Of a stretch of 64,000 nucleotides of DNA, positions 1-64,000 are shown piece by piece. The position numbers and the translations under genes were made by a program. The notes beneath the pieces are model-generated. The model saw only the letters and a program-made list of their open reading frames with translations. It searched no databases and had not been told where the DNA came from. Origin of the DNA: Pyronema omphalodes (Eukaryota > Ascomycota > Pezizomycetes > Pezizales > Pyronemataceae); NCBI GenBank assembly GCA_024516155.1, contig JAJJXM010000008.1, positions 1 through 64,000 of the forward strand. Reading direction: 5' to 3'. Position 1 is the first letter of the stretch, and every line of letters begins with the position of its first letter.

Positions 1-744
1 GTTCGCAACCCTCCTGGCAAGAGAAAGCGAAGGGGTAGCGACCAGAACACCGAACCCACCTCACCGACAAACAGAAGACCGGTGAACCACAAACCGAGAG
101 CGGCATCACCGGTGCGAAGCCTGATGCACTCGAAACATGCGACTACCGCCGCCCAGGACAAGCTTGATGCCCTCAAGCCTATGTCCCCCCTACCTCTCCT
201 CGCGATCACGTCGACTGAAGCGACACCGGAACCTCACCCTGACAGTTCATCTGTTCAGGACACACCTCTACCCGACGCCCCAAGCACTGCCCCTGCTGAG
301 ACGAACGGATGGAAGACTGTGGAGGCGAAGGCTACACAGAGGAAGAAGCAGAAAGCGAAGGAGACGACACCTACGGCAGCGCCACCCAGCAAGACCCCTA
401 CAACAAAGAATGGTGGCCGGGGAAAGAATACCCACCAACCCAGAACGACAACCTCCTCTGCAAAGAAGACTTGGGCAGAAGTCGTCAAGAGCGGAGGCAT
501 CAACGTCCAGATTGTGCTTGGGAATGGCAATCTTGGACTAACAACACCACCGACACGAAGGGGAGAGAGGCGAGGGGGAGCAGCAAGAAGGCTGAGGAAG
601 AAGGAAGGAGAAGGGGAGAGAGGGGAGGAGAAGAGGGGCAGGGCGGGCCCGGGTGTCTCAAAGGGCAGAGAGTCAGGAGACACCGGCGGAGGAGGTGAGA
701 GAGGAGAGGAGAGTGGGGGCGCAGGTGGCCCGGCGGCTGTTTAA
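1..744 (+). pseudogene. OG1: 3' part of an orphan-Gag ORF
   Basis: The window opens inside an orphan-Gag ORF, reading VRNPPGKRKRR onward, about residue 240 of the 484-aa full-length protein. The frame runs to the usual C-terminus (GGPAAV) and stop at 742-744. Visible parts are the KRKRR basic cluster, a Pro/Thr/Ser-rich linker, the TWAEVVKSGG motif and the Arg/Gly/Glu-rich tail. The 5' part lies outside the window. The normal 3' UTR is missing: after GTTTAACT the sequence jumps at 745-747 to another OG fragment. It is read as the remains of a retroelement Gag-like gene; the product is probably an RNA-binding coiled-coil protein (inference). Confidence 0.8.
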
Positions 745-747
745 CTA

Positions 748-759
748 GCGAAGGGGAAG
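748..759. repeat. Target-site duplication of OG2 (left copy)
   Basis: GCGAAGGGGAAG here is repeated at 2738-2749 directly after the (CAAA)-type tail of OG2. The same string occurs in the OG ORF at the KRKRR-coding region, so OG2 inserted into another OG copy (OG3). Confidence 0.85.
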
Positions 760-2737
760 CACGGCAACGGCGACCCCCCCCCTGCATTCTCAACAACGAG
801 CACCGAAACCCCCGGTTTTCTCATCGGATTCGGATTCGCAGCACTCTGTTACGTTATTCTCTGAATTTTCAGGGAATTCTACGTCGTTTTTGTTAACTTC
901 TGTCGCAAAATCAGAGTTTTCACGAGTTTTGGCTTACCCCACCTCACGAAATGTCGCCAAAACAACGACAGAACAACGCCCGACGATCGAAACGGTCCGA
1001 AAACGCGTACAATGTTCTAGCCGACCTTCCTCATGATGGATCCAATCCTACTTTCGATGGAAGAGAAGGAAAAGTTGATGAAGTTGATGGAAACTTCGCT
1101 GGAAAACCCTTCCAGAGCGTGGTCTTGGCAGGATCACCAGTTCCTTCGGCTTCAACACACCAGCAACAAGCGACAACTGAACACAGCCGGTTCAGAGCCT
1201 ACCGTCGCTTCTTCGTATCTGCAATTAACGAGGCAGTTGCAGCTGATGAGGGCTATGCCACCCTAGATCAACTGTTCATAGATAACCACGCCGAACTCAC
1301 CGGAGCCAACTTCCTGGGGATACAACAGATCCACCGGGATACACAGCGACGCTTCAATACCCTCGATGACACCATACGCAACAACAGCGATGAGATGCGC
1401 CTCAGATTCGACGTCATGATGACGAAATTCAACATTCTGACCGGCGAAAACACGAAGCTGCGCGCAGCCTACGACTCTACACTGGCAGAAACAGCAGCTC
1501 TCAAGGCTGCTGTGGACGGCCTGACGAAGAAAATCGACGAACAGCAACAAGTCGTTTCGGCGCCCCCCTCACCGAACCTTACGGCCTCTTCCTCAGCGAT
1601 GGAAGAGATGACTATGCAACTGTCCGTCGTCCAACATGACATTCAGGATGTCCTGGACGCTGTTCGCAACCCTCCTGGCAAGAGAAAGCGAAGGGGAAGC
1701 GACCAGAACACCGAACCCACCTCACCGACAAACAGAAGACCGGTGAACCACAAACCGAGAGCGGCATCACCGGTGCGAAGCCTGATGCACATAACATGCG
1801 ACTACCGCCGCCCAGGACAAGCTTGATGCCCTCAAGCCTATGTCCCCCCTACCTCTCCTCGCGATCACGTCAACCGATGCGACACCGGAACCTCACCCTG
1901 ACAGTTCATCTGCTCAGGACACACCTCTACCCGACGCCCCAAGCACTGCCCCTGCTGAGACGAACGGATGGAAGACTGTGGAGGCGAAGGCTACGCAGAA
2001 GAAGAAGATGAAAGCGCAGGAGACGAGACCTACGGCAGCGATACCCAAACAGACCCCTACAACGAAGAATGGTGGAAGGGGTAAGAATACCCACCAACCC
2101 AGAACAACAACCTCCTCCGCAAAGAAGACTTGAGCAGAAGTCGTCAAGAGCGGAGGCATCAACGTCCAGATTGTGCTTGGGAATGGCAATCTTGGACTGA
2201 CAACACCACCGACAAGAAGGGGAGAGAGGCGAGGGGGACCAGCGAGGAGGCTGAGGAAGAAGGAAGGAGAAGGGGAGAGAGGGGAGGAGAAGAGGGGCAG
2301 GGCGGGCCCGGGTGTCTCAAAGGGCAAAGAGTCAGGCGACACCGGCGGAGGAGGGGAGAGAGGAGAGGAGAGTGGGGGCACGGGTGGCCCGGCGGCTGTT
2401 TAACTTTGCTTTGGTTTTGTTTTTGCTTTGCGGAGGAAATAAAGGAGGAAAAATGGTTAAAAATGGGAGGGGAAGGGAGGAGGAAAGGGAGGAGCCCGGC
2501 GAGGCGGCCTCTGTGCAAGCAGGGCACTTGGAACATCAGACGCGCTTGGACAAGAAACCCCCGTAGTATACAGTGGGGACAGACCCCACATCCACAACGA
2601 TCAAGAGGAGGAGACTGGTAGAGGTGGAGACTGGGTTTTTGCTTTTACATTTCTTTCTTCTTCTCTTTTGTATTTATCTGTCCCTTGTCATAACCTTCGG
2701 GTTGCAAACAAGTAATGAGAGAACAAACAACAAACAA
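760..2737 (+). mobile_element. OG2: orphan-Gag element, OG-C subfamily, full length
   Basis: The copy runs from the family 5' terminus (CACGGCAACGGCGACC followed by a C tract) through a 5' UTR of about 190 nt, one ORF and a LINE-C-type 3' UTR to an irregular CAAA tail (AACAAACAACAAACAA). There is no endonuclease or RT. A 12-bp TSD brackets it (748-759 and 2738-2749). The irregular tail and its right flank reappear inside OG4 at 12758-12862, which marks this locus as a source of readthrough RNA. Confidence 0.85.
951..2403 (+). pseudogene. OG2 orphan-Gag ORF, broken
   Basis: The ORF begins MSPKQRQNNARRSKRS at 951. It carries the usual basic N-terminus, coiled-coil core and KRKRR cluster. A small indel near 1789-1796 (the codons for MHSKHA become MHITCD) shifts the frame and ends translation at 1824-1826. 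In the restored downstream frame, a TGG to TGA change in the TWAEVV motif gives a second stop at 2131-2133. The remainder is recognisable to the normal stop at 2401-2403. It is a dead copy of a family that has intact members elsewhere in the window. Confidence 0.85.
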
Positions 2738-3103
2738 GCGAAGGGGAAGCGACCAGAACACCGAACCCACCTCACCAACGACCAGAAGACCGGTGAACCA
2801 CAAACCGAGAGCGGCATCACCGGTGCGAAGCCTGATGCACTCAAAACATGCGACTACCGCCGCCCAGGACAAGATTGATGCCCTCAAGCCTATGTCCCCC
2901 CTACCTCTCCTCGCGATCACGTCATCCGATGCGACACCGGAACCTCACCCTGACAGTTCATCTGCTCAGGACACACCTCTACCCGACGCCCCAAGCACTG
3001 CCCCTGCTGAGACGAACGGATGGAAGACTGTGGAGGCGAAGGCTACACAGAGGAAGACGCAGAAAGCGAAGGAGACGACACCTACGGCAGCGCCACCCAG
3101 CAA
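2738..3103 (+). pseudogene. OG3 (outermost OG copy), left segment of ORF
   Basis: This is an internal OG ORF segment from the KRKRR-coding region to PTAAPPS, cut at 3103 by LINE-C. Its continuation is at 37421-38116, more than 34 kb away, because LINE-C copy 1 and then OG9 inserted at nearly the same target (GCGCCACCCAGCAA at 3090-3103 and 26492-26505; GCCACCCAGCAAGA at 26494-26507 and 37421-37434). The hybrid sequence at 2771-2790 (CACCAACGACCAGAAG) is shared only with the transduced piece in OG4. The copy is probably 5'-truncated at 745-748. Confidence 0.75.
3090..3103. repeat. Target-site duplication of the LINE-C copy 1 complex (left copy)
   Basis: GCGCCACCCAGCAA is repeated at 26492-26505 after the distal LINE-C tail. 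It brackets 3104-26491 as one original LINE-C insertion into the OG3 ORF, later invaded by other elements. Confidence 0.8.
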
Positions 3104-3543
3104 CTCATCACCCACAGCAACCGCCGACCCCCCCCTGCATTTGCGACAACAACAACAATTTCCCCGATTTTCGAATCGGCAATCGATTTCTTACCTCGGA
3201 ATTACCCCGAATCTCGATTTTCGGAACCCAGCTACCGTTTACCGTTGAGATTCAGCGGAAACACGCGATTCTGGGACCTCCGGGCCGGATTCCGGGCACT
3301 TTCATCAACGCCGCTCCACCACCCGCCCCCCAATCATCAAACCGACCTTATTTTCGGTTTCGGCATACCGAAATCCCCCCCCCCCCCCCCCAAATCCCCC
3401 CCCCACCAGCAGCACTGGTTGTGGTGATCCCCCAGATTTCCCCCCCTCCGGACCCCTTTCCTCGCGAGAAATTTTCGTGCTCGCTTAGCAAGAGCCTCCT
3501 CACGTGACTCTTCGCCATCGCTTACCTCACCACCGGTTAAGCG

Positions 3544-3793
3544 ATGGACGCTAACGCACCCCTCCCCGCCACGCCCTCGCGTATGCAGGTACCCGAGAAT
3601 ATTTTTAGCCCCGACGAGCTTTCCCGAATCAACGCCACGCACGCTGGCTCCTCCGCCATCGCCACCTCTAAGAAATCAACGACCGTCTCCGGAAAAGTCA
3701 CCAAACGCCCCACCAAAAAATCCGACTCTAGACTTGGCCTCGACCTCCTCCGCAAAAATGCCACCCGACCGGCAACAAACACCCCCGTGAACC
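3544..3793 (+). pseudogene. LINE-C copy 1 ORF1 (Gag), N-terminal segment
   Basis: ATG at 3544 begins MDANAPLPATPSRMQVPE, the same N-terminus as the LINE-C ORF1 copies starting at 33969- and 59968-. The segment is cut at 3793 by LINE-B. The TSD CCCCCGTGAACC at 3782-3793 is repeated at 10788-10799 and 13031-13042, after which the ORF continues. The stretch is rich in Ser, Thr and Lys, with no domain of known fold visible. Confidence 0.8.
3782..3793. repeat. Triple target-site repeat: LINE-B and OG4 at one site
   Basis: CCCCCGTGAACC occurs here, at 10788-10799 (between LINE-B and OG4) and at 13031-13042 (after OG4). Two successive insertions used the same 12 bp. Between this copy and the LINE-B 5' terminus lie 16 bp of filler (3794-3809). 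Confidence 0.9.
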
Positions 3794-3809
3794 AACTCTG
3801 GTCGTTGGT

Positions 3810-3840
3810 ACACCACCCAGCAAAGAGCGACCCCCCCCTG
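3810..3840 (+). promoter_or_regulatory. Shared 5'-terminal motif with C tract (LINE-B copy)
   Basis: The terminus ACACCACCCAGCAA, then CGACC, C(8) and TGC, is followed by TTTTCAACAAC. OG elements (for example 760-, 26508-, 60677-) and LINE-C (3109-, 34380-, 60403-) begin with the same pattern ACACCAC, MCRGCAA, GACC, C tract, TGCA. LINE internal promoters and 5' RNA structures sit in this position in other families; the function here is inferred. Confidence 0.6.
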
Positions 3841-4098
3841 CCTTTTCAACAACCACGCCGAAATCGCAAGATTTTATCGCGGATTATTGTTCGGCAGCCC
3901 CGAATTACCTATTCGCAGCCTTTCCAGATCAGGCCCTCTCTTTTCCGTTGAGTTTTCATCGAAAAGGAGTTTTCGGGCCCCTGAGAAAAGCCCCGCGAAC
4001 CGGTTCCATCAACACCACCCTCCACCCACATCAAAAACCATCATTTCAATCGCGGATTCCTTGTCGCTACCGCAGAAACAACTTATTCCGAACTTCCG

Positions 4099-6009
4099 AT
4101 GCCCACCCGATCCTCCGCTGTTGAGAAACAGCCCCTCCCCCCCGACAAAGCGCCCCCTCGAGCGCTCGCGAAAGAAAAACGCGCTAACGCAGAGCCGCAC
4201 GAGTCCGACGCATCCGACGTTGAGATGCACGTAGACACGTGCTCTGACGTCAGCGAGGATTCCAGCGACGACGACGCGTCTCCCCGAGACAGCTCCCCAA
4301 CGCCAACTTCTCGCAACACCACCAACGCCCCACCCAAAACACCCCACAACAAAAAACCCCTCCCTGTAAACTCCGACACCCCCGATCAACTGAGCAACAA
4401 TGACCCCAAATACTCCATCCAACAAACCACCGGAAAACAGAAAAAACGCCCCGCCGCCTCCACTGCCCATACTATCACCCATATCGCCGAAGACTCCACC
4501 CCCGTTTCTGCACAAGTCAAACGACTCCACCACGACATCGCTCCGATCAACGCCACACCTCACAGCAACGCCGCCCTCGCTCAATCCATCGACGTCCTCC
4601 ACCACAATCTTGCTACCACCGCGGACATGTTTCGTCACGCCGACCAGACAACGAATGACAGAATCAACAAAGCGTTCAAGACAATCAACAAGAACCAGTC
4701 CCTCCTCCAATTCATCTATGATGCCGTCCAACTCCTCGCCCCGTCCCTCCTACCGAAAGGAACAGCTACCGCCGTGTCCCCCACCCCCGTCTCCGCATCC
4801 CCCACCTCCCTCGAGACCACCAGCCCCGATACCCAGCCCGTTAACGCCCCTCTCGATTTACCCTCCAAACATGCCCCCCGCCTCAGCGAAGCCGAGTACT
4901 GGAAGCAGAGGTGCTTGAACGCCGAAGCTGAACTCCGGAAGAACGAGCTCCCTCCTCCCCCTCACCTACCCCCTCCCCCACCCCAGGCGAACGAACCGTG
5001 GCAAGGACCAATACCCTCGTCCGTCAAGCTGTTCAAAGAGAAAGCCGCTGCCCCATCAAAGACCCCCCCTAAGACCACCAAACCCAACCCCCAACGCAAG
5101 AACCCCCCCCGCGTCCAAGACATTGTGATCCCCTGCCCTGACCCCCGTGCCCTGCCCGATAGCTCTAAGATCGCCATTGGATTAGCTATCAACGAAGCCC
5201 TACACAAGGCGAAGGTGGAAGGAAACATCATGACGGTTAGGACAAATCTCGCAGGAAGCCTCATGCTTACCCCCTCCACGAACACATCCATTACCGATCT
5301 CACCCCCCACCTCTCTGTTATCCACGCCGCTGCCTGCACACTCCACCCGAACCTCTTGCCCCCCCGACTTAACGAGAAATGGTATAAGCTGGCAGTCCAC
5401 GGAATCCCCACGGACTACTACGAGGACACCGCCGAGGGTATGCGAAAATTGCAGCAAGAAATCGAGACGAACCACAAAGTACGCCTGACACAACCCCCAA
5501 GGTACATCTCTCACCCGGACAAGCGTGTTGGTAAGACCGCCTCCAGTGTGATGATCGCACTGAAGTCCAGCGAGGAATACAACCTCCTCAAGAGAACAAA
5601 GGTGACAGTATTATTCGAACAATGCAAGGTGACAGAATTCTTCACCGCCCGTTCCATTGACCAATGCCGCAGGTGCCAGAAATTTGGACATCATCATGCA
5701 ATCTGCCCAGCTGACAATGGCCCCGCTTGCGCGATATGCGCCGCCCCTCACCCCACCGAATATCACCAATGCGGCCAGTGTCCCACAATCCAGGGCCGCA
5801 AATGTCAACACACCCTCTACAAGTGTGCCAATTGTGTCGCCGCTGGCCTCACAGACGTCCACCACGCCGCATACAGCACCCGCTGCCCCGTCAAAGTGAA
5901 CGTCGTCAGGGAAGCCTGGCAGAAGACTCGCCCGGAGACAACACCCCTAGACGCCATCCCCGCCGAAATAAACCCCATCGCCGACACCACCATGACCGCT
6001 GATGAATAG
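4099..6009 (+). CDS. LINE-B ORF1: Gag-like RNA-binding protein with CCHC knuckles
   Basis: This encodes 636 aa and starts at the first in-frame ATG after the 5' UTR. The N-terminal third is acidic, Ser-rich and proline-rich. A helical stretch at about residues 150-215 could self-associate. The conserved retroelement Gag domain lies at about 340-530 and includes the segment LNEKWYKLAVHGIP. It is followed by Cys/His knuckles: CRRCQKFGHHHAIC (CX2CX4HX4C), then CAICAAPHPTEYHQC and a third Cys-rich cluster (CANC...HH...C). Gag proteins of this class coat the element RNA and form the RNP used for target-primed reverse transcription. The frame overlaps ORF2 by 8 nt (ATGAATAG), suggesting termination-reinitiation. 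No frame break is seen. Confidence 0.9.
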   Translation: MPTRSSAVEKQPLPPDKAPPRALAKEKRANAEPHESDASDVEMHVDTCSDVSEDSSDDDASPRDSSPTPTSRNTTNAPPKTPHNKKPLPVNSDTPDQLSNNDPKYSIQQTTGKQKKRPAASTAHTITHIAEDSTPVSAQVKRLHHDIAPINATPHSNAALAQSIDVLHHNLATTADMFRHADQTTNDRINKAFKTINKNQSLLQFIYDAVQLLAPSLLPKGTATAVSPTPVSASPTSLETTSPDTQPVNAPLDLPSKHAPRLSEAEYWKQRCLNAEAELRKNELPPPPHLPPPPPQANEPWQGPIPSSVKLFKEKAAAPSKTPPKTTKPNPQRKNPPRVQDIVIPCPDPRALPDSSKIAIGLAINEALHKAKVEGNIMTVRTNLAGSLMLTPSTNTSITDLTPHLSVIHAAACTLHPNLLPPRLNEKWYKLAVHGIPTDYYEDTAEGMRKLQQEIETNHKVRLTQPPRYISHPDKRVGKTASSVMIALKSSEEYNLLKRTKVTVLFEQCKVTEFFTARSIDQCRRCQKFGHHHAICPADNGPACAICAAPHPTEYHQCGQCPTIQGRKCQHTLYKCANCVAAGLTDVHHAAYSTRCPVKVNVVREAWQKTRPETTPLDAIPAEINPIADTTMTADE

Positions 6010-9000
6010 ATACGACTCATCAGCGGCGACCCTTCGCATCGTGTCACATAACACGAATCGCAGCGCCACCGCACTATCAACACTGCTGAACTCAGCAGGA
6101 TCCAAAATAGACATATTGCTGGTACAAGAGATTAACGTTAAAGATCCCCGGTACGCAATCACACATCCAGATTTCCTTTTGTTACTTCCCCCCCGCAGCC
6201 ACCACAAAGTCAATCGCACTGCTGCATATATCTCTCGCCTCAACCCACATGTTCGAGTCACACCAAGACCGGACGTCAGCGGAGATCCTGACCTCCAGGT
6301 ACTCGAGGTCAGCACCACACTCATTCCCTCCTTTTACCTCTTAAATATCTATAATGAAAAAGACCCCCAAACAAAATTATATACCGTCCCCCGCTCCCTT
6401 ACCCCCCTCACTCTCCCCCACCGTTGCGTGATCACAGGGGACCTCAATGCCCATCACCCTCTGTGGAACTCCCACGCACGCAGACCAGCGAGAGCAGACG
6501 TGCTGGTGGAACTGATGGAAGACCATCACTGGCAACTGATAAACGTCCCGGACGTTCCTACTTACCACTATCGAGACGGATCGGGCTCTTCGGTCCTCGA
6601 CCTGACTCTGGCAGCCCCGGCGATGGCAAGGGAAATTTCTTCTTGGGCCATTGACGACGGCATTGCCACGGGATCGGACCACGAGGTGATCCGTTTCCAA
6701 ATCAACTCCTTACACCCAGACCACCACAACACCGCCGGCGACACTACACGACTAAACTGGCGCAAGACGGACTGGGAGACCTTCACCGAAGAATTGCAAC
6801 GTCTCACCGAAGCTTCCTACCCCCGGTGGTCCCACCTCCGAGCCAACCCCTCCGCCGAGAACCTCGACGAATGGGCTGCCCTCCTTCGCGACTCTATCCA
6901 AACCGCCGCCGCGATATCAACACCTCCCCTCACCCCAACCCCGCGGTCGAAGAGATGGTGGACGGAGGAGGTACGCCTGACACGTAAAGACATGACCCGG
7001 GCCAGGAGGAGATGGAAACAGACCCGCCTTCCCCAACACCTCGCCGAATACAAACAGTCTCGAAACGCCCACTACAGGAAAGTCCGACATGCAAAGGACT
7101 CCATGTGGAAGGAATACTTAGCCGCGGTGGAAGGACCAGACATATGGGCGGCCTTCCGATATACAAACCCGCGCCGCGCTCAATTGACACCACCGATCAA
7201 GACACAGGTAGGAGGAATGGAGAAGGTATGCGTCGACTTCGACAGTAAGGTAGAGGCCTTTCAAGCGTTATTCCCTCCCCCCCCAGCTGCCCCCCCCACA
7301 CGCACCTCACGACCCAACCCCCAACTCCCCTGGAAAACATTCACCCCCGAAGAAATTTGTACCGCTATCACAACATCCTCCCCCAAGAAAGCCCCCGGCC
7401 CGGACTCCATCACGTTCGCGTGCCTTAGGAAGGCGTACGATGCAGTCCCCAAAGTTTTCAACGCCCTGTACTCAACCTTAAGAACGAAAGGATATCATCC
7501 GCGGAGCTGGCGAGAGGCCACGACGGTGGTGATACCTAAACCAAACAAACCAGACTATAGCGGCATAAAGGCATACCGCCCGATCGCCTTACTCAACTGC
7601 TTGGGCAAGGTGCTAGAAAAACTCATGGCGACCCGGCTCAGCCTTATGGCGGAGTCGCACGACATCCTGCATAAGGATCAGATTGGCGGGCGCCCAAAAC
7701 GCTCGGCAATTGACGCCGCGATGGCACTGACGCATGAGGTAGAAGTTAACGCGGGAAATCGCTTCGTGACGTCTGCCCTATTTTTAGACGTACGAGGAGC
7801 TTTCGATAACGTCTCCTCTGCCAGATTACTGGCAACTATGCACTCACTCGGCTGCCCACAGGCGGTAATATCGTGGTGTTCCTCATTCTTAAGTGACCGC
7901 ACAACCGCCCTATCATTTGACGGCAGAACAGATTCACAGCGACCAATTCCAACCGGCATTCCCCAGGGATCCCCCGCGTCGCCAATACTCTTCCTCATAT
8001 ACCTTCGCCCCCTCTTTGACGCCTTACAATCCGAACACCCGACCCTGTGGACCCCTAGCTATATAGACGACGTTGCCTTGGTGGCCCATGGACGAACGAG
8101 AGAACAAAATGCGCGCGCCCTGGAAGCAGCCGCTCGCACCGCATTCAACTGGGCGCAGACAAACGCGGTAGCATTCGACGATTCCAAATCGGAGATGCTG
8201 CACTTCCATAAGTCGCGAATCGATGAACACAGCGAAGCAACAAACGTGCGCTTACCTAACGGCACCATAGTCACCCCTGGGACTCAAGGAGGCAGCAAGG
8301 ACGTGGTCCGGTGGATTGGCATACATTTTGATCGCAAACTTTCCTTCTCCCAACATGTAAAAATAAGACTGACGGCCGCCGCTAGGTCCCTCAACGCCCT
8401 CCGAAGCTTGGTACGTCACGAAACAGGTCTGTCCCCCTCAGCGACCCGTACACTTTATCAAGCGTGTGTAACCTCTAGGTCGGATTTTGGCTCTGAGATC
8501 TGGTGGAATGGACAAAAAGGACTGGCCAGCACACTACAAACGCAACAAAACTCCGCCCTACGCCGCATACTAAACGCATTCACATCGACCCCCATAGTGG
8601 CCCTACACAACGAAGCCGCCATACCCCCCGTCGCAGTTCGCCTTCAACGCCGCAGCCGCAAATACGCTCTCCGCCTCCTCTCCCTCCCCCCTTCCCACCC
8701 AGTAGTTAGACGCTGCCCTTCCTCCTACCCCGTGCCCAACCACTTCCCCACCTCCATATGTGACCCGTCCGAATATGACTACCCCTGGAACACCACCCAG
8801 AAAGCCCCCTCGCGCCTCGTTCGCATGCTCCGCTCCATCGGTCAGTGGATATTACCAGACGACGAAATCGAGGACACGGCACACCCAAATCCCACCCCGT
8901 GGATAAGCTCACCCCTACGAATAAAGATATCCTCCCTCCCCAAACCCGAAGCCGCCGTCGAACACCACTCGCTGATCCGCGACCTGAGTGACGACAAAAC

Positions 9001-10003
9001 CAACATTATCGCCTGGACAGACGGCTCCCAACTCGAAGGAAAAACAGGCGCCGGATACTGCATCACCTCAGGTTTCCCCCGTCAAGTCAACGAATCCATC
9101 CCCATGGGCACGACCACGGAAGTGTTCGACGCCGGGCTACGAGCAATTCACGACTGCCTCGAGATGTGCCACAAAATCATCTCCCACAACCACCTCCGAC
9201 GCCGCCGGATACACGTCTTTACAGACAACCAGGCGGCCATCCTCCGCGCCTCCCGCACAACATATGGTCCGGGCCAAGAGCTCGCCCGCGCTATACACGA
9301 CATCGCCTCCTCCCTCCGTTCCAAAGACACATCCGTCACCTTACATTGGGTCCCAGGACATACCGATATACCCGGGAATGACCAAGCCGACCTCCTCGCC
9401 AAAACTGCAACCACCCTAACTCCCCCCTCTTCGCTACCGGTCCCCCTGTCCTGGATACGCCGACAGATTCACGATCAATACATCCAAGACTGGACGACCT
9501 GGTACTCCTCCGCGCCGAAACTTAAAACATACGACGCCCCACACCGTCGACGCCTCGACTATGCCTACACGGCCCTACCACGCAAACTATCAACCGCAAT
9601 CTTGGGATTGCGAACCGGACACGGTTATTTTTTGGACTGCCTTGCTCATCCCCCCACCGCCCAATACCCCTCCCGCTCGCGCTCATGCCCCCTTCACCCT
9701 CCGCAATCCCCCAAACATCTCATTCTCTCGTGCCCCTACTTCACTTCCCAACGGACCGAACTGCGACGTACACTGAAAATCCCACGACGACGACACCTCA
9801 CACTACCGACAATCTTACATACCACCGCCGGAACCAAAGCACTGTCCGCTATGATCTCAGAGACCAAGATAGCGACTGCGGAGTGGGCTCACGCAAGGTT
9901 AAGTAAACTCCCCGCTGAGGAGGACACATCTGCTACGCTGACAACAGACTGGGGGACGCTGCTGGACCTGACGGACGAGCACGCGGTTACCTCTAAAAAT
10001 TAA
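6002..10003 (+). CDS. LINE-B ORF2: endonuclease / reverse transcriptase / RNase H
   Basis: This encodes 1333 aa. The APE-type endonuclease (about 10-230) shows RIVSHNTNR, LLVQEI, GDLNAHHPLWNS and GSDHEVI. The RT (about 460-740) shows KAPGPDSITF, RPIALLNCLGK, LDVRGAFDNV (motif A), IPQGSPASPI (motif B) and YIDDV (motif C, about residue 687). RNase H (about 1000-1130) shows WTDGSQ, TDNQAAI and HWVPGHTDIPGNDQAD. The expected catalytic Glu in FDAELRAI is Gly (FDAGLRAI, codon 9134-9136, residue 1045). The C-terminus has the knuckle C-X(11)-H-X4-C (CPLHPPQSPKHLILSC). The product nicks target DNA and copies element RNA at the nick. It is open throughout; RNase H is probably impaired. Confidence 0.93.
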   Translation: MNRYDSSAATLRIVSHNTNRSATALSTLLNSAGSKIDILLVQEINVKDPRYAITHPDFLLLLPPRSHHKVNRTAAYISRLNPHVRVTPRPDVSGDPDLQVLEVSTTLIPSFYLLNIYNEKDPQTKLYTVPRSLTPLTLPHRCVITGDLNAHHPLWNSHARRPARADVLVELMEDHHWQLINVPDVPTYHYRDGSGSSVLDLTLAAPAMAREISSWAIDDGIATGSDHEVIRFQINSLHPDHHNTAGDTTRLNWRKTDWETFTEELQRLTEASYPRWSHLRANPSAENLDEWAALLRDSIQTAAAISTPPLTPTPRSKRWWTEEVRLTRKDMTRARRRWKQTRLPQHLAEYKQSRNAHYRKVRHAKDSMWKEYLAAVEGPDIWAAFRYTNPRRAQLTPPIKTQVGGMEKVCVDFDSKVEAFQALFPPPPAAPPTRTSRPNPQLPWKTFTPEEICTAITTSSPKKAPGPDSITFACLRKAYDAVPKVFNALYSTLRTKGYHPRSWREATTVVIPKPNKPDYSGIKAYRPIALLNCLGKVLEKLMATRLSLMAESHDILHKDQIGGRPKRSAIDAAMALTHEVEVNAGNRFVTSALFLDVRGAFDNVSSARLLATMHSLGCPQAVISWCSSFLSDRTTALSFDGRTDSQRPIPTGIPQGSPASPILFLIYLRPLFDALQSEHPTLWTPSYIDDVALVAHGRTREQNARALEAAARTAFNWAQTNAVAFDDSKSEMLHFHKSRIDEHSEATNVRLPNGTIVTPGTQGGSKDVVRWIGIHFDRKLSFSQHVKIRLTAAARSLNALRSLVRHETGLSPSATRTLYQACVTSRSDFGSEIWWNGQKGLASTLQTQQNSALRRILNAFTSTPIVALHNEAAIPPVAVRLQRRSRKYALRLLSLPPSHPVVRRCPSSYPVPNHFPTSICDPSEYDYPWNTTQKAPSRLVRMLRSIGQWILPDDEIEDTAHPNPTPWISSPLRIKISSLPKPEAAVEHHSLIRDLSDDKTNIIAWTDGSQLEGKTGAGYCITSGFPRQVNESIPMGTTTEVFDAGLRAIHDCLEMCHKIISHNHLRRRRIHVFTDNQAAILRASRTTYGPGQELARAIHDIASSLRSKDTSVTLHWVPGHTDIPGNDQADLLAKTATTLTPPSSLPVPLSWIRRQIHDQYIQDWTTWYSSAPKLKTYDAPHRRRLDYAYTALPRKLSTAILGLRTGHGYFLDCLAHPPTAQYPSRSRSCPLHPPQSPKHLILSCPYFTSQRTELRRTLKIPRRRHLTLPTILHTTAGTKALSAMISETKIATAEWAHARLSKLPAEEDTSATLTTDWGTLLDLTDEHAVTSKN

Positions 10004-10787
10004 AAAAAAAAAAAAAAAATAATAATAAAAAGAAGTAGGAGGAGGACAGAGGGAGGGAGAAGCGGGAGGCGAGAGCGGAGAGAGAGACGAGGGAGAGGGG
10101 AGATGGAGGAAGCGGACGATGACGAGGAGAGAGTGGAGACGGGAGACTGGGAGAGCGGAGGTGTGGTTGTTGTGGAGAATGGAGTATTGTGTTTTTTCTT
10201 TTTGAAACGGGAATGAAAGTGAGGCGAGGAGTCGAGGGAGAGGAGAGACGCGGTGGAGACGGACGGGAGGAGCACGAATGAGGCGAGTACGAGATGGTGA
10301 CGCGGAGAGAAGTGGACGGAGTGGGACGATGGATGGCTGGCGAGCCGAGAGGGAGGAGCGTGGTGAAGGGCGAGGGGAGGGACGTAGAGTAGGGTAGTGG
10401 CACAGGGGAGAGAGGTGCGATGGGGGGGCGTTGACCCGGGGGAGTTATATCTTCTTTTCTTTTCGTTTTGCTTGTTTGTTTTTGCTTTGTGGAGGAAATA
10501 AAGGCGGAAAAACGGTTAAAAAAGGGAGGGGAAGGGTGGAGGAAATGGGGGAACGACCCGGCGAGGTGGCCTCCGAGCGTACAGGGCTCCTGGAACAGAT
10601 GACGCTTGACGAACAAAAGCACAACGAGACTTGGGGGTCTACAACCCCACACCCTAACGACAAGCTCTGGGGCATACCCAGTGAGAGCTTGGCCTAACAC
10701 CCGGGTTTCTTAATTTTGTATTTACTGTAGATTCCGCCATAACCTTACGGTTGGATGCGTGTATGAGTGAATAAATAAATAAATAAA
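10004..10787 (+). other. LINE-B 3' UTR with internal poly(A), hairpins and (TAAA)n tail
   Basis: A run of 17 or more A sits right after the stop (about 10002-10019), followed by about 410 nt of strongly purine-rich DNA. From about 10440 the sequence matches the 3' end of OG-B elements. Two inverted repeats stand out: GGGGT/ACCCC at 10634-10648 and AACC/GGTT at 10741-10752, just before the tail. The internal poly(A) could be the fossil of an older 3' end. Confidence 0.8.
10741..10752 (+). promoter_or_regulatory. 3'-terminal hairpin AACC-TTAC-GGTT (LINE-B / OG-B type)
   Basis: A 4-bp stem with a 4-nt loop lies about 20 nt before the (TAAA)n tail. LINE-C and OG-C have AACC-TTCG-GGTT at the same place (for example 23872-23883). 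LINE-D has AACC/GGTT with a 5-nt loop (38125-38137, 38383-38395). The stem is conserved while the loop and tail vary. In UnaL2-type LINE/SINE pairs a 3' stem-loop is recognised by the RT; the same role is inferred here. Confidence 0.65.
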
Positions 10788-10985
10788 CCCCCGTGAACCA
10801 ACGGCGACCCCCCCCCCTGCATTCTCAACAACGAGCACCGAAACCCCCGGTTTTCTCATCGGATTCGGATTCGCAGCACTCTGTCACGTTATTCTCTGAA
10901 TTTTCAGGGAATTCTACGTTGTTTTTGTTGACTTTTGTCGCAAAATCAGAGTTTTCACGAGTTTTGGCTTACCCCACCTCACGAA

Positions 10986-12440
10986 ATGTCGCCAAAACAA
11001 CGACAGAACAACGCCCGACGATCGAAACGGTCCGAAAACGCGTACAATGTTCTAGCCGACCTTCCTCATGATGGATCTAATCCTACTTTCGATGGAAGAG
11101 ATGGAAAAGTTGATGAAGTTGATGGAAACTTCGCTGGAAAACCCTTCCAGAGCGTGGTCTTGGCAGAATCACCAGTTCCTTCGGCTTCAACACACCAGCA
11201 ACAAGCGACAACTGACCAAAGCCGGTTCAGTACATACCGTCGCAATATTGTATCTACCATTAATAAGGCAGCCCTGGTTGATGACAATTATGCCTCCCTT
11301 GACCAACTGTTTTATGACAGCTACCCCGAAGTCACTGGAGCCAGCTTCCTGTGGATACAACAGATCCATCAGGACACACAGCGACGCTTCAACACCCTCG
11401 ATGACACCACACGCAACAACAGCGATGAGATGCGCCTCAGATTCGACGTCATGATGACGAAATTCAACATTCTGATCGGCGAAAACACGAAGCTGCGCGC
11501 AGCCTACGACTCTACACAGGCAGAAACAGCAGCTCTCAAGGCTGCTGTGGACGCCCTGACGAGGAAAATCGACGAACAGCAACAAGTCATTTCGGCGCCC
11601 CCCTCACCGAACCTCACGGCCTCTTCCTCAGCGATGGAAGAGATGACTATGCAACTGTCCGTCGTCCAACATGACATTCAGGATGTCCTGGACGCTGTTC
11701 GCAACCCTCCTGGCAAGAGAAAGCGAAGGGGAAGCGACCAGAACACCGAACCCACCTCACCGACAAACAGAAGACCGGTGAACCACAAACCGAGAGCGGC
11801 ATCACCGGTGCGAAGCCTGATGCACTCAAAACATGCGACTACCGCCGCCCAGGACAAGCTTGATGCCCTCAAGCCTATGTCCCCGCTACCTCTCCTCGCG
11901 ATCACGTCAACCGATGCGACACCGGAACCTCACCCTGACAGTCCATCTGCTCAGGACACACCTCTACCCGACGCCCCAAACACTGCCCCTGCTGAGACGA
12001 ACGGATGGAAGACTGTGGAGGCGAAGGCTGCACAGAGGAAGAAGCAGAAAGCGAAGGAGACGACACCTACGGCAGCGCCACCCAGCAAGACCCCTACAAC
12101 AAAGAATGGTGGACGGGGAAAGAACACCCACCAACCCAGAACGACAACACCCTCTGCAAAGAAGACTTGGGCAGAAGTCGTCAAGAGCGGAGGCATCAAC
12201 GTCCAGATTGTGCTTGGGAATGGCAATCTTGGACTGACAACACCACCGACAAGAAGGGGAGAGAGGCGAGGGGGAGCAGCGAGGAGGCTGAGGAAGAAGG
12301 AAGGAGAAGGGGAGAGAGAGGAGGAGAAGAGGGGCAGGGCGGGCCCGGGTGTCTCAAAGGGCAAAGAGTCAGGAGACACCGGCGGAGGAGGGGAGAGAGG
12401 AGAGGAGAGTGGGGGCACGGGTGGCCCGGCGGCTGTTTAA
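10986..12440 (+). CDS. OG4 orphan-Gag protein, intact (484 aa)
   Basis: ATG at 10986 is chosen because the frame is open upstream only through non-ATG codons. Order of features: basic N-terminus (KQRQNNARRSKRS), a segment conserved among copies (AYNVLADLPHDGS to about 70), a copy-variable segment (about 75-125), a predicted coiled coil (about 125-200, with RRFNTLDD and ENTKLRAAYDSTQAETAALKA), KRKRR at about 244-248, a Pro/Thr/Ser linker, TWAEVVKSGG at about 394, and an Arg/Gly/Glu-rich tail. It has no CCHC knuckle, endonuclease, RT or RNase H. It is probably an RNA-binding, self-associating Gag-like protein of a non-autonomous element. Function is inferred from composition; no named domain family is claimed. 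Confidence 0.85.
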   Translation: MSPKQRQNNARRSKRSENAYNVLADLPHDGSNPTFDGRDGKVDEVDGNFAGKPFQSVVLAESPVPSASTHQQQATTDQSRFSTYRRNIVSTINKAALVDDNYASLDQLFYDSYPEVTGASFLWIQQIHQDTQRRFNTLDDTTRNNSDEMRLRFDVMMTKFNILIGENTKLRAAYDSTQAETAALKAAVDALTRKIDEQQQVISAPPSPNLTASSSAMEEMTMQLSVVQHDIQDVLDAVRNPPGKRKRRGSDQNTEPTSPTNRRPVNHKPRAASPVRSLMHSKHATTAAQDKLDALKPMSPLPLLAITSTDATPEPHPDSPSAQDTPLPDAPNTAPAETNGWKTVEAKAAQRKKQKAKETTPTAAPPSKTPTTKNGGRGKNTHQPRTTTPSAKKTWAEVVKSGGINVQIVLGNGNLGLTTPPTRRGERRGGAARRLRKKEGEGEREEEKRGRAGPGVSKGKESGDTGGGGERGEESGGTGGPAAV

Positions 12441-12774
12441 CTTTGCTTTGGTTTTGTTTTTGCTTTGTGGAGGAAATACAGGAGGAAAAATGGTTAAAAA
12501 TGGGAGGGGAAGGGAGGAGGAAAGGGAGGAGCCCGGCGAGGCGGCCTCTGTGCAAGCAGGGCACTTGGAACATCAGACGCGCTTGGACAAGAAACCCCCG
12601 TAGTATACAGTGGGGACAGACCCCACAACCACAACGATCAAGAGGAGGAGACTGGTAGAGGTGGAGACTGGGTTTTTGCTTTTACATTTCTTTCTTCTTC
12701 TCTTTTGTATTTATCTGTCCCTTGTCATAACCTTCGGGTTGCAAACAAGTAATGAGAGAACAAACAACAAACAA

Positions 12775-12862
12775 GCGAAGGGGAAGCGACCAGAACACCG
12801 AACCCACCTCACCAACGACCAGAAGACCGGTGAACCACAAACCGAGAGCGGCATCACCGGTG
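12775..12862 (+). repeat. Transduced flank: 88 nt of OG2's right flank inside OG4
   Basis: This matches 2738-2824, including the unusual hybrid CACCAACGACCAGAAG, and follows the same irregular AACAAACAACAAACAA tail. At its end, CACCGGTG joins GGGACAGACC with a short shared GTG/GGG overlap, as expected for a template switch. Confidence 0.8.
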
Positions 12863-13030
12863 GGGACAGACCCCACAACCACAACGATCAAGAGGAGGAG
12901 ACTGGTAGAGGTGGAGACTGGGTTTTTGCTTTTACATTTCTTTCTTCTTCTCTTTTGTATTTATCTGTCCCTTGTCATAACCTTCGGGTTGCAAACAAGT
13001 AATGAGAGAACAAACAAACAAACAAACAAA

Positions 13031-13857
13031 CCCCCGTGAACCTCGATGGGACCCCCCGCCGAAACAATGCCGACCGCTATGGACACTGACAGCTGCCCCG
13101 ACACCGACTCCGAATCCGACTCTGACCTGAACCTCAACGACAGCCAGCACGCAATAACTACTTCCGACGTCAACCTCGCGACCTTATCCGAACTGATCAA
13201 GACGACCATCGTGGATCTCCTCCGCCCGATGAACCAACGCCTCGAAACAGTTACCAAACGCATCGACAAACTACACCGAACCAACACCCAGCCCCGAACC
13301 GACCACCTCGCCGACAACCCCCCGACCGCCCCCGACACCGCACCCGCCACCACGCCCACCGCCAACGACATACACCATTGGATGGCGAGATGCCACATGC
13401 TCGAAGGAATCTTGCGCAGCAACAACATCGCCATCCCCCTCGACGCACCCCGGACTACAACCCGCCCCTCCAACGCACCCTCGGCGCCGTGGGCGGACCC
13501 CTCCAAGACCAAAACTCTCCTCAAAGCCAACCCCCCCACCAACCCCACACCCGCCACTAAACCGGACCCCCGACGCCAACGCACCCGCCCCCAGTCCGTC
13601 ACCATACCCTTCCCACACCCTGCGGAAATCGACGTCAATACCAAAGCCCAACTGGGAAGGGCGATCAACGCTGCACTCACCCAGACAAAGGCGCCGCCTC
13701 ACATGGCTGTCGCCACGATCAGACAAGCCACATCAGGAAACCTCATCGTGACCATGACAGACGGCACCACTGAATCCGAGCTGACCGAGAACCTAGGGAC
13801 CATACACACAGCGACGCGACAGGTCAACACCTCCATCGCCGCACCCCGCCTGAACGA
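13031..13857 (+). pseudogene. LINE-C copy 1 ORF1 (Gag), middle segment
   Basis: ORF1 continues from the third CCCCCGTGAACC copy: NLDGTP, then after a one-base change in the C run at about 13049-13054 the frame reads ETMPTAMDTDSCPDTDSESD. The region from about 13160 to 13480 (LATLSELIKTTIVDLLRP onward) differs strongly from the equivalent part of LINE-C copies 3 and 4 (NNLLSAIATMISKNTND), while both flanks match. The segment ends in the Gag core at APRLN, cut by OG5/OG6 at 13857. Confidence 0.8.
13844..13857. repeat. Target-site duplication of the OG5/OG6 insertion (left copy)
   Basis: CCCCGCCTGAACGA is repeated at 16526-16539. It brackets 13858-16525 as a single insertion within LINE-C ORF1, even though that block contains two OG 5' ends. 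Confidence 0.9.
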
Positions 13858-14185
13858 TTTATTTATTTATTTATTTATTAACTCATACAGGCATCCAACC
13901 GTAAGGTTATGGCGGAATCTACAGTAAATACAAAATTAAGAAACCCGGGTGTCAGGCCAGGCTCTCACTGGGTATGCCCCAGAGCTTGTCGTCAGGGTGT
14001 GGGGTTGTAGACCCCCAAGTCTCGTTGTGCTTTTGCTCGTCAAGCGTCGTCTGTTCCAGGAGCCCTGTACGCTCGGAGGCCACCTCGCCGGGTCGTTCCC
14101 CCATTTCCTCCACCCTTCCCCTCCCATTTTTAACCATTTTTCCGCCTTTATTTCCCCCGAAAGCAAAAACAAAACCAAAGCAAAG

Positions 14186-15826
14186 TTAAACCGCCGCCGG
14201 GCCACCTACGCCCCCACTCTCCTCCCCTCTCTCAACTCCTCCGCCGGTGTCTCCTGACTCTTTGCCCTTTGAGACACCCGGGCCCGCCCTGCCCCTCTTC
14301 TCCTCCCCTCTCTCCCCTTCTCCTTCCTTCTTCCTCAGTCTTCTCGCTGCTCCCCCTCGCCTCTCTCCCCTTCTTGTCGGTGGTGTTGTCAGTCCAAGAT
14401 TGCCATTCCCCAGCACAATCTGGACGTTGATGCCTCCGCTCTTGACGACTTCTGCCCAAGTCTTCTTTGCAGAGGGGGTTGTTGTTCTGGGTTGGTGGGT
14501 ATTCTTTCCCCGGGCACCATTCTTTGTTGTAGGGGTCTTGCTGGGTGTCGCTGCCGTAGGTGTCGTCTCCTTCGCTTTCTTCTTCTTCCTCTGCGTAGCC
14601 TTCGCCTCCACAGTCTTCCATCCGTTCGACTCAGCAGGGGCAGTGCTTGGGGCGTCGGGTAGAGGTGTGTCCTGAGCAGATGAACTGTCAGGGTGAGGTT
14701 CCGGTGTCGCATCGGTTGACGTGATCGCGAGGAGAGGTAGGGGGGACATAGGCTTGAGGGCATCAAGCTTGTCCTGGGCGGCGGTAGTCGCATGTTTCGA
14801 GTGCATCAGGCTTCGCACCGGTGATGCAGCTCTCGGTTTGTGGTTGACCGGTGCTCTGGTCGTTGGTGAGGTGGGTTCGGTGTTCTGGTCGCTTCCCCTT
14901 CGCTTTCTCTTGCCAGGAGGGTTGCGGACAGCGTCCAGGACATCCTGAATGTCATGTTGGACGACGGACAGTTGCATAGTCATCTCTTCCATCGCTGAGG
15001 AAGAGGCCGTGAGGTTCGGTGAGGGGGGCGCCGAAATGACTTGTTGCTGTTCGTCGATTTTCTTCGTCAGGGCGTCCACAGCAGCCTTGAGAGCTGCTGT
15101 TTCTGCCTGTGTAGAGTCGTATGCTGTGCGCAGCGTCGCGTTTTCGAAGAGCAGATCGTTGAATTTCGTCATCATGACGTCGAATCTGCCGTGTATCGCA
15201 TCGTTGTTGTTGCGCATGGATTCATCGAGGGTATTGAAGCGTCGCTGTGTATCCCGGTGGATCTGTTGTATCCCCAGGAAGTTGGCTCCAGTGAGTTCGG
15301 CGTAGTTGTCATGGAACAGCTGATCCAGGGTGACATAGTTGTCATCAGCTGCGACTGCCTCATTAATCGCAGATACACACAAGCGACGGTATTTACTGAA
15401 CCGGCTGTGTTCAGTTGTCGCCTGTTGCTGCGGTGTAGAAGCCGGAGGGGCTGGTGATCCTGCCGGGACCACGCTCTGGGAGTCGCTCCCAGTGAAGTTT
15501 CTATCAACTCCATCACCTTTTCCATCGCTTCCATCGGAGGCAGGCTTAGAACCATTGCGATAAGAGTTCATCAGGGCGTTGTACTGCTCTACCAACTGTT
15601 TTGTCGTCGGTGGCTGGTGTGTTGAAGCCGAAGGAACTGGTGATCCTGCCAAGACCACGCTCTGGAAGGGTTTTCCAGCGAAGTTTCCATCAACTTCATC
15701 AACTTTTCCATCTCTTCCATCGAAAGTAGGATTAGATCCATCATGAGGAAGGTCGGCTAGAACATTGTACGCGTTTCCGGACCGTTTCGATCGTTGGGCG
15801 TTGTTCTGTCGTTGTTTTGGCGACAT
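14186..15826 (-). CDS. OG5 orphan-Gag protein, intact, with internal duplication (546 aa)
   Basis: Starts at ATG 15826 and ends GGPAAV. It is 62 aa longer than the other intact copies. Residues after about 75 contain a diverged second copy of the segment HDGSNPTFDGRDGKVDEVD (as NGSKPASDGSDGKGDGVD), followed by SQSVVPAGSPAPPAST echoing FQSVVLAGSPVPSAST. The coiled coil, KRKRR, TWAEVVKSGG and Arg/Gly-rich tail are all present. The duplication is diverged, so it is not a recent slip. It sits in the copy-variable part of the protein. Confidence 0.85.
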   Translation of the reverse strand: MSPKQRQNNAQRSKRSGNAYNVLADLPHDGSNPTFDGRDGKVDEVDGNFAGKPFQSVVLAGSPVPSASTHQPPTTKQLVEQYNALMNSYRNGSKPASDGSDGKGDGVDRNFTGSDSQSVVPAGSPAPPASTPQQQATTEHSRFSKYRRLCVSAINEAVAADDNYVTLDQLFHDNYAELTGANFLGIQQIHRDTQRRFNTLDESMRNNNDAIHGRFDVMMTKFNDLLFENATLRTAYDSTQAETAALKAAVDALTKKIDEQQQVISAPPSPNLTASSSAMEEMTMQLSVVQHDIQDVLDAVRNPPGKRKRRGSDQNTEPTSPTTRAPVNHKPRAASPVRSLMHSKHATTAAQDKLDALKPMSPLPLLAITSTDATPEPHPDSSSAQDTPLPDAPSTAPAESNGWKTVEAKATQRKKKKAKETTPTAATPSKTPTTKNGARGKNTHQPRTTTPSAKKTWAEVVKSGGINVQIVLGNGNLGLTTPPTRRGERRGGAARRLRKKEGEGERGEEKRGRAGPGVSKGKESGDTGGGVERGEESGGVGGPAAV

Positions 15827-16029
15827 TTCGTGAGGTGGGGTAAGCCAAAACTCGTGAAAACTCTGATTTTGCGACAAAAGTCAACAAAAACAACGTAGAA
15901 TTCCCTGAAAACTCAGAGAATAACGTAACAGAGTGCTGCGAATCCGAATCCGATGAGAAAACCGGGGGTTTCGGTGCTCGTTGTTGAGAATGCAGGGGGG
16001 GGGGGTCGCCGTTGCCGTGTGGTATTGCA

Positions 16030-16324
16030 GCCGCGAGGCTGCCTCATTAACTGCAGATACTATTTGGCGACGGTATTTACTGAACAGGCTGGGTTCAGTT
16101 GTCGCCTGTTTCTGCTTTGTTGAAGCCGAAGGAACTGGTGATCCTGCCAAGACCACGCTCTGGAAGGGCTTTCCAGCGAAGTTTCCATCAACTTCATCAA
16201 CTTTTCCATCTCTTCCATCAAAAGTAGGATTGGATCCATCATGAGGAGGGTCGGCTAGAACGTTATACGCGTTTTCGGACCGTTTCGATCGTCGGGCGTT
16301 GTTCTGTCGTTGTTTTGGCGACAT
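16030..16324 (-). pseudogene. OG6 orphan-Gag ORF, N-terminal piece
   Basis: ATG at 16324. About 95 codons (MSPKQRQNNARRSKRS to AVNEAA) match the family. The frame then runs into the junction with OG5's 5' terminus and is meaningless beyond it. The 5' UTR reaches the family terminus at about 16522. It is part of the chimera described for 13858-16525. Confidence 0.8.
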
Positions 16325-16525
16325 TTCGTGAGGTGGGGTAAGCCAAAACTCGTGAAAACTCTGATTTTGCGACAAAAGTCAACAAAAACGACGTAGAATT
16401 CCCTGAAAATTCAGAGAATAACGTAACAGAGTGCTGCGAATCCGAATCCGATGAGAAAACCGGGGGTTTCGGTGCTCGTTGTTGAGAATGCAGGGGGGGG
16501 GGTCGCCGTTGCCGTGTGGTGTATC

Positions 16526-17161
16526 CCCCGCCTGAACGAGCGATGGTATAAGCTCGCAGTTCATGGAATCCCCATGAGCCAATACCCCGACTCCCCCGAC
16601 GGAATGCGCCTCCTCCAGGAGGAGATCGAACGCAGCAACGGACCTGTCGCCCTGGCGCAACCCCCCCGATATATGACGACCGCGGAGAAACGTGTGGGCA
16701 AGGAAGCGTCCAGTGTGGTTATTGCGGTACGTACCGCCGGAGAGCTCGCACTCCTGAAGCGCAAACGAGTCATGGTACTCTTCGAGCCCCGAAGAGTCAC
16801 CGAGTACCACTCTGCCCGACGGACCGACCAGTGTCGGCGCTGCTTGCCCTTTGGCCACCACTACACCAACTGCACTGGACCGCAAGGCCCCACCTGCGGC
16901 ATCTGCGGCCAGAACTACCCCACGGACGACCACGCCTGCAACGACTGCCCCCAAAGCAAAGGTAAGAGCTGTGAGCACACTAGATACCATTGCAAAAACT
17001 GCGCGGACGCCAACCTCCCCGACCTCGACCACCCAGGCTTCAGCAAGCAATGCCCCGTACGCATCCGCATATTCAAAGAAGCCTGGACAGCGTTACAAAA
17101 CCCCGCCGCCGGCCCACCCAACCCAGCCGACAGAGACACTGAGATGAACGCCCATGTCTAG
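16526..17161 (+). pseudogene. LINE-C copy 1 ORF1 (Gag), C-terminal segment with CCHC knuckles
   Basis: Continues ORF1 from LNERWYKLAVHGIP through the Gag core to knuckles CRRCLPFGHHYTNC (CX2CX4HX4C), CGICGQNYPTDDHAC and a third Cys cluster (CKNC...H...C). It ends NAHV at 17159-17161. It overlaps ORF2 by 8 nt (ATGTCTAG), like LINE-B. This segment is itself open, but the full ORF1 is split by three insertions and shifted at about 13050. Confidence 0.85.
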
Positions 17162-18702
17162 CTACAACAGACTGGCAGCAACCATACGGATCGTCTCCCA
17201 CAACGTGAACCGACAACGAACAGCACTCGATGCGCTGCTGAATAGCGCACACAACACAGCGGACATAATCCTGATACAAGAAATTCACAATACCGACATA
17301 ACATACGCCACCACACACCCATCGTTCACACTGGTCTTGCCACCGCGTGGGGATAGAACCACCAACAGAACAGCCGCCTCTGTGACCAGGACAAACCCAT
17401 ACCTCAGGGTTTCTCAGCGCACCGATATATGCGCGGATCCTGACCTCCAGGTCCTTGAGGTAGGCACCGACTTAATTCCTTCTTTCTTTCTTCTTAATAT
17501 GTACAACGAAAAACACCCCGAAAGCAATATTTATACCATCCCGAGAGCCCTCACCCCCCTCCCCCTTCCCCGCAGGTGCATCATCACAGGTGACCTCAAC
17601 GCTCACCATGCCCTGTGGAACTCCTCCACACGTTCCCCCATCCGCGCCACCGAAATAGTTAACCTCATCGAACAACGAGACTGGACCCTCGTGTCCGTCC
17701 CTGACACTCCCACCTACTACTACAACCAAGGCCGCAGTTCTTCCGTCCTCGACCTGACCCTAGCATCGCCCCACATGGCAGAGGAAACAATCAACTGGGC
17801 AATTGACGACGACAACGCTACGGGATCTGACCATGAAGTCATACGTTTCGAAGTGCACACAACCCACCCAGACGCTGAAACAACCCCCCCAACAAACCGT
17901 CTGAACTGGAAAAAGACGGATTGGGAGCTCTTCGCCGAAACCCTCCGTGCCTCGTGCTTAGCCCTCACACCATCATGGACACAATACCGCAACCACCCTA
18001 CCACAGACAACCTCGATGCGTGGGCGGAGTCAATACGTGATGCCATCCTTAATGCCGCGACTACGTCCACCCCCGTACTACAAGTGACCCCACAATCGAA
18101 GAGATGGTGGACCGCAGAAGTCACCGAGGCAAGGAAAAAGATGACCAAAGCAAGACGTAAGTGGAAATGCAAACGTGACGATAGATCCCACCTAAACTAC
18201 AAACAACACCGAAACGAATACCACAGGACCATTCGAACGGCGAAAGATGCAAAGTGGAAGGAATATCATTCCCAAGCCGAAGGACCCGATGTGTGGCAGG
18301 CGTTTAGGTACACCAACCCTCGGCGTGCTCAGCTAACACCAAACCTCCGCGCAATGATAAACGGCCAAGAAACAATCTGCAGCTCCTTCGACGCAAAGGT
18401 AGAGGCCTTCCAAAAGTTGTTTCCCCCGCCGCCGCCACCACCGCCTCCGTCCGTCCTCCCCCCGCGCCGCGAGTTGCAGTGGACAACCTTTACACCGACA
18501 GAGGTAGAAACAGCGATATTCTCCTCCTCGCCGACGAAGGCGCCCGGACCCGATGGGCTCACATTCGCCTGCCTGCGCCAAGCATACCTTGCCATCCCCA
18601 AACACATGAACAACCTCTACGCCACATTAGGGACGGTAGGCTACCATCCGCGATGCTGGCGCCAGGCCACCACAGTCATTATCGCCAAACCTAACAAGCC
18701 GG
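17154..18702 (+). pseudogene. LINE-C copy 1 ORF2, 5' part (endonuclease and start of RT)
   Basis: ATG at 17154 (MSSYNRLAATIRIVSHN). The endonuclease motifs are IRIVSHNVNR, ILIQEI, GDLNAHHALWNSS and GSDHEVIRF. The RT begins with KAPGPDGLTF. The frame is cut at 18702 after KPNKP by OG7 and resumes at 20699/20712. No other lesion is seen in this part. The product would be the LINE-C replicase, about 1306 aa in the uninterrupted copy at 28345-32265. Confidence 0.88.
18690..18702. repeat. Target-site duplication of OG7 (left copy)
   Basis: CCTAACAAGCCGG is repeated at 20699-20711. It lies in LINE-C ORF2 between the endonuclease and the RT core. Confidence 0.9.
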
Positions 18703-20698
18703 TTTATTTATTTATTTATTTATTAACTCATACACGCATTCAACCGTAAGGTTATGGCGGAATCTACAGTAAATACCAAATTAAGAAACCCGGGTGTTAG
18801 GCCGAGCTCTCACTGGGTATGCCCCAGAGCTTGTCGTTAGGGTGTGGGGTTGTAGACCCCCAAGTCTCGTTGTGCTTTTGTTCGTCAAGCGTCGTCTGTT
18901 CCAGGAGCCCTGTACGCTCGGAGGCCACCTCGCCGGTTCGTTCCCCCATTTCCTCCACCCTTCCCGTCCCATTTTTAACCATTTTTCCGCCTTTATTTCC
19001 CCCACAAGGCAAAAACAAAACCAAAGCAAAGTTAAACAGCCGCCGGGCCACCTGCGCCCCCACTCTCCTCCCCTCTCTCAACTCCTCCGCCGGTGTCTCC
19101 TGACTCTTTGCCCTTGGAAACACCCGGGCCCGCCCTGCCCCTCTTCTCCTCCCCTCTCTCCCCTTCTCCCTCCTTCTTTCTCAGCCTTCTCGCTGCCCCG
19201 CCTCGCCTCTCTCCCCTTCTTGTCGGTGGTGTTGTAAGTCCAAGATTGCCATTCCCAAGCACAATCTGGACGTTGATGCCTCCGCTCTTGACGACTTCTG
19301 CCCAAGTCTTCTTTGCGGAGGGGGTTGTCTGTCTGGGTTGGTGGGTATTCTTTCCCCTGCCACCAGTCTTCGTTGTAGGGGTCTTGCTGGGTGTCGCTGC
19401 CGTAGGTCTCGTCTCCTGCGCTTTCATCTTCTTCTTCTGCGTAGCCTTCGCCTCCACAGTCTTCCATCCGTTCGTCTCAGCAGGGGCAGTGCTTGGGGCG
19501 TCGGGTAGAGGTGTGTCCTGAGCAGATGAACTGTCAGGGTGAGGTTCCGGTGTCGCATCGGTTGACGTGATCGCGAGGAGAGGTAGGGGGGACATAGGCT
19601 TGAGGGCATCAAGCTTGTCCTGGGCGGCGGTAGTCGCATGTTTCGAGTGCATCAGGCTTCGCACCGGTGATGCAGCTCTCGGTTTGTGGTTGACCGGTGC
19701 TCTGGTCGTTGGTGAGGTGGGTTCGGTGTTCTGGTCGCTTCCCCTTCGCTTTCTCTTGCCAGGAGGGTTGCGGACAGCGTCCAGGACATCCTGAATGTCA
19801 TGTTGGACGACGGACAGTTGCATAGTCATCTCTTCCATCGCTGAGGAAGAGGCCGTGAGGTTCGGTGAGGGGGGCGCCGAAATGACTTGTTGCTGTTCGT
19901 CGATTTTCTTCGTCAGGGCGTCCACAGCAGCCTTGAGAGCTGCTGTTTCTGCCTGTGTAGAGTCGTATGCTGTGCGCAGCGTCGCGTTTTCGAAGAGCAG
20001 ATCGTTGAATTTCGTCATCATGACGTCGAATCTGCCGTGTATCGCATCGTTGTTGTTGCGCATGGATTCCTCGAGTGTATTGAAGCGTCGCTGTGTGTCC
20101 CGGTGGATCTGTTGTATCCCCAGGAAGCTGGCCCCATTGAGTTCGGCGTAGTTGTCATGGAACAGCTGATCCAGGGTGGCATAGGTGTCATCAGCTGCAA
20201 CTGCCTCATTAATCGCGGATACACACAAGCGGCGGTAGGTACTGAACCGGCTGTGTTCAGTTGTCGCTTGTAGCTGGTGTGTTGATGCCGAAGGAACTGG
20301 TGATCCTGCCAAGACCACGCTCTGGAAAGGTTTTCCAGCGAAGTTTCCATCAACTTCATCAACTATTCCATCTCTTCCATCAAAAGTAGGATTGGATCCA
20401 TCATGAGGAGGGTCGGCTAGAACATTGTACGCGTTTTCGGACCGTTTCGATCGTCGGGCGTTGTTTTGTCGTTGTTTTGGCGACATTTCGTGAGGTGGGG
20501 TAAGCCAAAACTCGTGAAAACTCTGATTTTGCGACAAAAGTCAACAAAACCAACGTAGAATTCCCTGAAAACTCAGAGAATAACGTAACAGAGTGCTGCG
20601 AATCCCAATCCGATGAGAAAACCGGGGGTTTCGGTGCTCGTTGTTGAGAATGCAGGGGGGGGGGTCGCCGTTGCCGTGTGGTGTCGATTGCTAACACC
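18703..20698 (-). mobile_element. OG7: orphan-Gag element, OG-B subfamily, full length
   Basis: Minus-strand copy with the 5' terminus at about 20684, an intact ORF, an OG-B 3' UTR and a (TAAA)n tail at 18703. The TSD is 13 bp. About 14 nt of filler (20685-20698) separate the 5' terminus from the right TSD. It inserted into LINE-C ORF2. Confidence 0.9.
19032..20486 (-). CDS. OG7 orphan-Gag protein, intact (484 aa)
   Basis: ATG at 20486. It shares the family layout: basic N-terminus, copy-variable segment (YRRLCVSAINEAVAADDTYATLDQ), coiled coil with RRFNTLEESMRNNNDAIHGRFD, KRKRR, the linker with TTRAPVNHKP typical of OG-B, TWAEVVKSGG, and a tail ending GGAGGPAAV. There is no frame break. The coiled-coil variant is the same as in OG5 and differs from OG4, OG9 and OG12. 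It is likely an RNP protein of a LINE-B-dependent element (inference). Confidence 0.85.
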   Translation of the reverse strand: MSPKQRQNNARRSKRSENAYNVLADPPHDGSNPTFDGRDGIVDEVDGNFAGKPFQSVVLAGSPVPSASTHQLQATTEHSRFSTYRRLCVSAINEAVAADDTYATLDQLFHDNYAELNGASFLGIQQIHRDTQRRFNTLEESMRNNNDAIHGRFDVMMTKFNDLLFENATLRTAYDSTQAETAALKAAVDALTKKIDEQQQVISAPPSPNLTASSSAMEEMTMQLSVVQHDIQDVLDAVRNPPGKRKRRGSDQNTEPTSPTTRAPVNHKPRAASPVRSLMHSKHATTAAQDKLDALKPMSPLPLLAITSTDATPEPHPDSSSAQDTPLPDAPSTAPAETNGWKTVEAKATQKKKMKAQETRPTAATPSKTPTTKTGGRGKNTHQPRQTTPSAKKTWAEVVKSGGINVQIVLGNGNLGLTTPPTRRGERRGGAARRLRKKEGEGERGEEKRGRAGPGVSKGKESGDTGGGVERGEESGGAGGPAAV

Positions 20699-23083
20699 CC
20701 TAACAAGCCGGATTACAGCAATCCAAAGGCATACCGTCCGATTGCGCTCCTAAACTGCCTTGGGAAGACCCTCGAAAAACTAATGGCCACTCGCCTAGGC
20801 ACGATGGCAGACTCTCACGACCTACTACATAGAGACCAAATAGGTGGACGCCCGCAGAGATCAGCAATTGACGCGGCGATGGCGCTGGTGCACGACGTCG
20901 AGATTGGGAAATCTCACGGAATGCTAACCTCTGCCCTCTTCCTCGATGTTCGTGGAGCGTTCGACAACGTCTCTGCTGACCGCCTCCAACAAACATTACG
21001 ACAGCTTGGGTGCCCGCGACCAGTAGTATCGTGGTGCCAGTCTTTCCTGGCAGATCGCACGATCGCTCTAGCGTTCGATGGGCGAACTGACACGCAACGC
21101 CCAGTGCAAACAGGCATCCCACAAGGTTCCCCTGCATCCCCCATACTTTTCTTATTATACCTGCGCCCATTATTCGACGAACTAGCACAGGTACACCCGT
21201 ACGCCTGGACACCTAGCTACATTGACGACGTAGCGATCGTCGTCCAGGGACGCACCAGAAAAGCGAACGCCCGCGCACTTGAGAACATCACGACAACAGC
21301 CTTTCGGTGGGCCGACGCAAACGCCGTTGCATTTGACGATGCCAAGTCAGAGCTCCTGCATTTCCACTGGGCACGCACCGATAGCATCACTGAGGAGGAA
21401 AAAGTTAAGTTACCAAACGATACAGTTATCACACCGGGAACACAAGGAGGAGAGAAGGATGTTGTGAGGTGGATAGGCCTGTATTTAGATAGGAAACTTA
21501 ACTTTAGAAAACATGTAGCTAGACGAGCAACCGCCGCGCAAAGAACTCTGAACGCACTGTGTAGGTTAGCACGGTACGAAACAGGTCTGTCCCCCGCTGC
21601 TACAAGACTAATCTACCAGGCGTGTGTCCGGTCGAGAGCAGACTACGGCGCAGAGATATGGTGGAACCAACAAAAAGACCTTGCCCGCACCCTCCAGAAT
21701 CAACAGAACACCGCCCTCCGCAGGATTCTCAACGCTTTCACCTCTACTCCGATCCTGGCCCTCCACAATGAATCCGCACTCCCTCCCGTCACAATACGTC
21801 TTGACAACCGCCAGCGGAAATACGCCCTGCGCACCCTTACCTTACCCGCTTCGCACCCTATCATCACACGCTGCCCCGTCTCGTTTCCCGCCCCGAGTAT
21901 CGATGATGCCTCCATCAACCCAGACACCGAGTACGACCACCCGTGGCACGTCCCAGGACAAGCCCCGTCCCGCCTCCTGCACGTCATCAGCACCCTCTCC
22001 CCGTGGGTCCAACCAAACGCCGAAATCGAGGACACCTCCCAAAACATCCCCGACGACGACCTCGCCGCTACATTAACGATCGACATCTCCTCCTCCCCGA
22101 AGTCTGACGCTGCCGACGACCACCTCCTCCTCCTCCACGCCCTTCGCCAACGATCGGATACTATCCTACTGTACACGGACGGCTCTCAACTTGACGGCAT
22201 AACAGGCGCCGGATACACCATCCCCCACGGGCTGCCACGACCTGTCAACTCCATAGTGCCCATGGGCGACAGAACAGAAGTCTTCGACGTGGAAGTTATG
22301 GCCATCCACGAAGGACTCCGGACATGCCTGACACATATTCGACGCAACGACCTATACGACAAACACATCCACGTTTTTACCGACAACCAGGCCGCGATAC
22401 GTCGAGCCTCTCACCTCGGTCGAGGCCCCGGCCAGGAGCTCGCCTGGGCCATCCACAACACCGCTCACGACCTTCGCACTTACGGTACCTCAATTACCAT
22501 TCACTGGGTCCCAGGACACACTAGCGTCCCCGGAAACGAAGCCGCCGACGAACTGGCCCGACAGGCGACAACAGTACCGCCACGCCGACAAATACCGATA
22601 TCCCTCACTTGGCTGCGCCGCCGCGCTCGAGAGAGGTACACCGAAGACTGGGCTACCTGGTTCACCTCTTTCCCCCGACCGTGCACGTACGCCGCCACAC
22701 ACCGCCGCAAAATGGACACTGCGTACACCGAAAACCCCCGCTGGATATCAACTGCAATCCTGGGTCTTCGCACCGGCCACGGGTACTTCCTCAACTGCTT
22801 GGCCCGCCCTCCATCCGACGCATACCCCTCCCGCAGCTGCAGCTGCCCAATCCATCCACCGCAGACGCCTCGACACCTCCTCCTGAACTGCCCCGGATTC
22901 CAGGCCGCTCGCTCCACACTCAGGAAGGACCTCAAACTCAGACAACACTCCCGGATCAACTTAAACACCATTCTGGACACCCCCTGCGGCACCAAGGCTC
23001 TTTCCACCTTTATCTCTGCAACCAAGGTTGCTACCTCGACCTGGGCACACTCCCGGCTAGAGAAGCCTCGCAGAAGGGGATAG
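20699..23083 (+). pseudogene. LINE-C ORF2, 3' part (RT, RNase H, knuckle)
   Basis: Continues PNKPDYSNPKAYRPIALLNCLGK, then LDVRGAFDNV, IPQGSPASPI, YIDDVAIVV, RNase H (YTDGSQLDGITGAG, EVFDVEVMAI, TDNQAAI, HWVPGHTSVPGNEAAD) and the knuckle CPIHPPQTPRHLLLNC, ending RRRG at 23081-23083. The RNase H catalytic Glu is present (FDVEV). The frame is open. The region around 22800 is where a mosaic of two LINE-C copies is suspected, so this part may derive from a second, inner LINE-C. Confidence 0.88.
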
Positions 23084-23175
23084 ACCCCTACCGCTGACTA
23101 CACTGACCACAGTACCTTAGGAACTTTCGCGCGCGCTGATTTTGCAGTGCTTTCTTACTTAGGATTTCTGTTTTG

Positions 23176-23206
<31 letters not shown>

Positions 23207-23920
23207 ACAAGAAAAAGGGGAAGGTAGAAGAGGGATAGGCGGAGAGAAAGGGAACGGGCACGCGGTGACGGGATCGGGCTGGGGTCGTTGCTTGGGTCTG
23301 CTTGGGGTTCGGGTGTTTTGAGTTTTCTTTTCTTTGTCTTTCAATTGTTTGTCTTACGGGTTGGAGTTGTTTTATGGTACGGCGGGTGAGAAGGGCACGG
23401 ATGGTGGAATGGTGCACGGGAAGGGAGATGACGGGGACGGCAGGCGAGAGAGGGCAGACGAGTTTCTTTTGTACTTTCCTTTGTTTGGGTGCGACAATGT
23501 TTTTCTTATGTTCGAAGGGCGGGAGGAGTGCGAGGAGTTGCGAAAGGAGAGAGAGGGGCGCGGGGAAGGGGCAGAGGAGGACGACGGGAGTTTTCTTTTT
23601 CTTTTGTACGCGGAGGAAACAAAGGCGGTAAAATGGCTAAACATGGGACGGGGAAGGGAGGAGGAAAGGGAGGAGCCCAGCGAGGCGGCCTCTGTGCAAG
23701 CTGGGCACTTGGAACATCAGACGCGCTTGGACAAGAAACCCCCGTAGTAACAGTGGGGACAGACCCCACAACCACAACGATCAAGAGGAGGAGACTGGTA
23801 GAGGTGGAGACTGGGTTTTTGCTTTTACATTTCTTTCTTCTTCTCTTTTGTATTTATCTGTCCCTTGTCATAACCTTCGGGTTGCAAACAAGTAATGAGA
23901 GAACAAACAAACAAACAAAC
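23084..23920 (+). other. LINE-C 3' UTR with internal poly(A), hairpins and (CAAA)n tail
   Basis: Just after the stop there is a long internal A run (about 23177-23204), then a purine-rich and T-rich UTR. From about 23605 (GGAGGAAACAAAGG) it matches OG-C 3' ends. Hairpins are GTGGGG-ACAGA-CCCCAC at 23753-23769 and AACC-TTCG-GGTT at 23872-23883, the latter with a C(UUCG)G tetraloop. The tail ends at 23920 and is followed by OG8, not by LINE-C target sequence. Confidence 0.8.
23872..23883 (+). promoter_or_regulatory. 3'-terminal UUCG hairpin (LINE-C / OG-C type)
   Basis: AACC-TTCG-GGTT lies about 25 nt before the (CAAA)n tail. The C(UUCG)G loop is a well-known extra-stable RNA tetraloop. It is present in every LINE-C and OG-C 3' end in the window, as expected for an RT-recognition element (inference). 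Confidence 0.65.
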
Positions 23921-25048
23921 GAAGACAACTACGCCGAACTCACTGGAGCCAGCTTCCTGGGGATACAACAGATCCACCAGGACACACAGCGTCGCTTCAA
24001 TACCCTCGATGACACCATACGCAACAACAGCGATGAGATGGGCCTCAGATTCGACGTCTTGATGACGAAATTCAACATTCTGACCGGCGAAAACACGAAG
24101 CTGCGCGCAGCCTACGACTCTACACAGGCAGAAACAGCAGCCCTCAAGGCTGCTGTGGACGCACTGACGAAGAAAATCGACGAACAGCAACAAGTCATTT
24201 CGGCGCCCCCCTCACCGAACCTCACGGCCTCTTCCTCAGCGATGGAAGAGATGACTATGCAACTGTCCGTCGTCCAACATGACATTCAGGATGTCCTGGA
24301 CGCTGTTCGCAACCCTCCTGGCAAGAGAAAGCGAAGGGGAAGCGACCAGAACACCGAACCCACCTCACCGACAAACAGAAGACCGGTGAACCACAAACCG
24401 AGAGCGGCATCACCGGTGCGAAGCCTGATGCACTCAAAACATGCGACTACCGCCGCCCAGGACAAGCTTGATGCCCTCAAGCCTATGTCCCCCCTACCTC
24501 TCCTCGCGATCACGTCAACCGATGCGACACCGGAACCTCACCCTGACAGTCCATCTGCTCAGGACACACCTCTACCCGACGCCCCAAGCACTGCCCCTGC
24601 TGAGACGAACGGATGGAAGACTGTGGAGGCGAAGGCTGCACAGAGGAAGAAGCAGAAAGCGCAGGAGACGACACCTACGGCAGCGCCACCCAGCAAGACC
24701 CCTACAACAAAGAATGGTGGACGGGGAAAGAACACCCACCAACCCAGAACGACAACACCCTCTGCAAAGAAGACTTGGGCAGAAGTCGTCAAGAGCGGAG
24801 GCATCAACGTCCAGATTGTGCTTGGGAATGGCAATCTTGGACTGACAACACCACCGACAAGAAGGGGGGAGAGGCGAGGGGGAGCAGCGAGGAGGCTGAG
24901 GAAGAAGGAAGGAGAAGGGGAGAGAGGGGAGGAGAAGAGGGGCAGGGCGGGCCCGGGTGTCTCAAAGGGCAAAGAGTCAGGAGACACCGGCGGAGGAGGG
25001 GAGAGAGGAGAGGAGAGTGGGGGCACGGGTGGCCCGGCGGCTGTTTAA
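23921..25048 (+). pseudogene. OG8 orphan-Gag ORF, 5'-truncated
   Basis: The frame is open from EDNYAEL through the coiled coil, KRKRR, linker, TWAEVVKSGG and Arg/Gly-rich tail to the stop at 25046-25048, but lacks about 110 N-terminal residues and an authentic start. The open frame continues upstream through LINE-C 3' UTR sequence; that fusion is read as accidental. Confidence 0.8.
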
Positions 25049-25380
25049 CTTTGCTTTGGTTTTGTTTTTGCTTTGTGGAGGAAATACAGGAGGAAAAATG
25101 GTTAAAAATGGGAGGGGCAGGGAGGAGGAAAGGGAGGAGCCCGGCGAGGCGGCCTCTGTGCAAGCAGGGCACTTGGAACATCAGACGCGCTTGGACAAAA
25201 AACCCCCGTAGTATACAGTGGGGACAGACCCCACAACCACAACGATCAAGAGGAGGAGACTGGTAGAGGTGGAGACTGGGTTTTTGCTTTTACATTTCTT
25301 TCTTCTTCTCTTTTGTATTTATCTGTCCCTTGTCATAACCTTCGGGTTGCAAACAAGTAATGAGAGAACAAACAAACAAA
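23921..25380 (+). mobile_element. OG8: orphan-Gag element (OG-C), 5' part missing
   Basis: OG sequence begins abruptly inside the ORF (EDNYAELTGASFLG) right after a LINE-C tail and runs to a complete OG-C 3' end and tail. Its right flank (25381) is LINE-C ORF2 C-terminus. No OG sequence lies on the left. The arrangement fits an OG inserted into an outer LINE-C, an inner LINE-C inserted into that OG, and a later deletion by recombination between the two direct LINE-C copies. Confidence 0.75.
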
Positions 25381-26491
25381 CCACCCTCCATCCGACGCAT
25401 ACCCCTCCCGCAGCTGCAGCTGCCCAATCCATCCACCGCAGACGCCTCGACACCTCCTCCTGAGCTGCCCCGACTTCCAGGCCGCTCGCTCCACACTCAG
25501 GAAGGACCTCAAACTCAGACAACACTCCCGGATCAACCTAAACACCATTCTGGACACCCCCTCCGGCACCAAGGCTCTTTCCACCTTTATCTCTGCAACC
25601 AAGGTTGCTACCTCGACCTGGGCACACTCCCGGCTAGAGAAGCCTCGCAGAAGGGGATAGACCCCTACCGCTGACTACACTGACCGCAGTACCTTAGGAA
25701 CTTTCGCGCGCGCTGATTTTGCAGTGCTTTCTTTCTTAGGATTTCTGTTGTGTAAAAAAAAAAAAAAAAAAAAAAGGGACAAGCAAAAAGGGGAAGGTAG
25801 AAGAGGGATAGGCGGAGAGATAGGGAACGGGCACGCGGTGACGGGATCGGGCTGGGGTCGTTGCTTGGGTCTGCTTGGGGTTCGGGTGTTCTGAGTTTTC
25901 TTTTCTTTGTCTTTCAATTGTTTGTCTTACGGGTTGGAGTTGTTTTATGGTACGGCGGGTGAGAAGGGAACGGATGGTGGAATGGTGCACAGGAAGGGAG
26001 ATGACGGGGACGGCAGGCGAGAGAGGGCAGACGAGTTTCTTTTGTACTTTCCTTTGTTTGGGTGCGACGATGTTTTTCTTATGTTCGAAGGGCGGGAGGA
26101 GTGCGAGGCGTTGCGAAAGGAGAGAGAGGGGCGCGGGGAAGGGGCAGAGGAGGACGACGGGAGTTACCTTTTTCTTTTGTACGCGGAGGAAACAAAGGCG
26201 GTAAAATGGCTAAACATGGGAAGGGGAAGGGAGGAGGAAAGGGAGGAGCCCGGCGAGGCGGCCTCTGTGCAAGCAGGGCACTTGGAACATCAGACGCGCT
26301 TGGACAAGAAACCCCCGTAGTAACAGTGGGGACTGACCCCACAACCACAACGATCAAGAGGAGGAGACTGGTAGAGGTGGAGACTGGGTTTTTGCTTTTA
26401 CATTTCTTTCTTCTTCTCTTTTGTATTTATCTGTCCCTTGTCATAACCTTCGGGTTGCAAACAAGTAATGAGAGAACAAACAAACAAACAA
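25381..26491 (+). mobile_element. Second LINE-C 3' end (outer copy)
   Basis: Starts in ORF2 near the C-terminal knuckle, continues through the stop at 25658-25660, an internal A run (about 25755-25775), the LINE-C 3' UTR and a (CAAA)n tail, and meets the distal TSD GCGCCACCCAGCAA at 26492-26505. It overlaps in content with 22811-23920 and is the true 3' end of the outer LINE-C insertion. Confidence 0.8.
25382..25660 (+). pseudogene. LINE-C ORF2 C-terminal 92 codons
   Basis: Reads HPPSDAYPSRSCSCPIHPPQ, the knuckle ending LLLSC, and ends RRRG, the same C-terminus as the other LINE-C copies, with a few substitutions (CPDFQ, DTPSG). It has no start of its own; it is a remnant produced by the OG8-associated rearrangement. 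Confidence 0.85.
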
Positions 26492-26493
26492 GC

Positions 26494-26507
26494 GCCACCC
26501 AGCAAGA
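26494..26507. repeat. Target-site duplication of OG9 (left copy)
   Basis: GCCACCCAGCAAGA is repeated at 37421-37434. It overlaps the right TSD of the LINE-C complex by 12 bp, so OG9 inserted essentially at the LINE-C/OG3 junction. Confidence 0.85.
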
Positions 26508-27484
26508 ACACCACACGGCAACGGCGACCCCCCCCCCTGCATTCTCCACAACGAGCACCGAAACCCCCGGTTCTCTCATCGGATTCGGATTCGCAGCACT
26601 CTGTTACGTTATTCTCTGAATTTTCAGGGAATTCTACGTTGTTTTTGTTGACTTTTGTCGCAAAATCAGAGTTTTCACGAGTTTTGGCTTACCCCACCTC
26701 ACGAAATGTCGCCAAAACAACGACAGAACAACGCCCAACGATCGAAACGGTCCGGAAACGCGTATAATGTTCTAGCCGACCTTCCTCATGATGGATCTAA
26801 TCCTACTTTCGATGGAAGAGATGGAAAAGTTGATGAAGTTGATGGAAACTTCGCTGGAAAACCCTTCCAGAGCGTGGTCTTGGCAGGATCACCAGTTCCT
26901 TCGGCTTCAACACACCAGCAACAAGCGACAACTGACCAAAGCCGGTTCAGTACATACCGTCGCAATATTGTATCTGCCATTAATCAGGCAGCCCTGGTTG
27001 ATGACAATTATGCCTCCCTTGACCAACTGTTTTATGACAGCTACCCCGAAGTCACTGGAGCCAGCTTCCTGGGGATACAACAGATCCACCAGGACACACA
27101 GCGTCGCTTCAATACCCTCGATGACACCATACGCAACAACAGCGATGCGATGCGCCTCAGATTCGACGTCATGATGACGAAATTCAACATTCTGATCGGC
27201 GAAAACACGAAGCTGCGCGCAGCCTACGACTCTACACAGGCAGAAACAGCAGCTCTCAAGGCTGCTGTGGACGCCCTGACGAGGAAAATCGACGAACAGC
27301 AACAAGTCATTTCGGCGCCCCCCTCACCGAACCTCACGGCCTCTTCCTCAGCGATGGAAGAGATGACTATGCAACTGTCCGTCGTCCAACATGACATTCA
27401 GGATGTCCTGGACGCTGTTCGCAACCCTCCTGGCAAGAGAAAGCGAAGGGGAAGCGACCAGAACACCGAACCCACCTCACCGAC

Positions 27485-27498
27485 AAACAGAAGACCGG
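27485..27498. repeat. Target-site duplication of LINE-C copy 3 (left copy)
   Basis: AAACAGAAGACCGG is repeated at 34417-34430, in the OG9 ORF. Confidence 0.9.
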
Positions 27499-28344
27499 TT
27501 TGTTTGTTTGTTTGTTCTCTCATTACTTGTTTGCAACCCGAAGGTTATGACAAGGGACAGATAAATACAAAAGAGAAGAAGAAAGAAATGTAAAAGCAAA
27601 AACCCAGTCTCCACCTCTACCAGTCTCCTCCTCTTGATCGTTGTGGTTGTGGGGTCTGTCCCCACTGTATACTACGGGGGTTTCTTGTCCAAGCGCGTCT
27701 GATGTTCCAAGTGCCCTGCTTGCACAGAGGCCGCCTCGCCGGGCTCCTCCCTTTCCTCCTCCCTTCCCCGTCCCATGTTTAGCCATTTTACCGCCTTTGT
27801 TTCCTCCGCGTGCAAAAGAAAAAGAAAAGGAAAAAAGAAAAACTCCCGTCGTCCTCCTCTGCCCCTTCCCCGCGCCCCTCTCTCTCCTTTCGCAACTCCT
27901 CGCACTCCTCCCGCCCTTCGAACATAAGAAAAACATTGTCGCACCCAAACAAAGGAAAGTACAAAAGAAACTCGTCTGCCCTCTCTCGCCTGCCGTCCCC
28001 GTCATCTCCCTTTCCGTGCACCATTCCACCATCCGTGCCCTTCTCACTCGCCGTACCATAAAACAACTCCAACCCGTAAGACAAACAATTGAAAGACAAA
28101 GAAAAGAAAACTCAAAACACCCGAACCCCAAGCAGACCCAAGCAACGACCCCAGCCCGATCCCGTCACCGCGTGCCCGTTCCCTTTCTCACCGTCTATCC
28201 CTCTTCTACCTTCCCCTCTTTCTTGTCCCTTTTTTTTTTTTTTTTTTTTAAACAAAACAGAAATCCTAAGTAAGAAAGCACTGCAAAATCAGCGCGCGCG
28301 AAAGTTCCTAAGGTACTGTGGTCAGTGTAGTCAGCGGTAGGGGT

Positions 28345-31300
28345 CTATCCCCTTCTGCGAGGCTTCTCTAGCCGGGAGTGTGCCCAGGTCGAGGTAGCAA
28401 CCTTGGTTGCAGAGATAAAGGTGGAAAGAGCCTTGGTGCCGCAGGGGGTGTCCAGAATGGTGTTTAAGTTGATCCGGGAGTGTTGTCTGAGTTTGAGGTC
28501 CTTCCTGAGTGTGGAGCGAGCGGCCTGGAATCCGGGGCAGTTCAGGAGGAGGTGTCGAGGCGTCTGCGGTGGGTGGATTGGGCAGCTGCAGCTGCGGGAG
28601 GGGTATGCGTCGGATGGAGGGTGGGCCAAACAGTTGAGGAAGTACCCGTGGCCGGTGCGGAGACCCAGGATTGCAGTTGATATCCAGCGGGGGTTTTCGG
28701 TGTACGCGGTGTCCATTTTGCGGCGGTGTGTGGCGGCGTACGTGCGCGGTCGAGGGGAAGAGGTGAACCAGGTAGCCCAGTCTTCGGTGTACCGCTCTCG
28801 AGCGCGGCGGCGCAGCCAAGTGAGGGATATCGGTATTTGTCGGCGAGGCGGTACTGTTGTCGCCTGTCGGGCCAGTTCGTCGGCGGCTTCGTTTCCGGGG
28901 ACGCTGGTGTGTCCTGGGACCCAGTGGATGGTAATTGAGGTACCGTAATTGTGAAGGTCGTGAGCGGTGTTGTGGATGGCCCGGGCGAGCTCCTGGCCGG
29001 GGCCTCGACGGAGGTGAGAGGCTCGACGTATCGCGGCCTGGTTGTCGGTAAAAATGTGGATGTGTTTGTCGTATAGGTCGTTGCGTCGAATATGTGTCAG
29101 GCATGTCCTGAGTCCTTCGTGGATGGCCATAACTTCCGCGTCGAAGACTTCTGTTCTGTCGCCCATGGGCACTATGGAGTTGACAGGTCGTGGTAGCCCG
29201 TGGGGGATGGTGTATCCTGCGCCTGTTATGCCGTCTAGTTGAGAGCCGTCTGTGTACAGTAGGATAGTATCCGATCGTTGGCGAAGGGCGTGGAGGAGGA
29301 GGAGGTGGTCGTCGGCAGCGTCAGCCTTCGGGGAGGAGGAGATGTCGATCGTTACTGTAGGGGCGAGGTCGTCGTCGGGGATGTTCTGGGAGGTGTCCTC
29401 GATTTCGGCGTTTGGTTGGACCCACGGGGAGAGGGTGCTGATGACGTGCAGGAGGCGGGACGAGGCTTGTCCTGGGACGTGCCACGGGTGGTCGTCCTCG
29501 GTGTCCGGGTTGATGGAGGCATCATCGATACTCGGGGCGGGAAACGAGACGGGGCAGCGTGTGATGACAGGGTGCGAGGCGGGTAAGGTGAGGGTGCGTA
29601 GGGCGTATTTCCGCTGGCGGTTGTCAAGACGTATTGTGACGGGAGGGAGTGCGGATTCATTGTGGAGGGCCAGGATCGGAGTAGAGGCGAAAGCGTTGAG
29701 AATCCTTCGGAGGGCGGTGTTCTGTTGATTCTGGAGGGTGCGGGCAAGGTCTTTTTGTTGGTTCCACCATATCTCTGCGCCGTAGTCTGCTCTCGACTGG
29801 ACACACGCCTGGTAGATTAGTCTTGTAGCAGCGGGGGACAGACCTGTTTCGTACCGTGCTAACCTACACAGTGCGTTCAGAGTTCTTTGCGCGGCGGTTA
29901 CTCGTCTAGCTACATGTTTTCTAAAGTTAAGTTTCCTATCTAAATACAGGCCTATCCACCTCACAACGTCCTTCTCTCCTCCTTGTGTTCCCGGTGTGAT
30001 AACTGTACCGTTTGGTAACTTAACTTTTTCCTCCTCAGTGATGCTATCGGTGCGTGCCCAGTGGAAATGCAGGAGCTCTGACTTGGCATCGTCAAATGCA
30101 ACGGCGTTTGCGTCGGCCCACCGAAAGGCTGTTGTCGTGATGTTCTCAAGTGCGCGGGCGTTCGCTTTTCTGGTGCGTCCCTGGACGACGATCGCTACGT
30201 CGTCAATGTAGCTGGGTGTCCAGGCGTACGGGTGTACCTGTGCTAGTTCGTGGAATAATGGGCGGAGGTATAATAAGAAAAGTATGGGGGATGCAGGGGA
30301 ACCTTGTGGGATGCCTGTTTGCACTGGGCGTTGCGTGTCAGTTCGCCCATCGAACGCTAGAGCGATCGTGCGATCTGCGAGGAAAGACTGGCACCACGAT
30401 ACTACTGGTCGCGGGCACCCAAGCTGTCGTAATGTTTGTTGGAGGCGGTCAGCAGAGACGTTGTCGAACGCTCCACGAACATCGAGGAAGAGGGCAGAGG
30501 TTAGCATTCCGTGAGATTTCCCAATCTCGACGTCGTGCACCAGCGCCATCGCCGCGTCAATTGCTGATCTCTGCGGGCGTCCGCCTATTTGGTCTCTATG
30601 TAGTAAGTCGTGAGAGTCTGCCATCGTGCCTAGGCGAGTGGCCATTAGTTTTTCGAGGGTCTTCCCAAGGCAGTTTAGGAGCGCAATCGGACGGTATGCC
30701 TTTGGATTGCTGTAATCCGGCTTGTTGGGTTTGGCGATAATGACTGTGGTGGCCTGGCGCCAGCATCGCGGATGGTAGCCTACCGTCCCTAATGTGGCGT
30801 AGAGGTTGTTCATGTGTTCGGGGATGGCAAGGTATGCTTGGCGTAGGCAGGCGAATGTGAGCCCATCGGGTCCGGGCGCCTTCTTCGGCGAGGAGGAGAA
30901 TATCGCTGTTTCTACCTCTGTCGGTGTAAAGGTTGTCCACTGCAACTCGCGGCGCGGGGGGAGGACGGACGGAGGCGGTGGTGGCGGCGGCGGGGGAAAC
31001 AACTTTTGGAAGGCCTCTACCTTTGCGTCGAAGGAGCTGCAGATTGTTTCTTGGCCGTTTATCATTGCGCGGAGGTTTGGTGTTAGCTGAGCACGCCGAG
31101 GGTTGGTGTACCTAAACGCCTGCCACACATCGGGTCCTTCGGCTTGGGAAAGATATTCCTTCCACTTTGCATCTTTCGCCGTTCGAATGGTCCTGTGGTA
31201 TTCGTTTCGGTGTTGTTTGTAGTTTAGGTGGGATCTATCGTCACGTTTGCGTTTGCACTTACGTCTTGCTTTGGTCATCTTTTTCCTTGCCTCGGTGACT

Positions 31301-32265
31301 TCTGCGGTCCACCATCTTTTCGATTGTGGGGTCACTTGTAGTACGGGGGTGGACGTAGTCGCGGCATTAAGGATGGCATCACGTATTGACTCCGCCCACG
31401 CATCGAGGTTGTCTGTGGTAGGGTGGTTGCGGTATTGTGTCCATGATGGTGTGAGGGCTGAGCACGAGGCACGGAGGGTTTCGGCGAAGAGCTCCCAATC
31501 CGTCTTTTTCCAGTTCAGTCGGTTTGTTGGGGGGGTTGTTTCAGCGTCTGGGTGGGTTGTGCGCACTTCGAAACGTATGACTTCGTGGTCAGATCCCGTA
31601 GCGTTGTCGTCGTCAATTGCCCAGTTGATTGTTTCCTCTGCCATGTGGGGTGATGCTAGGGTCAGGTCGAGGACGGAAGAACTGCGGCCTTGGTTGTAGT
31701 AGTAGGTGGGAATGTCAGGGACGGACACGAGGGTCCAGTCTCGTTGTTCGATGAGGTCAACTATTTCGGTGGCGCGGGTGGGGGAACGTGTGGAGGAGTT
31801 CCACAGGGCATGGTGAGCGTTGAGGTCACCCGTGATGATGCACCTGCGGGGAAGGGGGAGGGGGGTGAGGGCTCTCGGGATGGTATAAATATTGCTTTCG
31901 GGGTGTTTTTCGTTGTATATATTAAAAAGAAAGAAAGAAGGAATTAAGTCAGTGCCTACCTCAAGGACCTGGAGGTCAGGGTCCGCGCATATATCGGTGC
32001 GTTGAGAAACCCTGAGGTATGGGTTTGTCCTGGTCACATAGGCGGCTGTTCTGTTGGTGGTTCTATCTCCACGCGGTGGTAAGACCAGTGTGAAAGAGGG
32101 GTGTGTGGTGGCGTATGTTATGTCGGTTATGTGAATTTCTTGTATTAGGATTATGTCGGCTGTGTTGTGTGCGCTATTCAGCAGCGCATCGAGTGCTGAT
32201 CGTTGTCGGTTCACGTTGTGGGAGACGATCCGTATGGTTGCTGCCAGTCTGTTGTAGCTAGACAT
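28345..32265 (-). CDS. LINE-C ORF2, intact: endonuclease / reverse transcriptase / RNase H
   Basis: 1306 aa, ATG at 32265 (MSSYNRLAATIRIVSHN). Endonuclease at about 10-225 (ILIQEI, GDLNAHHALWNSS, GSDHEVIRF). RT at about 455-735 (KAPGPDGLTF, RPIALLNCLGKTLEKL, LDVRGAFDNV, IPQGSPASPI, YIDDVAIVV). RNase H at about 985-1110 with the acidic set visible (YTDGSQ, FDAEVMAI, FTDNQAAI, HWVPGHTSVPGNEAAD). C-terminal knuckle CPIHPPQTPRHLLLNC. All catalytic motifs look complete, so this is the best candidate in the window for the active replicase of the LINE-C/OG-C group. It is presumed to be translated by reinitiation at the ATGTCTAG overlap with ORF1 and to act in cis on LINE-C RNA, and in trans on OG-C RNA (inference). 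Confidence 0.94.
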   Translation of the reverse strand: MSSYNRLAATIRIVSHNVNRQRSALDALLNSAHNTADIILIQEIHITDITYATTHPSFTLVLPPRGDRTTNRTAAYVTRTNPYLRVSQRTDICADPDLQVLEVGTDLIPSFFLFNIYNEKHPESNIYTIPRALTPLPLPRRCIITGDLNAHHALWNSSTRSPTRATEIVDLIEQRDWTLVSVPDIPTYYYNQGRSSSVLDLTLASPHMAEETINWAIDDDNATGSDHEVIRFEVRTTHPDAETTPPTNRLNWKKTDWELFAETLRASCSALTPSWTQYRNHPTTDNLDAWAESIRDAILNAATTSTPVLQVTPQSKRWWTAEVTEARKKMTKARRKCKRKRDDRSHLNYKQHRNEYHRTIRTAKDAKWKEYLSQAEGPDVWQAFRYTNPRRAQLTPNLRAMINGQETICSSFDAKVEAFQKLFPPPPPPPPPSVLPPRRELQWTTFTPTEVETAIFSSSPKKAPGPDGLTFACLRQAYLAIPEHMNNLYATLGTVGYHPRCWRQATTVIIAKPNKPDYSNPKAYRPIALLNCLGKTLEKLMATRLGTMADSHDLLHRDQIGGRPQRSAIDAAMALVHDVEIGKSHGMLTSALFLDVRGAFDNVSADRLQQTLRQLGCPRPVVSWCQSFLADRTIALAFDGRTDTQRPVQTGIPQGSPASPILFLLYLRPLFHELAQVHPYAWTPSYIDDVAIVVQGRTRKANARALENITTTAFRWADANAVAFDDAKSELLHFHWARTDSITEEEKVKLPNGTVITPGTQGGEKDVVRWIGLYLDRKLNFRKHVARRVTAAQRTLNALCRLARYETGLSPAATRLIYQACVQSRADYGAEIWWNQQKDLARTLQNQQNTALRRILNAFASTPILALHNESALPPVTIRLDNRQRKYALRTLTLPASHPVITRCPVSFPAPSIDDASINPDTEDDHPWHVPGQASSRLLHVISTLSPWVQPNAEIEDTSQNIPDDDLAPTVTIDISSSPKADAADDHLLLLHALRQRSDTILLYTDGSQLDGITGAGYTIPHGLPRPVNSIVPMGDRTEVFDAEVMAIHEGLRTCLTHIRRNDLYDKHIHIFTDNQAAIRRASHLRRGPGQELARAIHNTAHDLHNYGTSITIHWVPGHTSVPGNEAADELARQATTVPPRRQIPISLTWLRRRARERYTEDWATWFTSSPRPRTYAATHRRKMDTAYTENPRWISTAILGLRTGHGYFLNCLAHPPSDAYPSRSCSCPIHPPQTPRHLLLNCPGFQAARSTLRKDLKLRQHSRINLNTILDTPCGTKALSTFISATKVATSTWAHSRLEKPRRRG

Positions 32266-33969
32266 GGGCGTTCATCTCAGTGTCTCTGTCGGCTGGGTTG
32301 GGTGGGGCGGCGGCGGGGTTTTGTGACGCTGTCCAGGCTTCTTTGAATATGCGGATGCGTACGGGGCACTGCTTGCTGAAGCCTGGGTGGTCGAGGTCGG
32401 GGAGGTTGGCGTCCGCGCAGTTTTTGCAATGGTATCTAGTGTGTTCACAACTCTTACCTTTGCGTTGGGGGCAGTCGTTGCAGGCATGGTCGTCCGTGGG
32501 GTGGTTCTGGCCGCAGAAGCCGCAGGTGGGGCCTTGCGGTCCAGTGCAGTTGGTGTAGTGGTGGCCAAAGAGCAAGCAGCGCCGACACTGGTCGGTCCGT
32601 CGGGCAGAGTGGTACTCGGTGACTCTTCGGGGCTCGAAGAGTACCATGACTCGTTTGCGCTTCAGGAGTGCGAGCTCTTCGGCGGTACGTACCGCAATAA
32701 CCACACTGGACGCTTCCTTGCCCACACGTTTCTCCGCGGTCGTCATATATCGGGGGGGTTGCGCCAGGGTGACATGTCCGTTGCTGCGTTCGATCTCCTC
32801 TTGGAGGAGGCGCATTCCGTCGGGGGAGTCGGGGTATTGGCTCGTGGGGATTCCATGGACTGCGAGCTTATACCACCGCTCGTTCAGGCGGGGTGCGGCG
32901 ATGGAGGTATTGACTTGTTGCGTCGCTGTGTGTATGGTCCCTAGGTTCTTGGTCAGCTCGGATTCAGTGGTGCCGTCTGTCATGGTCACGATGAGGTTTC
33001 CTGATTGGGCTTGTCTGATCGTGGCGACAGCCATGTGAGGCGGCGCCTGCGTCTGGGTGAGTGCAGCGTTGATCGCCCGTCCCAGTTGGGCCTTTGTATT
33101 GATGTCGATTTCCGCAGGGTGTGGGATGGGTATCATGATGGACTGGGGGGGGGTGCGTTGGGGTCGGGGGTGCGGTTTTGCGGGGGGGGTTGCTTTTGGG
33201 GGCGTGGGCGGGGAAGGAGAGGTCAGCGACGGTTGTGCCGGAGGTCCACGGCTGGTGAGTGGTCGTGGGGGGGTTGTGGCGGCGGGTAGTGGTGGAGGTC
33301 GGTATGGCGATGTTGTGGTGGCGAAGGGCGTTTTCCAGGAGTCGGCATCGTTCTTTCCAGTATTGGAGGTCATCGGGGGGTGAGTTGGCGGCGGTCGTTT
33401 GTTCGGGGTGGGGTTGACGTTGGGGCTGTGTCGGGGGGGGGCGGGCTGGGTTTTGTGATTTTGTCGAGTCTTTTGTTGATGGTGTCGATGGAATGGACAA
33501 TAGGTCGGAGCGCGTCGTTGGTGTTTTTCGAAATCATAGTGGCGATGGCTGAGAGAAGGTTGTTGTCGGGCTGAGGCTGGGGGTCGGGGTTGACGTCGGA
33601 AGCGGTTATTGCGTGCTGGCTGTCGTTGAGGTTTAGGTCAGAGTCGGATTCGGAGTCGGTGTCGGGGCAACTGTCAGTGTCCATGGCGGTCGGCATTGTT
33701 TCGACGGGGGTCCCATCGAGGTTCACATGGGTGTTTGTTTTCGGTCGGGTGACATTTTTGCGGAGGAGGTCGAGGTCACGTCTAGAGGCGGATTTTTTGG
33801 TGGGAGGTTTGGTGACTTTTCCGGAGACGGTCGTTGGTTTCTTAGAGGACGCGATGGCGGAGGAGCCAGCGTGCGGGGCGTTGATTCGGGAAAGCTCGTC
33901 GGGGCTAAAAATATGCTCGGGTACCTGCATACGCGAGGGCGTGGCGGGGATGGGTGCGTTAGCGTCCAT
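32258..33969 (-). pseudogene. LINE-C copy 3 ORF1 (Gag), frameshifted in C runs
   Basis: ATG at 33969 (MDANAPIPATPSRMQVPE). The first frame is open to about 33437, where a C run (SPPPP) shifts the reading. The second frame carries QPHPEQ and DDLQYWKERCRLLENALRHH. A second shift in the C run at about 33180-33190 returns to the frame that carries IPHPAEIDINTKAQLGRAIN, LNERWYKLAVHGIP and the CCHC knuckles, ending NAHV at 32258-32260. The knuckles and Gag core are complete. Both lesions are in homopolymers, so sequencing error or programmed shifting are alternatives to true decay. Confidence 0.8.
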
Positions 33970-35003
33970 CGCTTAACCGGTGGTACGGTAAGCGATGGCG
34001 AAGAGTCACGTGAGGAGGCTCTTGCTAAGCGAGCGCGAAAATTTCTCGCGAGGAAAGGGGTCCGGAGGGGGGGGAAAATTGGGGTATCACCACAACCAGT
34101 GCTGCTGGTGGGGGGGGGGGGGTTTGGGGGGGGGGGGGGGGATTTCGGTATGCCGAAACCGAAAATAAGGTCGGTTTGATGGATGAAAGTGCCCGGAATC
34201 CGGCCCGGAGGTCCCAGAATCGCGTTTTTTCCGCTGAATCTCAACGGTAAACGGTAGCTGGGTTCCGAAAATCGAGATTCGGGGTAATTCCGAGGTAAGA
34301 AATCGATTGCCGATTCGAAAATCGGGGAAATTGTTGTTGTTGTCGCAAATGCAGGGGGGGGTCAGCGGTTGCTGTGTGGTCTATGCTAGCGGTTTGGGCG
34401 TCAGTCTACTTTTGATAAACAGAAGACCGGTGAACCACAAACCGAGAGCGGCATCACCGGTGCGAAGCCTGATGCACTCAAAACATGCGACTACCGCCGC
34501 CCAGGACAAGCTTGATGCCCTCAAGCCTATGTCCCCCCTACCTCTCCTAGCGATCACGTCAACCGATGCGACACCGGAACCTCACCCTGACAGTCTATCT
34601 CTCAGGACACACCTCTACCCGACGCCCCAAGCACTGCGCCTGCTGAGACGAACGGATGGAAGACTGTGGAGGCGAAGGCTGCACAGAGGAAGAAGCAGAA
34701 AGCAAAGGAGACGACACCTACGGCAGCGCCACCCAGCAAGACCCCTACAACAAAGAATGGTGGACGGGGAAAGAACACCCACCAACCCAGAACGACAACC
34801 TCCTCTGCAAAGAAGACTTGGGCAGAAGTCGTCAAGAGCGGAGGCATCAACGTCCAGATTGTGCTTGGGAATGGCAATCTTGGACTGACAACACCACCGA
34901 CAAGAAGGGGAGAGAGGCGAGGGGGAGCAGCGAGGAGGCTGAGGAAGAAGGAAGGAGAAGGGGAGAGAGGGGAGGAGAAGAGGGGCAGGGCGGGCCCGGG
35001 TGT

Positions 35004-35014
35004 CTCAAAGGGCA
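35004..35014. repeat. Target-site duplication of OG10 (left copy)
   Basis: CTCAAAGGGCA is repeated at 36994-37004, in the Arg/Gly-rich coding end of OG9. Confidence 0.85.
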
Positions 35015-36993
35015 ATTTATTTATTTATTTATTTATTTATTAACTCATACACGCATCCAACCGTAAGGTTATGGCGGAATCTACAGTAAATACAAAATTA
35101 AGAAACCCGGGAGTTAGGCCAGGCTCTCACTGGGTATGCCCCAGAGCTTGTCGTTAGGGTGTGGGGTTGTAGACCCCCAAATCTCGTTGTGCTTTTGTTC
35201 GTCAAGCGTCGTCTGTTCCAGGAGCCCTGTACGCTCGGAGGCCACCTCGCCGGGTCGTTCCCCCATTTCCTCCACCCTTCCCCTCCCATTTTTAACCATT
35301 TTTCCGCCTTTATTTCCCCCACAAAGCAAAAACAAAACCAAAGCAAAGTTAAACAGCCGCCGGGCCCCCTGCGCCCCCACTGTCCTCCCCTCTCTCAACT
35401 CCTCCGCCGGTGTCTCCTGACTCTTTGCCCTTTGAAACACCCGGGCCCGCCCTGCCCCTCTTCTCCTCCCCTCTCTCCCCTTCTCCCTCCTTCTTCCTCA
35501 GCCTTCTCGCTGCCCCGCCTCGCCTCTCTCCCCTTCTTGTCGGTGGTGTTGTAAGTCCAAGATTGCCATTCCCAAGCACAATCTGGACGTTGATGCCTCC
35601 GCTCTTGACGACTTCTGCCCAAGTCTTCTTTGCGGAGGGGGTTGTCTGTCTGGGTTGGTGGGTATTCTTTCCCCTTCCACCATTCTTCGTTGTAGGGGTC
35701 TTGCTGGGTGTCGCTGCCGTAGGTCTCGTCTCCTGCGCTTTCATCCTCTTCTTCTGCGTAGCCTTCGCCTCCACAGTCTTCCATCCGTTCGTCTCAGCAG
35801 GGGCAGTGCTTGGGGCGTCGGGTAGAGGTGTGTCCTGAGCAGATGAACTGTCAGGGTGAGGTTCCGGTGTCGCATCGGATGACGTGATCGTGAGGAGAGG
35901 TAGGGGGGACATAGGCTTGAGGGCATCAAGCTTGTCCTGGGCGGCGGTAGTCGCATGTTTTGAGTGCATCAGGCTTCGCACCGGTGATGCCGTTCTCGGT
36001 TTGTGGTTCACCGGTCGTCTGTTTGTCGGTGAGGTGGATTCGGTGTTCTGGTCGCTTCCCCTTCGCTTTCTCTTGCCAGGAGGGTTGCGAACAGCGTCCA
36101 GGACATCCTGAATGTCATCTTGGACGACGGAGAGCTGCATAGTCATCTCTTCCATCGCTGAGGAAGAGGCCGTGAGGTTCGGTGAGGGGGGAGCCGAAAT
36201 GACTTGTTGCTGTTCGTCAATTTTCTTCGTCAGGGCGGCCACAGCAGCCTTGAGAGCTGCTGTTTCTCCCTGTGTAGAGTCGTATGCTGCGCGCAGCTTC
36301 GCATTTTCGCCGTGCAGGTCGTTGAGTTTCGCCAGAACGGCGTCAAGCCTGTCGTTGATGTGGTCGCTTATGTCGCACATCTTCTCTTCGACTGTGTCGA
36401 AGCGGCGGTGAGTCTCTCCGTTGTCCTGGTTCACACCTAACAACGTGAGGGCGCTGATCCGTGAGTGGTTCGCTGCCAATGATCTGTCCAGGCGCGCTTC
36501 ATCGCGTGCTCCATATTCTTCAAGGATGAACTTGATCATTTCATGGCGCCAGATATACAGCGATCGGATAGTTGTGTCTTGTTGCTGGTCTGTTGAAGCC
36601 GAAGGAACTGGTGATCCTGCCAAGACCACGTTCTGGAGGGGTCCTCCAGCACTGTTTCCATCAACTTCATCAACTATTCCATCTCTTCCATCAAAAGTAG
36701 GCTTAGATCCATCATGAGGAAGGTCGGCTAGAACATTGTACGCATTTTCGGACCGTTTCGATCGTTGGGCGTTGTTCTGTCGTTGTTTTGGCGACATTTC
36801 GTGAGGTGGGGTAAGCCAAAACTCGTGAAAACTCTGATTTTGCGACAAAAGTCAACAAAAACAACGTAGAATTCCCTGAAAATTCAGAGAATAACGTAAC
36901 AGAGTGCTGCGAATCCGAATCCGATGAGAAAACCGGGGGTTTCGGTGCTCGTTGTTGAGAATGCAGGGGGGGGGGGGGTCGCCGTTGCCGTGA
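35015..36993 (-). mobile_element. OG10: orphan-Gag element (OG-B) with a divergent central cassette
   Basis: Complete minus-strand copy: (TAAA)n tail at 35015, OG-B 3' UTR, intact ORF and 5' terminus at about 36992. The TSD is 11 bp. Outer sequence matches other OG-B copies closely, but the ORF segment at about 36270-36590 is very different. Confidence 0.9.
35349..36797 (-). CDS. OG10 orphan-Gag protein, intact, swapped central segment (482 aa)
   Basis: ATG at 36797. Residues 1-70 and those from about 170 onward match the family. In between, instead of the usual YRR...VSAIN and LDQLF...FLGIQQIH, it has LYIWRHEMIKFILEEYGARDE and a different coiled coil with HRRFDTVEEKMCDISDHIND. The helical pattern and length are kept, so function may be retained with a different partner or assembly specificity. 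KRKRR, TWAEVVKSGG and the Arg/Gly-rich tail are present. The frame is intact. The segment looks acquired by recombination or template switching from an OG lineage not otherwise in this window. Confidence 0.85.
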   Translation of the reverse strand: MSPKQRQNNAQRSKRSENAYNVLADLPHDGSKPTFDGRDGIVDEVDGNSAGGPLQNVVLAGSPVPSASTDQQQDTTIRSLYIWRHEMIKFILEEYGARDEARLDRSLAANHSRISALTLLGVNQDNGETHRRFDTVEEKMCDISDHINDRLDAVLAKLNDLHGENAKLRAAYDSTQGETAALKAAVAALTKKIDEQQQVISAPPSPNLTASSSAMEEMTMQLSVVQDDIQDVLDAVRNPPGKRKRRGSDQNTESTSPTNRRPVNHKPRTASPVRSLMHSKHATTAAQDKLDALKPMSPLPLLTITSSDATPEPHPDSSSAQDTPLPDAPSTAPAETNGWKTVEAKATQKKRMKAQETRPTAATPSKTPTTKNGGRGKNTHQPRQTTPSAKKTWAEVVKSGGINVQIVLGNGNLGLTTPPTRRGERRGGAARRLRKKEGEGERGEEKRGRAGPGVSKGKESGDTGGGVERGEDSGGAGGPAAV

Positions 36994-37420
36994 CTCAAAG
37001 GGCAAAGAGTCAGGAGATACCGGCGGAGGAGGGGAGAGAGGCGAGGAGAGTGGGGGCACGGGTGGCCCGGCGGCTGTTTAACTTTGCTTTGGTTTTGTTT
37101 TTGCTTTGTGGAGGAAATAAAGGAGGAAAAATGGTTAAAAATGGGACGGGAAGGGAGGAGGAAAGGGAGGAGCCCGGCGAGGCGGCCTCTGTGCAAGCAG
37201 GGCACTTGGAACATCAGACGCGCTTGGACAAGAAACCCCCGTAGTATACAGTGGGGACAGACCCCACAACCACAACGATCAAGAGGAGGAGACTGGTAGA
37301 GGTGGAGACTGGGTTTTTGCTTTTACATTTCTTTCTTCTTCTCTTTTGTATTTATCTGTCCCTTGTCATAACCTTCGGGTTGCAAACAAGTAATGAGAGA
37401 ACAAACAAACAAACAAACAA

Positions 37421-38116
37421 GCCACCCAGCAAGACCCCTACAACAAAGAATGGTGGACGGGGAAAGAATACCCACCAACCCAGAACAACAACCTCCTCTG
37501 CGAAGAAGACTTGGGCAGAAGTCGTCAAGAGCGGAGGCATCAACGTCCAGATTGTGCTTGGGAATGGCAATCTTGGACTGACAACACCACCGACAAGAAG
37601 GGGAGAGAGGCGAGGGGGAGCAGCGAGGAGGCTGATGAAGAAGGAAGGAGAAGGGGAGAGAGGGGAGGAGAAGAGGGGCAGGGCAGGCCCTGGCGTCTCA
37701 AAGGGCAAAGAGTCAGGAGACACCAACGGAGGATCGGAGAGAGGAGAGGAGAGTGGGGGCGCGGGTGGCCCGGCGACTGTTTAACTTTGCTTTGGTTTTG
37801 TTTTTGCTTTGTGGAGGAAATAAAGGAGGGAAAATGGTTAAAAATGGGAGGGGAAGGGAGGAGGAAAGGGAGGAGCCCGGCGAGGCGACCTCTGTGCAAG
37901 CAGGGCACTTGGAACATCAGACGCGCTTGGACAAGAAACCCCCGTTGTAACAGTGGGGACAGACCCCACAACCACAAGGATCAAGAGGAGGAGACTGGTA
38001 GAGGTGGAGACTGGGTTTTTGCTTTTACATTTCTTTCTTCTTCTCTTTTGTATTTATCTGTCCCTTGTCATAACCTTCGGGTTGCAAACAAGTAATGAGA
38101 GAACAAACAAACAAAC
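37421..38116 (+). pseudogene. OG3 (outermost OG copy), right segment and 3' end
   Basis: Continues from 3103 at the second GCCACCCAGCAAGA: PSKTPTTKNGGRGKN, TWAEVVKSGG, the Arg/Gly-rich tail (ends GGPATV) and a stop at 37782-37784, then an OG-C 3' UTR with GTGGGG and UUCG hairpins and a tail ending at 38116. It is followed directly by a LINE-D terminal fragment. No TSD could be matched to its left end near 745. Confidence 0.8.
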
Positions 38117-38170
38117 CTCGTCATAACCAATAAGGTTGCATACGAGTAATGAATAAACAAACAAACAAAC
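38117..38170 (+). mobile_element. LINE-D terminal fragment (plus strand)
   Basis: 54 nt comprising only the LINE-D 3' end: CTCGTCATAACCAATAAGG with the AACC/GGTT hairpin (38125-38137), GAGTAATGAATAAAC and a (CAAA)n tail. The reverse complement of nearly the same sequence starts the larger LINE-D copy at 38351. Confidence 0.7.
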
Positions 38171-38350
38171 ACGAGTTTGGGCTTACCCCACCTCACGAAA
38201 TGTCGCCAAAACAACGACAGAACAACGCCCGACGATCGAAACGGTCCGAAAACGCGTACAATGTTCTAGCCGACCTTCCTCATGATGGATCTAATCCTAC
38301 ATTTGATGAAAGAGATGGAAAAGTTGATGAAGTTGATGGAAACCTCGCTG
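38171..38350 (+). mobile_element. OG11: internal OG fragment between inverted LINE-D ends
   Basis: 180 nt of OG from CACGAGTTTGGGCTTACC through ATGTCGCC and the first about 50 codons to GAAACCTCGCTG. Neither OG terminus is present. It lies between a plus-strand LINE-D tail and a minus-strand LINE-D, so it is probably the target of both. Confidence 0.75.
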
Positions 38351-39211
38351 TTTGTTTGTTTGTTTATTCATTACTCGTATGCAACCCTATTGGTTATGAC
38401 GAGGGTACAGGTTTATAGTACATGGAAAGTCAAAAGCAAAAACCAAAACAAAGTCCCGTCTCTACCTCCGCCGATCCTCCCTCAGGCTGTGATTTTGTGG
38501 TCCTGTCCCCACTATTACTTCGTTGGTCTTGTTGTCCAACCGCGTCTGCTGTTCCAGTGCCCTGTTCGCACAGAGGCCACCGCGCCGGGTGTCCTCTCTT
38601 TCCTCCACCCTTCCCCTCCCATGTTTTAGCCGTTTTTTCCCGCCTTTATTTCCTCCACGAACCACAAAAACAAAAAAAAAAAAAAAAGAAAAAGATAACC
38701 TCCGCCGGCCCACTCTGCCCCTTCCCATCGCGCCTCTCTCTCCTCGTGCAATCCCGTATACCCCTTCCGCCCTTAAAAACAAAACAAAAGAAAGGAAATA
38801 ATCAAAGGAAAAACTCTCGTCGCGCAATCCCGTCCCCCCTTCCTTCCCCGGTCCCTTCTCCTTCCACTGTCTTCTCCTATCCTACTCCGCCCGCGATAAC
38901 AAAGGAAACAGAAAAGCAAAGAAAATGAGAAGGAATACATGAAGTCAAAAGAGAGCGACGAATCTACAACGCACGGAGAAGTCAAGCGGTGCTGCTTATT
39001 AGCTGTTAATGAAACGGGGGTGGTCTCGCCTGCGAGTCCTACTTAACCTGGCATGAGCCCATACCGAAGTAGCGACCTTTGTCGCGGAGATAAACGAAGA
39101 GAGAGCCTTTGTGCCGGAGGGGGTGTAGAGGATGTTGTCCAAATTGATCCGGGAATTCCTGTGGAGTTTGAGATCCTGTCGAAGTGTTGTCCGGGCGTCC
39201 TTGTCACACCC
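38351..39211 (-). mobile_element. LINE-D, 5'-truncated, minus strand
   Basis: (CAAA)n tail at 38351, hairpin AACC/GGTT at 38383-38395, a 3' UTR related to LINE-B and LINE-C (GGAGGAAATAAAGGCGG), and the ORF2 C-terminus. It is truncated at about 39211, where apparently unique DNA begins. It is a fourth LINE family or a diverged LINE-C lineage. Confidence 0.75.
38999..39211 (-). pseudogene. LINE-D ORF2 C-terminus (about 70 codons)
   Basis: Reads DKDARTTLRQDLKLHRNSRINLDNIL, then TPSGTKALSSFISATKVATS, ending DHPRFINS with the stop at 38999-39001. The same positions in LINE-C read RSTLRKDLKLRQHSRINLNTIL and GTKALSTFISATKVATS, so it is a related but distinct ORF2. No catalytic part is present. Confidence 0.8.
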
Positions 39212-39284
39212 TATATTGTGTGAGTATAGAATAGGTAACATGTATAACATTATGAGAACATGGCAAACTCGACAGGAGAATGAA
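39212..39284. other. Apparently unique DNA (left piece)
   Basis: 73 bp of AT-richer sequence not matching any element in the window; it continues at 44098 after the OG12/OG13 insertion. The end, CGACAGGAGAATGAA at 39270-39284, is the TSD repeated at 44098-44112. No gene is seen. Confidence 0.6.
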
Positions 39285-41278
39285 AGCCCATCTCACAGTC
39301 TTCCATACGGCAACGGCGACCCCCCCCCCCTGCATTCTCAACAGCGAGCACCGAAACCCCCGGTTTTCTCATCGGATTCGGATTCGCAGCACTCTGTTAC
39401 GTTATTCTCTGAATTTTCAGGGAATTCTACGTCGTTTTTGTTGACTTTTGTCGCAAAATCAGAGTTTTCACGAGTTTTGGCTTACCCCACCTCACGAAAT
39501 GTCGCCAAAACAACGACAGAACAACGCCCGACGATCGAAACGGTCCGAAAACGCGTACAATGTTCTAGCCGACCTTCCTCATGATGGATCCAATCCTACT
39601 TTTGATGGAAGAGATGGAAAAGTTGGTGAAGTTGATGGAAACTTCGCTGGAAAGCCCTTCCAGAGCGTGGTCTTGGCACGATCACCAGCTCCTTCGGCTT
39701 CAACATCGGAGCAACAGGCGACAACTGAACACAGCCGGTTTAGTGACTACCGTCGCATGATGGTATCTGCAATTAATAAGGCAGTCGCAGTTGACGACAA
39801 CTATGCCACCCTAGATCAACTGTTTGAAGACAACTACGCCGAATTCACTGGAGCCAGCTTCCTGGGGATACAACAGATCCACCAGGACACACAGCGTCGC
39901 TTCAATACCCTCGATGACACCATACGCAACAACAGCGATGAGATGCGCCTCAGATTCGACGTCATGATGACGAAATTCAACATTCTGTTCGGCGAAAACA
40001 CGAAGCTGCGCGCAGCCTACGACTCTACACAGGCAGAAACAGCAGCTCTCAAGGCTGCTGTGGACGCCCTGACGAGGAAAATCGACGAACAGCAACAAGT
40101 CATTTCGGCGTCCCCCTCACCGAACCTCACGGCCTCTTCCTCAGCGATGGAAGAGATGACTATGCAACTGTCCGTCGTCCAACATGACATTCAGGATGTC
40201 CTGGACGCTGTTCGCAACCCTCCTGGCAAGAGAAAGCGAAGGGGTAGCGACCAGAACACCCAACCCACCTCACCGACAAACAGAAGACCGGTGAACCACA
40301 AACCGAGAGCGGCATCACCGGTGCGAAGCCTGATGCACTCGAAACATGCGACTACCGCCGCCCAGGACAAGCTTGATGCCCTCAAGCTTATGTCCCCCCT
40401 ACCTCTCCTCGCGATCACGTCAACCGATGCGACACCGGAACCTCACCCTGAAAGTTCATCTGCTCAGGACACACCTCTACCCGACGCCCCAAGCACTGCC
40501 CCTGCTGAGACGAACGGATGGAAGACTGTGGAGGCAAAGGCTAAGCAGAAGAAGAAGACGAAAGCGCAGGAGACGAGACCTACGGCAGCGACACCCAGCA
40601 AGACCCCTACAACGAAGAATGGTGGAAGGGGAAAGAATACCCACCAACCCAGACAGACAACCCCCTCCGCAAAGAAGACTTGGGCAGAAGTCGTCAAGAG
40701 CGGAGGCATCAACGTCCAGATTGTGCTTGGGAATGGCAATCTTGGACTTACAACACCACCGACAAGAAGGGGAGAGAGGCGAGGCGGGGCGGCGAGAAGG
40801 CTGAGGAAGAAGGAGGGAGAAGGGGAGAGAGGGGAGGAGAAGAGGGGCAGAGCGGGCCCGGGTGTTTCAAAGGGCAAAGAGTCAGGAGACACCGGCGGAG
40901 GAGTTGAGAGAGGGGAGGAGAGTGGGGGCGTAGGGGGCCCGGCGGCTGTTTAACTTTGCTTTGGTTTTGTTTTTGCTTTGTGGGGGAAATAAAGGCGGAA
41001 AAATGGTTAAAAACGGGAGGGGAAGGGTGGAGGAAATGGGGGAACGACCCGGCGAGGTGGCCTCCGAGCGTACAGGGCTCCTGGAACAGACGACGCTTGA
41101 CGAACAAAAGCACAACGAGATTTGGGGGTCTACAACCCCACACCCTAACGACAAGCTCTGGGGCATACCCAGTGAGAGCCTGGCCTAACACCCGGGCTTC
41201 TTAATTTTGTATTTACTGTAGATTCCGCCATAACCTTACGGTTGGATGCGTGTATGAGTTAATAAATAAATAAATAAA
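39285..41278 (+). mobile_element. OG12: orphan-Gag element (OG-B), 5' partner of a chimera
   Basis: 21 bp of filler (39285-39305), then TACGGCAACGGCGACC, a C tract, the 5' UTR, an intact ORF, an OG-B 3' UTR and a (TAAA)n tail ending at about 41278. The tail is followed directly by 5'-truncated OG13 without a TSD between them. The only TSD pair (39270-39284 and 44098-44112) encloses both, as expected if the RT jumped from OG13 RNA to the 3' end of OG12 RNA. Confidence 0.85.
39499..40953 (+). CDS. OG12 orphan-Gag protein, intact (484 aa)
   Basis: ATG at 39499. Standard layout with the variant segment YRRMMVSAINKAVAVDDNYATLDQLFEDNYAEFTG, coiled coil RRFNTLDDTIRNNSDEMRLRFD, KRKRR, the NRRPVNHKP linker more typical of OG-C copies, TWAEVVKSGG, and a tail ending GGVGGPAAV. 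So an OG-C-like N-terminal half is joined to an OG-B-like C-terminal half and 3' end, pointing to recombination between the two subfamilies inside the ORF. No lesion is seen. Confidence 0.85.
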   Translation: MSPKQRQNNARRSKRSENAYNVLADLPHDGSNPTFDGRDGKVGEVDGNFAGKPFQSVVLARSPAPSASTSEQQATTEHSRFSDYRRMMVSAINKAVAVDDNYATLDQLFEDNYAEFTGASFLGIQQIHQDTQRRFNTLDDTIRNNSDEMRLRFDVMMTKFNILFGENTKLRAAYDSTQAETAALKAAVDALTRKIDEQQQVISASPSPNLTASSSAMEEMTMQLSVVQHDIQDVLDAVRNPPGKRKRRGSDQNTQPTSPTNRRPVNHKPRAASPVRSLMHSKHATTAAQDKLDALKLMSPLPLLAITSTDATPEPHPESSSAQDTPLPDAPSTAPAETNGWKTVEAKAKQKKKTKAQETRPTAATPSKTPTTKNGGRGKNTHQPRQTTPSAKKTWAEVVKSGGINVQIVLGNGNLGLTTPPTRRGERRGGAARRLRKKEGEGERGEEKRGRAGPGVSKGKESGDTGGGVERGEESGGVGGPAAV

Positions 41279-41281
41279 ACT

Positions 41282-41752
41282 GACGCCCCAAGCACTGCCC
41301 CTGCTGAGACGAACGGATGGAAGACTGTGGAGGCGAAGGCTGCACAGAGGAAGAAGCAGAAAGCGCAGGAGACGACACCTACGGCAGCGCCACCCAGCAA
41401 GACCCCTACAACAAAGAATGGTGGACGGGGAAAGAACACCCACCAACCCAGAACGACAACACCCTCTGCAAAGAAGACTTGGGCAGAAGTCGTCAAGAGC
41501 GCAGGCATCAACGTCCAGATTGTGCTTGGGAATGGCAATCTTGGACTGACAACACCACCGACAAGAAGGGGAGAGAGGCGAGGGGGAGCAGCGAGGAGGC
41601 TGAGGAAGAAGGAAGGAGAAGGGGAGAGGGGGGAGGATAAGAGGGGCAGGGCGGGCCCGGGTGTCTCAAAGGGCAAAGAGTAAGGAGACACCGGCGGAGG
41701 AGGGGAGAGAGGAGAGGAGAGTGGGGGCACGGGTGGCCCGGCGGCTGTTTAA
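41282..41752 (+). pseudogene. OG13 orphan-Gag ORF, C-terminal part with premature stop
   Basis: Frame DAPSTAPAETNGWKTVEAKAAQRKK continues through TWAEVVKSAG (Gly to Ala in the usual KSGG) to a TCA to TAA change at 41681-41683; the ancestral stop is at 41750-41752. There is no start codon. Confidence 0.8.
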
Positions 41753-41976
41753 CTTTGCTTTGGTTTTGTTTTTGCTTTGTGGAGGAAATACAGGAGGAAA
41801 AATGGTTAAAAATGGGAGGGGAAGGGAGGAGGAAAGGGAGGAGCCCGGCGAGGCGGCCTCTGTGCAAGCAGGGCACTTGGAACATCAGACGCGCTTGGAC
41901 AAGAAACCCCCGTAGTATACAGTGGGGACAGACCCCACAACCACAACGATCAAGAGGAGGAGACTGGTAGAGGTGG

Positions 41977-43971
41977 TTTGTTTGTTTGTTTGTTCTCTCA
42001 TTACTTGTTTGCAACCCGAAGGTTATGACAAGGGACAGATAAATACAAAAGAGAAGAAGAAAGAAATGTAAAAGCAAAAACCCAGTCTCCACCTCTACCA
42101 GTCTCCTCCTCTTGATCGTTGTGGTTGTGGGGTCTGTCCTCACTGTATACTACGGGGGTTTCTTGTCCAAGCGCGTCTGATGTTTCAAGTGCCCTGCTTG
42201 CACAGAGGCCGCCTCGCCGGGCTCCTCCCTTTCCTCCTCCCTTCCCCTCCCATTTTTAACCATTTTTCCTCCCGTATTTCCTCCACGAAGCAAAAACAAA
42301 ACCAAAGCAAAGTTAAACAGCCGCCGGGCCACCCGTGCCCCCACTCTCCTCTCCTCTCTCCCCTCCTCCGCCGGTGTCTCCTGACTCTTTGCCCTTTGAG
42401 ACACCCGGGCCCGCCCTGCCCCTCTTCTCCTCCCCTCTCGCCCCTTCTCCTTCCTTCTTCCTCAGCCTCCGCGCTGCTCCCCCTCGCCTCTCTCCCCTTC
42501 TTGTCGGTGGTGTTGTCAGTCCAAGATTGCCATTCCCAAGCACAATCTGGACGTTGATGCCTCCGCTCTTGACGACTTCTGCCCAAGTCTTCTTTGCAGA
42601 GGGTGTTGTCGTTCTGGGTTGGTGGGTGTCCTTTCCCCGTCCACCATTCTTTGTTGTAGGGGTCTTGCTGGGTGGCGCTGCCGTAGGTGTCGTCTCCTTC
42701 GCTTTCTGCTTCTTCCTCTGTGCAGCCTTCGCCTCCACAGTCTTCCATCCGTTCGTCTCAGCAGGGGCAGTGCTTGGGGCGTCGGGTAGAGGTGTGTCCT
42801 GAGCAGATGGACTGTCAGGGTGAGGTTCCGGTGTCGCATCGGTTGACGTGATCGCGAGGAGAGGTAGGGGGGACATAGGCTTGAGGGCATCAAGCTTGTC
42901 CTGGGCGGCGGTAGTCGCATGTTTTGAGTGCATCAGGCTTCGCACCGGTGATGCCGCTCTCGGTTTGTGGTTCACCGGTCTTCTGTTTGTCGGTGAGGTG
43001 GGTTCGGTGTTCTGGTCGCTTCCCCTTCGCTTTCTCTTGCCAGGAGGGTTGCGAACAGCGTCCAGGACATCCTGAATGTCATGTTGGACGACGGACAGTT
43101 GCATAGTCATCTCTTCCATCGCTGAGGAAGAGGCCGTGAGGTTCGGTGAGGGGGGCGCCGAAATGACTTGTTGCTGTTCGTCGATTTTCCTCGTCAGGGC
43201 GTCCACAGCAGCCTTGAGAGCTGCTGTTTCTGCCTGTGTTGAGTCGTAGGCTGCGCGCAGCTTCGTGTTGTCGTCGGTCAGGATGTTGAATTTCGTCATC
43301 ATGACGTCGAATCTGAGGCGCATCGCATCGCTGTTGTTGCGTATGGTGTCATCGAGGGTATTGAAGCGTCGCTGTGTGTCCTGGTGGATCTGTTGTATCC
43401 CCAGGAAGCTGGCTCCAGTGACTTCGGGGTAGCTGTCATAAAAAAATTGGTCAAGGGAGGCATAATTGTCATCAACCAGGGCTGCCCGATTAATGGCAGA
43501 TACAATATTGCGACGGTATGTACTGAACCGGCTTTGGTCAGTTGTCGCTTGTTGCTGGTGTGTTGAAGCCGAAGGAACTGGTGATCCTGCCAAGACCACG
43601 CTCTGGAAGGGTTTTCCAGCGAAGTTTCCATCAACTTCATCAACTTTTCCATCTCTTCCATCGAAGGTAGGATTAGATCCATCATGAGGAAGGTCGGCTA
43701 GAGCATTATACGCGTTTCCGGACCGTTTCGATCGTTAGGCGTTGTTCTGTCGTTGTTTTGGCGACATTTCGTGAGGTGGGGTAAGCCAAAACTCGTGAAA
43801 ACTCTGATTTTGCGACAAAAGTCAACAAGAACAACGTAGAATTCCCTGAAAATTCAGAGAATAACGTAACAGAGTGCTGCGAATCCGAATCCGATGAGAA
43901 AACCGGGGGTTTCGGTGCTCGTTGTTGAGAATGCAGGGGGGGGGGTCGCCGTTGCCGTGTGGTGTTTGTAT
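41977..43971 (-). mobile_element. OG14: orphan-Gag element (OG-C), full length, minus strand
   Basis: (CAAA)n tail at 41977, OG-C 3' UTR, ORF, 5' UTR and 5' terminus at about 43965, plus about 6 bp of filler. The TSD is 14 bp. It inserted in the 3' UTR of OG13. Confidence 0.9.
42313..43767 (-). pseudogene. OG14 orphan-Gag ORF with one early nonsense codon
   Basis: ATG at 43767, but codon 11 is TAA (43735-43737), a CAA to TAA change in NAQRSKRSGN. The frame is otherwise open for about 470 codons to the normal stop, with all family features. It is a recently inactivated copy, close to OG4 and OG9 in its variable segment (YRRNIVSAINRAALVDDNYASLDQFFYDSYPE). Confidence 0.85.
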
Positions 43972-44097
43972 ACTGGTAGAGGTGGAGACTGGGTTTTTGC
44001 TTTTACATTTCTTTCTTCTTCTCTTTTGTATTTATCTGTCCCTTGTCATAACCTTCGGGTTGCAAACAAGTAATGAGAGAACAAACAAACAAACAAA

Positions 44098-45090
44098 CGA
44101 CAGGAGAATGAATAATAAGATTAGTATCCCGGGCCGGAACCCCCTGAGGAGCTCCAGCTAGCCACGTCACGTGATTCGTGACTTTCCGAAAGGACCTCAC
44201 GAGGATCCCGGCCCGAGGCGTCGCTACCTGTTATTCACTGTCAGTTTGGGAGGATCACAGATGGATGGGAACGAGTATCAACTTACCTCATGGGTGTCGA
44301 CTTACCCATGAGAAAACTACAGACGACGCTGATGGAGAACAGAAGACGACGGCTAAGGGACACCTCCTTATACTTGAGGTTGTGTTCCACCAAGCACGGC
44401 TACCAGAGGGCTTGCAAGAGAAGGGAATTCTCAGGAGCATGCAAGACAGGCGAATGGGATCATCCGAGGTCTGAGTTGGGCGGATAGTCGGCCAAGGAAC
44501 AAGGCAGAGTCTAGTCAGCCAACAGGAGTGGAGCTCAGGACAAGGGTCAAGATTGCGTCAGCATGAGACGACGTTCTGCAGCAAGGAACACCACTCAGGG
44601 AAACTGTTGGATGGAACTGATATGACGCGACCTTAGGCCAATGACTACCAACTGCAAGATAAGACGGCGTTTGCGTACACACCAGGGTGTGGCTGCGCGC
44701 AAGTGCGCGCAGGTGGGGCAAATGACATCACACAGGAATGTGACGGGGCAGTGCGCTCCGGTAGGGCATGGTACGCCTTATGATGTCAGACTCCTTCACT
44801 CGCAATCGAGATTCTCTAGGGAGATCTATGATCAAGACGACTCATAAGATGTATGACTCACATGTCATTATCAGAGGAGTCATTGCATTATGCGCTCAAG
44901 TGGAGTCACCCTTCACTAGGCGCTTAACCCCAATACCTGATTGGAAGGTGTGGTAGAACGGCGAGGAATGTCAAGGATCAATCTGAAACGAGGGTCATCA
45001 TGCAAGTGAGCAATTAATATAATTGCGCATGCAGAATGATGCGAGCCATCAGCAGATTTGTCAAAGAATTGACTCACGTCTTATCTCCTA
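44098..45090. other. Apparently unique DNA, about 1 kb, no recognisable gene
   Basis: The only long stretch without an element I can identify. No ORF looks real. It contains near-perfect inverted repeats: CTGCGCGC-AAGT-GCGCGCAG at 44693-44712 and GCAATTA-ATA-TAATTGC at 45010-45026. It could be host intergenic DNA or the remnant of another repeat (for example a solo LTR); neither can be shown from here. Confidence 0.5.
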
Positions 45091-45458
45091 GGCTTAGTTT
45101 GGAAGTTGAGGTTTTCGTCGGCGTCGAGCGGAACGGGGAGGGAGGTGTCTTCGACCGGTGCGTTGAGAGGGAGCCAAGGCGAGAGAGAGTGTAGAGCGCT
45201 GAGGAGGCGCGTGGATTGTCGTGTGGTGTTGTGCCACGGGTGGTCGTACTCGTTTGCGATCTCAATAGCGGCGGATTGTAGGCTCGGTATGGGGAAGGAT
45301 GTGGGACACCGGCGTGCGATCGGATGTGTCGGAGGGAGAGTAAGGACGCGAAGTGCGTATTGGCGTTGCTTGTGGTCCAGGCGTATCGGTACCGGAGGTA
45401 GCGCAGTCTCGTTATGGAGCTCCAGTGTGGGAGTCGAGTTGAAGGCATTGAGTATGCG
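45091..45458 (-). pseudogene. LINE-E ORF2 fragment (RT thumb region)
   Basis: Minus-strand frame RILNAFNSTPTLELHNETALP, then QRQYALRVLTLPPTHPIARRCP, NEYDHPWHNTT, and NLNFQTK followed by a stop at the edge of unique DNA. LINE-C has RILNAFTSTPILALHNESALP and LINE-B RILNAFTSTPIVALHNEAAIP at the same place, so this is a related but separate family. OG15 was inserted at its upstream edge (45459). Confidence 0.8.
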
Positions 45459-45795
45459 GTTATTTATTTATTTATTTATTTATTTATTAACTCATACACG
45501 CATCCAACCGTAAGGTTATGGCGGAATCTACAGTAAATACAAAATTAAGAAACCCGGGTGTCAGGCCAGGCTCTCACTGGGTATGCCCCAGAGCTTGTCG
45601 TTAGGGTGTGGGGTTGTAGACCCCCAAATCTCGTTGTGCTTTTGTTCGTCAAGCGTCGTCTGTTCCAGGAGCCCTGTACGCTCGGAGGCCACCTCGCTGG
45701 GTCGTTCCCCCATTTCCTCCACCCTTCCCCTCCCATTTTTAACCATTTTTCCGCCTTTATTTCCCCCACAAAGCCAAAACAAAACCAAAGCAAAG

Positions 45796-47250
45796 TTAAA
45801 CAGCCGCCGGGCCACCTACGCCCCCACTCTCCTCCCCTCTCTCAACTCCTCCGCCGGTGTCTCCTGACTCTTTGCCCTTTGAAACACCCGGGCCCGCCCT
45901 GCCCCTCTTCTCCTCCCCTCTGTCCCCTTCTCCCTCCTTCTTCCTCAGCCTTCTCGCTGCCCCGCCTCGCCTCTCTCCCCTTCTTGCCGGTGGTGTTGTA
46001 AGTCCAAGATTGCCATTCCCAAGCACAATCTGGACGTTGATGCCTCCGCTCTTGACGACTTCTGCCCAAGTCTTCTTTGCGGAGGGGGTTGTCTGTCTGG
46101 GTTGGTGGGTATTCTTTCCCCTTCCACCATTCTTCGTTGTAGGGGTCTTGCTGGGTGTCGCTGCCGTAGGTCTCGTCACCTGCGCTTTCATCTTCTTCTT
46201 CTGCGTAGCCTTCGCCTCCACCGTCTTCCATCAGTTCGTCTCAGCAGGGGCAGTGCTTGGGGCGTCGGGTAGAGGTGTGTCCTGAGCAGATGAACTGTCA
46301 GGGTGAGGTTCCGGTGTCGCATCGGTTGACGTGATCGCGAGGAGAGGTAGGGGGGACATAGGCTTGAGGGTATCAAGCTTGTCCTGGGCGGCGGTAGTCG
46401 CATGTTTCGAGTGCATCAGGCTTCGCACCGGTGATGCAGCTCTCGGTTTGTGGTTGACCGGTGCTCTGGTTGTTGGTGAGGTGGGTTCGGTGTCCTGGTC
46501 GCTTCCCCTTCGCTTTCTCTTGCCAGGAGGGTTGCGGACAGCGTCCAGGACATCCTGAATGTCATGTTGGACGACGGACAGTTGCATAGTCATCTCTTCC
46601 ATCGCCGAGGAAGAGGCCGTGAGGTTCGGTGAGGGGGGCGCCGAAATGACTTGTTGCTGTTCGTCGATTTTCCTCGTCAGGGCGTCCACAGCAGCCTTGA
46701 GAGCTGCTGTTTCTGCCTGTGTAGAGTCGTAGGCTGCGCGCAGCTTCGTGTTTTCGCCGATCAGAATGTTGAATTTCGTCATCATGACGTCGAATCTGAG
46801 GCGCATCTCATCGCTGTTGTTGCGTATGGTGTCATCGAGGGTATTGAAGCGACGCTGTGTGTCCTGGTGGATCTGTTGTATCCCCAGGAAGCTGGCTCCA
46901 GTGAATTCGGCGTAGTTGTCTATAAACAGTTGATCTAGGGTGGCATAGTTGTCGTCAACTGCGACTGCCTCTTTAATTGCAGATACCATTATGCGACGGT
47001 AGTTACCAAACCAGCTGTGTTCAGTTGTCGCCTGTTGCTGGTGTGTTGAAGCCGAAGGAACTGGTGATTCTGCCAAGACCACGCTCTGGAAGGGTTTTCC
47101 AGCGAAGTTTCCATCAACTTCATCAACTTTTCCATCTCTTCCATCGAAAGTGGGATTAGATCTATCATGAGGAAGGTCGGCTAGAACATTGTACGCGTTT
47201 TCGGACCGTTTCGATCGTCGGGCGTTGTTCTGTCGTTGTTTTGGCGACAT
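45796..47250 (-). pseudogene. OG15 orphan-Gag ORF with one nonsense codon
   Basis: ATG at 47250. Open through the coiled coil, KRKRR and linker to AETN, where GGA is changed to TGA (46231-46233). The frame reopens for the TWAEVVKSGG motif and Arg/Gly-rich tail to the normal stop at 45796-45798. The variable segment is YRRIMVSAIKEAVAVDDNYATLDQLFIDNYAEFTG. Confidence 0.85.
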
Positions 47251-47335
47251 TTCGTGAGGTGGGGTAAGCCAAAACTCGTGAAAACTCTGATTTTGCGACA
47301 AAAGTCAACAAAAACAACGTAGAATTCCCTGAAAA

Positions 47336-47349
47336 TTCAGAGAATAACG
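47336..47349. repeat. Target-site duplication of LINE-C copy 4 (left copy)
   Basis: TTCAGAGAATAACG is repeated at 60404-60417, in the OG15 5' UTR. Confidence 0.9.
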
Positions 47350-49566
47350 TTTGTTTGTTTGTTTGTTTGTTCTCTCATTACTTGTTTGCAACCCGAAGGT
47401 TATGACAAGGGACAGATAAATACAAAAGAGAAGAAGAAAGAAATGTAAAAGCAAAAACCCAGTCTCCACCTCTACCAGTCTCCTCCTCTTGACCGTTGTG
47501 GTTGTGGGGTCTGTCCCCACTGTTACTACGGGGGTTTCTTGTCCAAGCGCGTCTGATGTTCCAAGTGCCCTGCTTGCACAGAGGCCGCCTCGCCGGGCTC
47601 CTCCCTTTCCTCCTCCCTTCCCCGTCCCATGTTTTGCCATTTTACCGCCTTTGTTTCCTCCGCGTACAAAAGAAAAAGAAAACACCCGTCGTCCTCCTCT
47701 GCCCCTTCCCCGCGCCCCTCTCTCTCCTTTCGCAACTCCTCGCCCTCCTCCCGCCCTTCGAACATAAGAAAAACATTGTCGCACCCAAACAAAGGAAAGT
47801 ACAAAAGAAACTCGTCTGCCCTCTCTCGCCTGCCGTCCCCGTCATCTCCCTTCCCGTGCACCATTCCACCATCCGTGCCCTTCTCACCCGCCGTACCATA
47901 AAACAACTCCAACCCGTAAGACAAACAATTGAAAGACAAAGAAAAGAAAACTCAAAACACCCGAACCCCAAGCAGACCCAAGCAACGACCCCAGCCCGAT
48001 CCCGTCACCGCGTGCCCGTTCCCTTTCTCACCGTCTATCCCTCTTCTACCTTCCCCTCTTTCTTGTCCCTTTTTTTTTTTTTTTTTTTTAAACAAAACAG
48101 AAATCCTAAGTAAGAAAGCACTGCAAAATCAGCGCGCGCGAAAGTTCCTAAGGTACTGTGGTCAGTGTAGTCAGCGGTAGGGGTCTATCCCCTTCTGCGA
48201 GGCTTCTCTAGCCGGGAGTGTGCCCAGGTCGAGGTAGCAACCTTGGTTGCAGAGATAAAGGTGGAAAGAGCCTTGGTGCCGCAGGGGGTGTCCAGAATGG
48301 TGTTTAAGTTGATCCGGGAGTGTTGTCTGAGTTTGAGGTCCTTCCTGAGTGTGGAGCGAGCGGCCTGGAATTCGGGGCAGCTCAGGAGGAGGTGTCGAGG
48401 CGTCTGCGGTGGGTGGATTGGGCAGCTGCAGCTGCGGGAGGGGTATGCGTCGGATGGAGGGTGGGCCAAACAGTTGAGGAAGTACCCGTGGCCGGTGCGG
48501 AGACCCAGGATTGCAGTTGATATCCAGCGGGGGTTTTCGGTGTACGCGGTGTCCATTTTGCGGCGGTGTGTGGCGGCGTACGTGCGCGGTCGAGGGGAAG
48601 AGGTGAACCAGGTAGCCCAGTCTTCGGTGTACCGCTCTCGAGCGCGGCGGCGCAGCCAAGTGAGGGATATCGGTATTTGTCGGCGAGGCGGTACTGTTGT
48701 CGCCTGTCGGGCCAGTTCGTCGGCGGCTTCGTTTCCGGGGACGCTGGTGTGTCCTGGGACCCAGTGGATGGTAATTGAGGTACCGTAATTGTGAAGGTCG
48801 TGAGCGGTGTTGTGGATGGCCCGGGCGAGCTCCTGGCCGGGGCCTCGACGGAGGTGAGAGGCTCGACGTATCGCGGCCTGGTTGTCGGTAAAAATGTGGA
48901 TGTGTTTGTCGTATAGGTCGTTGCGTCGAATATGTGTCAGGCATGTCCTGAGTCCTTCGTGGATGGCCATAACTTCCGCGTCGAAGACTTCTGTTCTGTC
49001 GCCCATGGGCACTATGGAGTTGACAGGTCGTGGTAGCCCGTGGGGGATGGTGTATCCTGCGCCTGTTATGCCGTCTAGTTGAGAGCCGTCTGTGTACAGT
49101 AGGATAGTATCCGATCGTTGGCGAAGGGCGTGGAGGAGGAGGAGGTGGTCGTCGGCAGCGTCAGCCTTCGGGGAGGAGGAGATGTCGATCGTTACTGTAG
49201 GGGCGAGGTCGTCGTCGGGGATGTTTTGGGAGGTGTTCTCGATTTCGGCGTTTGGTTGGACCCACGGGGAGAGGGTGCTGATGACGTGCAGGAGGCGGGA
49301 CGAGGCTTGTCCTGGGACGTGCCACGGGTGGTCGTACTCGGTGTCCGGGTTGATGGAGGCATCATCGATACTCGGGGCGGGAAACGAGACGGGGCAGCGT
49401 GTGATGATAGGGTGCGAAGCGGGTAAGGTGAGGGTGCGCAGGGCGTATTTCCGCTGGCGGTTGTCAAGACGTATTGTGACAGGGGGGAGTGCGGATTCAT
49501 TGTGGAGGGCCAGGATCGGAGTAGAGGTGAAAGCGTTGAGAATCCTGCGGAGGGCGGTGGTCTGTT

Positions 49567-49733
49567 GATTCTGGAGGGTGCGGGCAAGGTCTTTTTGTTG
49601 GTTCCACCATATCTCTGCGCCGTAGTCTGCTCTCGACTGGACACACGCCTGGTAGATTAGTGATTCTGGAGGGTGCGGGCAAGGTCTTTTTGTTGGTTCC
49701 ACCATATCTCTGCGCCGTAGTCTGCTCTCGACT
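49567..49733 (-). repeat. 95-bp tandem duplication inside LINE-C copy 4 ORF2
   Basis: Unit 49567-49661 is repeated as 49662-49733 plus 55800-55822, the second copy being split by LINE-F. 95 is not a multiple of 3, so the duplication shifts the frame. It predates LINE-F, whose TSD lies within the second copy. Confidence 0.85.
49720..49733. repeat. Target-site duplication of LINE-F (left copy)
   Basis: GTCTGCTCTCGACT is repeated at 55786-55799 after the (TCAAA)n tail. Confidence 0.9.
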
Positions 49734-49850
49734 ATGTACGAAAACACGCCACTCCAACGCTAACAAAACAACACGTTTTTCGCTTAATTATCCTAATCGG
49801 GAAGTCGGAGAGAACTCTCACGGCTTCACGAATTCTACCCTCCGAGGCCC

Positions 49851-51672
49851 ATGGCTCCCATGAAGCCTCCCCCCCCTCCGCGCTTCGGCCTCACCTCCGA
49901 TATGCGCATGTTCGGTGGCAGCAACTCATCCCGAGTCTCCACGCCTGCCCCCGCCGCCGAAGACGACGTGTTTGGGTCCTCCGCACCCGGCACCCCAACG
50001 CGTCCCAGTAAAGACGCCCCCTCCGCAGCCCCAGGATCAGGTTGGTCCTCGGGGAGCTCCCTTTCTTCGTGCCCCAGCACTGTGAAGAAACGCGCACACG
50101 TTGCGGCCTTCGGATCGCTCGTGCAAAGCGAACTCCGTTCCGCCCCCGCGGTAGGTTCCCAGGCCTCCCCCCAAGTCAGCGTGTCCCTTATGGACAAGTT
50201 GTCGGAGCGCCTCGCCGCTGCGGAGGAACGTTTGAAGGCTCTGGAGGAGCAAATACGTCTCCAGGAAGCCCGCCCATGCTCGTGCCCGCAGGCAAACCTC
50301 GCGACGTCGACCCAGTCTACCGCCCTTCGCCAGCCCCACCCTGTTGGCACCCAACAGTCTGCTCAGGCAGAGAAATCCAGAACTTCCTCCGTTGTCGTCG
50401 GCATGCCCAAGGCTGCCCCCATACCATCCCTCCCCGCCCTCCCGCGTGCGTCCAAACTGACCGCGGCCCAATCCTACGCCGCAAAGCTCCGCAGCAACCT
50501 CCCCGAGCTCCCCCCCCCCGCCCCCCCCTCCGGCGTGGCAGATCGTTCCCTCACGCAAACAGCTGAAGGCCCCCCAACGCCCTCCCAACTTCTCCGTCCC
50601 CGAAAAGAACCTCGCCGCTGAACATCGCCGCATGATCTTCATCCGTCAGGAAGGCGCCCGCCCCTCGTCAAAACCAGACCAGGACTTCACCGCCGCCATC
50701 AACGTCTGCTTGCACCTCCGCGGTGCACCCCATTTCCACCGTGTAGCCCGAGTCTCCAGAAACTCGAAGGGAACGATCACGGCTACCACCAACCCGGGAG
50801 TGAGAGCGGATTCACTAATATCGTGCTACCGCAACGAAATCCTCAACGCCATCCGCGAGGTTGACCGCTTTGTGGTGGACGTTAAACCCATGGACAAATG
50901 GGTCAAGTTGAAAGTCCACGCCATCCCCCTCATTCGTTTTCTGGGTAGAGGAAGGAATGGCCTGCAAAAGCTCGAACTTGAGTTGCAAGCCAACCACGAC
51001 CAGCTCGAGGTCATCCCCGGTGCTCGTTGGTTAGGCAGCAGACGAAGCATTCGCGAGCGCTTTGAACAGGGCGAGATTCAGTCGTCCTCAGCTGTCTTTT
51101 CGGTGAAGGGAACCCCCGCTGCGCAAATGCTCATCGCTCGGGGCGCCCTCCTAGGATCCTCTCGTTACCGTGTCGAGCTCTTCAACCACAACGGCCCTGA
51201 CAGTCAGTGCTCGGGCTGTCTTAAGTGGGGACACATTCGGGAGAAATGTCAAACCCCCAAGCTCTTCCGTTGCCGATTCTGTGGTCAGCACCACGCTTCG
51301 GAGGAACACAAGTGCAGCATGATAGGATGCTCCACCTCCAAGGGACTCCCGTGCCAGCATTCGAAGGAGTCTGCTCGTTGCGTTAATTGCAAAGGCAATC
51401 ACTACGCCAATGCTCGCAACTGTCCATCCCGCCTTGAAGCCTTCGCCCTGGCCCGTCAGCGTCGCCAGATGTCTTCCTCCTCCGATCAAGTCTCCTCTAC
51501 AGCGGAAGCCTCGCAACCAGAAGCAGACCCCTCCTCTTCCGCCTCCAGCGATCCAAACGAACCCTCAACCACGGAGACCACATCAGCCCTCTCCACCCCC
51601 CGTCCTGCAGCCACGGCGTCTGACCCAGACGCTATGGTCGATGCCGATGTGCCGGATAACACCCAATGCTGA
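49851..51672 (+). pseudogene. LINE-F ORF1 (Gag), one frameshift in a C run
   Basis: ATG at 49851 (MAPMKPPPPPRFGLTSDMRMFGG). A coiled-coil-like stretch (LMDKLSERLAAAEERLKALEEQ) lies at about 110-135 and SYAAKLRS at about 210. A C run at 50510-50528 shifts the frame; the correct continuation reads NFSVPEKN, then MIFIRQEGARPSSKPDQDF and the Gag core (WVKLKVHAIPLIRFLG). Knuckles are CSGCLKWGHIREKC, CRFCGQHHASEEHKC and CVNCKGNHYANARNC. It ends at 51670-51672, overlapping ORF2 by ATGCTGA. The layout resembles Gag of fungal Tad1-type elements. The single lesion is in a homopolymer and could be a sequencing error. Confidence 0.85.
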
Positions 51673-54600
51673 AGTGCCTCACGGTACTTCAACTAAATTG
51701 CCGAAAGAGCGGTGAGGCTCTGACGGCGGTGATGGAGAGCGGTCTCGCTCTGGGTGCGGATGTGGTGTTGGTTCAGGAGCCCCCGACCTTCCAAGGTTGG
51801 CGCCATCCAGCCTACGAGTTCCTCTGGGGAGGAAGGGTTCTGACGGGGAGACGGCGGGATTCAGCGTGGCAGCTTCGTCCACGAGAGGACTTGGCTGCGC
51901 CCGGGGACGGTGACCTCCAGGTGTTGGACGTCACATGCAGAGGTCATAAACAAGTACGTATTGTAAATGTTTATGACGCTCCGCGGACTGATGATGGAGT
52001 GCGCCCTGCACGCAATGCGGACTGGCGCAGGATTATAGGACGGGACACTATTCTTGCTGGCGATTTCAACGCTCACAGCAGAAGGTGGAACCCCCTGTGC
52101 GAGAGGCCACTCCATCATCAGTTCTTGGAAGATCTGATGGACTCATTCGATCTCCGCTATGTCGGTGATGGTAAGGAAACCCACACCCAAACGGGCCAGA
52201 TCCGACATAGCGTTATCGACTTAGTCCTGACGACGATGGAGCTTGAGGCCCACGTCGTTGCGAAGCTCCTCGATGACCCGAATCACTCCACAACGTCCGA
52301 TCATGAGGCGCTGATCTGGAAAGTGGACTCTGTGACGGTCCCCGAGGACTTCGACGCCCCAACTAGGGGATGGGCGGTTGGAGAATGGCTGGAGAGTGAC
52401 GAAGGAGCGCAGAAAGCGGCGTTAGATTATCGCCATCGAAGCGAACGCAGACCGCTCCTATCCGATCACTGCTCCGAGAACGACGTTGAAGAAGAAGTGG
52501 TTTGGGTACGTCAACAGTTGGTGGACATGCTGAACGCCCACGCTAGGAAGATTCGCATCACCGCTCGGTCTAAGAAGTGGTGGCACCCCGATGTTAAAGC
52601 AGCACGCAGCGAATACGGCCGGAAACGGAGGGCAGCCAAGCGCGGTCAATGTTCGATAGAGGAAGAACACCGCCTCCGCAACGCTTATCTCAGCACCCAA
52701 CGTCGCCACAAACGAGAGTGTTGGGTTTCTTTCTTGGAGGGAGCCAACGGGGAGGCGGTATGGAAAGTCCTTCGCGCGACCAAACCGCGAAATGCTGCGG
52801 TGGTTGGATCTCTTGAGGATGAACACGGCAACCAGGCTGACGAGGAGGATGCCAAACGTCGAATGCTTGCAGACGTTTCTTTCCCCCCCCCGAACCCATA
52901 CCCCGGTCACAGTGGCAACGAAGGTCCCCCAGGACGCGGATTCCTCCGAGTGACCCAAGAACTGGTCTCCGATTCGATCCACGGTCAGAGCAACTCTAAG
53001 GCTCCGGGTAGTGACGGGTTAGGAGTACCTATTATCAAGGCGCTCATGCGATGGGACCCTGAACGGGTGACTTCCATCGTCTATCACTGCGTGCGGCTAG
53101 GATTCCACCCAACCGACTGGAAAACTGCCAAAGGAGTCTGTATCCCCAAACCGGGAAAGACTTCCTACCGCAAAGCGAAGAGTTTCCGTATCATTTCTCT
53201 CTTAAGCTGTCTGGGAAAGTTAGTAGAAAAGGTCGTCGCCACCCTCATCGCGGAGGAGGCCGAGAGGCTGCACGCTTTTCACGCTGGACAATTTGGTGGG
53301 AGAAGAGGTCGCTCCGCCGTCGACGCCGCGGCAGTCTTAATTGAGGCGGTTGAATTCGCTTGGGAAAAGCAGAAACTCGCGGGCGCTCTAATGATGGACG
53401 TTAAAGGGGCCTTTCCCACTGTCAATCGAGACTGCCTTATGCGGAAATGCGGCGAGCTGGCATGGATGAATGCTACGTGCGGTGGGTATCTTCGTTTATG
53501 AGTGATCGAAGAGTCGAGATATCACTAGGCGGCGATTCAGGCACTCCCATCGAGACGAACACCGGACTCCCCCAAGGATCCCCCGTATCCCCAGTCCTGT
53601 TCTTGATCTATATAGCCGATCTCGCTGATCATGTTGAATCAAGAGTCCCCGACGTAACAGGCCTGTCGTTTGTCGATGATGTAACCTGGATCGTGACAGG
53701 TGATTCTGCTCGAGAGGTCTCCGATAAGCTTGAACGGTGCGCAAACGCCTGCTCGTGGTGGGCCTCCACCAACGCGGTGGTGTTTGAGACAGAAAAGACG
53801 GAAGCCATGCTTTTTTCTCGACGGAGGGGAGAGGCTAACCCTGACGAGGTCACAGTCTCGGTAGGTCCTCACCAGATCCCGTTCGCCTCGTCAGCCATCC
53901 GTTGGCTCGGCTTTTGGCTCGATCCAAAGCTCACTCTTAACCACCATCACCAAAAGTGGTTGACCAAGGCCAGGCAACAGCATGCTCGTCTGGCAAGGCT
54001 TTGTCGCGCTCAGGGACTCCCTCCGGGGAGCACTGCCAATCTGCAGAAGGCGGTAGTCCAGTCAGTGGCTATGTACGGCGCTGAGATTAACGCAGTCCGG
54101 CGCCTAAAAGGCAAGAGCTCGGGACGCACTGCTCGGCTGCAACTGCTCCTCAATAAGCAAGCACGAGCGGTCACGGGGTGCTTCAAAACGACCCCACTCG
54201 GCTTCTTGATGGCTGAAAGTGCCGTACGCCCAGCGGAAGCGCTCATCAAAGGCCGAGAAGCGAAATTTCGGTCACGCCTTCTCACTCGCCCCCGCCCCGC
54301 CCCCCCCCTCGACCGGCACTCAACCGTCCCCGACCGCTGCGGCTATCACTCGGCTGCTTAAGCGCACGGAAAAAGCATGTGGATTCGAAGCAGTCGAAAA
54401 TGTCACAGTCCCCGACCGCTTTCGTCGCTTCCCTGTGGTGATCGCACCCAGGGCTGAAGCTGAAACCTTCGCCCGGAACTGGAGAAACCTCACGTCCACG
54501 ACATGCATCTGGACAGATGGCTCTCGAATGGAGGGACATACGGGAGCGGGAGTAGTCCGCTACATCAACGGAGCCTTTCGTTCTTCCCAGCACTACTTGG

Positions 54601-55442
54601 GTCGTCATACGGAGGTGTTCGACGCTGAGCTCTACGCCATCTGGCGAGGGCTCAAGGAGTTCCATTCCAATCACTTCTGGGATCCCAACTCGAATACCAA
54701 AGCAATCGTTTTTTCGGACGCCCAGGCTGCTCTCAAGCGTCTGCAGTCTGACACCCCCGGTCCCGGCCAGGAGCTTGCCAAACTTATCTCCCGCGAAGCC
54801 TACTACCTCCTCTTTGACTCCGGTATCGACGTGGAATTCCATTGGATCCCGGGCCACAGCGATATCCCCGAAAACGAGGAAGCGGATCGAGTAGCTAAGG
54901 AAGCATCGAAGCATCGCTGCGACTCCCGTATGCTCAAACGGTGTGACGATCCAGTGTGTGCTGTTCCGGCGTGGGCTTCCCTGGCGCACCTCAACCGGAT
55001 CGCAACGGAAACGACATCAACTATCACTCGTCGCTGGATTAAGCAACAAACAGCGACCAGCCGTTCCTTCCGCCCCCGCCAAAAATGGGGAATCCGCCCT
55101 GAATTGGTTTCCCTCCCCAAACGCCGAGCAGCGGTGTTCCTCCAGCTTGCTTCAGGCCACGCCCTCATCGGCCCCCATCTGGTGCGCGTTAAGAAAAAAG
55201 AGTCGGACCGGTGCTGGTGGTGCCAGTCGGAAAAAAGACAAACCAGAGGCCATTTGTTTGGAGAATGCCCCCGCTGGCGAAAGGAGTTCAAGACGTTGAA
55301 AGAGGAGGTTGAGAGAATACGGGGACGGAGGGGAAGGCCGAGAGGAAGGCTTAAGGTGGTGGATTTATTTAGGGACGATCGACTCACGAAAGCGATCTTG
55401 GAATTCTTATCTGCAACGGAGATAGGCAGAAGATACGTATAG
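51666..55442 (+). pseudogene. LINE-F ORF2, two frameshifts: endonuclease / RT / RNase H
   Basis: ATG at 51666 (MLKCLTVLQLNCRKSGE). Endonuclease: VLVQEPP, AGDFNAHSRRWNP, TTSDHEALIW. RT: KAPGSDGLG, FRIISLLSCLGKLVEK, MMDVKGAFPTV, then a frame change at about 53430-53450, LPQGSPVSPVLFLIY, FVDDVTWIV. A second frame change lies in a C-rich run at about 54290-54310, after which RNase H is complete (WTDGSRMEGHTGAG, FDAELYAI, FSDAQAAL, HWIPGHSDIPENEEAD). The C-terminal knuckle is CWWCQSEKRQTRGHLFGEC. All catalytic residues are visible, so the copy is recently broken or mis-sequenced at C runs. Confidence 0.88.
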
Positions 55443-55725
55443 GCATGGGCAGAAGGGCCAGGTGCTTGGAGGGCGATTTGTAAATTTTTTCATTACTTTT
55501 CTTTTGATTTTCACGATTTTTTCTTTTTAGTTATAAGAGGGGAAGGTGTGAGCGATACGGGGGACTGTCAGGTTTCGGCTGGGGTTTAGGATTTTTTTTG
55601 TTTCTTTTGGGTGTTTCTTTATTTACTTATCTTTTCGGGGACGTCACGGGGTGCAGGAGATTGGGGAGCCTCTTTAGGTGGTCTCGGCCACGAGGACAGG
55701 AAAAAACGGACTTAGTTTCCCGCAT

Positions 55726-55740
55726 AGGCCTTAAAGGCCT
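55726..55740 (+). promoter_or_regulatory. LINE-F 3'-terminal inverted repeat
   Basis: AGGCC-TTAAA-GGCCT lies about 20 nt before the A/TCAAA tail, in the position where LINE-B and LINE-C have their AACC/GGTT hairpin. A role in 3'-end recognition by its own RT is inferred. Confidence 0.5.
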
Positions 55741-58258
55741 CGAACGGTGTATGATTAAAATCAAAAAAAATCAAATCAAATCAAAGTCTGCTCTCGACTG
55801 GACACACGCCTGGTAGATTAGTCTTGTAGCAGCGGGGGACAGACCTGTTTCGTACCGTGCTAACCTACACAGTGCGTTCAGAGTTCTTTGCGCGGCGGTT
55901 ACACGTCTAGCTACATGTTTTCCAAAGTTAAGTTTCCTATCTAAATACAGGCCTATCCACCTCACAACATCCTTCTCTCCTCCTTGTGTTCCCGGTGTGA
56001 TAACTGTACCGTTTGGTAACTTAACTTTTTCCTCCTCAGTGATGCTATCGGTGCGTGCCCAGTGGAAATGCAGGAGCTCTGACTTGGCATCGTCAAATGC
56101 AACGGCGTTTGCGTCGGCCCACCGAAAGGCTGTTGTCGTGATGTTCTCAAGTGCGCGGGCGTTCGCTTTTCTGGTGCGTCCCTGGACGACGATCGCTACG
56201 TCGTCAATGTAGCTAGGTGTCCAGGCGTACGGGTGTACCTGCGCTAGTTCGTCGAATAATGGGCGGAGGTATAATAAGAAAAGTATGGGGGATGCAGGGG
56301 AACCTTGTGGGATGCCTGTTTGCACTGGGCGTTGCGTGTCAGTTCGCCCATCGAACGCTAGAGCGATCGTGCGGTCTGCGAGGGAAGACTGGCACCACGA
56401 TACTACTGGTCACGGGCACCCAAGCTGTCGTAATGTTTGTTGGAGGCGGTCAGCAGAGACGTTGTCGAACGCTCCACGAACATCGAGGAAGAGGGCAGAG
56501 GTTAGCATTCCGTGAGATTTCCCAATCTCCACGTCGTGCACCCGCGCCATCGCCCCGTCAATTGCTGATCTCTGCGGGCGTCCACCTATTTGGTCTCTAT
56601 GTAGTAAGTCGTGAGAGTCTGCCATCGTGCCTAGGCGAGTGGCCATTAGTTTTTCGAGGGTCTTCCCAAGGCAGTTTAGGAGCGCAATCGGACGGTATGC
56701 CTTTGGATTGCTGTAATCCGGCTTGTTAGGTTTGGCGATAATGACTGTGGTGGCCTGGCGCCAGCATCGCGGATGGTAGCCTACCGTCCCTAATGTGGCG
56801 TAGAGGTTGTTCATGTGTTTGGGGATGGCAAGGTATGCTTGGCGCAGGCAGGCGAATGTGAGCCCATCGGGTCCGGGCGCCTTCGTCGGCGAGGAGGAGA
56901 ATATCGCTGTTTCTACCTCTGTCGGTGTAAAGGTTGTCCACTGCAACTCGCGGCGCGGGGGGAGGACGGACGGGGGCGGTGGTGGCGGCGGCGGGGGAAA
57001 CAACTTTTGGAAGGCCTCTACCTTTGCGTCGAAGGAGCTGCAGATTGTTTCTTGGCCGTTTATCATTGCGCGGAGGTTTGGTGTTAGCTGAGCATGCCGA
57101 GGGTTGGTGTACCTAAGCGCCTGCCACACATCGGGTCCTTCGGCTTGGGAAAGATATTCCTTCCACTTTGCATCTTTCGCCATTCGAATGGTCCTGTGGT
57201 ATTCGTTTCGGTGTTGTTTGTAGTTTAGGTGGGATCTATCGTCACGTTTGCGTTTCCACTTACGTCTTGCTTTGGTCATCTTTTTCCTTGCCTCGGTGAC
57301 TTCTGCGGTCCACCATCTCTTCGATTGTGGGGTCACTTGTAGTACGGGAGTGGACGTAGTCGCGGCATTAAGGATGGCATCACGTATTGACTCCGCCCAC
57401 GCATCGAGGTTGTCTGTGGTAGGGTGGTTGCGGTATTGTGTCCATGATGGTGTGAGGGCTAAGCACGAGGCACGGAGGGTTTCGGCGAAGAGCTCCCAAT
57501 CCGTCTTTTTCCAGTTCAGTCGGTTTGTTGGGGGGGTTGTTTCAGCGTCTGGGTGGGTTGTGTGCACTTCGAAACGTATGACTTCATGGTCAGATCCCGT
57601 AGCGTTGTCGTCGTCAATTGCCCAGTTGATTGTTTCCTCTGCCATGTGGGGTGATGCTAGGGTCAGGTCGAGGACGGAAGAACTGCGGCCCTGGTTGTAG
57701 TAGTAGGTGGGAATGTCAGGGACGGACACGAGGGTCCAGTCTCGTTGTTCGATAAGGTCAACTATTTCGGTGGCGCGGGTGGGGGAACGTGTGGAGGAGT
57801 TCCACAGGGCATGGTGAGCGTTGAGGTCACCTGTGATGATGCACCTGCGGGGGAGGGGGAGGGGGGTGAGGGCTCTCGGGATGGTATAAATATTGCTTTC
57901 GGGGTGTTTTTCGTTGTACATATTAAGAAGAAAGAAAGAAGGAATTAAGTCGGTGCCTACCTCGAGGACCTGGAGGTCAGGATCCGCGCATATATCGGTG
58001 CGCTGAGAAACCCTGAGGAATGGGTTTGTCCTGGTCACATAGGCGGCTGTTCTGTTGGTGGTTCTGTCCCCACGCGGTGGCAAGACCAGTGTGAACGATG
58101 GGTGTGTGGTGGCGTATGTTATGTCGGTAATGTGAATTTCTTGTATTAGGATTATGTCGGCTGTGTTGTGTGCGCTATTCAGCAGCGCATCGAGTGCTGT
58201 TCGTTGTCGGTTCACGTTGTGGGAGACGATCCGTATGGTTGCTGCCAGTCTGTTGTAG

Positions 58259-59968
58259 CTAGACATGGGCGTTCATCTCAGTGTCTCTGTCGGCTGGGTT
58301 GGGTGGGGCGGCGGCGGGGTTTTGTGACGCTGTCCAGGCTTCTTTGAATATGCGGATGCGTACGGGGCATTGCTTGCTGAAGCCTGGGTGGTCGAGGTCG
58401 GGGAGGTTGGCGTCCGCGCAGTTTTTGCAATGGTATCTAGTGTGCTCACAACGCTTACCTTTGCTTTGGGGGCATTCGTTGCAGGCGTGGTCGTCCGTGG
58501 TGTGGTTCTGGCCGCAGATGCCGCAGGTGGGGCCTTGCGGTCCAGTGCAGTTGGTGTAGTGGTGGCCAAAGAGCAAGCAGCGCCGACACTGGTCGGTCCG
58601 TCGGGCAGAGTGGTACTCGGTGACTCTTCGGGGCTCGAAGAGTACCATGACTCGTTTGCGCTTCAGGAGTGCGAGCTCTTCGGCGGTACGTACCGCAATA
58701 ACCACACTGGACGCTTCCTTGCCCACACGTTTCTCCGCGGTCGTCATATATCGGGGGGGTTGCGCCAGGGTGACAGGTCCGTTGCTGCGTTCGATCTCCT
58801 CCTGGAGGGAGCGCATTCCGTCGGGGGAGTCGGGGTATTGGCTCGTGGGGATTCCATGAACTGCGAGCTTATACCACCGCTCGTTCAGGCGGGGTGCGGC
58901 GATGGAGGAGTTGACCTGTCGCATCGCTGTGTGTATGGTCCCTAGGTTCTCGGTCAGCTCGGATTCAGTGGTGCCATCTGTCATGGTCACGATGAGGTTT
59001 CCTGATGAGGCTTGTCTGATCGTGGCGACAGCCATGTGAGGCAGCGCCTGTGTCTGGGTGAGTGCAGCGTTGATCGCCCTTCCCAGTTGGGCTTTGGTAT
59101 TGACGTCGATTTCCGCAGGGTGTGGGAAGGGTATCATGATGGACTGGGGGTGGGTGCGTTGGCGTCGGGGGTGCGGTTTTGCGGGGGGGTTGCTTTTGGG
59201 GGCGTGGGCGGGGAAGGAGAGGTCAGCGACGGTTGTGCCGGAGGTCCACGGTTGGGGAGTGGTCTGGGGGGGTTGTGGCGGCGAGTAGTGGTGGAGGTCG
59301 GTATGGCGATGTTGTGGTGGCGAAGGGCCTTTTCCAGGAGTCGGCATCGTTCTTTCCAGTATTGGAGGTCGTCGGGGGGTGAGTTGGCGGTGGTCGTTTG
59401 TTCGGGGTGGGGTTGACGTTGGGGCTGTGTCGGAGGGGGCGGGCTGGGCTTTGTGATTTTGTCGAGTCTTTTGTTGATGGTGTCGATGGAATGGACAATA
59501 GGTCGGAGCGCGTCGTTGGTGTTTTTCGAAATCATAGTGGCGATGGCTGAGAGGAGGTTGTTGTCGGGCTGAGGCTGGGGGTTGGGGTTGACGTCGGAAG
59601 CAGTTATTGCGTGCTGGCTGTCGTTGAGGTTCAGGTCAGAGTCGGATTCGGAGTCGGTGTCGGGGCAACTGTCGGTGTCCATGGCGGTCGGCATTGTTTC
59701 GACGGGGGGTCCCATCGAGGTTCACGTGGGTGTTTGTTTTCGGTCGGGTGACATTTTTGCGGAGGAGGTCGAGGTCACGTCTAGAGGCGGATTTTTTGTT
59801 GGGGGGTTTGGAGACTTTTCCGGAGACGGTCGTTGATTTCTTAGAGGTCGCGATGGCGGAGGAGCCAGCGTGCGGGGCGTTGATTCGGGAAAGCTCGTCG
59901 GGGCTAAAAGTATTCTCGGGTACCTGCATACGCGAGGGCGTGGCGGGGATGGGTGCGTTAGCGTCCAT
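58259..59968 (-). pseudogene. LINE-C copy 4 ORF1 (Gag), two frameshifts in C/G runs
   Basis: ATG at 59968 (MDANAPIPATPSRMQVPE). An extra base in the run at about 59704-59711 shifts the frame (DGTP/RRNN); the proper frame ETMPTAMDTDSCPD follows. A second shift in the run at about 59179-59186 leads back to the frame with IPFPHPAEIDVNTKAQ, LNERWYKLAVHGIP and knuckles CRRCLLFGHHYTNC, CGICGQNHTTDDHAC and the third Cys cluster, ending NAHV. The middle segment has the NNLLSAIATMISKNTND variant shared with copy 3. Confidence 0.82.
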
Positions 59969-60498
59969 CGCTTAACCGGTGGTGAGGTAAGCGATGGCGA
60001 AGAGTCACGTGAGGAGGCTCTTGCTAAGCGAGCACGAAAATTTCTCGCGAGGAAAGGGGTCCGGAGGGGGGAAAATTTGGGGGATCACCACAACCAGTGC
60101 TGCTGGTGGGGGGGGGATTTGGGGGGGGTGGGGATTTCGGTATGCCGAAACCGAAAATAAGGTCGGTTTGATGATTGGGGGGCGGGTGGTGGAGCGGCGT
60201 TGATGAAAGTGCCCGGAATCCGGCCCGGAGGTCCCAGAATCGCGTTTTTCCGCTGAATCTCAACGGTAAACGGTAGCTGGGTTCCGAAAATCGAGATTCG
60301 GGGTAATTCCGAGGTAAGAAATCGATTGCCGATTCGAAAATCGGGGAAATTGTTGTTGTTGTCGCAAATGCAGGGGGGGGTCAGCGGTTGCTGTGTGGTG
60401 TTCTTCAGAGAATAACGTAATAGAGTGCTGCGAATCTGAATCCGATGAGAAAACCGGGGGTTTCGGTGCTCGTTGTTGAGAATGCAGGGGGGGGGGTC

Positions 60499-60676
60499 GA
60501 AAGTACCCGTGACCTGTGCGAAGGCCGAGGATCGCGGTAGAGAGCCACCGGGGGTTGTCGACGTAGTCTCCCATAGGTACGATGGCGTTGATGGTGGTGG
60601 GTAGTCCGGAGGTGATGGTGTATCCGGCGCCGGTGCCAGACGCGGTCTGCGACCCGTCCGTGTAGGCGACACCAAG
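60499..60676 (-). pseudogene. LINE-E RNase H fragment with internal deletion
   Basis: Minus-strand frame YTDGSQTASGTGAGYTITSG, then INAIVPMGD joined directly to YVDNPRWLSTAILGLRTGHG. In LINE-C these two blocks are about 150 residues apart, so most of RNase H (including TDNQAAI and HWVPGH) is deleted. It lies between OG15 and OG16. Confidence 0.8.
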
Positions 60677-62658
60677 ACACCACACGGCAACGGCGACCCC
60701 CCCCCCTGCATTCTCAACAACGAGCACCGAAACCCCCGGTTTTCTCATCGGATTCGGATTCGCAGCACTCTGTTACGTTATTCTCTGAATTTTCAGGGAA
60801 TTCTACGTCGTTTTTGTTGACTTTTGTCGCAAAATCAGAGTTTTCACGAGTTTTGGCTTACCCCACCTCACGAAATGTCGCCAAAACAACGACAGAACAA
60901 CGCCCGACGATCGAAACGGTCCGAAAACGCGTACAATGTTGCCGACCTTCCTCATGATGGATCTACTCCTACTCTGAATGGAAGAGATGGAAAAGTTGAT
61001 GAAGTTGATGGAAACTTCGCTGGAAAGCCCTTCCAGAGCGTGGTCTTGGCACGATCACCAGCTCCTTCGGCTTCAACATCGCAGCAACAGGCGACAACTG
61101 ACCACAGCCGGTTTAGTGACTACCGTCGCATGATGGTATCTGCAATTAATAAGGCAGTCGCAGTTGACGACAACTATGCCACCCTAGATCAACTGTTTGA
61201 AGACAACTACGCCGAATTCACTGGAGCCAGCTTCCTGGGGATACAACAGATCCACCAGGACACACAGCGTCGCTTCAATACCCTCGATGACACCATACGC
61301 AACAACAGCGATGAGATGCGCCTCAGATTCGACGTCATGATGACGAAATTCAACATTCTGACTGGCGAAAACACAAAGCTGCGCGCAGCCTACGACTCTA
61401 CACAGGCAGAAACAGCAGCTCTCAAGGCTGCTGTGGACGCCCTGACGAGGAAAATCGACAAACAGCAACAAGTCATTTCGGCGCCCCCCTCACCGAACCT
61501 CACGGCCTCTTCCTCAGCGATGGAAGAGATGACTATGCAACTGTCCGTCGTCCAACATGACATTCAGGATGTCCTGGACGCTGTTCGCAACCCTCCTGGC
61601 AAGAGAAAGCGAAGGGGAAGCGACCAGAACACCGAACCCACCTCACCGACAAACAGAAAACCGGTGAACCACAAACCGAGAGCGGCATCACCGGTGCGAA
61701 GCCTGATGCACTCAAAACATGCGACTACCGGCGCCCAGGACAAGCTTGATGCCCTCAAGCCTATGTCCCCCCTACCTCTCCTCGCGATCACGTCAACCGA
61801 TGCGACACCGGCACCTCACCCTGACAGTCCATCTGCTCAGGACACACCTCTACCCGACGCCCCAAGCACTGCCCCTGCTGAGACGAACGGATAGAAGACT
61901 GTGGAGGCGAAGGCTACACAGAGGAAGAAGCAGAAAGCGAAGGAGACGACACCTACGGCAGCGCCACCCAGCAAGACCCCTACAACAAAGAATGGTGGAC
62001 GGGGAAAGAATACCCACCAACCCAGAACGACAACCTCCTCTGCAAAGAAGACTTGGGCAGAAGTCGTCAAGAGCGGAGGCATCAACGTCCAGATTGTGCT
62101 TGGGAATGGCAATCTTGGACTGACAACACCACCGACAAGAAGGGGAGAGAGGCGAGGGGGAGCAGCGAGGAGGCTGAGGAAGAAGGAAGGAGAAGGGGAG
62201 AGAGGGGAGGAGAAGAGGGGCAGGGCGGGCCCGGGTGTCTCAAAGGGCAAAGAGTCAGGAGACACCGGCGGAGGAGGGGAGAGAGGAGAGGAGAGTGGGG
62301 GCACGGGTGGCCCGGCGGCTGTTTAACTTTGCTTTGGTTTTGTTTTTGCTTTGTGGAGGAAATACAGGAGGAAAAATGGTTAAAAATGGGAGGGGAAGGG
62401 AGGAGGAAAGGGAGGAGCCCGGCGAGGCGGCCTCTGTGCAAGCAGGGCACTTGGAACATCAGACGCGCTTGGACAAGAAACCCCCGTAGTAACAGTGGGG
62501 ACAGACCCCACAACCACAACGATCAAGAGGAGGAGACTGGTAGAGGTGGAGACTGGGTTTTTGCTTTTACATTTCTTTCTTCTTCTCTTTTGTATTTATC
62601 TGTCCCTTGTCATAACCTTCGGGTTGCAAACAAGTAATGAGAGAACAAACAAACAAAC
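60677..62658 (+). mobile_element. OG16: orphan-Gag element (OG-C), 5' partner of a second chimera
   Basis: 5' terminus ACACCACACGGCAACGG, C tract, ORF, OG-C 3' UTR and (CAAA)n tail ending at about 62658, followed directly by 5'-truncated OG17. No TSD separates the two. The outer flanks are both LINE-E (RNase H on the left, RT on the right) with no matching TSD, so the insertion was accompanied by target loss or later rearrangement. Confidence 0.85.
60875..62326 (+). pseudogene. OG16 orphan-Gag ORF with one nonsense codon
   Basis: ATG at 60875. One codon is missing relative to other copies (AYNVADL instead of AYNVLADL). Open through the coiled coil and KRKRR to NG, where TGG is changed to TAG (61892-61894). 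It reopens for TWAEVVKSGG and the Arg/Gly-rich tail to the stop at 62324-62326. The variable segment equals that of OG12 (YRRMMVSAINKAVAVDDNYATLDQLFEDNYAEFTG). Confidence 0.85.
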
Positions 62659-63345
62659 ACCTCACGAACGACCAGAGCACCGGTCAACCACAAACCGAGA
62701 GCTGCATCACCGGTGCGAAGCCTGATGCACTCGAAACATGCGACTACCGCCGCCCAGGACAAGCTTGATGCCCTCAAGCCTATGTCCCCCCTACCTCTCC
62801 TCGCGATCACGTCAACCGATGCGACACCGGAACCTCACCCTGACAGTTCATCTGCTCAGGACACACCTCTACCCGACGCCCCAAGCACTGCCCCTGCTGA
62901 GACGAACGGATGGAAGACTGTGGAGGCGAAGGCTACGCAGAAGAAGAAGATGAAAGCGCAGGAGACGAGACCTACGGCAGCGACACCCAGCAAGACCCCT
63001 ACAACGAAGAATGGTGGAAGGGGAAAGAATACCCACCAACCCAGACAGACAACCCGCTCCGCAAAGAAGACTTGGGCAGAAGTCGTCAAGAGCGGAGGCA
63101 TCAATGTCCAGATTGTGCTTGGGAATGGCAATCTTGGACTTACAACACCACCGACAAGAAGGGGAGAGAGGCGAGGCGGGGCAGCGAGAAGGCTGAGGAA
63201 GAAGGAGGGAGAAGGGGAGAGAGGGGAGGAGAAGAGGGGCAGGGCGGGCCCGGGTGTTTCAAAGGGCAAAGAGTCAGGAGACACCGGCGGAGGAGTTGAG
63301 AGAGGGGAGGAGAGTGGGGGCGTAGGTGGCCCGGCGGCTGTTTAA
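62659..63345 (+). pseudogene. OG17 orphan-Gag ORF, C-terminal part
   Basis: Open from TTRAPVNHKPRAASPVRS to GGVGGPAAV with the stop at 63343-63345. It lacks the N-terminus and coiled coil and has no authentic start. It is otherwise undamaged. Confidence 0.8.
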
Positions 63346-63669
63346 CTTTGCTTTGGTTTTGTTTTTGCTTTGTGGGGGAAATAAAGGCGGAAAAATGGTT
63401 AAAAATGGGAGGGGAAGGGTGGAGGAAATGGGGGAACGACCCGGCGAGGTGGCCTCCGAGCGTACAGGGCTCCTGGAACAGACGACGCTTGACGAACAAA
63501 AGCACAACGAGATTTGGGGGTCTACAACCCCACACCCTAACGACAAGCTCTGGGGCATACCCAGTGAGAGCTTGGCCTGACACCCGGGTTTCTTAATTTT
63601 GTATTTACTGTAGATTCCGCCATAACCTTACGGTTGGATGCGTGTATGAGTTAATAAATAAATAAATAA
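62659..63669 (+). mobile_element. OG17: 5'-truncated OG-B element
   Basis: Begins inside the ORF (TSRTTRAPVNHKP), contains the rest of the ORF, an OG-B 3' UTR with GGGGT/ACCCC and AACC-TTAC-GGTT hairpins, and a (TAAA)n tail to 63669. The arrangement mirrors OG12/OG13 with the subfamilies reversed (OG-C upstream of OG-B). Confidence 0.85.
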
Positions 63670-64000
63670 GTGCTTTAAAGGTAAGGCGTCTGTCTAGGTA
63701 CATACCAATCCATCGTACAACATCTTTTTCTCCTCCCTGCGTCCCAGGGCTCACTATCGTACCGTTCAGTAGTTTTACTTTTTCATTGTCTGTGATTGTA
63801 TCTGACCTCGCCCAGTGGAAATGGAGGAGTTCCGTCTTTGAGTCGTCAAAGGCCACAGCGTTGGAAGCTGCCCAAGTGAATGCTGTTTTGGTGACTTTGT
63901 CCAGGAGGCGCGCGTTTTCTTTCCGGGTTCGACTCTGTACGACGATTGCGACGACATCCATGTAACTGGGGGTCCACGCGAACGGGTGTTCCTGCACTAG
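63670..64000 (-). pseudogene. LINE-E RT fragment (palm), altered catalytic motif
   Basis: Minus-strand frame QEHPFAWTPSYMDVVAIVVQSRTRKENAR, then NAVAFDDSKTELLHFHWARSD and GGEKDVVRWIGMYLDRRLTF, clearly homologous to LINE-C palm and thumb. Motif C reads YMDVV where active copies have YIDDV, so the second catalytic Asp is lost. It continues beyond the window to the right. OG17's tail abuts its 3' side. Confidence 0.85.

Follow-up and report, generated by a model that had tools for sequence, protein, structure and literature searches.

OG, a protein-coding retrotransposon without reverse transcriptase, shares its 3' ends with four LINE types in Pyronema omphalodes

Results

OG and LINE copies in the window

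We analysed a window of 64,000 nt (positions 1 to 64,000 of contig JAJJXM010000008.1, P. omphalodes assembly GCA_024516155.1). It is densely occupied by nested copies of LINEs and of OG, a non-autonomous non-LTR retrotransposon of about 2 kb in which LINE-type ends surround a single gene and which has no reverse transcriptase (RT). OG copies were found in both orientations. LINE-B is bordered on both flanks by CCCCCGTGAACC, at 3782 and 10788. No tRNA was detected in the window with ARAGORN, and the LINE proteins of the window gave no tblastn match at 1e-20 to loci L001-L008. The features referred to below are:

765..2735, + strand: OG-C copy; ORF broken by a stop or frameshift at codon 291; TSD AGCGAAGGGGAAGC
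3809..10787, + strand: LINE-B; 5' end at about 3809; 3' UTR followed by (TAAA)n
4099-6009: LINE-B ORF1; 636 aa; cysteine/histidine knuckles (by eye)
6002-10003: LINE-B ORF2; 1333 aa; APE endonuclease-RT-RNase H
10475..10787, + strand: LINE-B 3' end common to OG-B; 96-98% at six OG copies of the window
10799..13030, + strand: OG-C composite copy; 5' end, ORF, tail C to 12772, second tail C at 12860-13027
10986..12440, + strand: OG ORF of the composite copy; 484 codons
12455..12514, + strand: LINE-B/E-like remnant with which the OG-C 3' UTR opens (limits approximate)
12502..12514, + strand: switch stretch GGGAGGGGAAGGG; LINE-B/E-like upstream, LINE-C downstream
12515..12772, + strand: LINE-C-derived terminal part, 98-99% to LINE-C; 3' hairpin and (CAAA)n
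13862..15555, - strand: OG-B copy
18707..20673, - strand: OG-B copy, full length, ORF intact; TSD CCGGCTTGTTAGG
20678..23924, + strand: LINE-C, 5'-truncated; RT and RNase H part of ORF2, 3' UTR, (CAAA)n
23655..23920, + strand: LINE-C 3' end common to OG-C (start approximate)
23924..25381, + strand: OG-C copy, 5'-truncated
35024..36987, - strand: OG-B copy, rearranged
36990..38116, + strand: tandem pair of 5'-truncated OG-C copies
38340..38800, - strand: LINE-D 3' end with (CAAA)n; same tail on OG copies in loci L018 and L049
39311..41278, + strand: OG-B copy, full length, ORF intact
41282..41976, + strand: OG-C fragment, tail cut short
41976..43954, - strand: OG-C copy, full length, ORF broken; TSD found
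45471..47350, - strand: OG-B copy with a single in-frame stop
60688..62659, + strand: OG-C copy, ORF broken
62658..63669, + strand: OG-B copy, 5'-truncated

OG 3' ends are matched by those of different LINEs

An earlier note on this DNA had proposed that some OG copies end in the 3' end of LINE-B and others in that of LINE-C. For LINE-B we confirmed this: a stretch of 313 nt (10475-10787) recurs with 96-98% identity and TAAA tails at the ends of six OG copies (13862-14173(-), 18707-19019(-), 35024-35336(-), 40966-41278(+), 45471-45783(-) and 63358-63669(+)). The LINE-C 3' end was likewise found, with 92-95% identity and CAAA tails, at the ends of eight copies (matches to LINE-C 23590-23924 at 2414-2743, 12451-12780, 25059-25381, 37092-37418, 37795-38116, 41763-41976, which is cut short, 41976-42301(-) and 62337-62659). 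However, the LINE-C part of OG-C is about 260 nt long and not 330 nt as proposed, because the preceding ~60 nt are LINE-B/E-like. Both copy numbers, six and eight, agree with the lists in the earlier note. E values of 5e-87 to 2e-153 for these 14 tail matches exclude chance.

Over the whole genome there are 126 exact matches to the OG-C junction word (75 forward, 51 reverse) and 84 to the OG-B word (43 forward, 41 reverse), at least three of the 84 lying where E tails are listed; reversed-pattern controls gave 0 in both cases. Partial tails and the three loci inside the window (L009, L012 and L039) were left out of the genome-wide tail sets, and the copies studied were mostly the best search matches, which biases them towards intact and similar ones.

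Between OG-B and OG-C, the bodies are for the most part 91-95% alike. Over the terminal ~180 nt, by contrast, the two groups cannot be aligned (mostly 25-60% identity), and each is 94-100% identical to a different LINE; these by-position values come from 98 tails grouped before types D and E were distinguished, and the OG groups among them include a few D- and E-tail copies. The LINE-B and LINE-C tails have a homologous block of ~130 nt in common (66-88% identical per 20 columns) and are therefore not independent there. OG and LINE tails identical letter for letter were found in three sets of rows for B and two for C.

The division into a B and a C subfamily held, but the picture of only two did not, given the mosaic junctions described below and two more OG tail types in the genome, D and E, each also present on LINEs. 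OG-D tails are 96-98% identical to LINE-D, and OG-E tails only 91-95% identical to LINE-E. Five E-tail rows whose match to the OG reference begins beyond its position 1550, either very short pieces or low-complexity matches within LINE-E-like 3' UTRs, were excluded from the OG set and entered the mosaic and insertion-site counts as LINE. OG2 is 75-78% identical to OG1 over the alignable bulk of its body and carries tail B at 98-99%; the exact B word was found 20-140 nt downstream of 11 of 16 OG2 ORFs, the other five being left unassigned. In the fetched full-length copies the tail follows the OG ORF directly, with no RT between, and over the four LINE types the OG 3' end is matched by its partner LINE for ~160-310 nt. 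The suggestion of a LINE/SINE-like partnership, in which a protein-coding element without RT has its 3' end in common with a LINE, is borne out.

Mosaic junctions and body trees

The OG-C 3' UTR opens with ~60 nt of LINE-B/E-like sequence, and LINE-C sequence begins inside the block common to the LINE tails. At the start of this block OG-C is 97% identical to LINE-B and 65% to LINE-C, rising to 98-99% with LINE-C over the terminal part. We scored copies individually (113 non-reference rows, nine of them without an anchor). All 39 anchored OG-C copies were mosaic, B/E proximal and C distal, and all 44 anchored LINE copies were unmixed, none having the reciprocal arrangement. Two OG-D copies showed two different junctions; in L049 only two letters mark the LINE-C stretch ahead of tail D, which makes a second change from C to D probable rather than certain. 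The tail B found on one OG-C body bears OG-B-specific letters and therefore came from OG-B, not directly from LINE-B.

A tree of 41 OG bodies (bodies beginning by position 600, E tails left out) required three tail changes over all groups, compared with a mean of 9.2 after shuffling; a number as low was obtained in 0 of 200 shuffles. The OG-C clade (SH-aLRT 100) has short branches, and a tail-D copy and a tail-B copy are nested within it. This discordance between body and tail supports an exchange of the OG tail; congruent ORF and 3'-end trees with the LINE ends outside, which the earlier note had named as the contrary outcome, were not seen. Vertical descent of the tails is contradicted by the discordance together with the mosaic junctions. 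Trees of the tails alone had no supported branch (AU p 0.355 for B and 0.998 for C) and so carry no information on a single or repeated capture of B or C.

The OG gene and 5' end

Of 34 full-length copies, 29 have an intact 484-codon ORF. A dN/dS of 0.42-0.50 (0.42 between OG1 and OG2, 0.21 for residues ~170-300) indicates that it is under purifying selection. The protein has a basic stretch, gave weak coiled-coil matches only, with no Pfam family over the cut-off, and had no match in the PDB. It is probably a basic coiled-coil protein and presumably binds RNA. No blastp match at E 1e-3 was found to the ORF1s of the window LINEs, and hhalign gave a probability of 0.7% against a LINE ORF1 profile of only six sequences. 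The idea that the OG ORF is a LINE ORF1 is unsupported by these two comparisons, the profile being that small, though a very old link is conceivable. The OG 5' end aligns with those of LINE-B and LINE-C (scores 54 and 53); such scores were reached in 0 of 500 shuffles each and in 0 of 315 LINE-B windows.

Insertion sites and genomic placement

TSDs, mostly of 13-15 nt, were found for 23 of 30 full-length OG-C copies, compared with 35 of 2970 mismatched pairs. At least one of these 23 calls (C162:581601) is probably spurious, matching the OG's own 5' motif. Elsewhere TSDs were found for one of three full-length OG-B copies, 0/9 other tail-B rows (three of these are OG2 with a wrong 5' limit, their alignment to OG1 starting inside the element), 0/9 5'-truncated OG-C, 0/2 OG-D and 0/2 OG-E, giving 24/55 rows overall. 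OG-C thus has the hallmarks of target-primed reverse transcription (TSDs, common truncations and (CAAA)n), and short repeats and 5' truncations are also present with the B, D and E tails.

Insertion-site letters did not separate B from C users in permutations (p = 0.53 for OG-B/LINE-B, 0.82 for OG-C/LINE-C, 0.09 for OG-B/OG-C, 0.77 for LINE-B/LINE-C and 0.21 for LINE-B/OG-C), and LINE-B and the OG-C composite occupy the same target site. Each of the four tail types terminates in a hairpin of similar form followed by xAAA repeats. Compared with shuffled sequences, the hairpins of single B and C tails had no excess stability (z 0.0 and -0.6); the values for D and E were -1.8 and -2.0. OG and LINE positions are grouped in blocks at one contig end: on 11 long contigs, 68 of 68 listed positions lie within 175 kb of an end, where an even spread would put 55%.

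Discussion

Our favoured reading (probability roughly 0.7) is that OG is a coding, RT-less parasite of LINEs and took its tails from them, with template switching in the course of target-primed reverse transcription as the most likely mechanism. OG RNA would be copied in trans by a LINE RT recognising the RNA 3' end (hairpin and TAAA/CAAA repeats), presumably the RT of the matching LINE. Template switching would be the route of capture: on copying its own RNA 3' end at the nick, a LINE RT would reach the block common to LINE and OG 3' UTRs and jump to OG RNA, giving a new copy with an OG body and the terminal ~160-310 nt of that LINE. By this route a LINE-B/E-type tail would have been replaced by tail C, with a single junction type and a large recent family; tail D would have replaced tail C in at least one event and probably in two, tails B and E would be separated by one or more additional exchanges, and tail B would later have passed from OG-B to one OG-C body. 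The presence of tails of at least four different LINEs on OG subfamilies suggests that exchange was repeated and that the partner enzyme changed several times; that the copying enzyme changed along with the tail, as the earlier note had proposed, is something we infer.

Several other histories were weighed against these data. Similar mosaics would be produced at the DNA level, without involvement of an RT, by ectopic gene conversion or recombination between nested OG and LINE copies, which are in fact densely nested and grouped in blocks at one contig end, with the switch points falling in homologous sequence. However, the exchanged part reaches the very 3' end including the repeat tail, the reciprocal mosaic is seen in 0/44 LINE copies, and template-jump chimeras of fungal LINEs are described in PMC2104539, so that we consider a DNA-level swap unlikely. 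A single LINE enzyme with relaxed recognition might instead move OG with any tail, the exchange being incidental and the replicase unchanged. The likeness of the four hairpins and xAAA repeats, of the insertion-site letters in B and C users, and the target site common to LINE-B and the OG-C composite would all fit such an enzyme, yet each tail is matched by one LINE over ~160-310 nt (B/C 94-100%, D 96-98%, E 91-95%), longer than relaxed poly(A)-type recognition would keep, and OG-C is numerous (126 exact junctions) with short branches, as expected after a new partnership. We regard this reading as rather doubtful.

OG resembles the products of HAL1-like internal deletion in lacking ORF2 and in having 5' and 3' ends in common with LINEs, and could on this account derive from an ancestral LINE, with tails B, C, D and E descending along the LINE lineages. 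But divergence between the bodies is mostly 5-9%, whereas ~180 nt of tails B and C cannot be aligned, mosaic junctions are present, and comparison of the OG ORF with the LINE ORF1 profile showed no similarity (hhalign 0.7%; six LINE sequences); together these points make such descent very improbable. Birth of OG by deletion long ago, prior to the tail swaps, is conceivable.

Returning to tail capture by template switching, we tentatively propose a wider model, in which OG may be a coding retro-satellite whose conserved 3' UTR homology block serves as a landing site for template jumps, so that it takes the tail, and hence the replicase, of whichever LINE is active. At least three tail changes over four tail types would then have occurred in one fungal genome, nested junctions would record past partners, and the element's own protein, kept by selection, would act on its own RNA.

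Tails are exchanged among SINE families. In UnaSINE1/UnaL2 and the CORE-SINEs, the 3' end of the partner LINE is thought to recruit its RT (PMC3747384), and Mg-SINE/MGL is a further such pair (PMC2104539). OG likewise has its 3' end in common with a partner LINE, but at ~2 kb is not short, keeps a coding gene on which purifying selection acts, and starts with a LINE-like 5' end, no tRNA having been detected by ARAGORN. Mammalian HAL1 (half-L1) elements, which are non-autonomous, of several origins and dependent on the RT of a full LINE, encode an ORF1-type protein only (PMC5753468, PMC5322556). As in OG, ORF2 is absent and a single ORF is kept. The HAL1 ORF, however, is L1 ORF1 and its tail poly(A), whereas for the OG ORF no relationship to the ORF1 of its partners was detectable and the OG tails come from four different LINEs. 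HeT-A of Drosophila, an abundant Gag-only non-LTR element without enzymes, likely uses the RT of another element (PMC5537684). It is telomeric, forms head-to-tail arrays of a single orientation at chromosome ends, and has a Gag similar to the one in TAHRE. OG differs in its two orientations, the TSDs of full-length OG-C and its four tail types. Among titles and abstract openings, with most subscription papers outside this scope, no comparable element was found, a weak negative.

The survival of LINE parasites after their partner dies out has usually been deduced from old SINE families. In OG the exchange is recent: donor LINEs, recipient and junctions are still readable, and the recipient gene is under selection. 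A single saprotrophic fungus could therefore serve to test if recognition by LINE RTs depends on a specific 3' end, and if a non-autonomous element benefits from coding its own presumed RNA-binding protein.

Jumps of a LINE RT between RNAs during copying have been proposed for MINE and other template-switch chimeras of Magnaporthe, which lie within single TSDs (PMC2104539). MINE chimeras join cellular non-coding RNA ahead of a 5'-truncated LINE. In OG, by contrast, the chimera became a new replicating form and the exchange was repeated. The composite copy at 10799-13030 lies between the CCCCCGTGAACC copies at 10788 and 13031 and has two joins within one TSD: tail C is followed by a 90-nt internal OG piece (12773-12862, equal to 11721-11810) and then by a second tail C. 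The first join, of the tail to AGCGAAGGGG, recurs downstream of the 765-2735 copy and may therefore represent a read-through transcript of OG nested in OG. This recurrence weakens the composite as proof of template jumping; only the second of its joins has to be explained by a jump or a deletion.

LINEs and OG elements in and around the window

The window forms the first 64 kb of contig C211 (1.15 Mb; whole genome 60.8 Mb), and non-LTR elements are nested in one another throughout it. The following elements are referred to below; L numbers denote loci of this genome and C numbers its contigs.

LINEs and OG copies by 3' tail (window coordinates unless a locus is named)
about 3809-10787: LINE-B; ORF1 of 636 aa, ORF2 of 1333 aa with APE endonuclease, RT and RNase H domains
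20678-23924 and 28345-33373: LINE-C, two examples of several copies
38340-38800 (-), and L062: LINE 3' end with tail D
50632-55442: distant broken LINE with its own ORF1; first part of ORF2 about 28% identical to LINE-B
L021/L072, L073, L075, L076: LINE 3' end with tail E
L018, L049: OG-D copies, tails 96-98% identical to LINE-D
L013, L047, L066, and C134:7044 (more diverged): OG-E copies

The ORF2 proteins of LINE-C and LINE-B were about 61% identical, and the APE-RT-RNase H layout is compatible with several LINE clades. We noted that 150 listed RT matches in the genome outscored LINE-B and LINE-C. The window LINE proteins had no match at 1e-20 in L001-L008; these and the other high-scoring listed matches belong to RT elements of other kinds, perhaps LTR elements.

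OG copies carry mosaic LINE tails

The earlier note had placed the LINE-B 3' end on six OG copies in the window, with TAAA tails, and the LINE-C 3' end on eight, with CAAA tails. Both assignments were borne out in number and tail, at 96-98% identity for LINE-B. Genome-wide, the 48-letter exact word spanning the OG-B body-tail junction was found at 84 places (at least three of them carrying E tails) and the 45-letter C word at 126 (including at least one OG-D copy, on C159), with 0 matches to either reversed-pattern control. Among the matches listed, the C word lay 20-140 nt downstream of the ORF in 29 of 88 OG ORFs and the B word in 12, while neither was assigned to 47, partly because 100 of the 126 C-word places were compared.

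We aligned 98 3' ends (43 labelled OG-C, 16 OG-B, 28 LINE-B, 9 LINE-C and 2 unclassified, the OG groups containing a few D- and E-tail copies, types recognised later) and scored identity per 20-column step. In the terminal part, OG-C matched LINE-C at 98-99% identity and OG-B matched LINE-B at 94-100%. Where the shared block begins, OG-C instead matched LINE-B at 97% and LINE-C at 65%, so that the LINE-C boundary drawn in the earlier note holds for the terminal part but not for this LINE-B-like start. The switch in OG-C lies inside a block common to all LINE tails, adjoining GGGAGGGGAAGGG (window 12502-12514). Copies were then scored one by one against four real LINE copies: all 39 anchored OG-C copies were LINE-B/E-like before GGGAGGGGAAGGG and LINE-C after it, OG-B read B/E then B (16/16), and LINE copies were unmixed (44/44); 9 of the 113 non-reference rows could not be anchored (4 LINE-C, 1 LINE-E, 1 OG-B, 2 OG-C, 1 OG-E). 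As the OG tail begins with nucleotides at least as similar to LINE-E as to LINE-B, the ancestral tail was named B/E-type.

Two more tail types, D and E, were traced from copies with odd tails, each with some 40 strong genome matches when the best 40 candidates were scored. In L077 and L078, too, tail D follows 3' UTR sequence of LINE-like rather than OG type. At the DNA level, LINE-D ORF2 (L062) was 67% identical to LINE-C and LINE-E ORF2 about 73% to LINE-B; OG-E tails were 91-95% identical to LINE-E. The OG-D copy in L018 had a LINE-C stretch up to CAGGGCAC followed by LINE-D, which makes it a nested tail capture on an OG-C background. In L049, LINE-D started earlier, at GGACACCC, after just two LINE-C-type letters, probably a second nested capture.

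Tails compared with OG bodies

The earlier note had proposed comparing ORF and 3'-end trees. A quick-method tree, built from 41 OG bodies that begin no later than position 600 and leaving out E tails, needed 3 changes of tail label (shuffled mean 9.2; as low in 0/200 shuffles). One clade (SH-aLRT 100) held 31 C, 1 D and 1 B tails, so that the D copy and one B copy (L029, C163) sit within the C clade. The tail of L029 bore OG-B-specific letters and therefore came from OG-B, not from LINE-B directly. The B and C tail trees had no supported branch that would tell how often either tail was captured; identical sequences were common to OG and LINE copies in 3 sets for B and 2 for C.

A second OG family, OG2 (L069-L071), shared 58% protein identity with the main family, OG1. 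Its tail was of type B (98-99% identity), and the exact B word lay downstream of 11 of 16 OG2 ORFs among the matches listed, the other 5 being unassigned. DNA identity to OG1 was 75-78% where most of the body aligns and rose to 91-93% in the final 350 nt of the ORF, suggesting that tail exchange may carry the ORF end along too. OG bodies are mosaic as well, OG2 being close to OG1 in ORF end and tail only, and the protein P0001, noted alongside P0063, having a different central segment. OG-C showed two 5' types, 98% and 93-95% identical to the reference.

A possible route of tail exchange

In target-primed reverse transcription the enzyme begins at the RNA 3' end. A LINE RT could begin on its own LINE RNA, copy 150-300 nt and, at the shared block, jump to OG RNA, which would give an OG with the tail of that LINE; this OG could then be copied again by the same LINE. 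Such a route would account for three observations: the exchanged part runs up to the 3' end, switch points fall in shared sequence, and LINEs lack the reciprocal mosaic. Conversion at the DNA level is another possible route. The tail-swapping, protein-coding LINE parasite of the earlier note stands as far as tail exchange goes, given the mosaic junctions and the body tree, but its change of replicase along with the tail is something we infer; insertion-site letters gave no distinction between users of tails B and C.

SINEs bearing LINE tails are a familiar class, and tails are exchanged among SINE families. To our knowledge, no other element combines a gene without relation to its partners' ORF1, the tails of four LINEs within a single genome, and junctions that are nested; a literature search, with most subscription papers beyond reach, turned up none. 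Recruitment of LINE tails by SINEs is reviewed in PMC3747384, and single-TSD chimeras in Magnaporthe led to the proposal that a fungal LINE makes template jumps (PMC2104539). ORF1 is described as the sole coding part of HAL1 (PMC5753468, PMC5322556) and Gag as that of HeT-A (PMC5537684), so coding, RT-less LINE parasites were already known.

The OG gene

OG has a single ORF of 484 codons and no RT. Its protein matched no Pfam family over cut-off (coiled-coil models matched weakly) and nothing in PDB at E 0.1. By blastp it matched none of the window LINE ORF1s, and profile comparison with LINE ORF1 gave a probability of 0.7%. The ORF was intact in 29 of 34 full-length copies, and 81 of 88 best protein matches had no internal stop (frameshifts uncounted), both sets being best hits and hence biased to good copies. 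With broken copies excluded, dN/dS was 0.42 between OG1 and OG2 (84 pairs), 0.43 between OG-B and OG-C and 0.50 within OG-C, falling to 0.18-0.28 at residues about 170-300. Relatives at 50-60% identity came from JGI sources and P. omphalodes itself (among 120 of 160 proteins listed; 38 sequences aligned). Judged by intact ORFs, low dN/dS and these relatives, the gene appears to have been maintained by selection in diverged families. The purine-rich OG ORF end (window 12240-12437) weakly resembled purine-rich LINE-E 3' UTRs (76-87% over ~65-80 nt, low complexity).

Element ends, insertion and a composite copy

The first ~55 nt of OG could be aligned with LINE-B and LINE-C at their 5' ends, scoring 54 and 53; the top scores among 500 shuffles were 24 and 25, and none of 315 windows taken along LINE-B scored as high. 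Both ends of OG are therefore of LINE type. TSDs, mostly 13-15 nt, flanked 23 of 30 full-length OG-C copies, at least one (C162:581601) probably spurious. Elsewhere they were found in 1/3 full-length OG-B, 0/9 other tail-B rows, 0/9 5'-truncated OG-C, 0/2 D and 0/2 E copies; mismatched flank pairs reached threshold in 35 of 2970. Folding predicted a similar hairpin in all four tails, with a paired change in the lower stem between C and D (CTTGT/ACAAG against CTCGT/ACGAG); single B and C tail folds were no more stable than shuffles.

The site singled out in the earlier note (10440-13030) contains a composite (10799-13030): OG with tail, 90 nt of internal OG and a further tail, the whole flanked by two copies of CCCCCGTGAACC. 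Its first join, which recurs behind the OG-C copy at 765-2735, may reflect read-through of a nested locus, and the second is consistent with a template jump. The two copies have a tail-plus-AGCGAAGGGGAAGC junction in common (2465-3103, 12773-12862), as if the source of the composite were an OG-C nested in another OG and transcribed by read-through. CCCCCGTGAACC occurs three times (3782, 10788, 13031), LINE-B and the composite having inserted at the same target, which looks to lie inside a LINE-C copy.

On 11 long contigs (C151, C152, C155, C159, C162, C163, C171, C174, C186, C187, C211), all 68 listed OG junctions, drawn from 100 of the 126 C-word places, lay no more than 175 kb from a contig end, where an even spread would place 55%. 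Among the matches listed they were always at one end, never both (0/11), and these blocks may be centromeric or subtelomeric.
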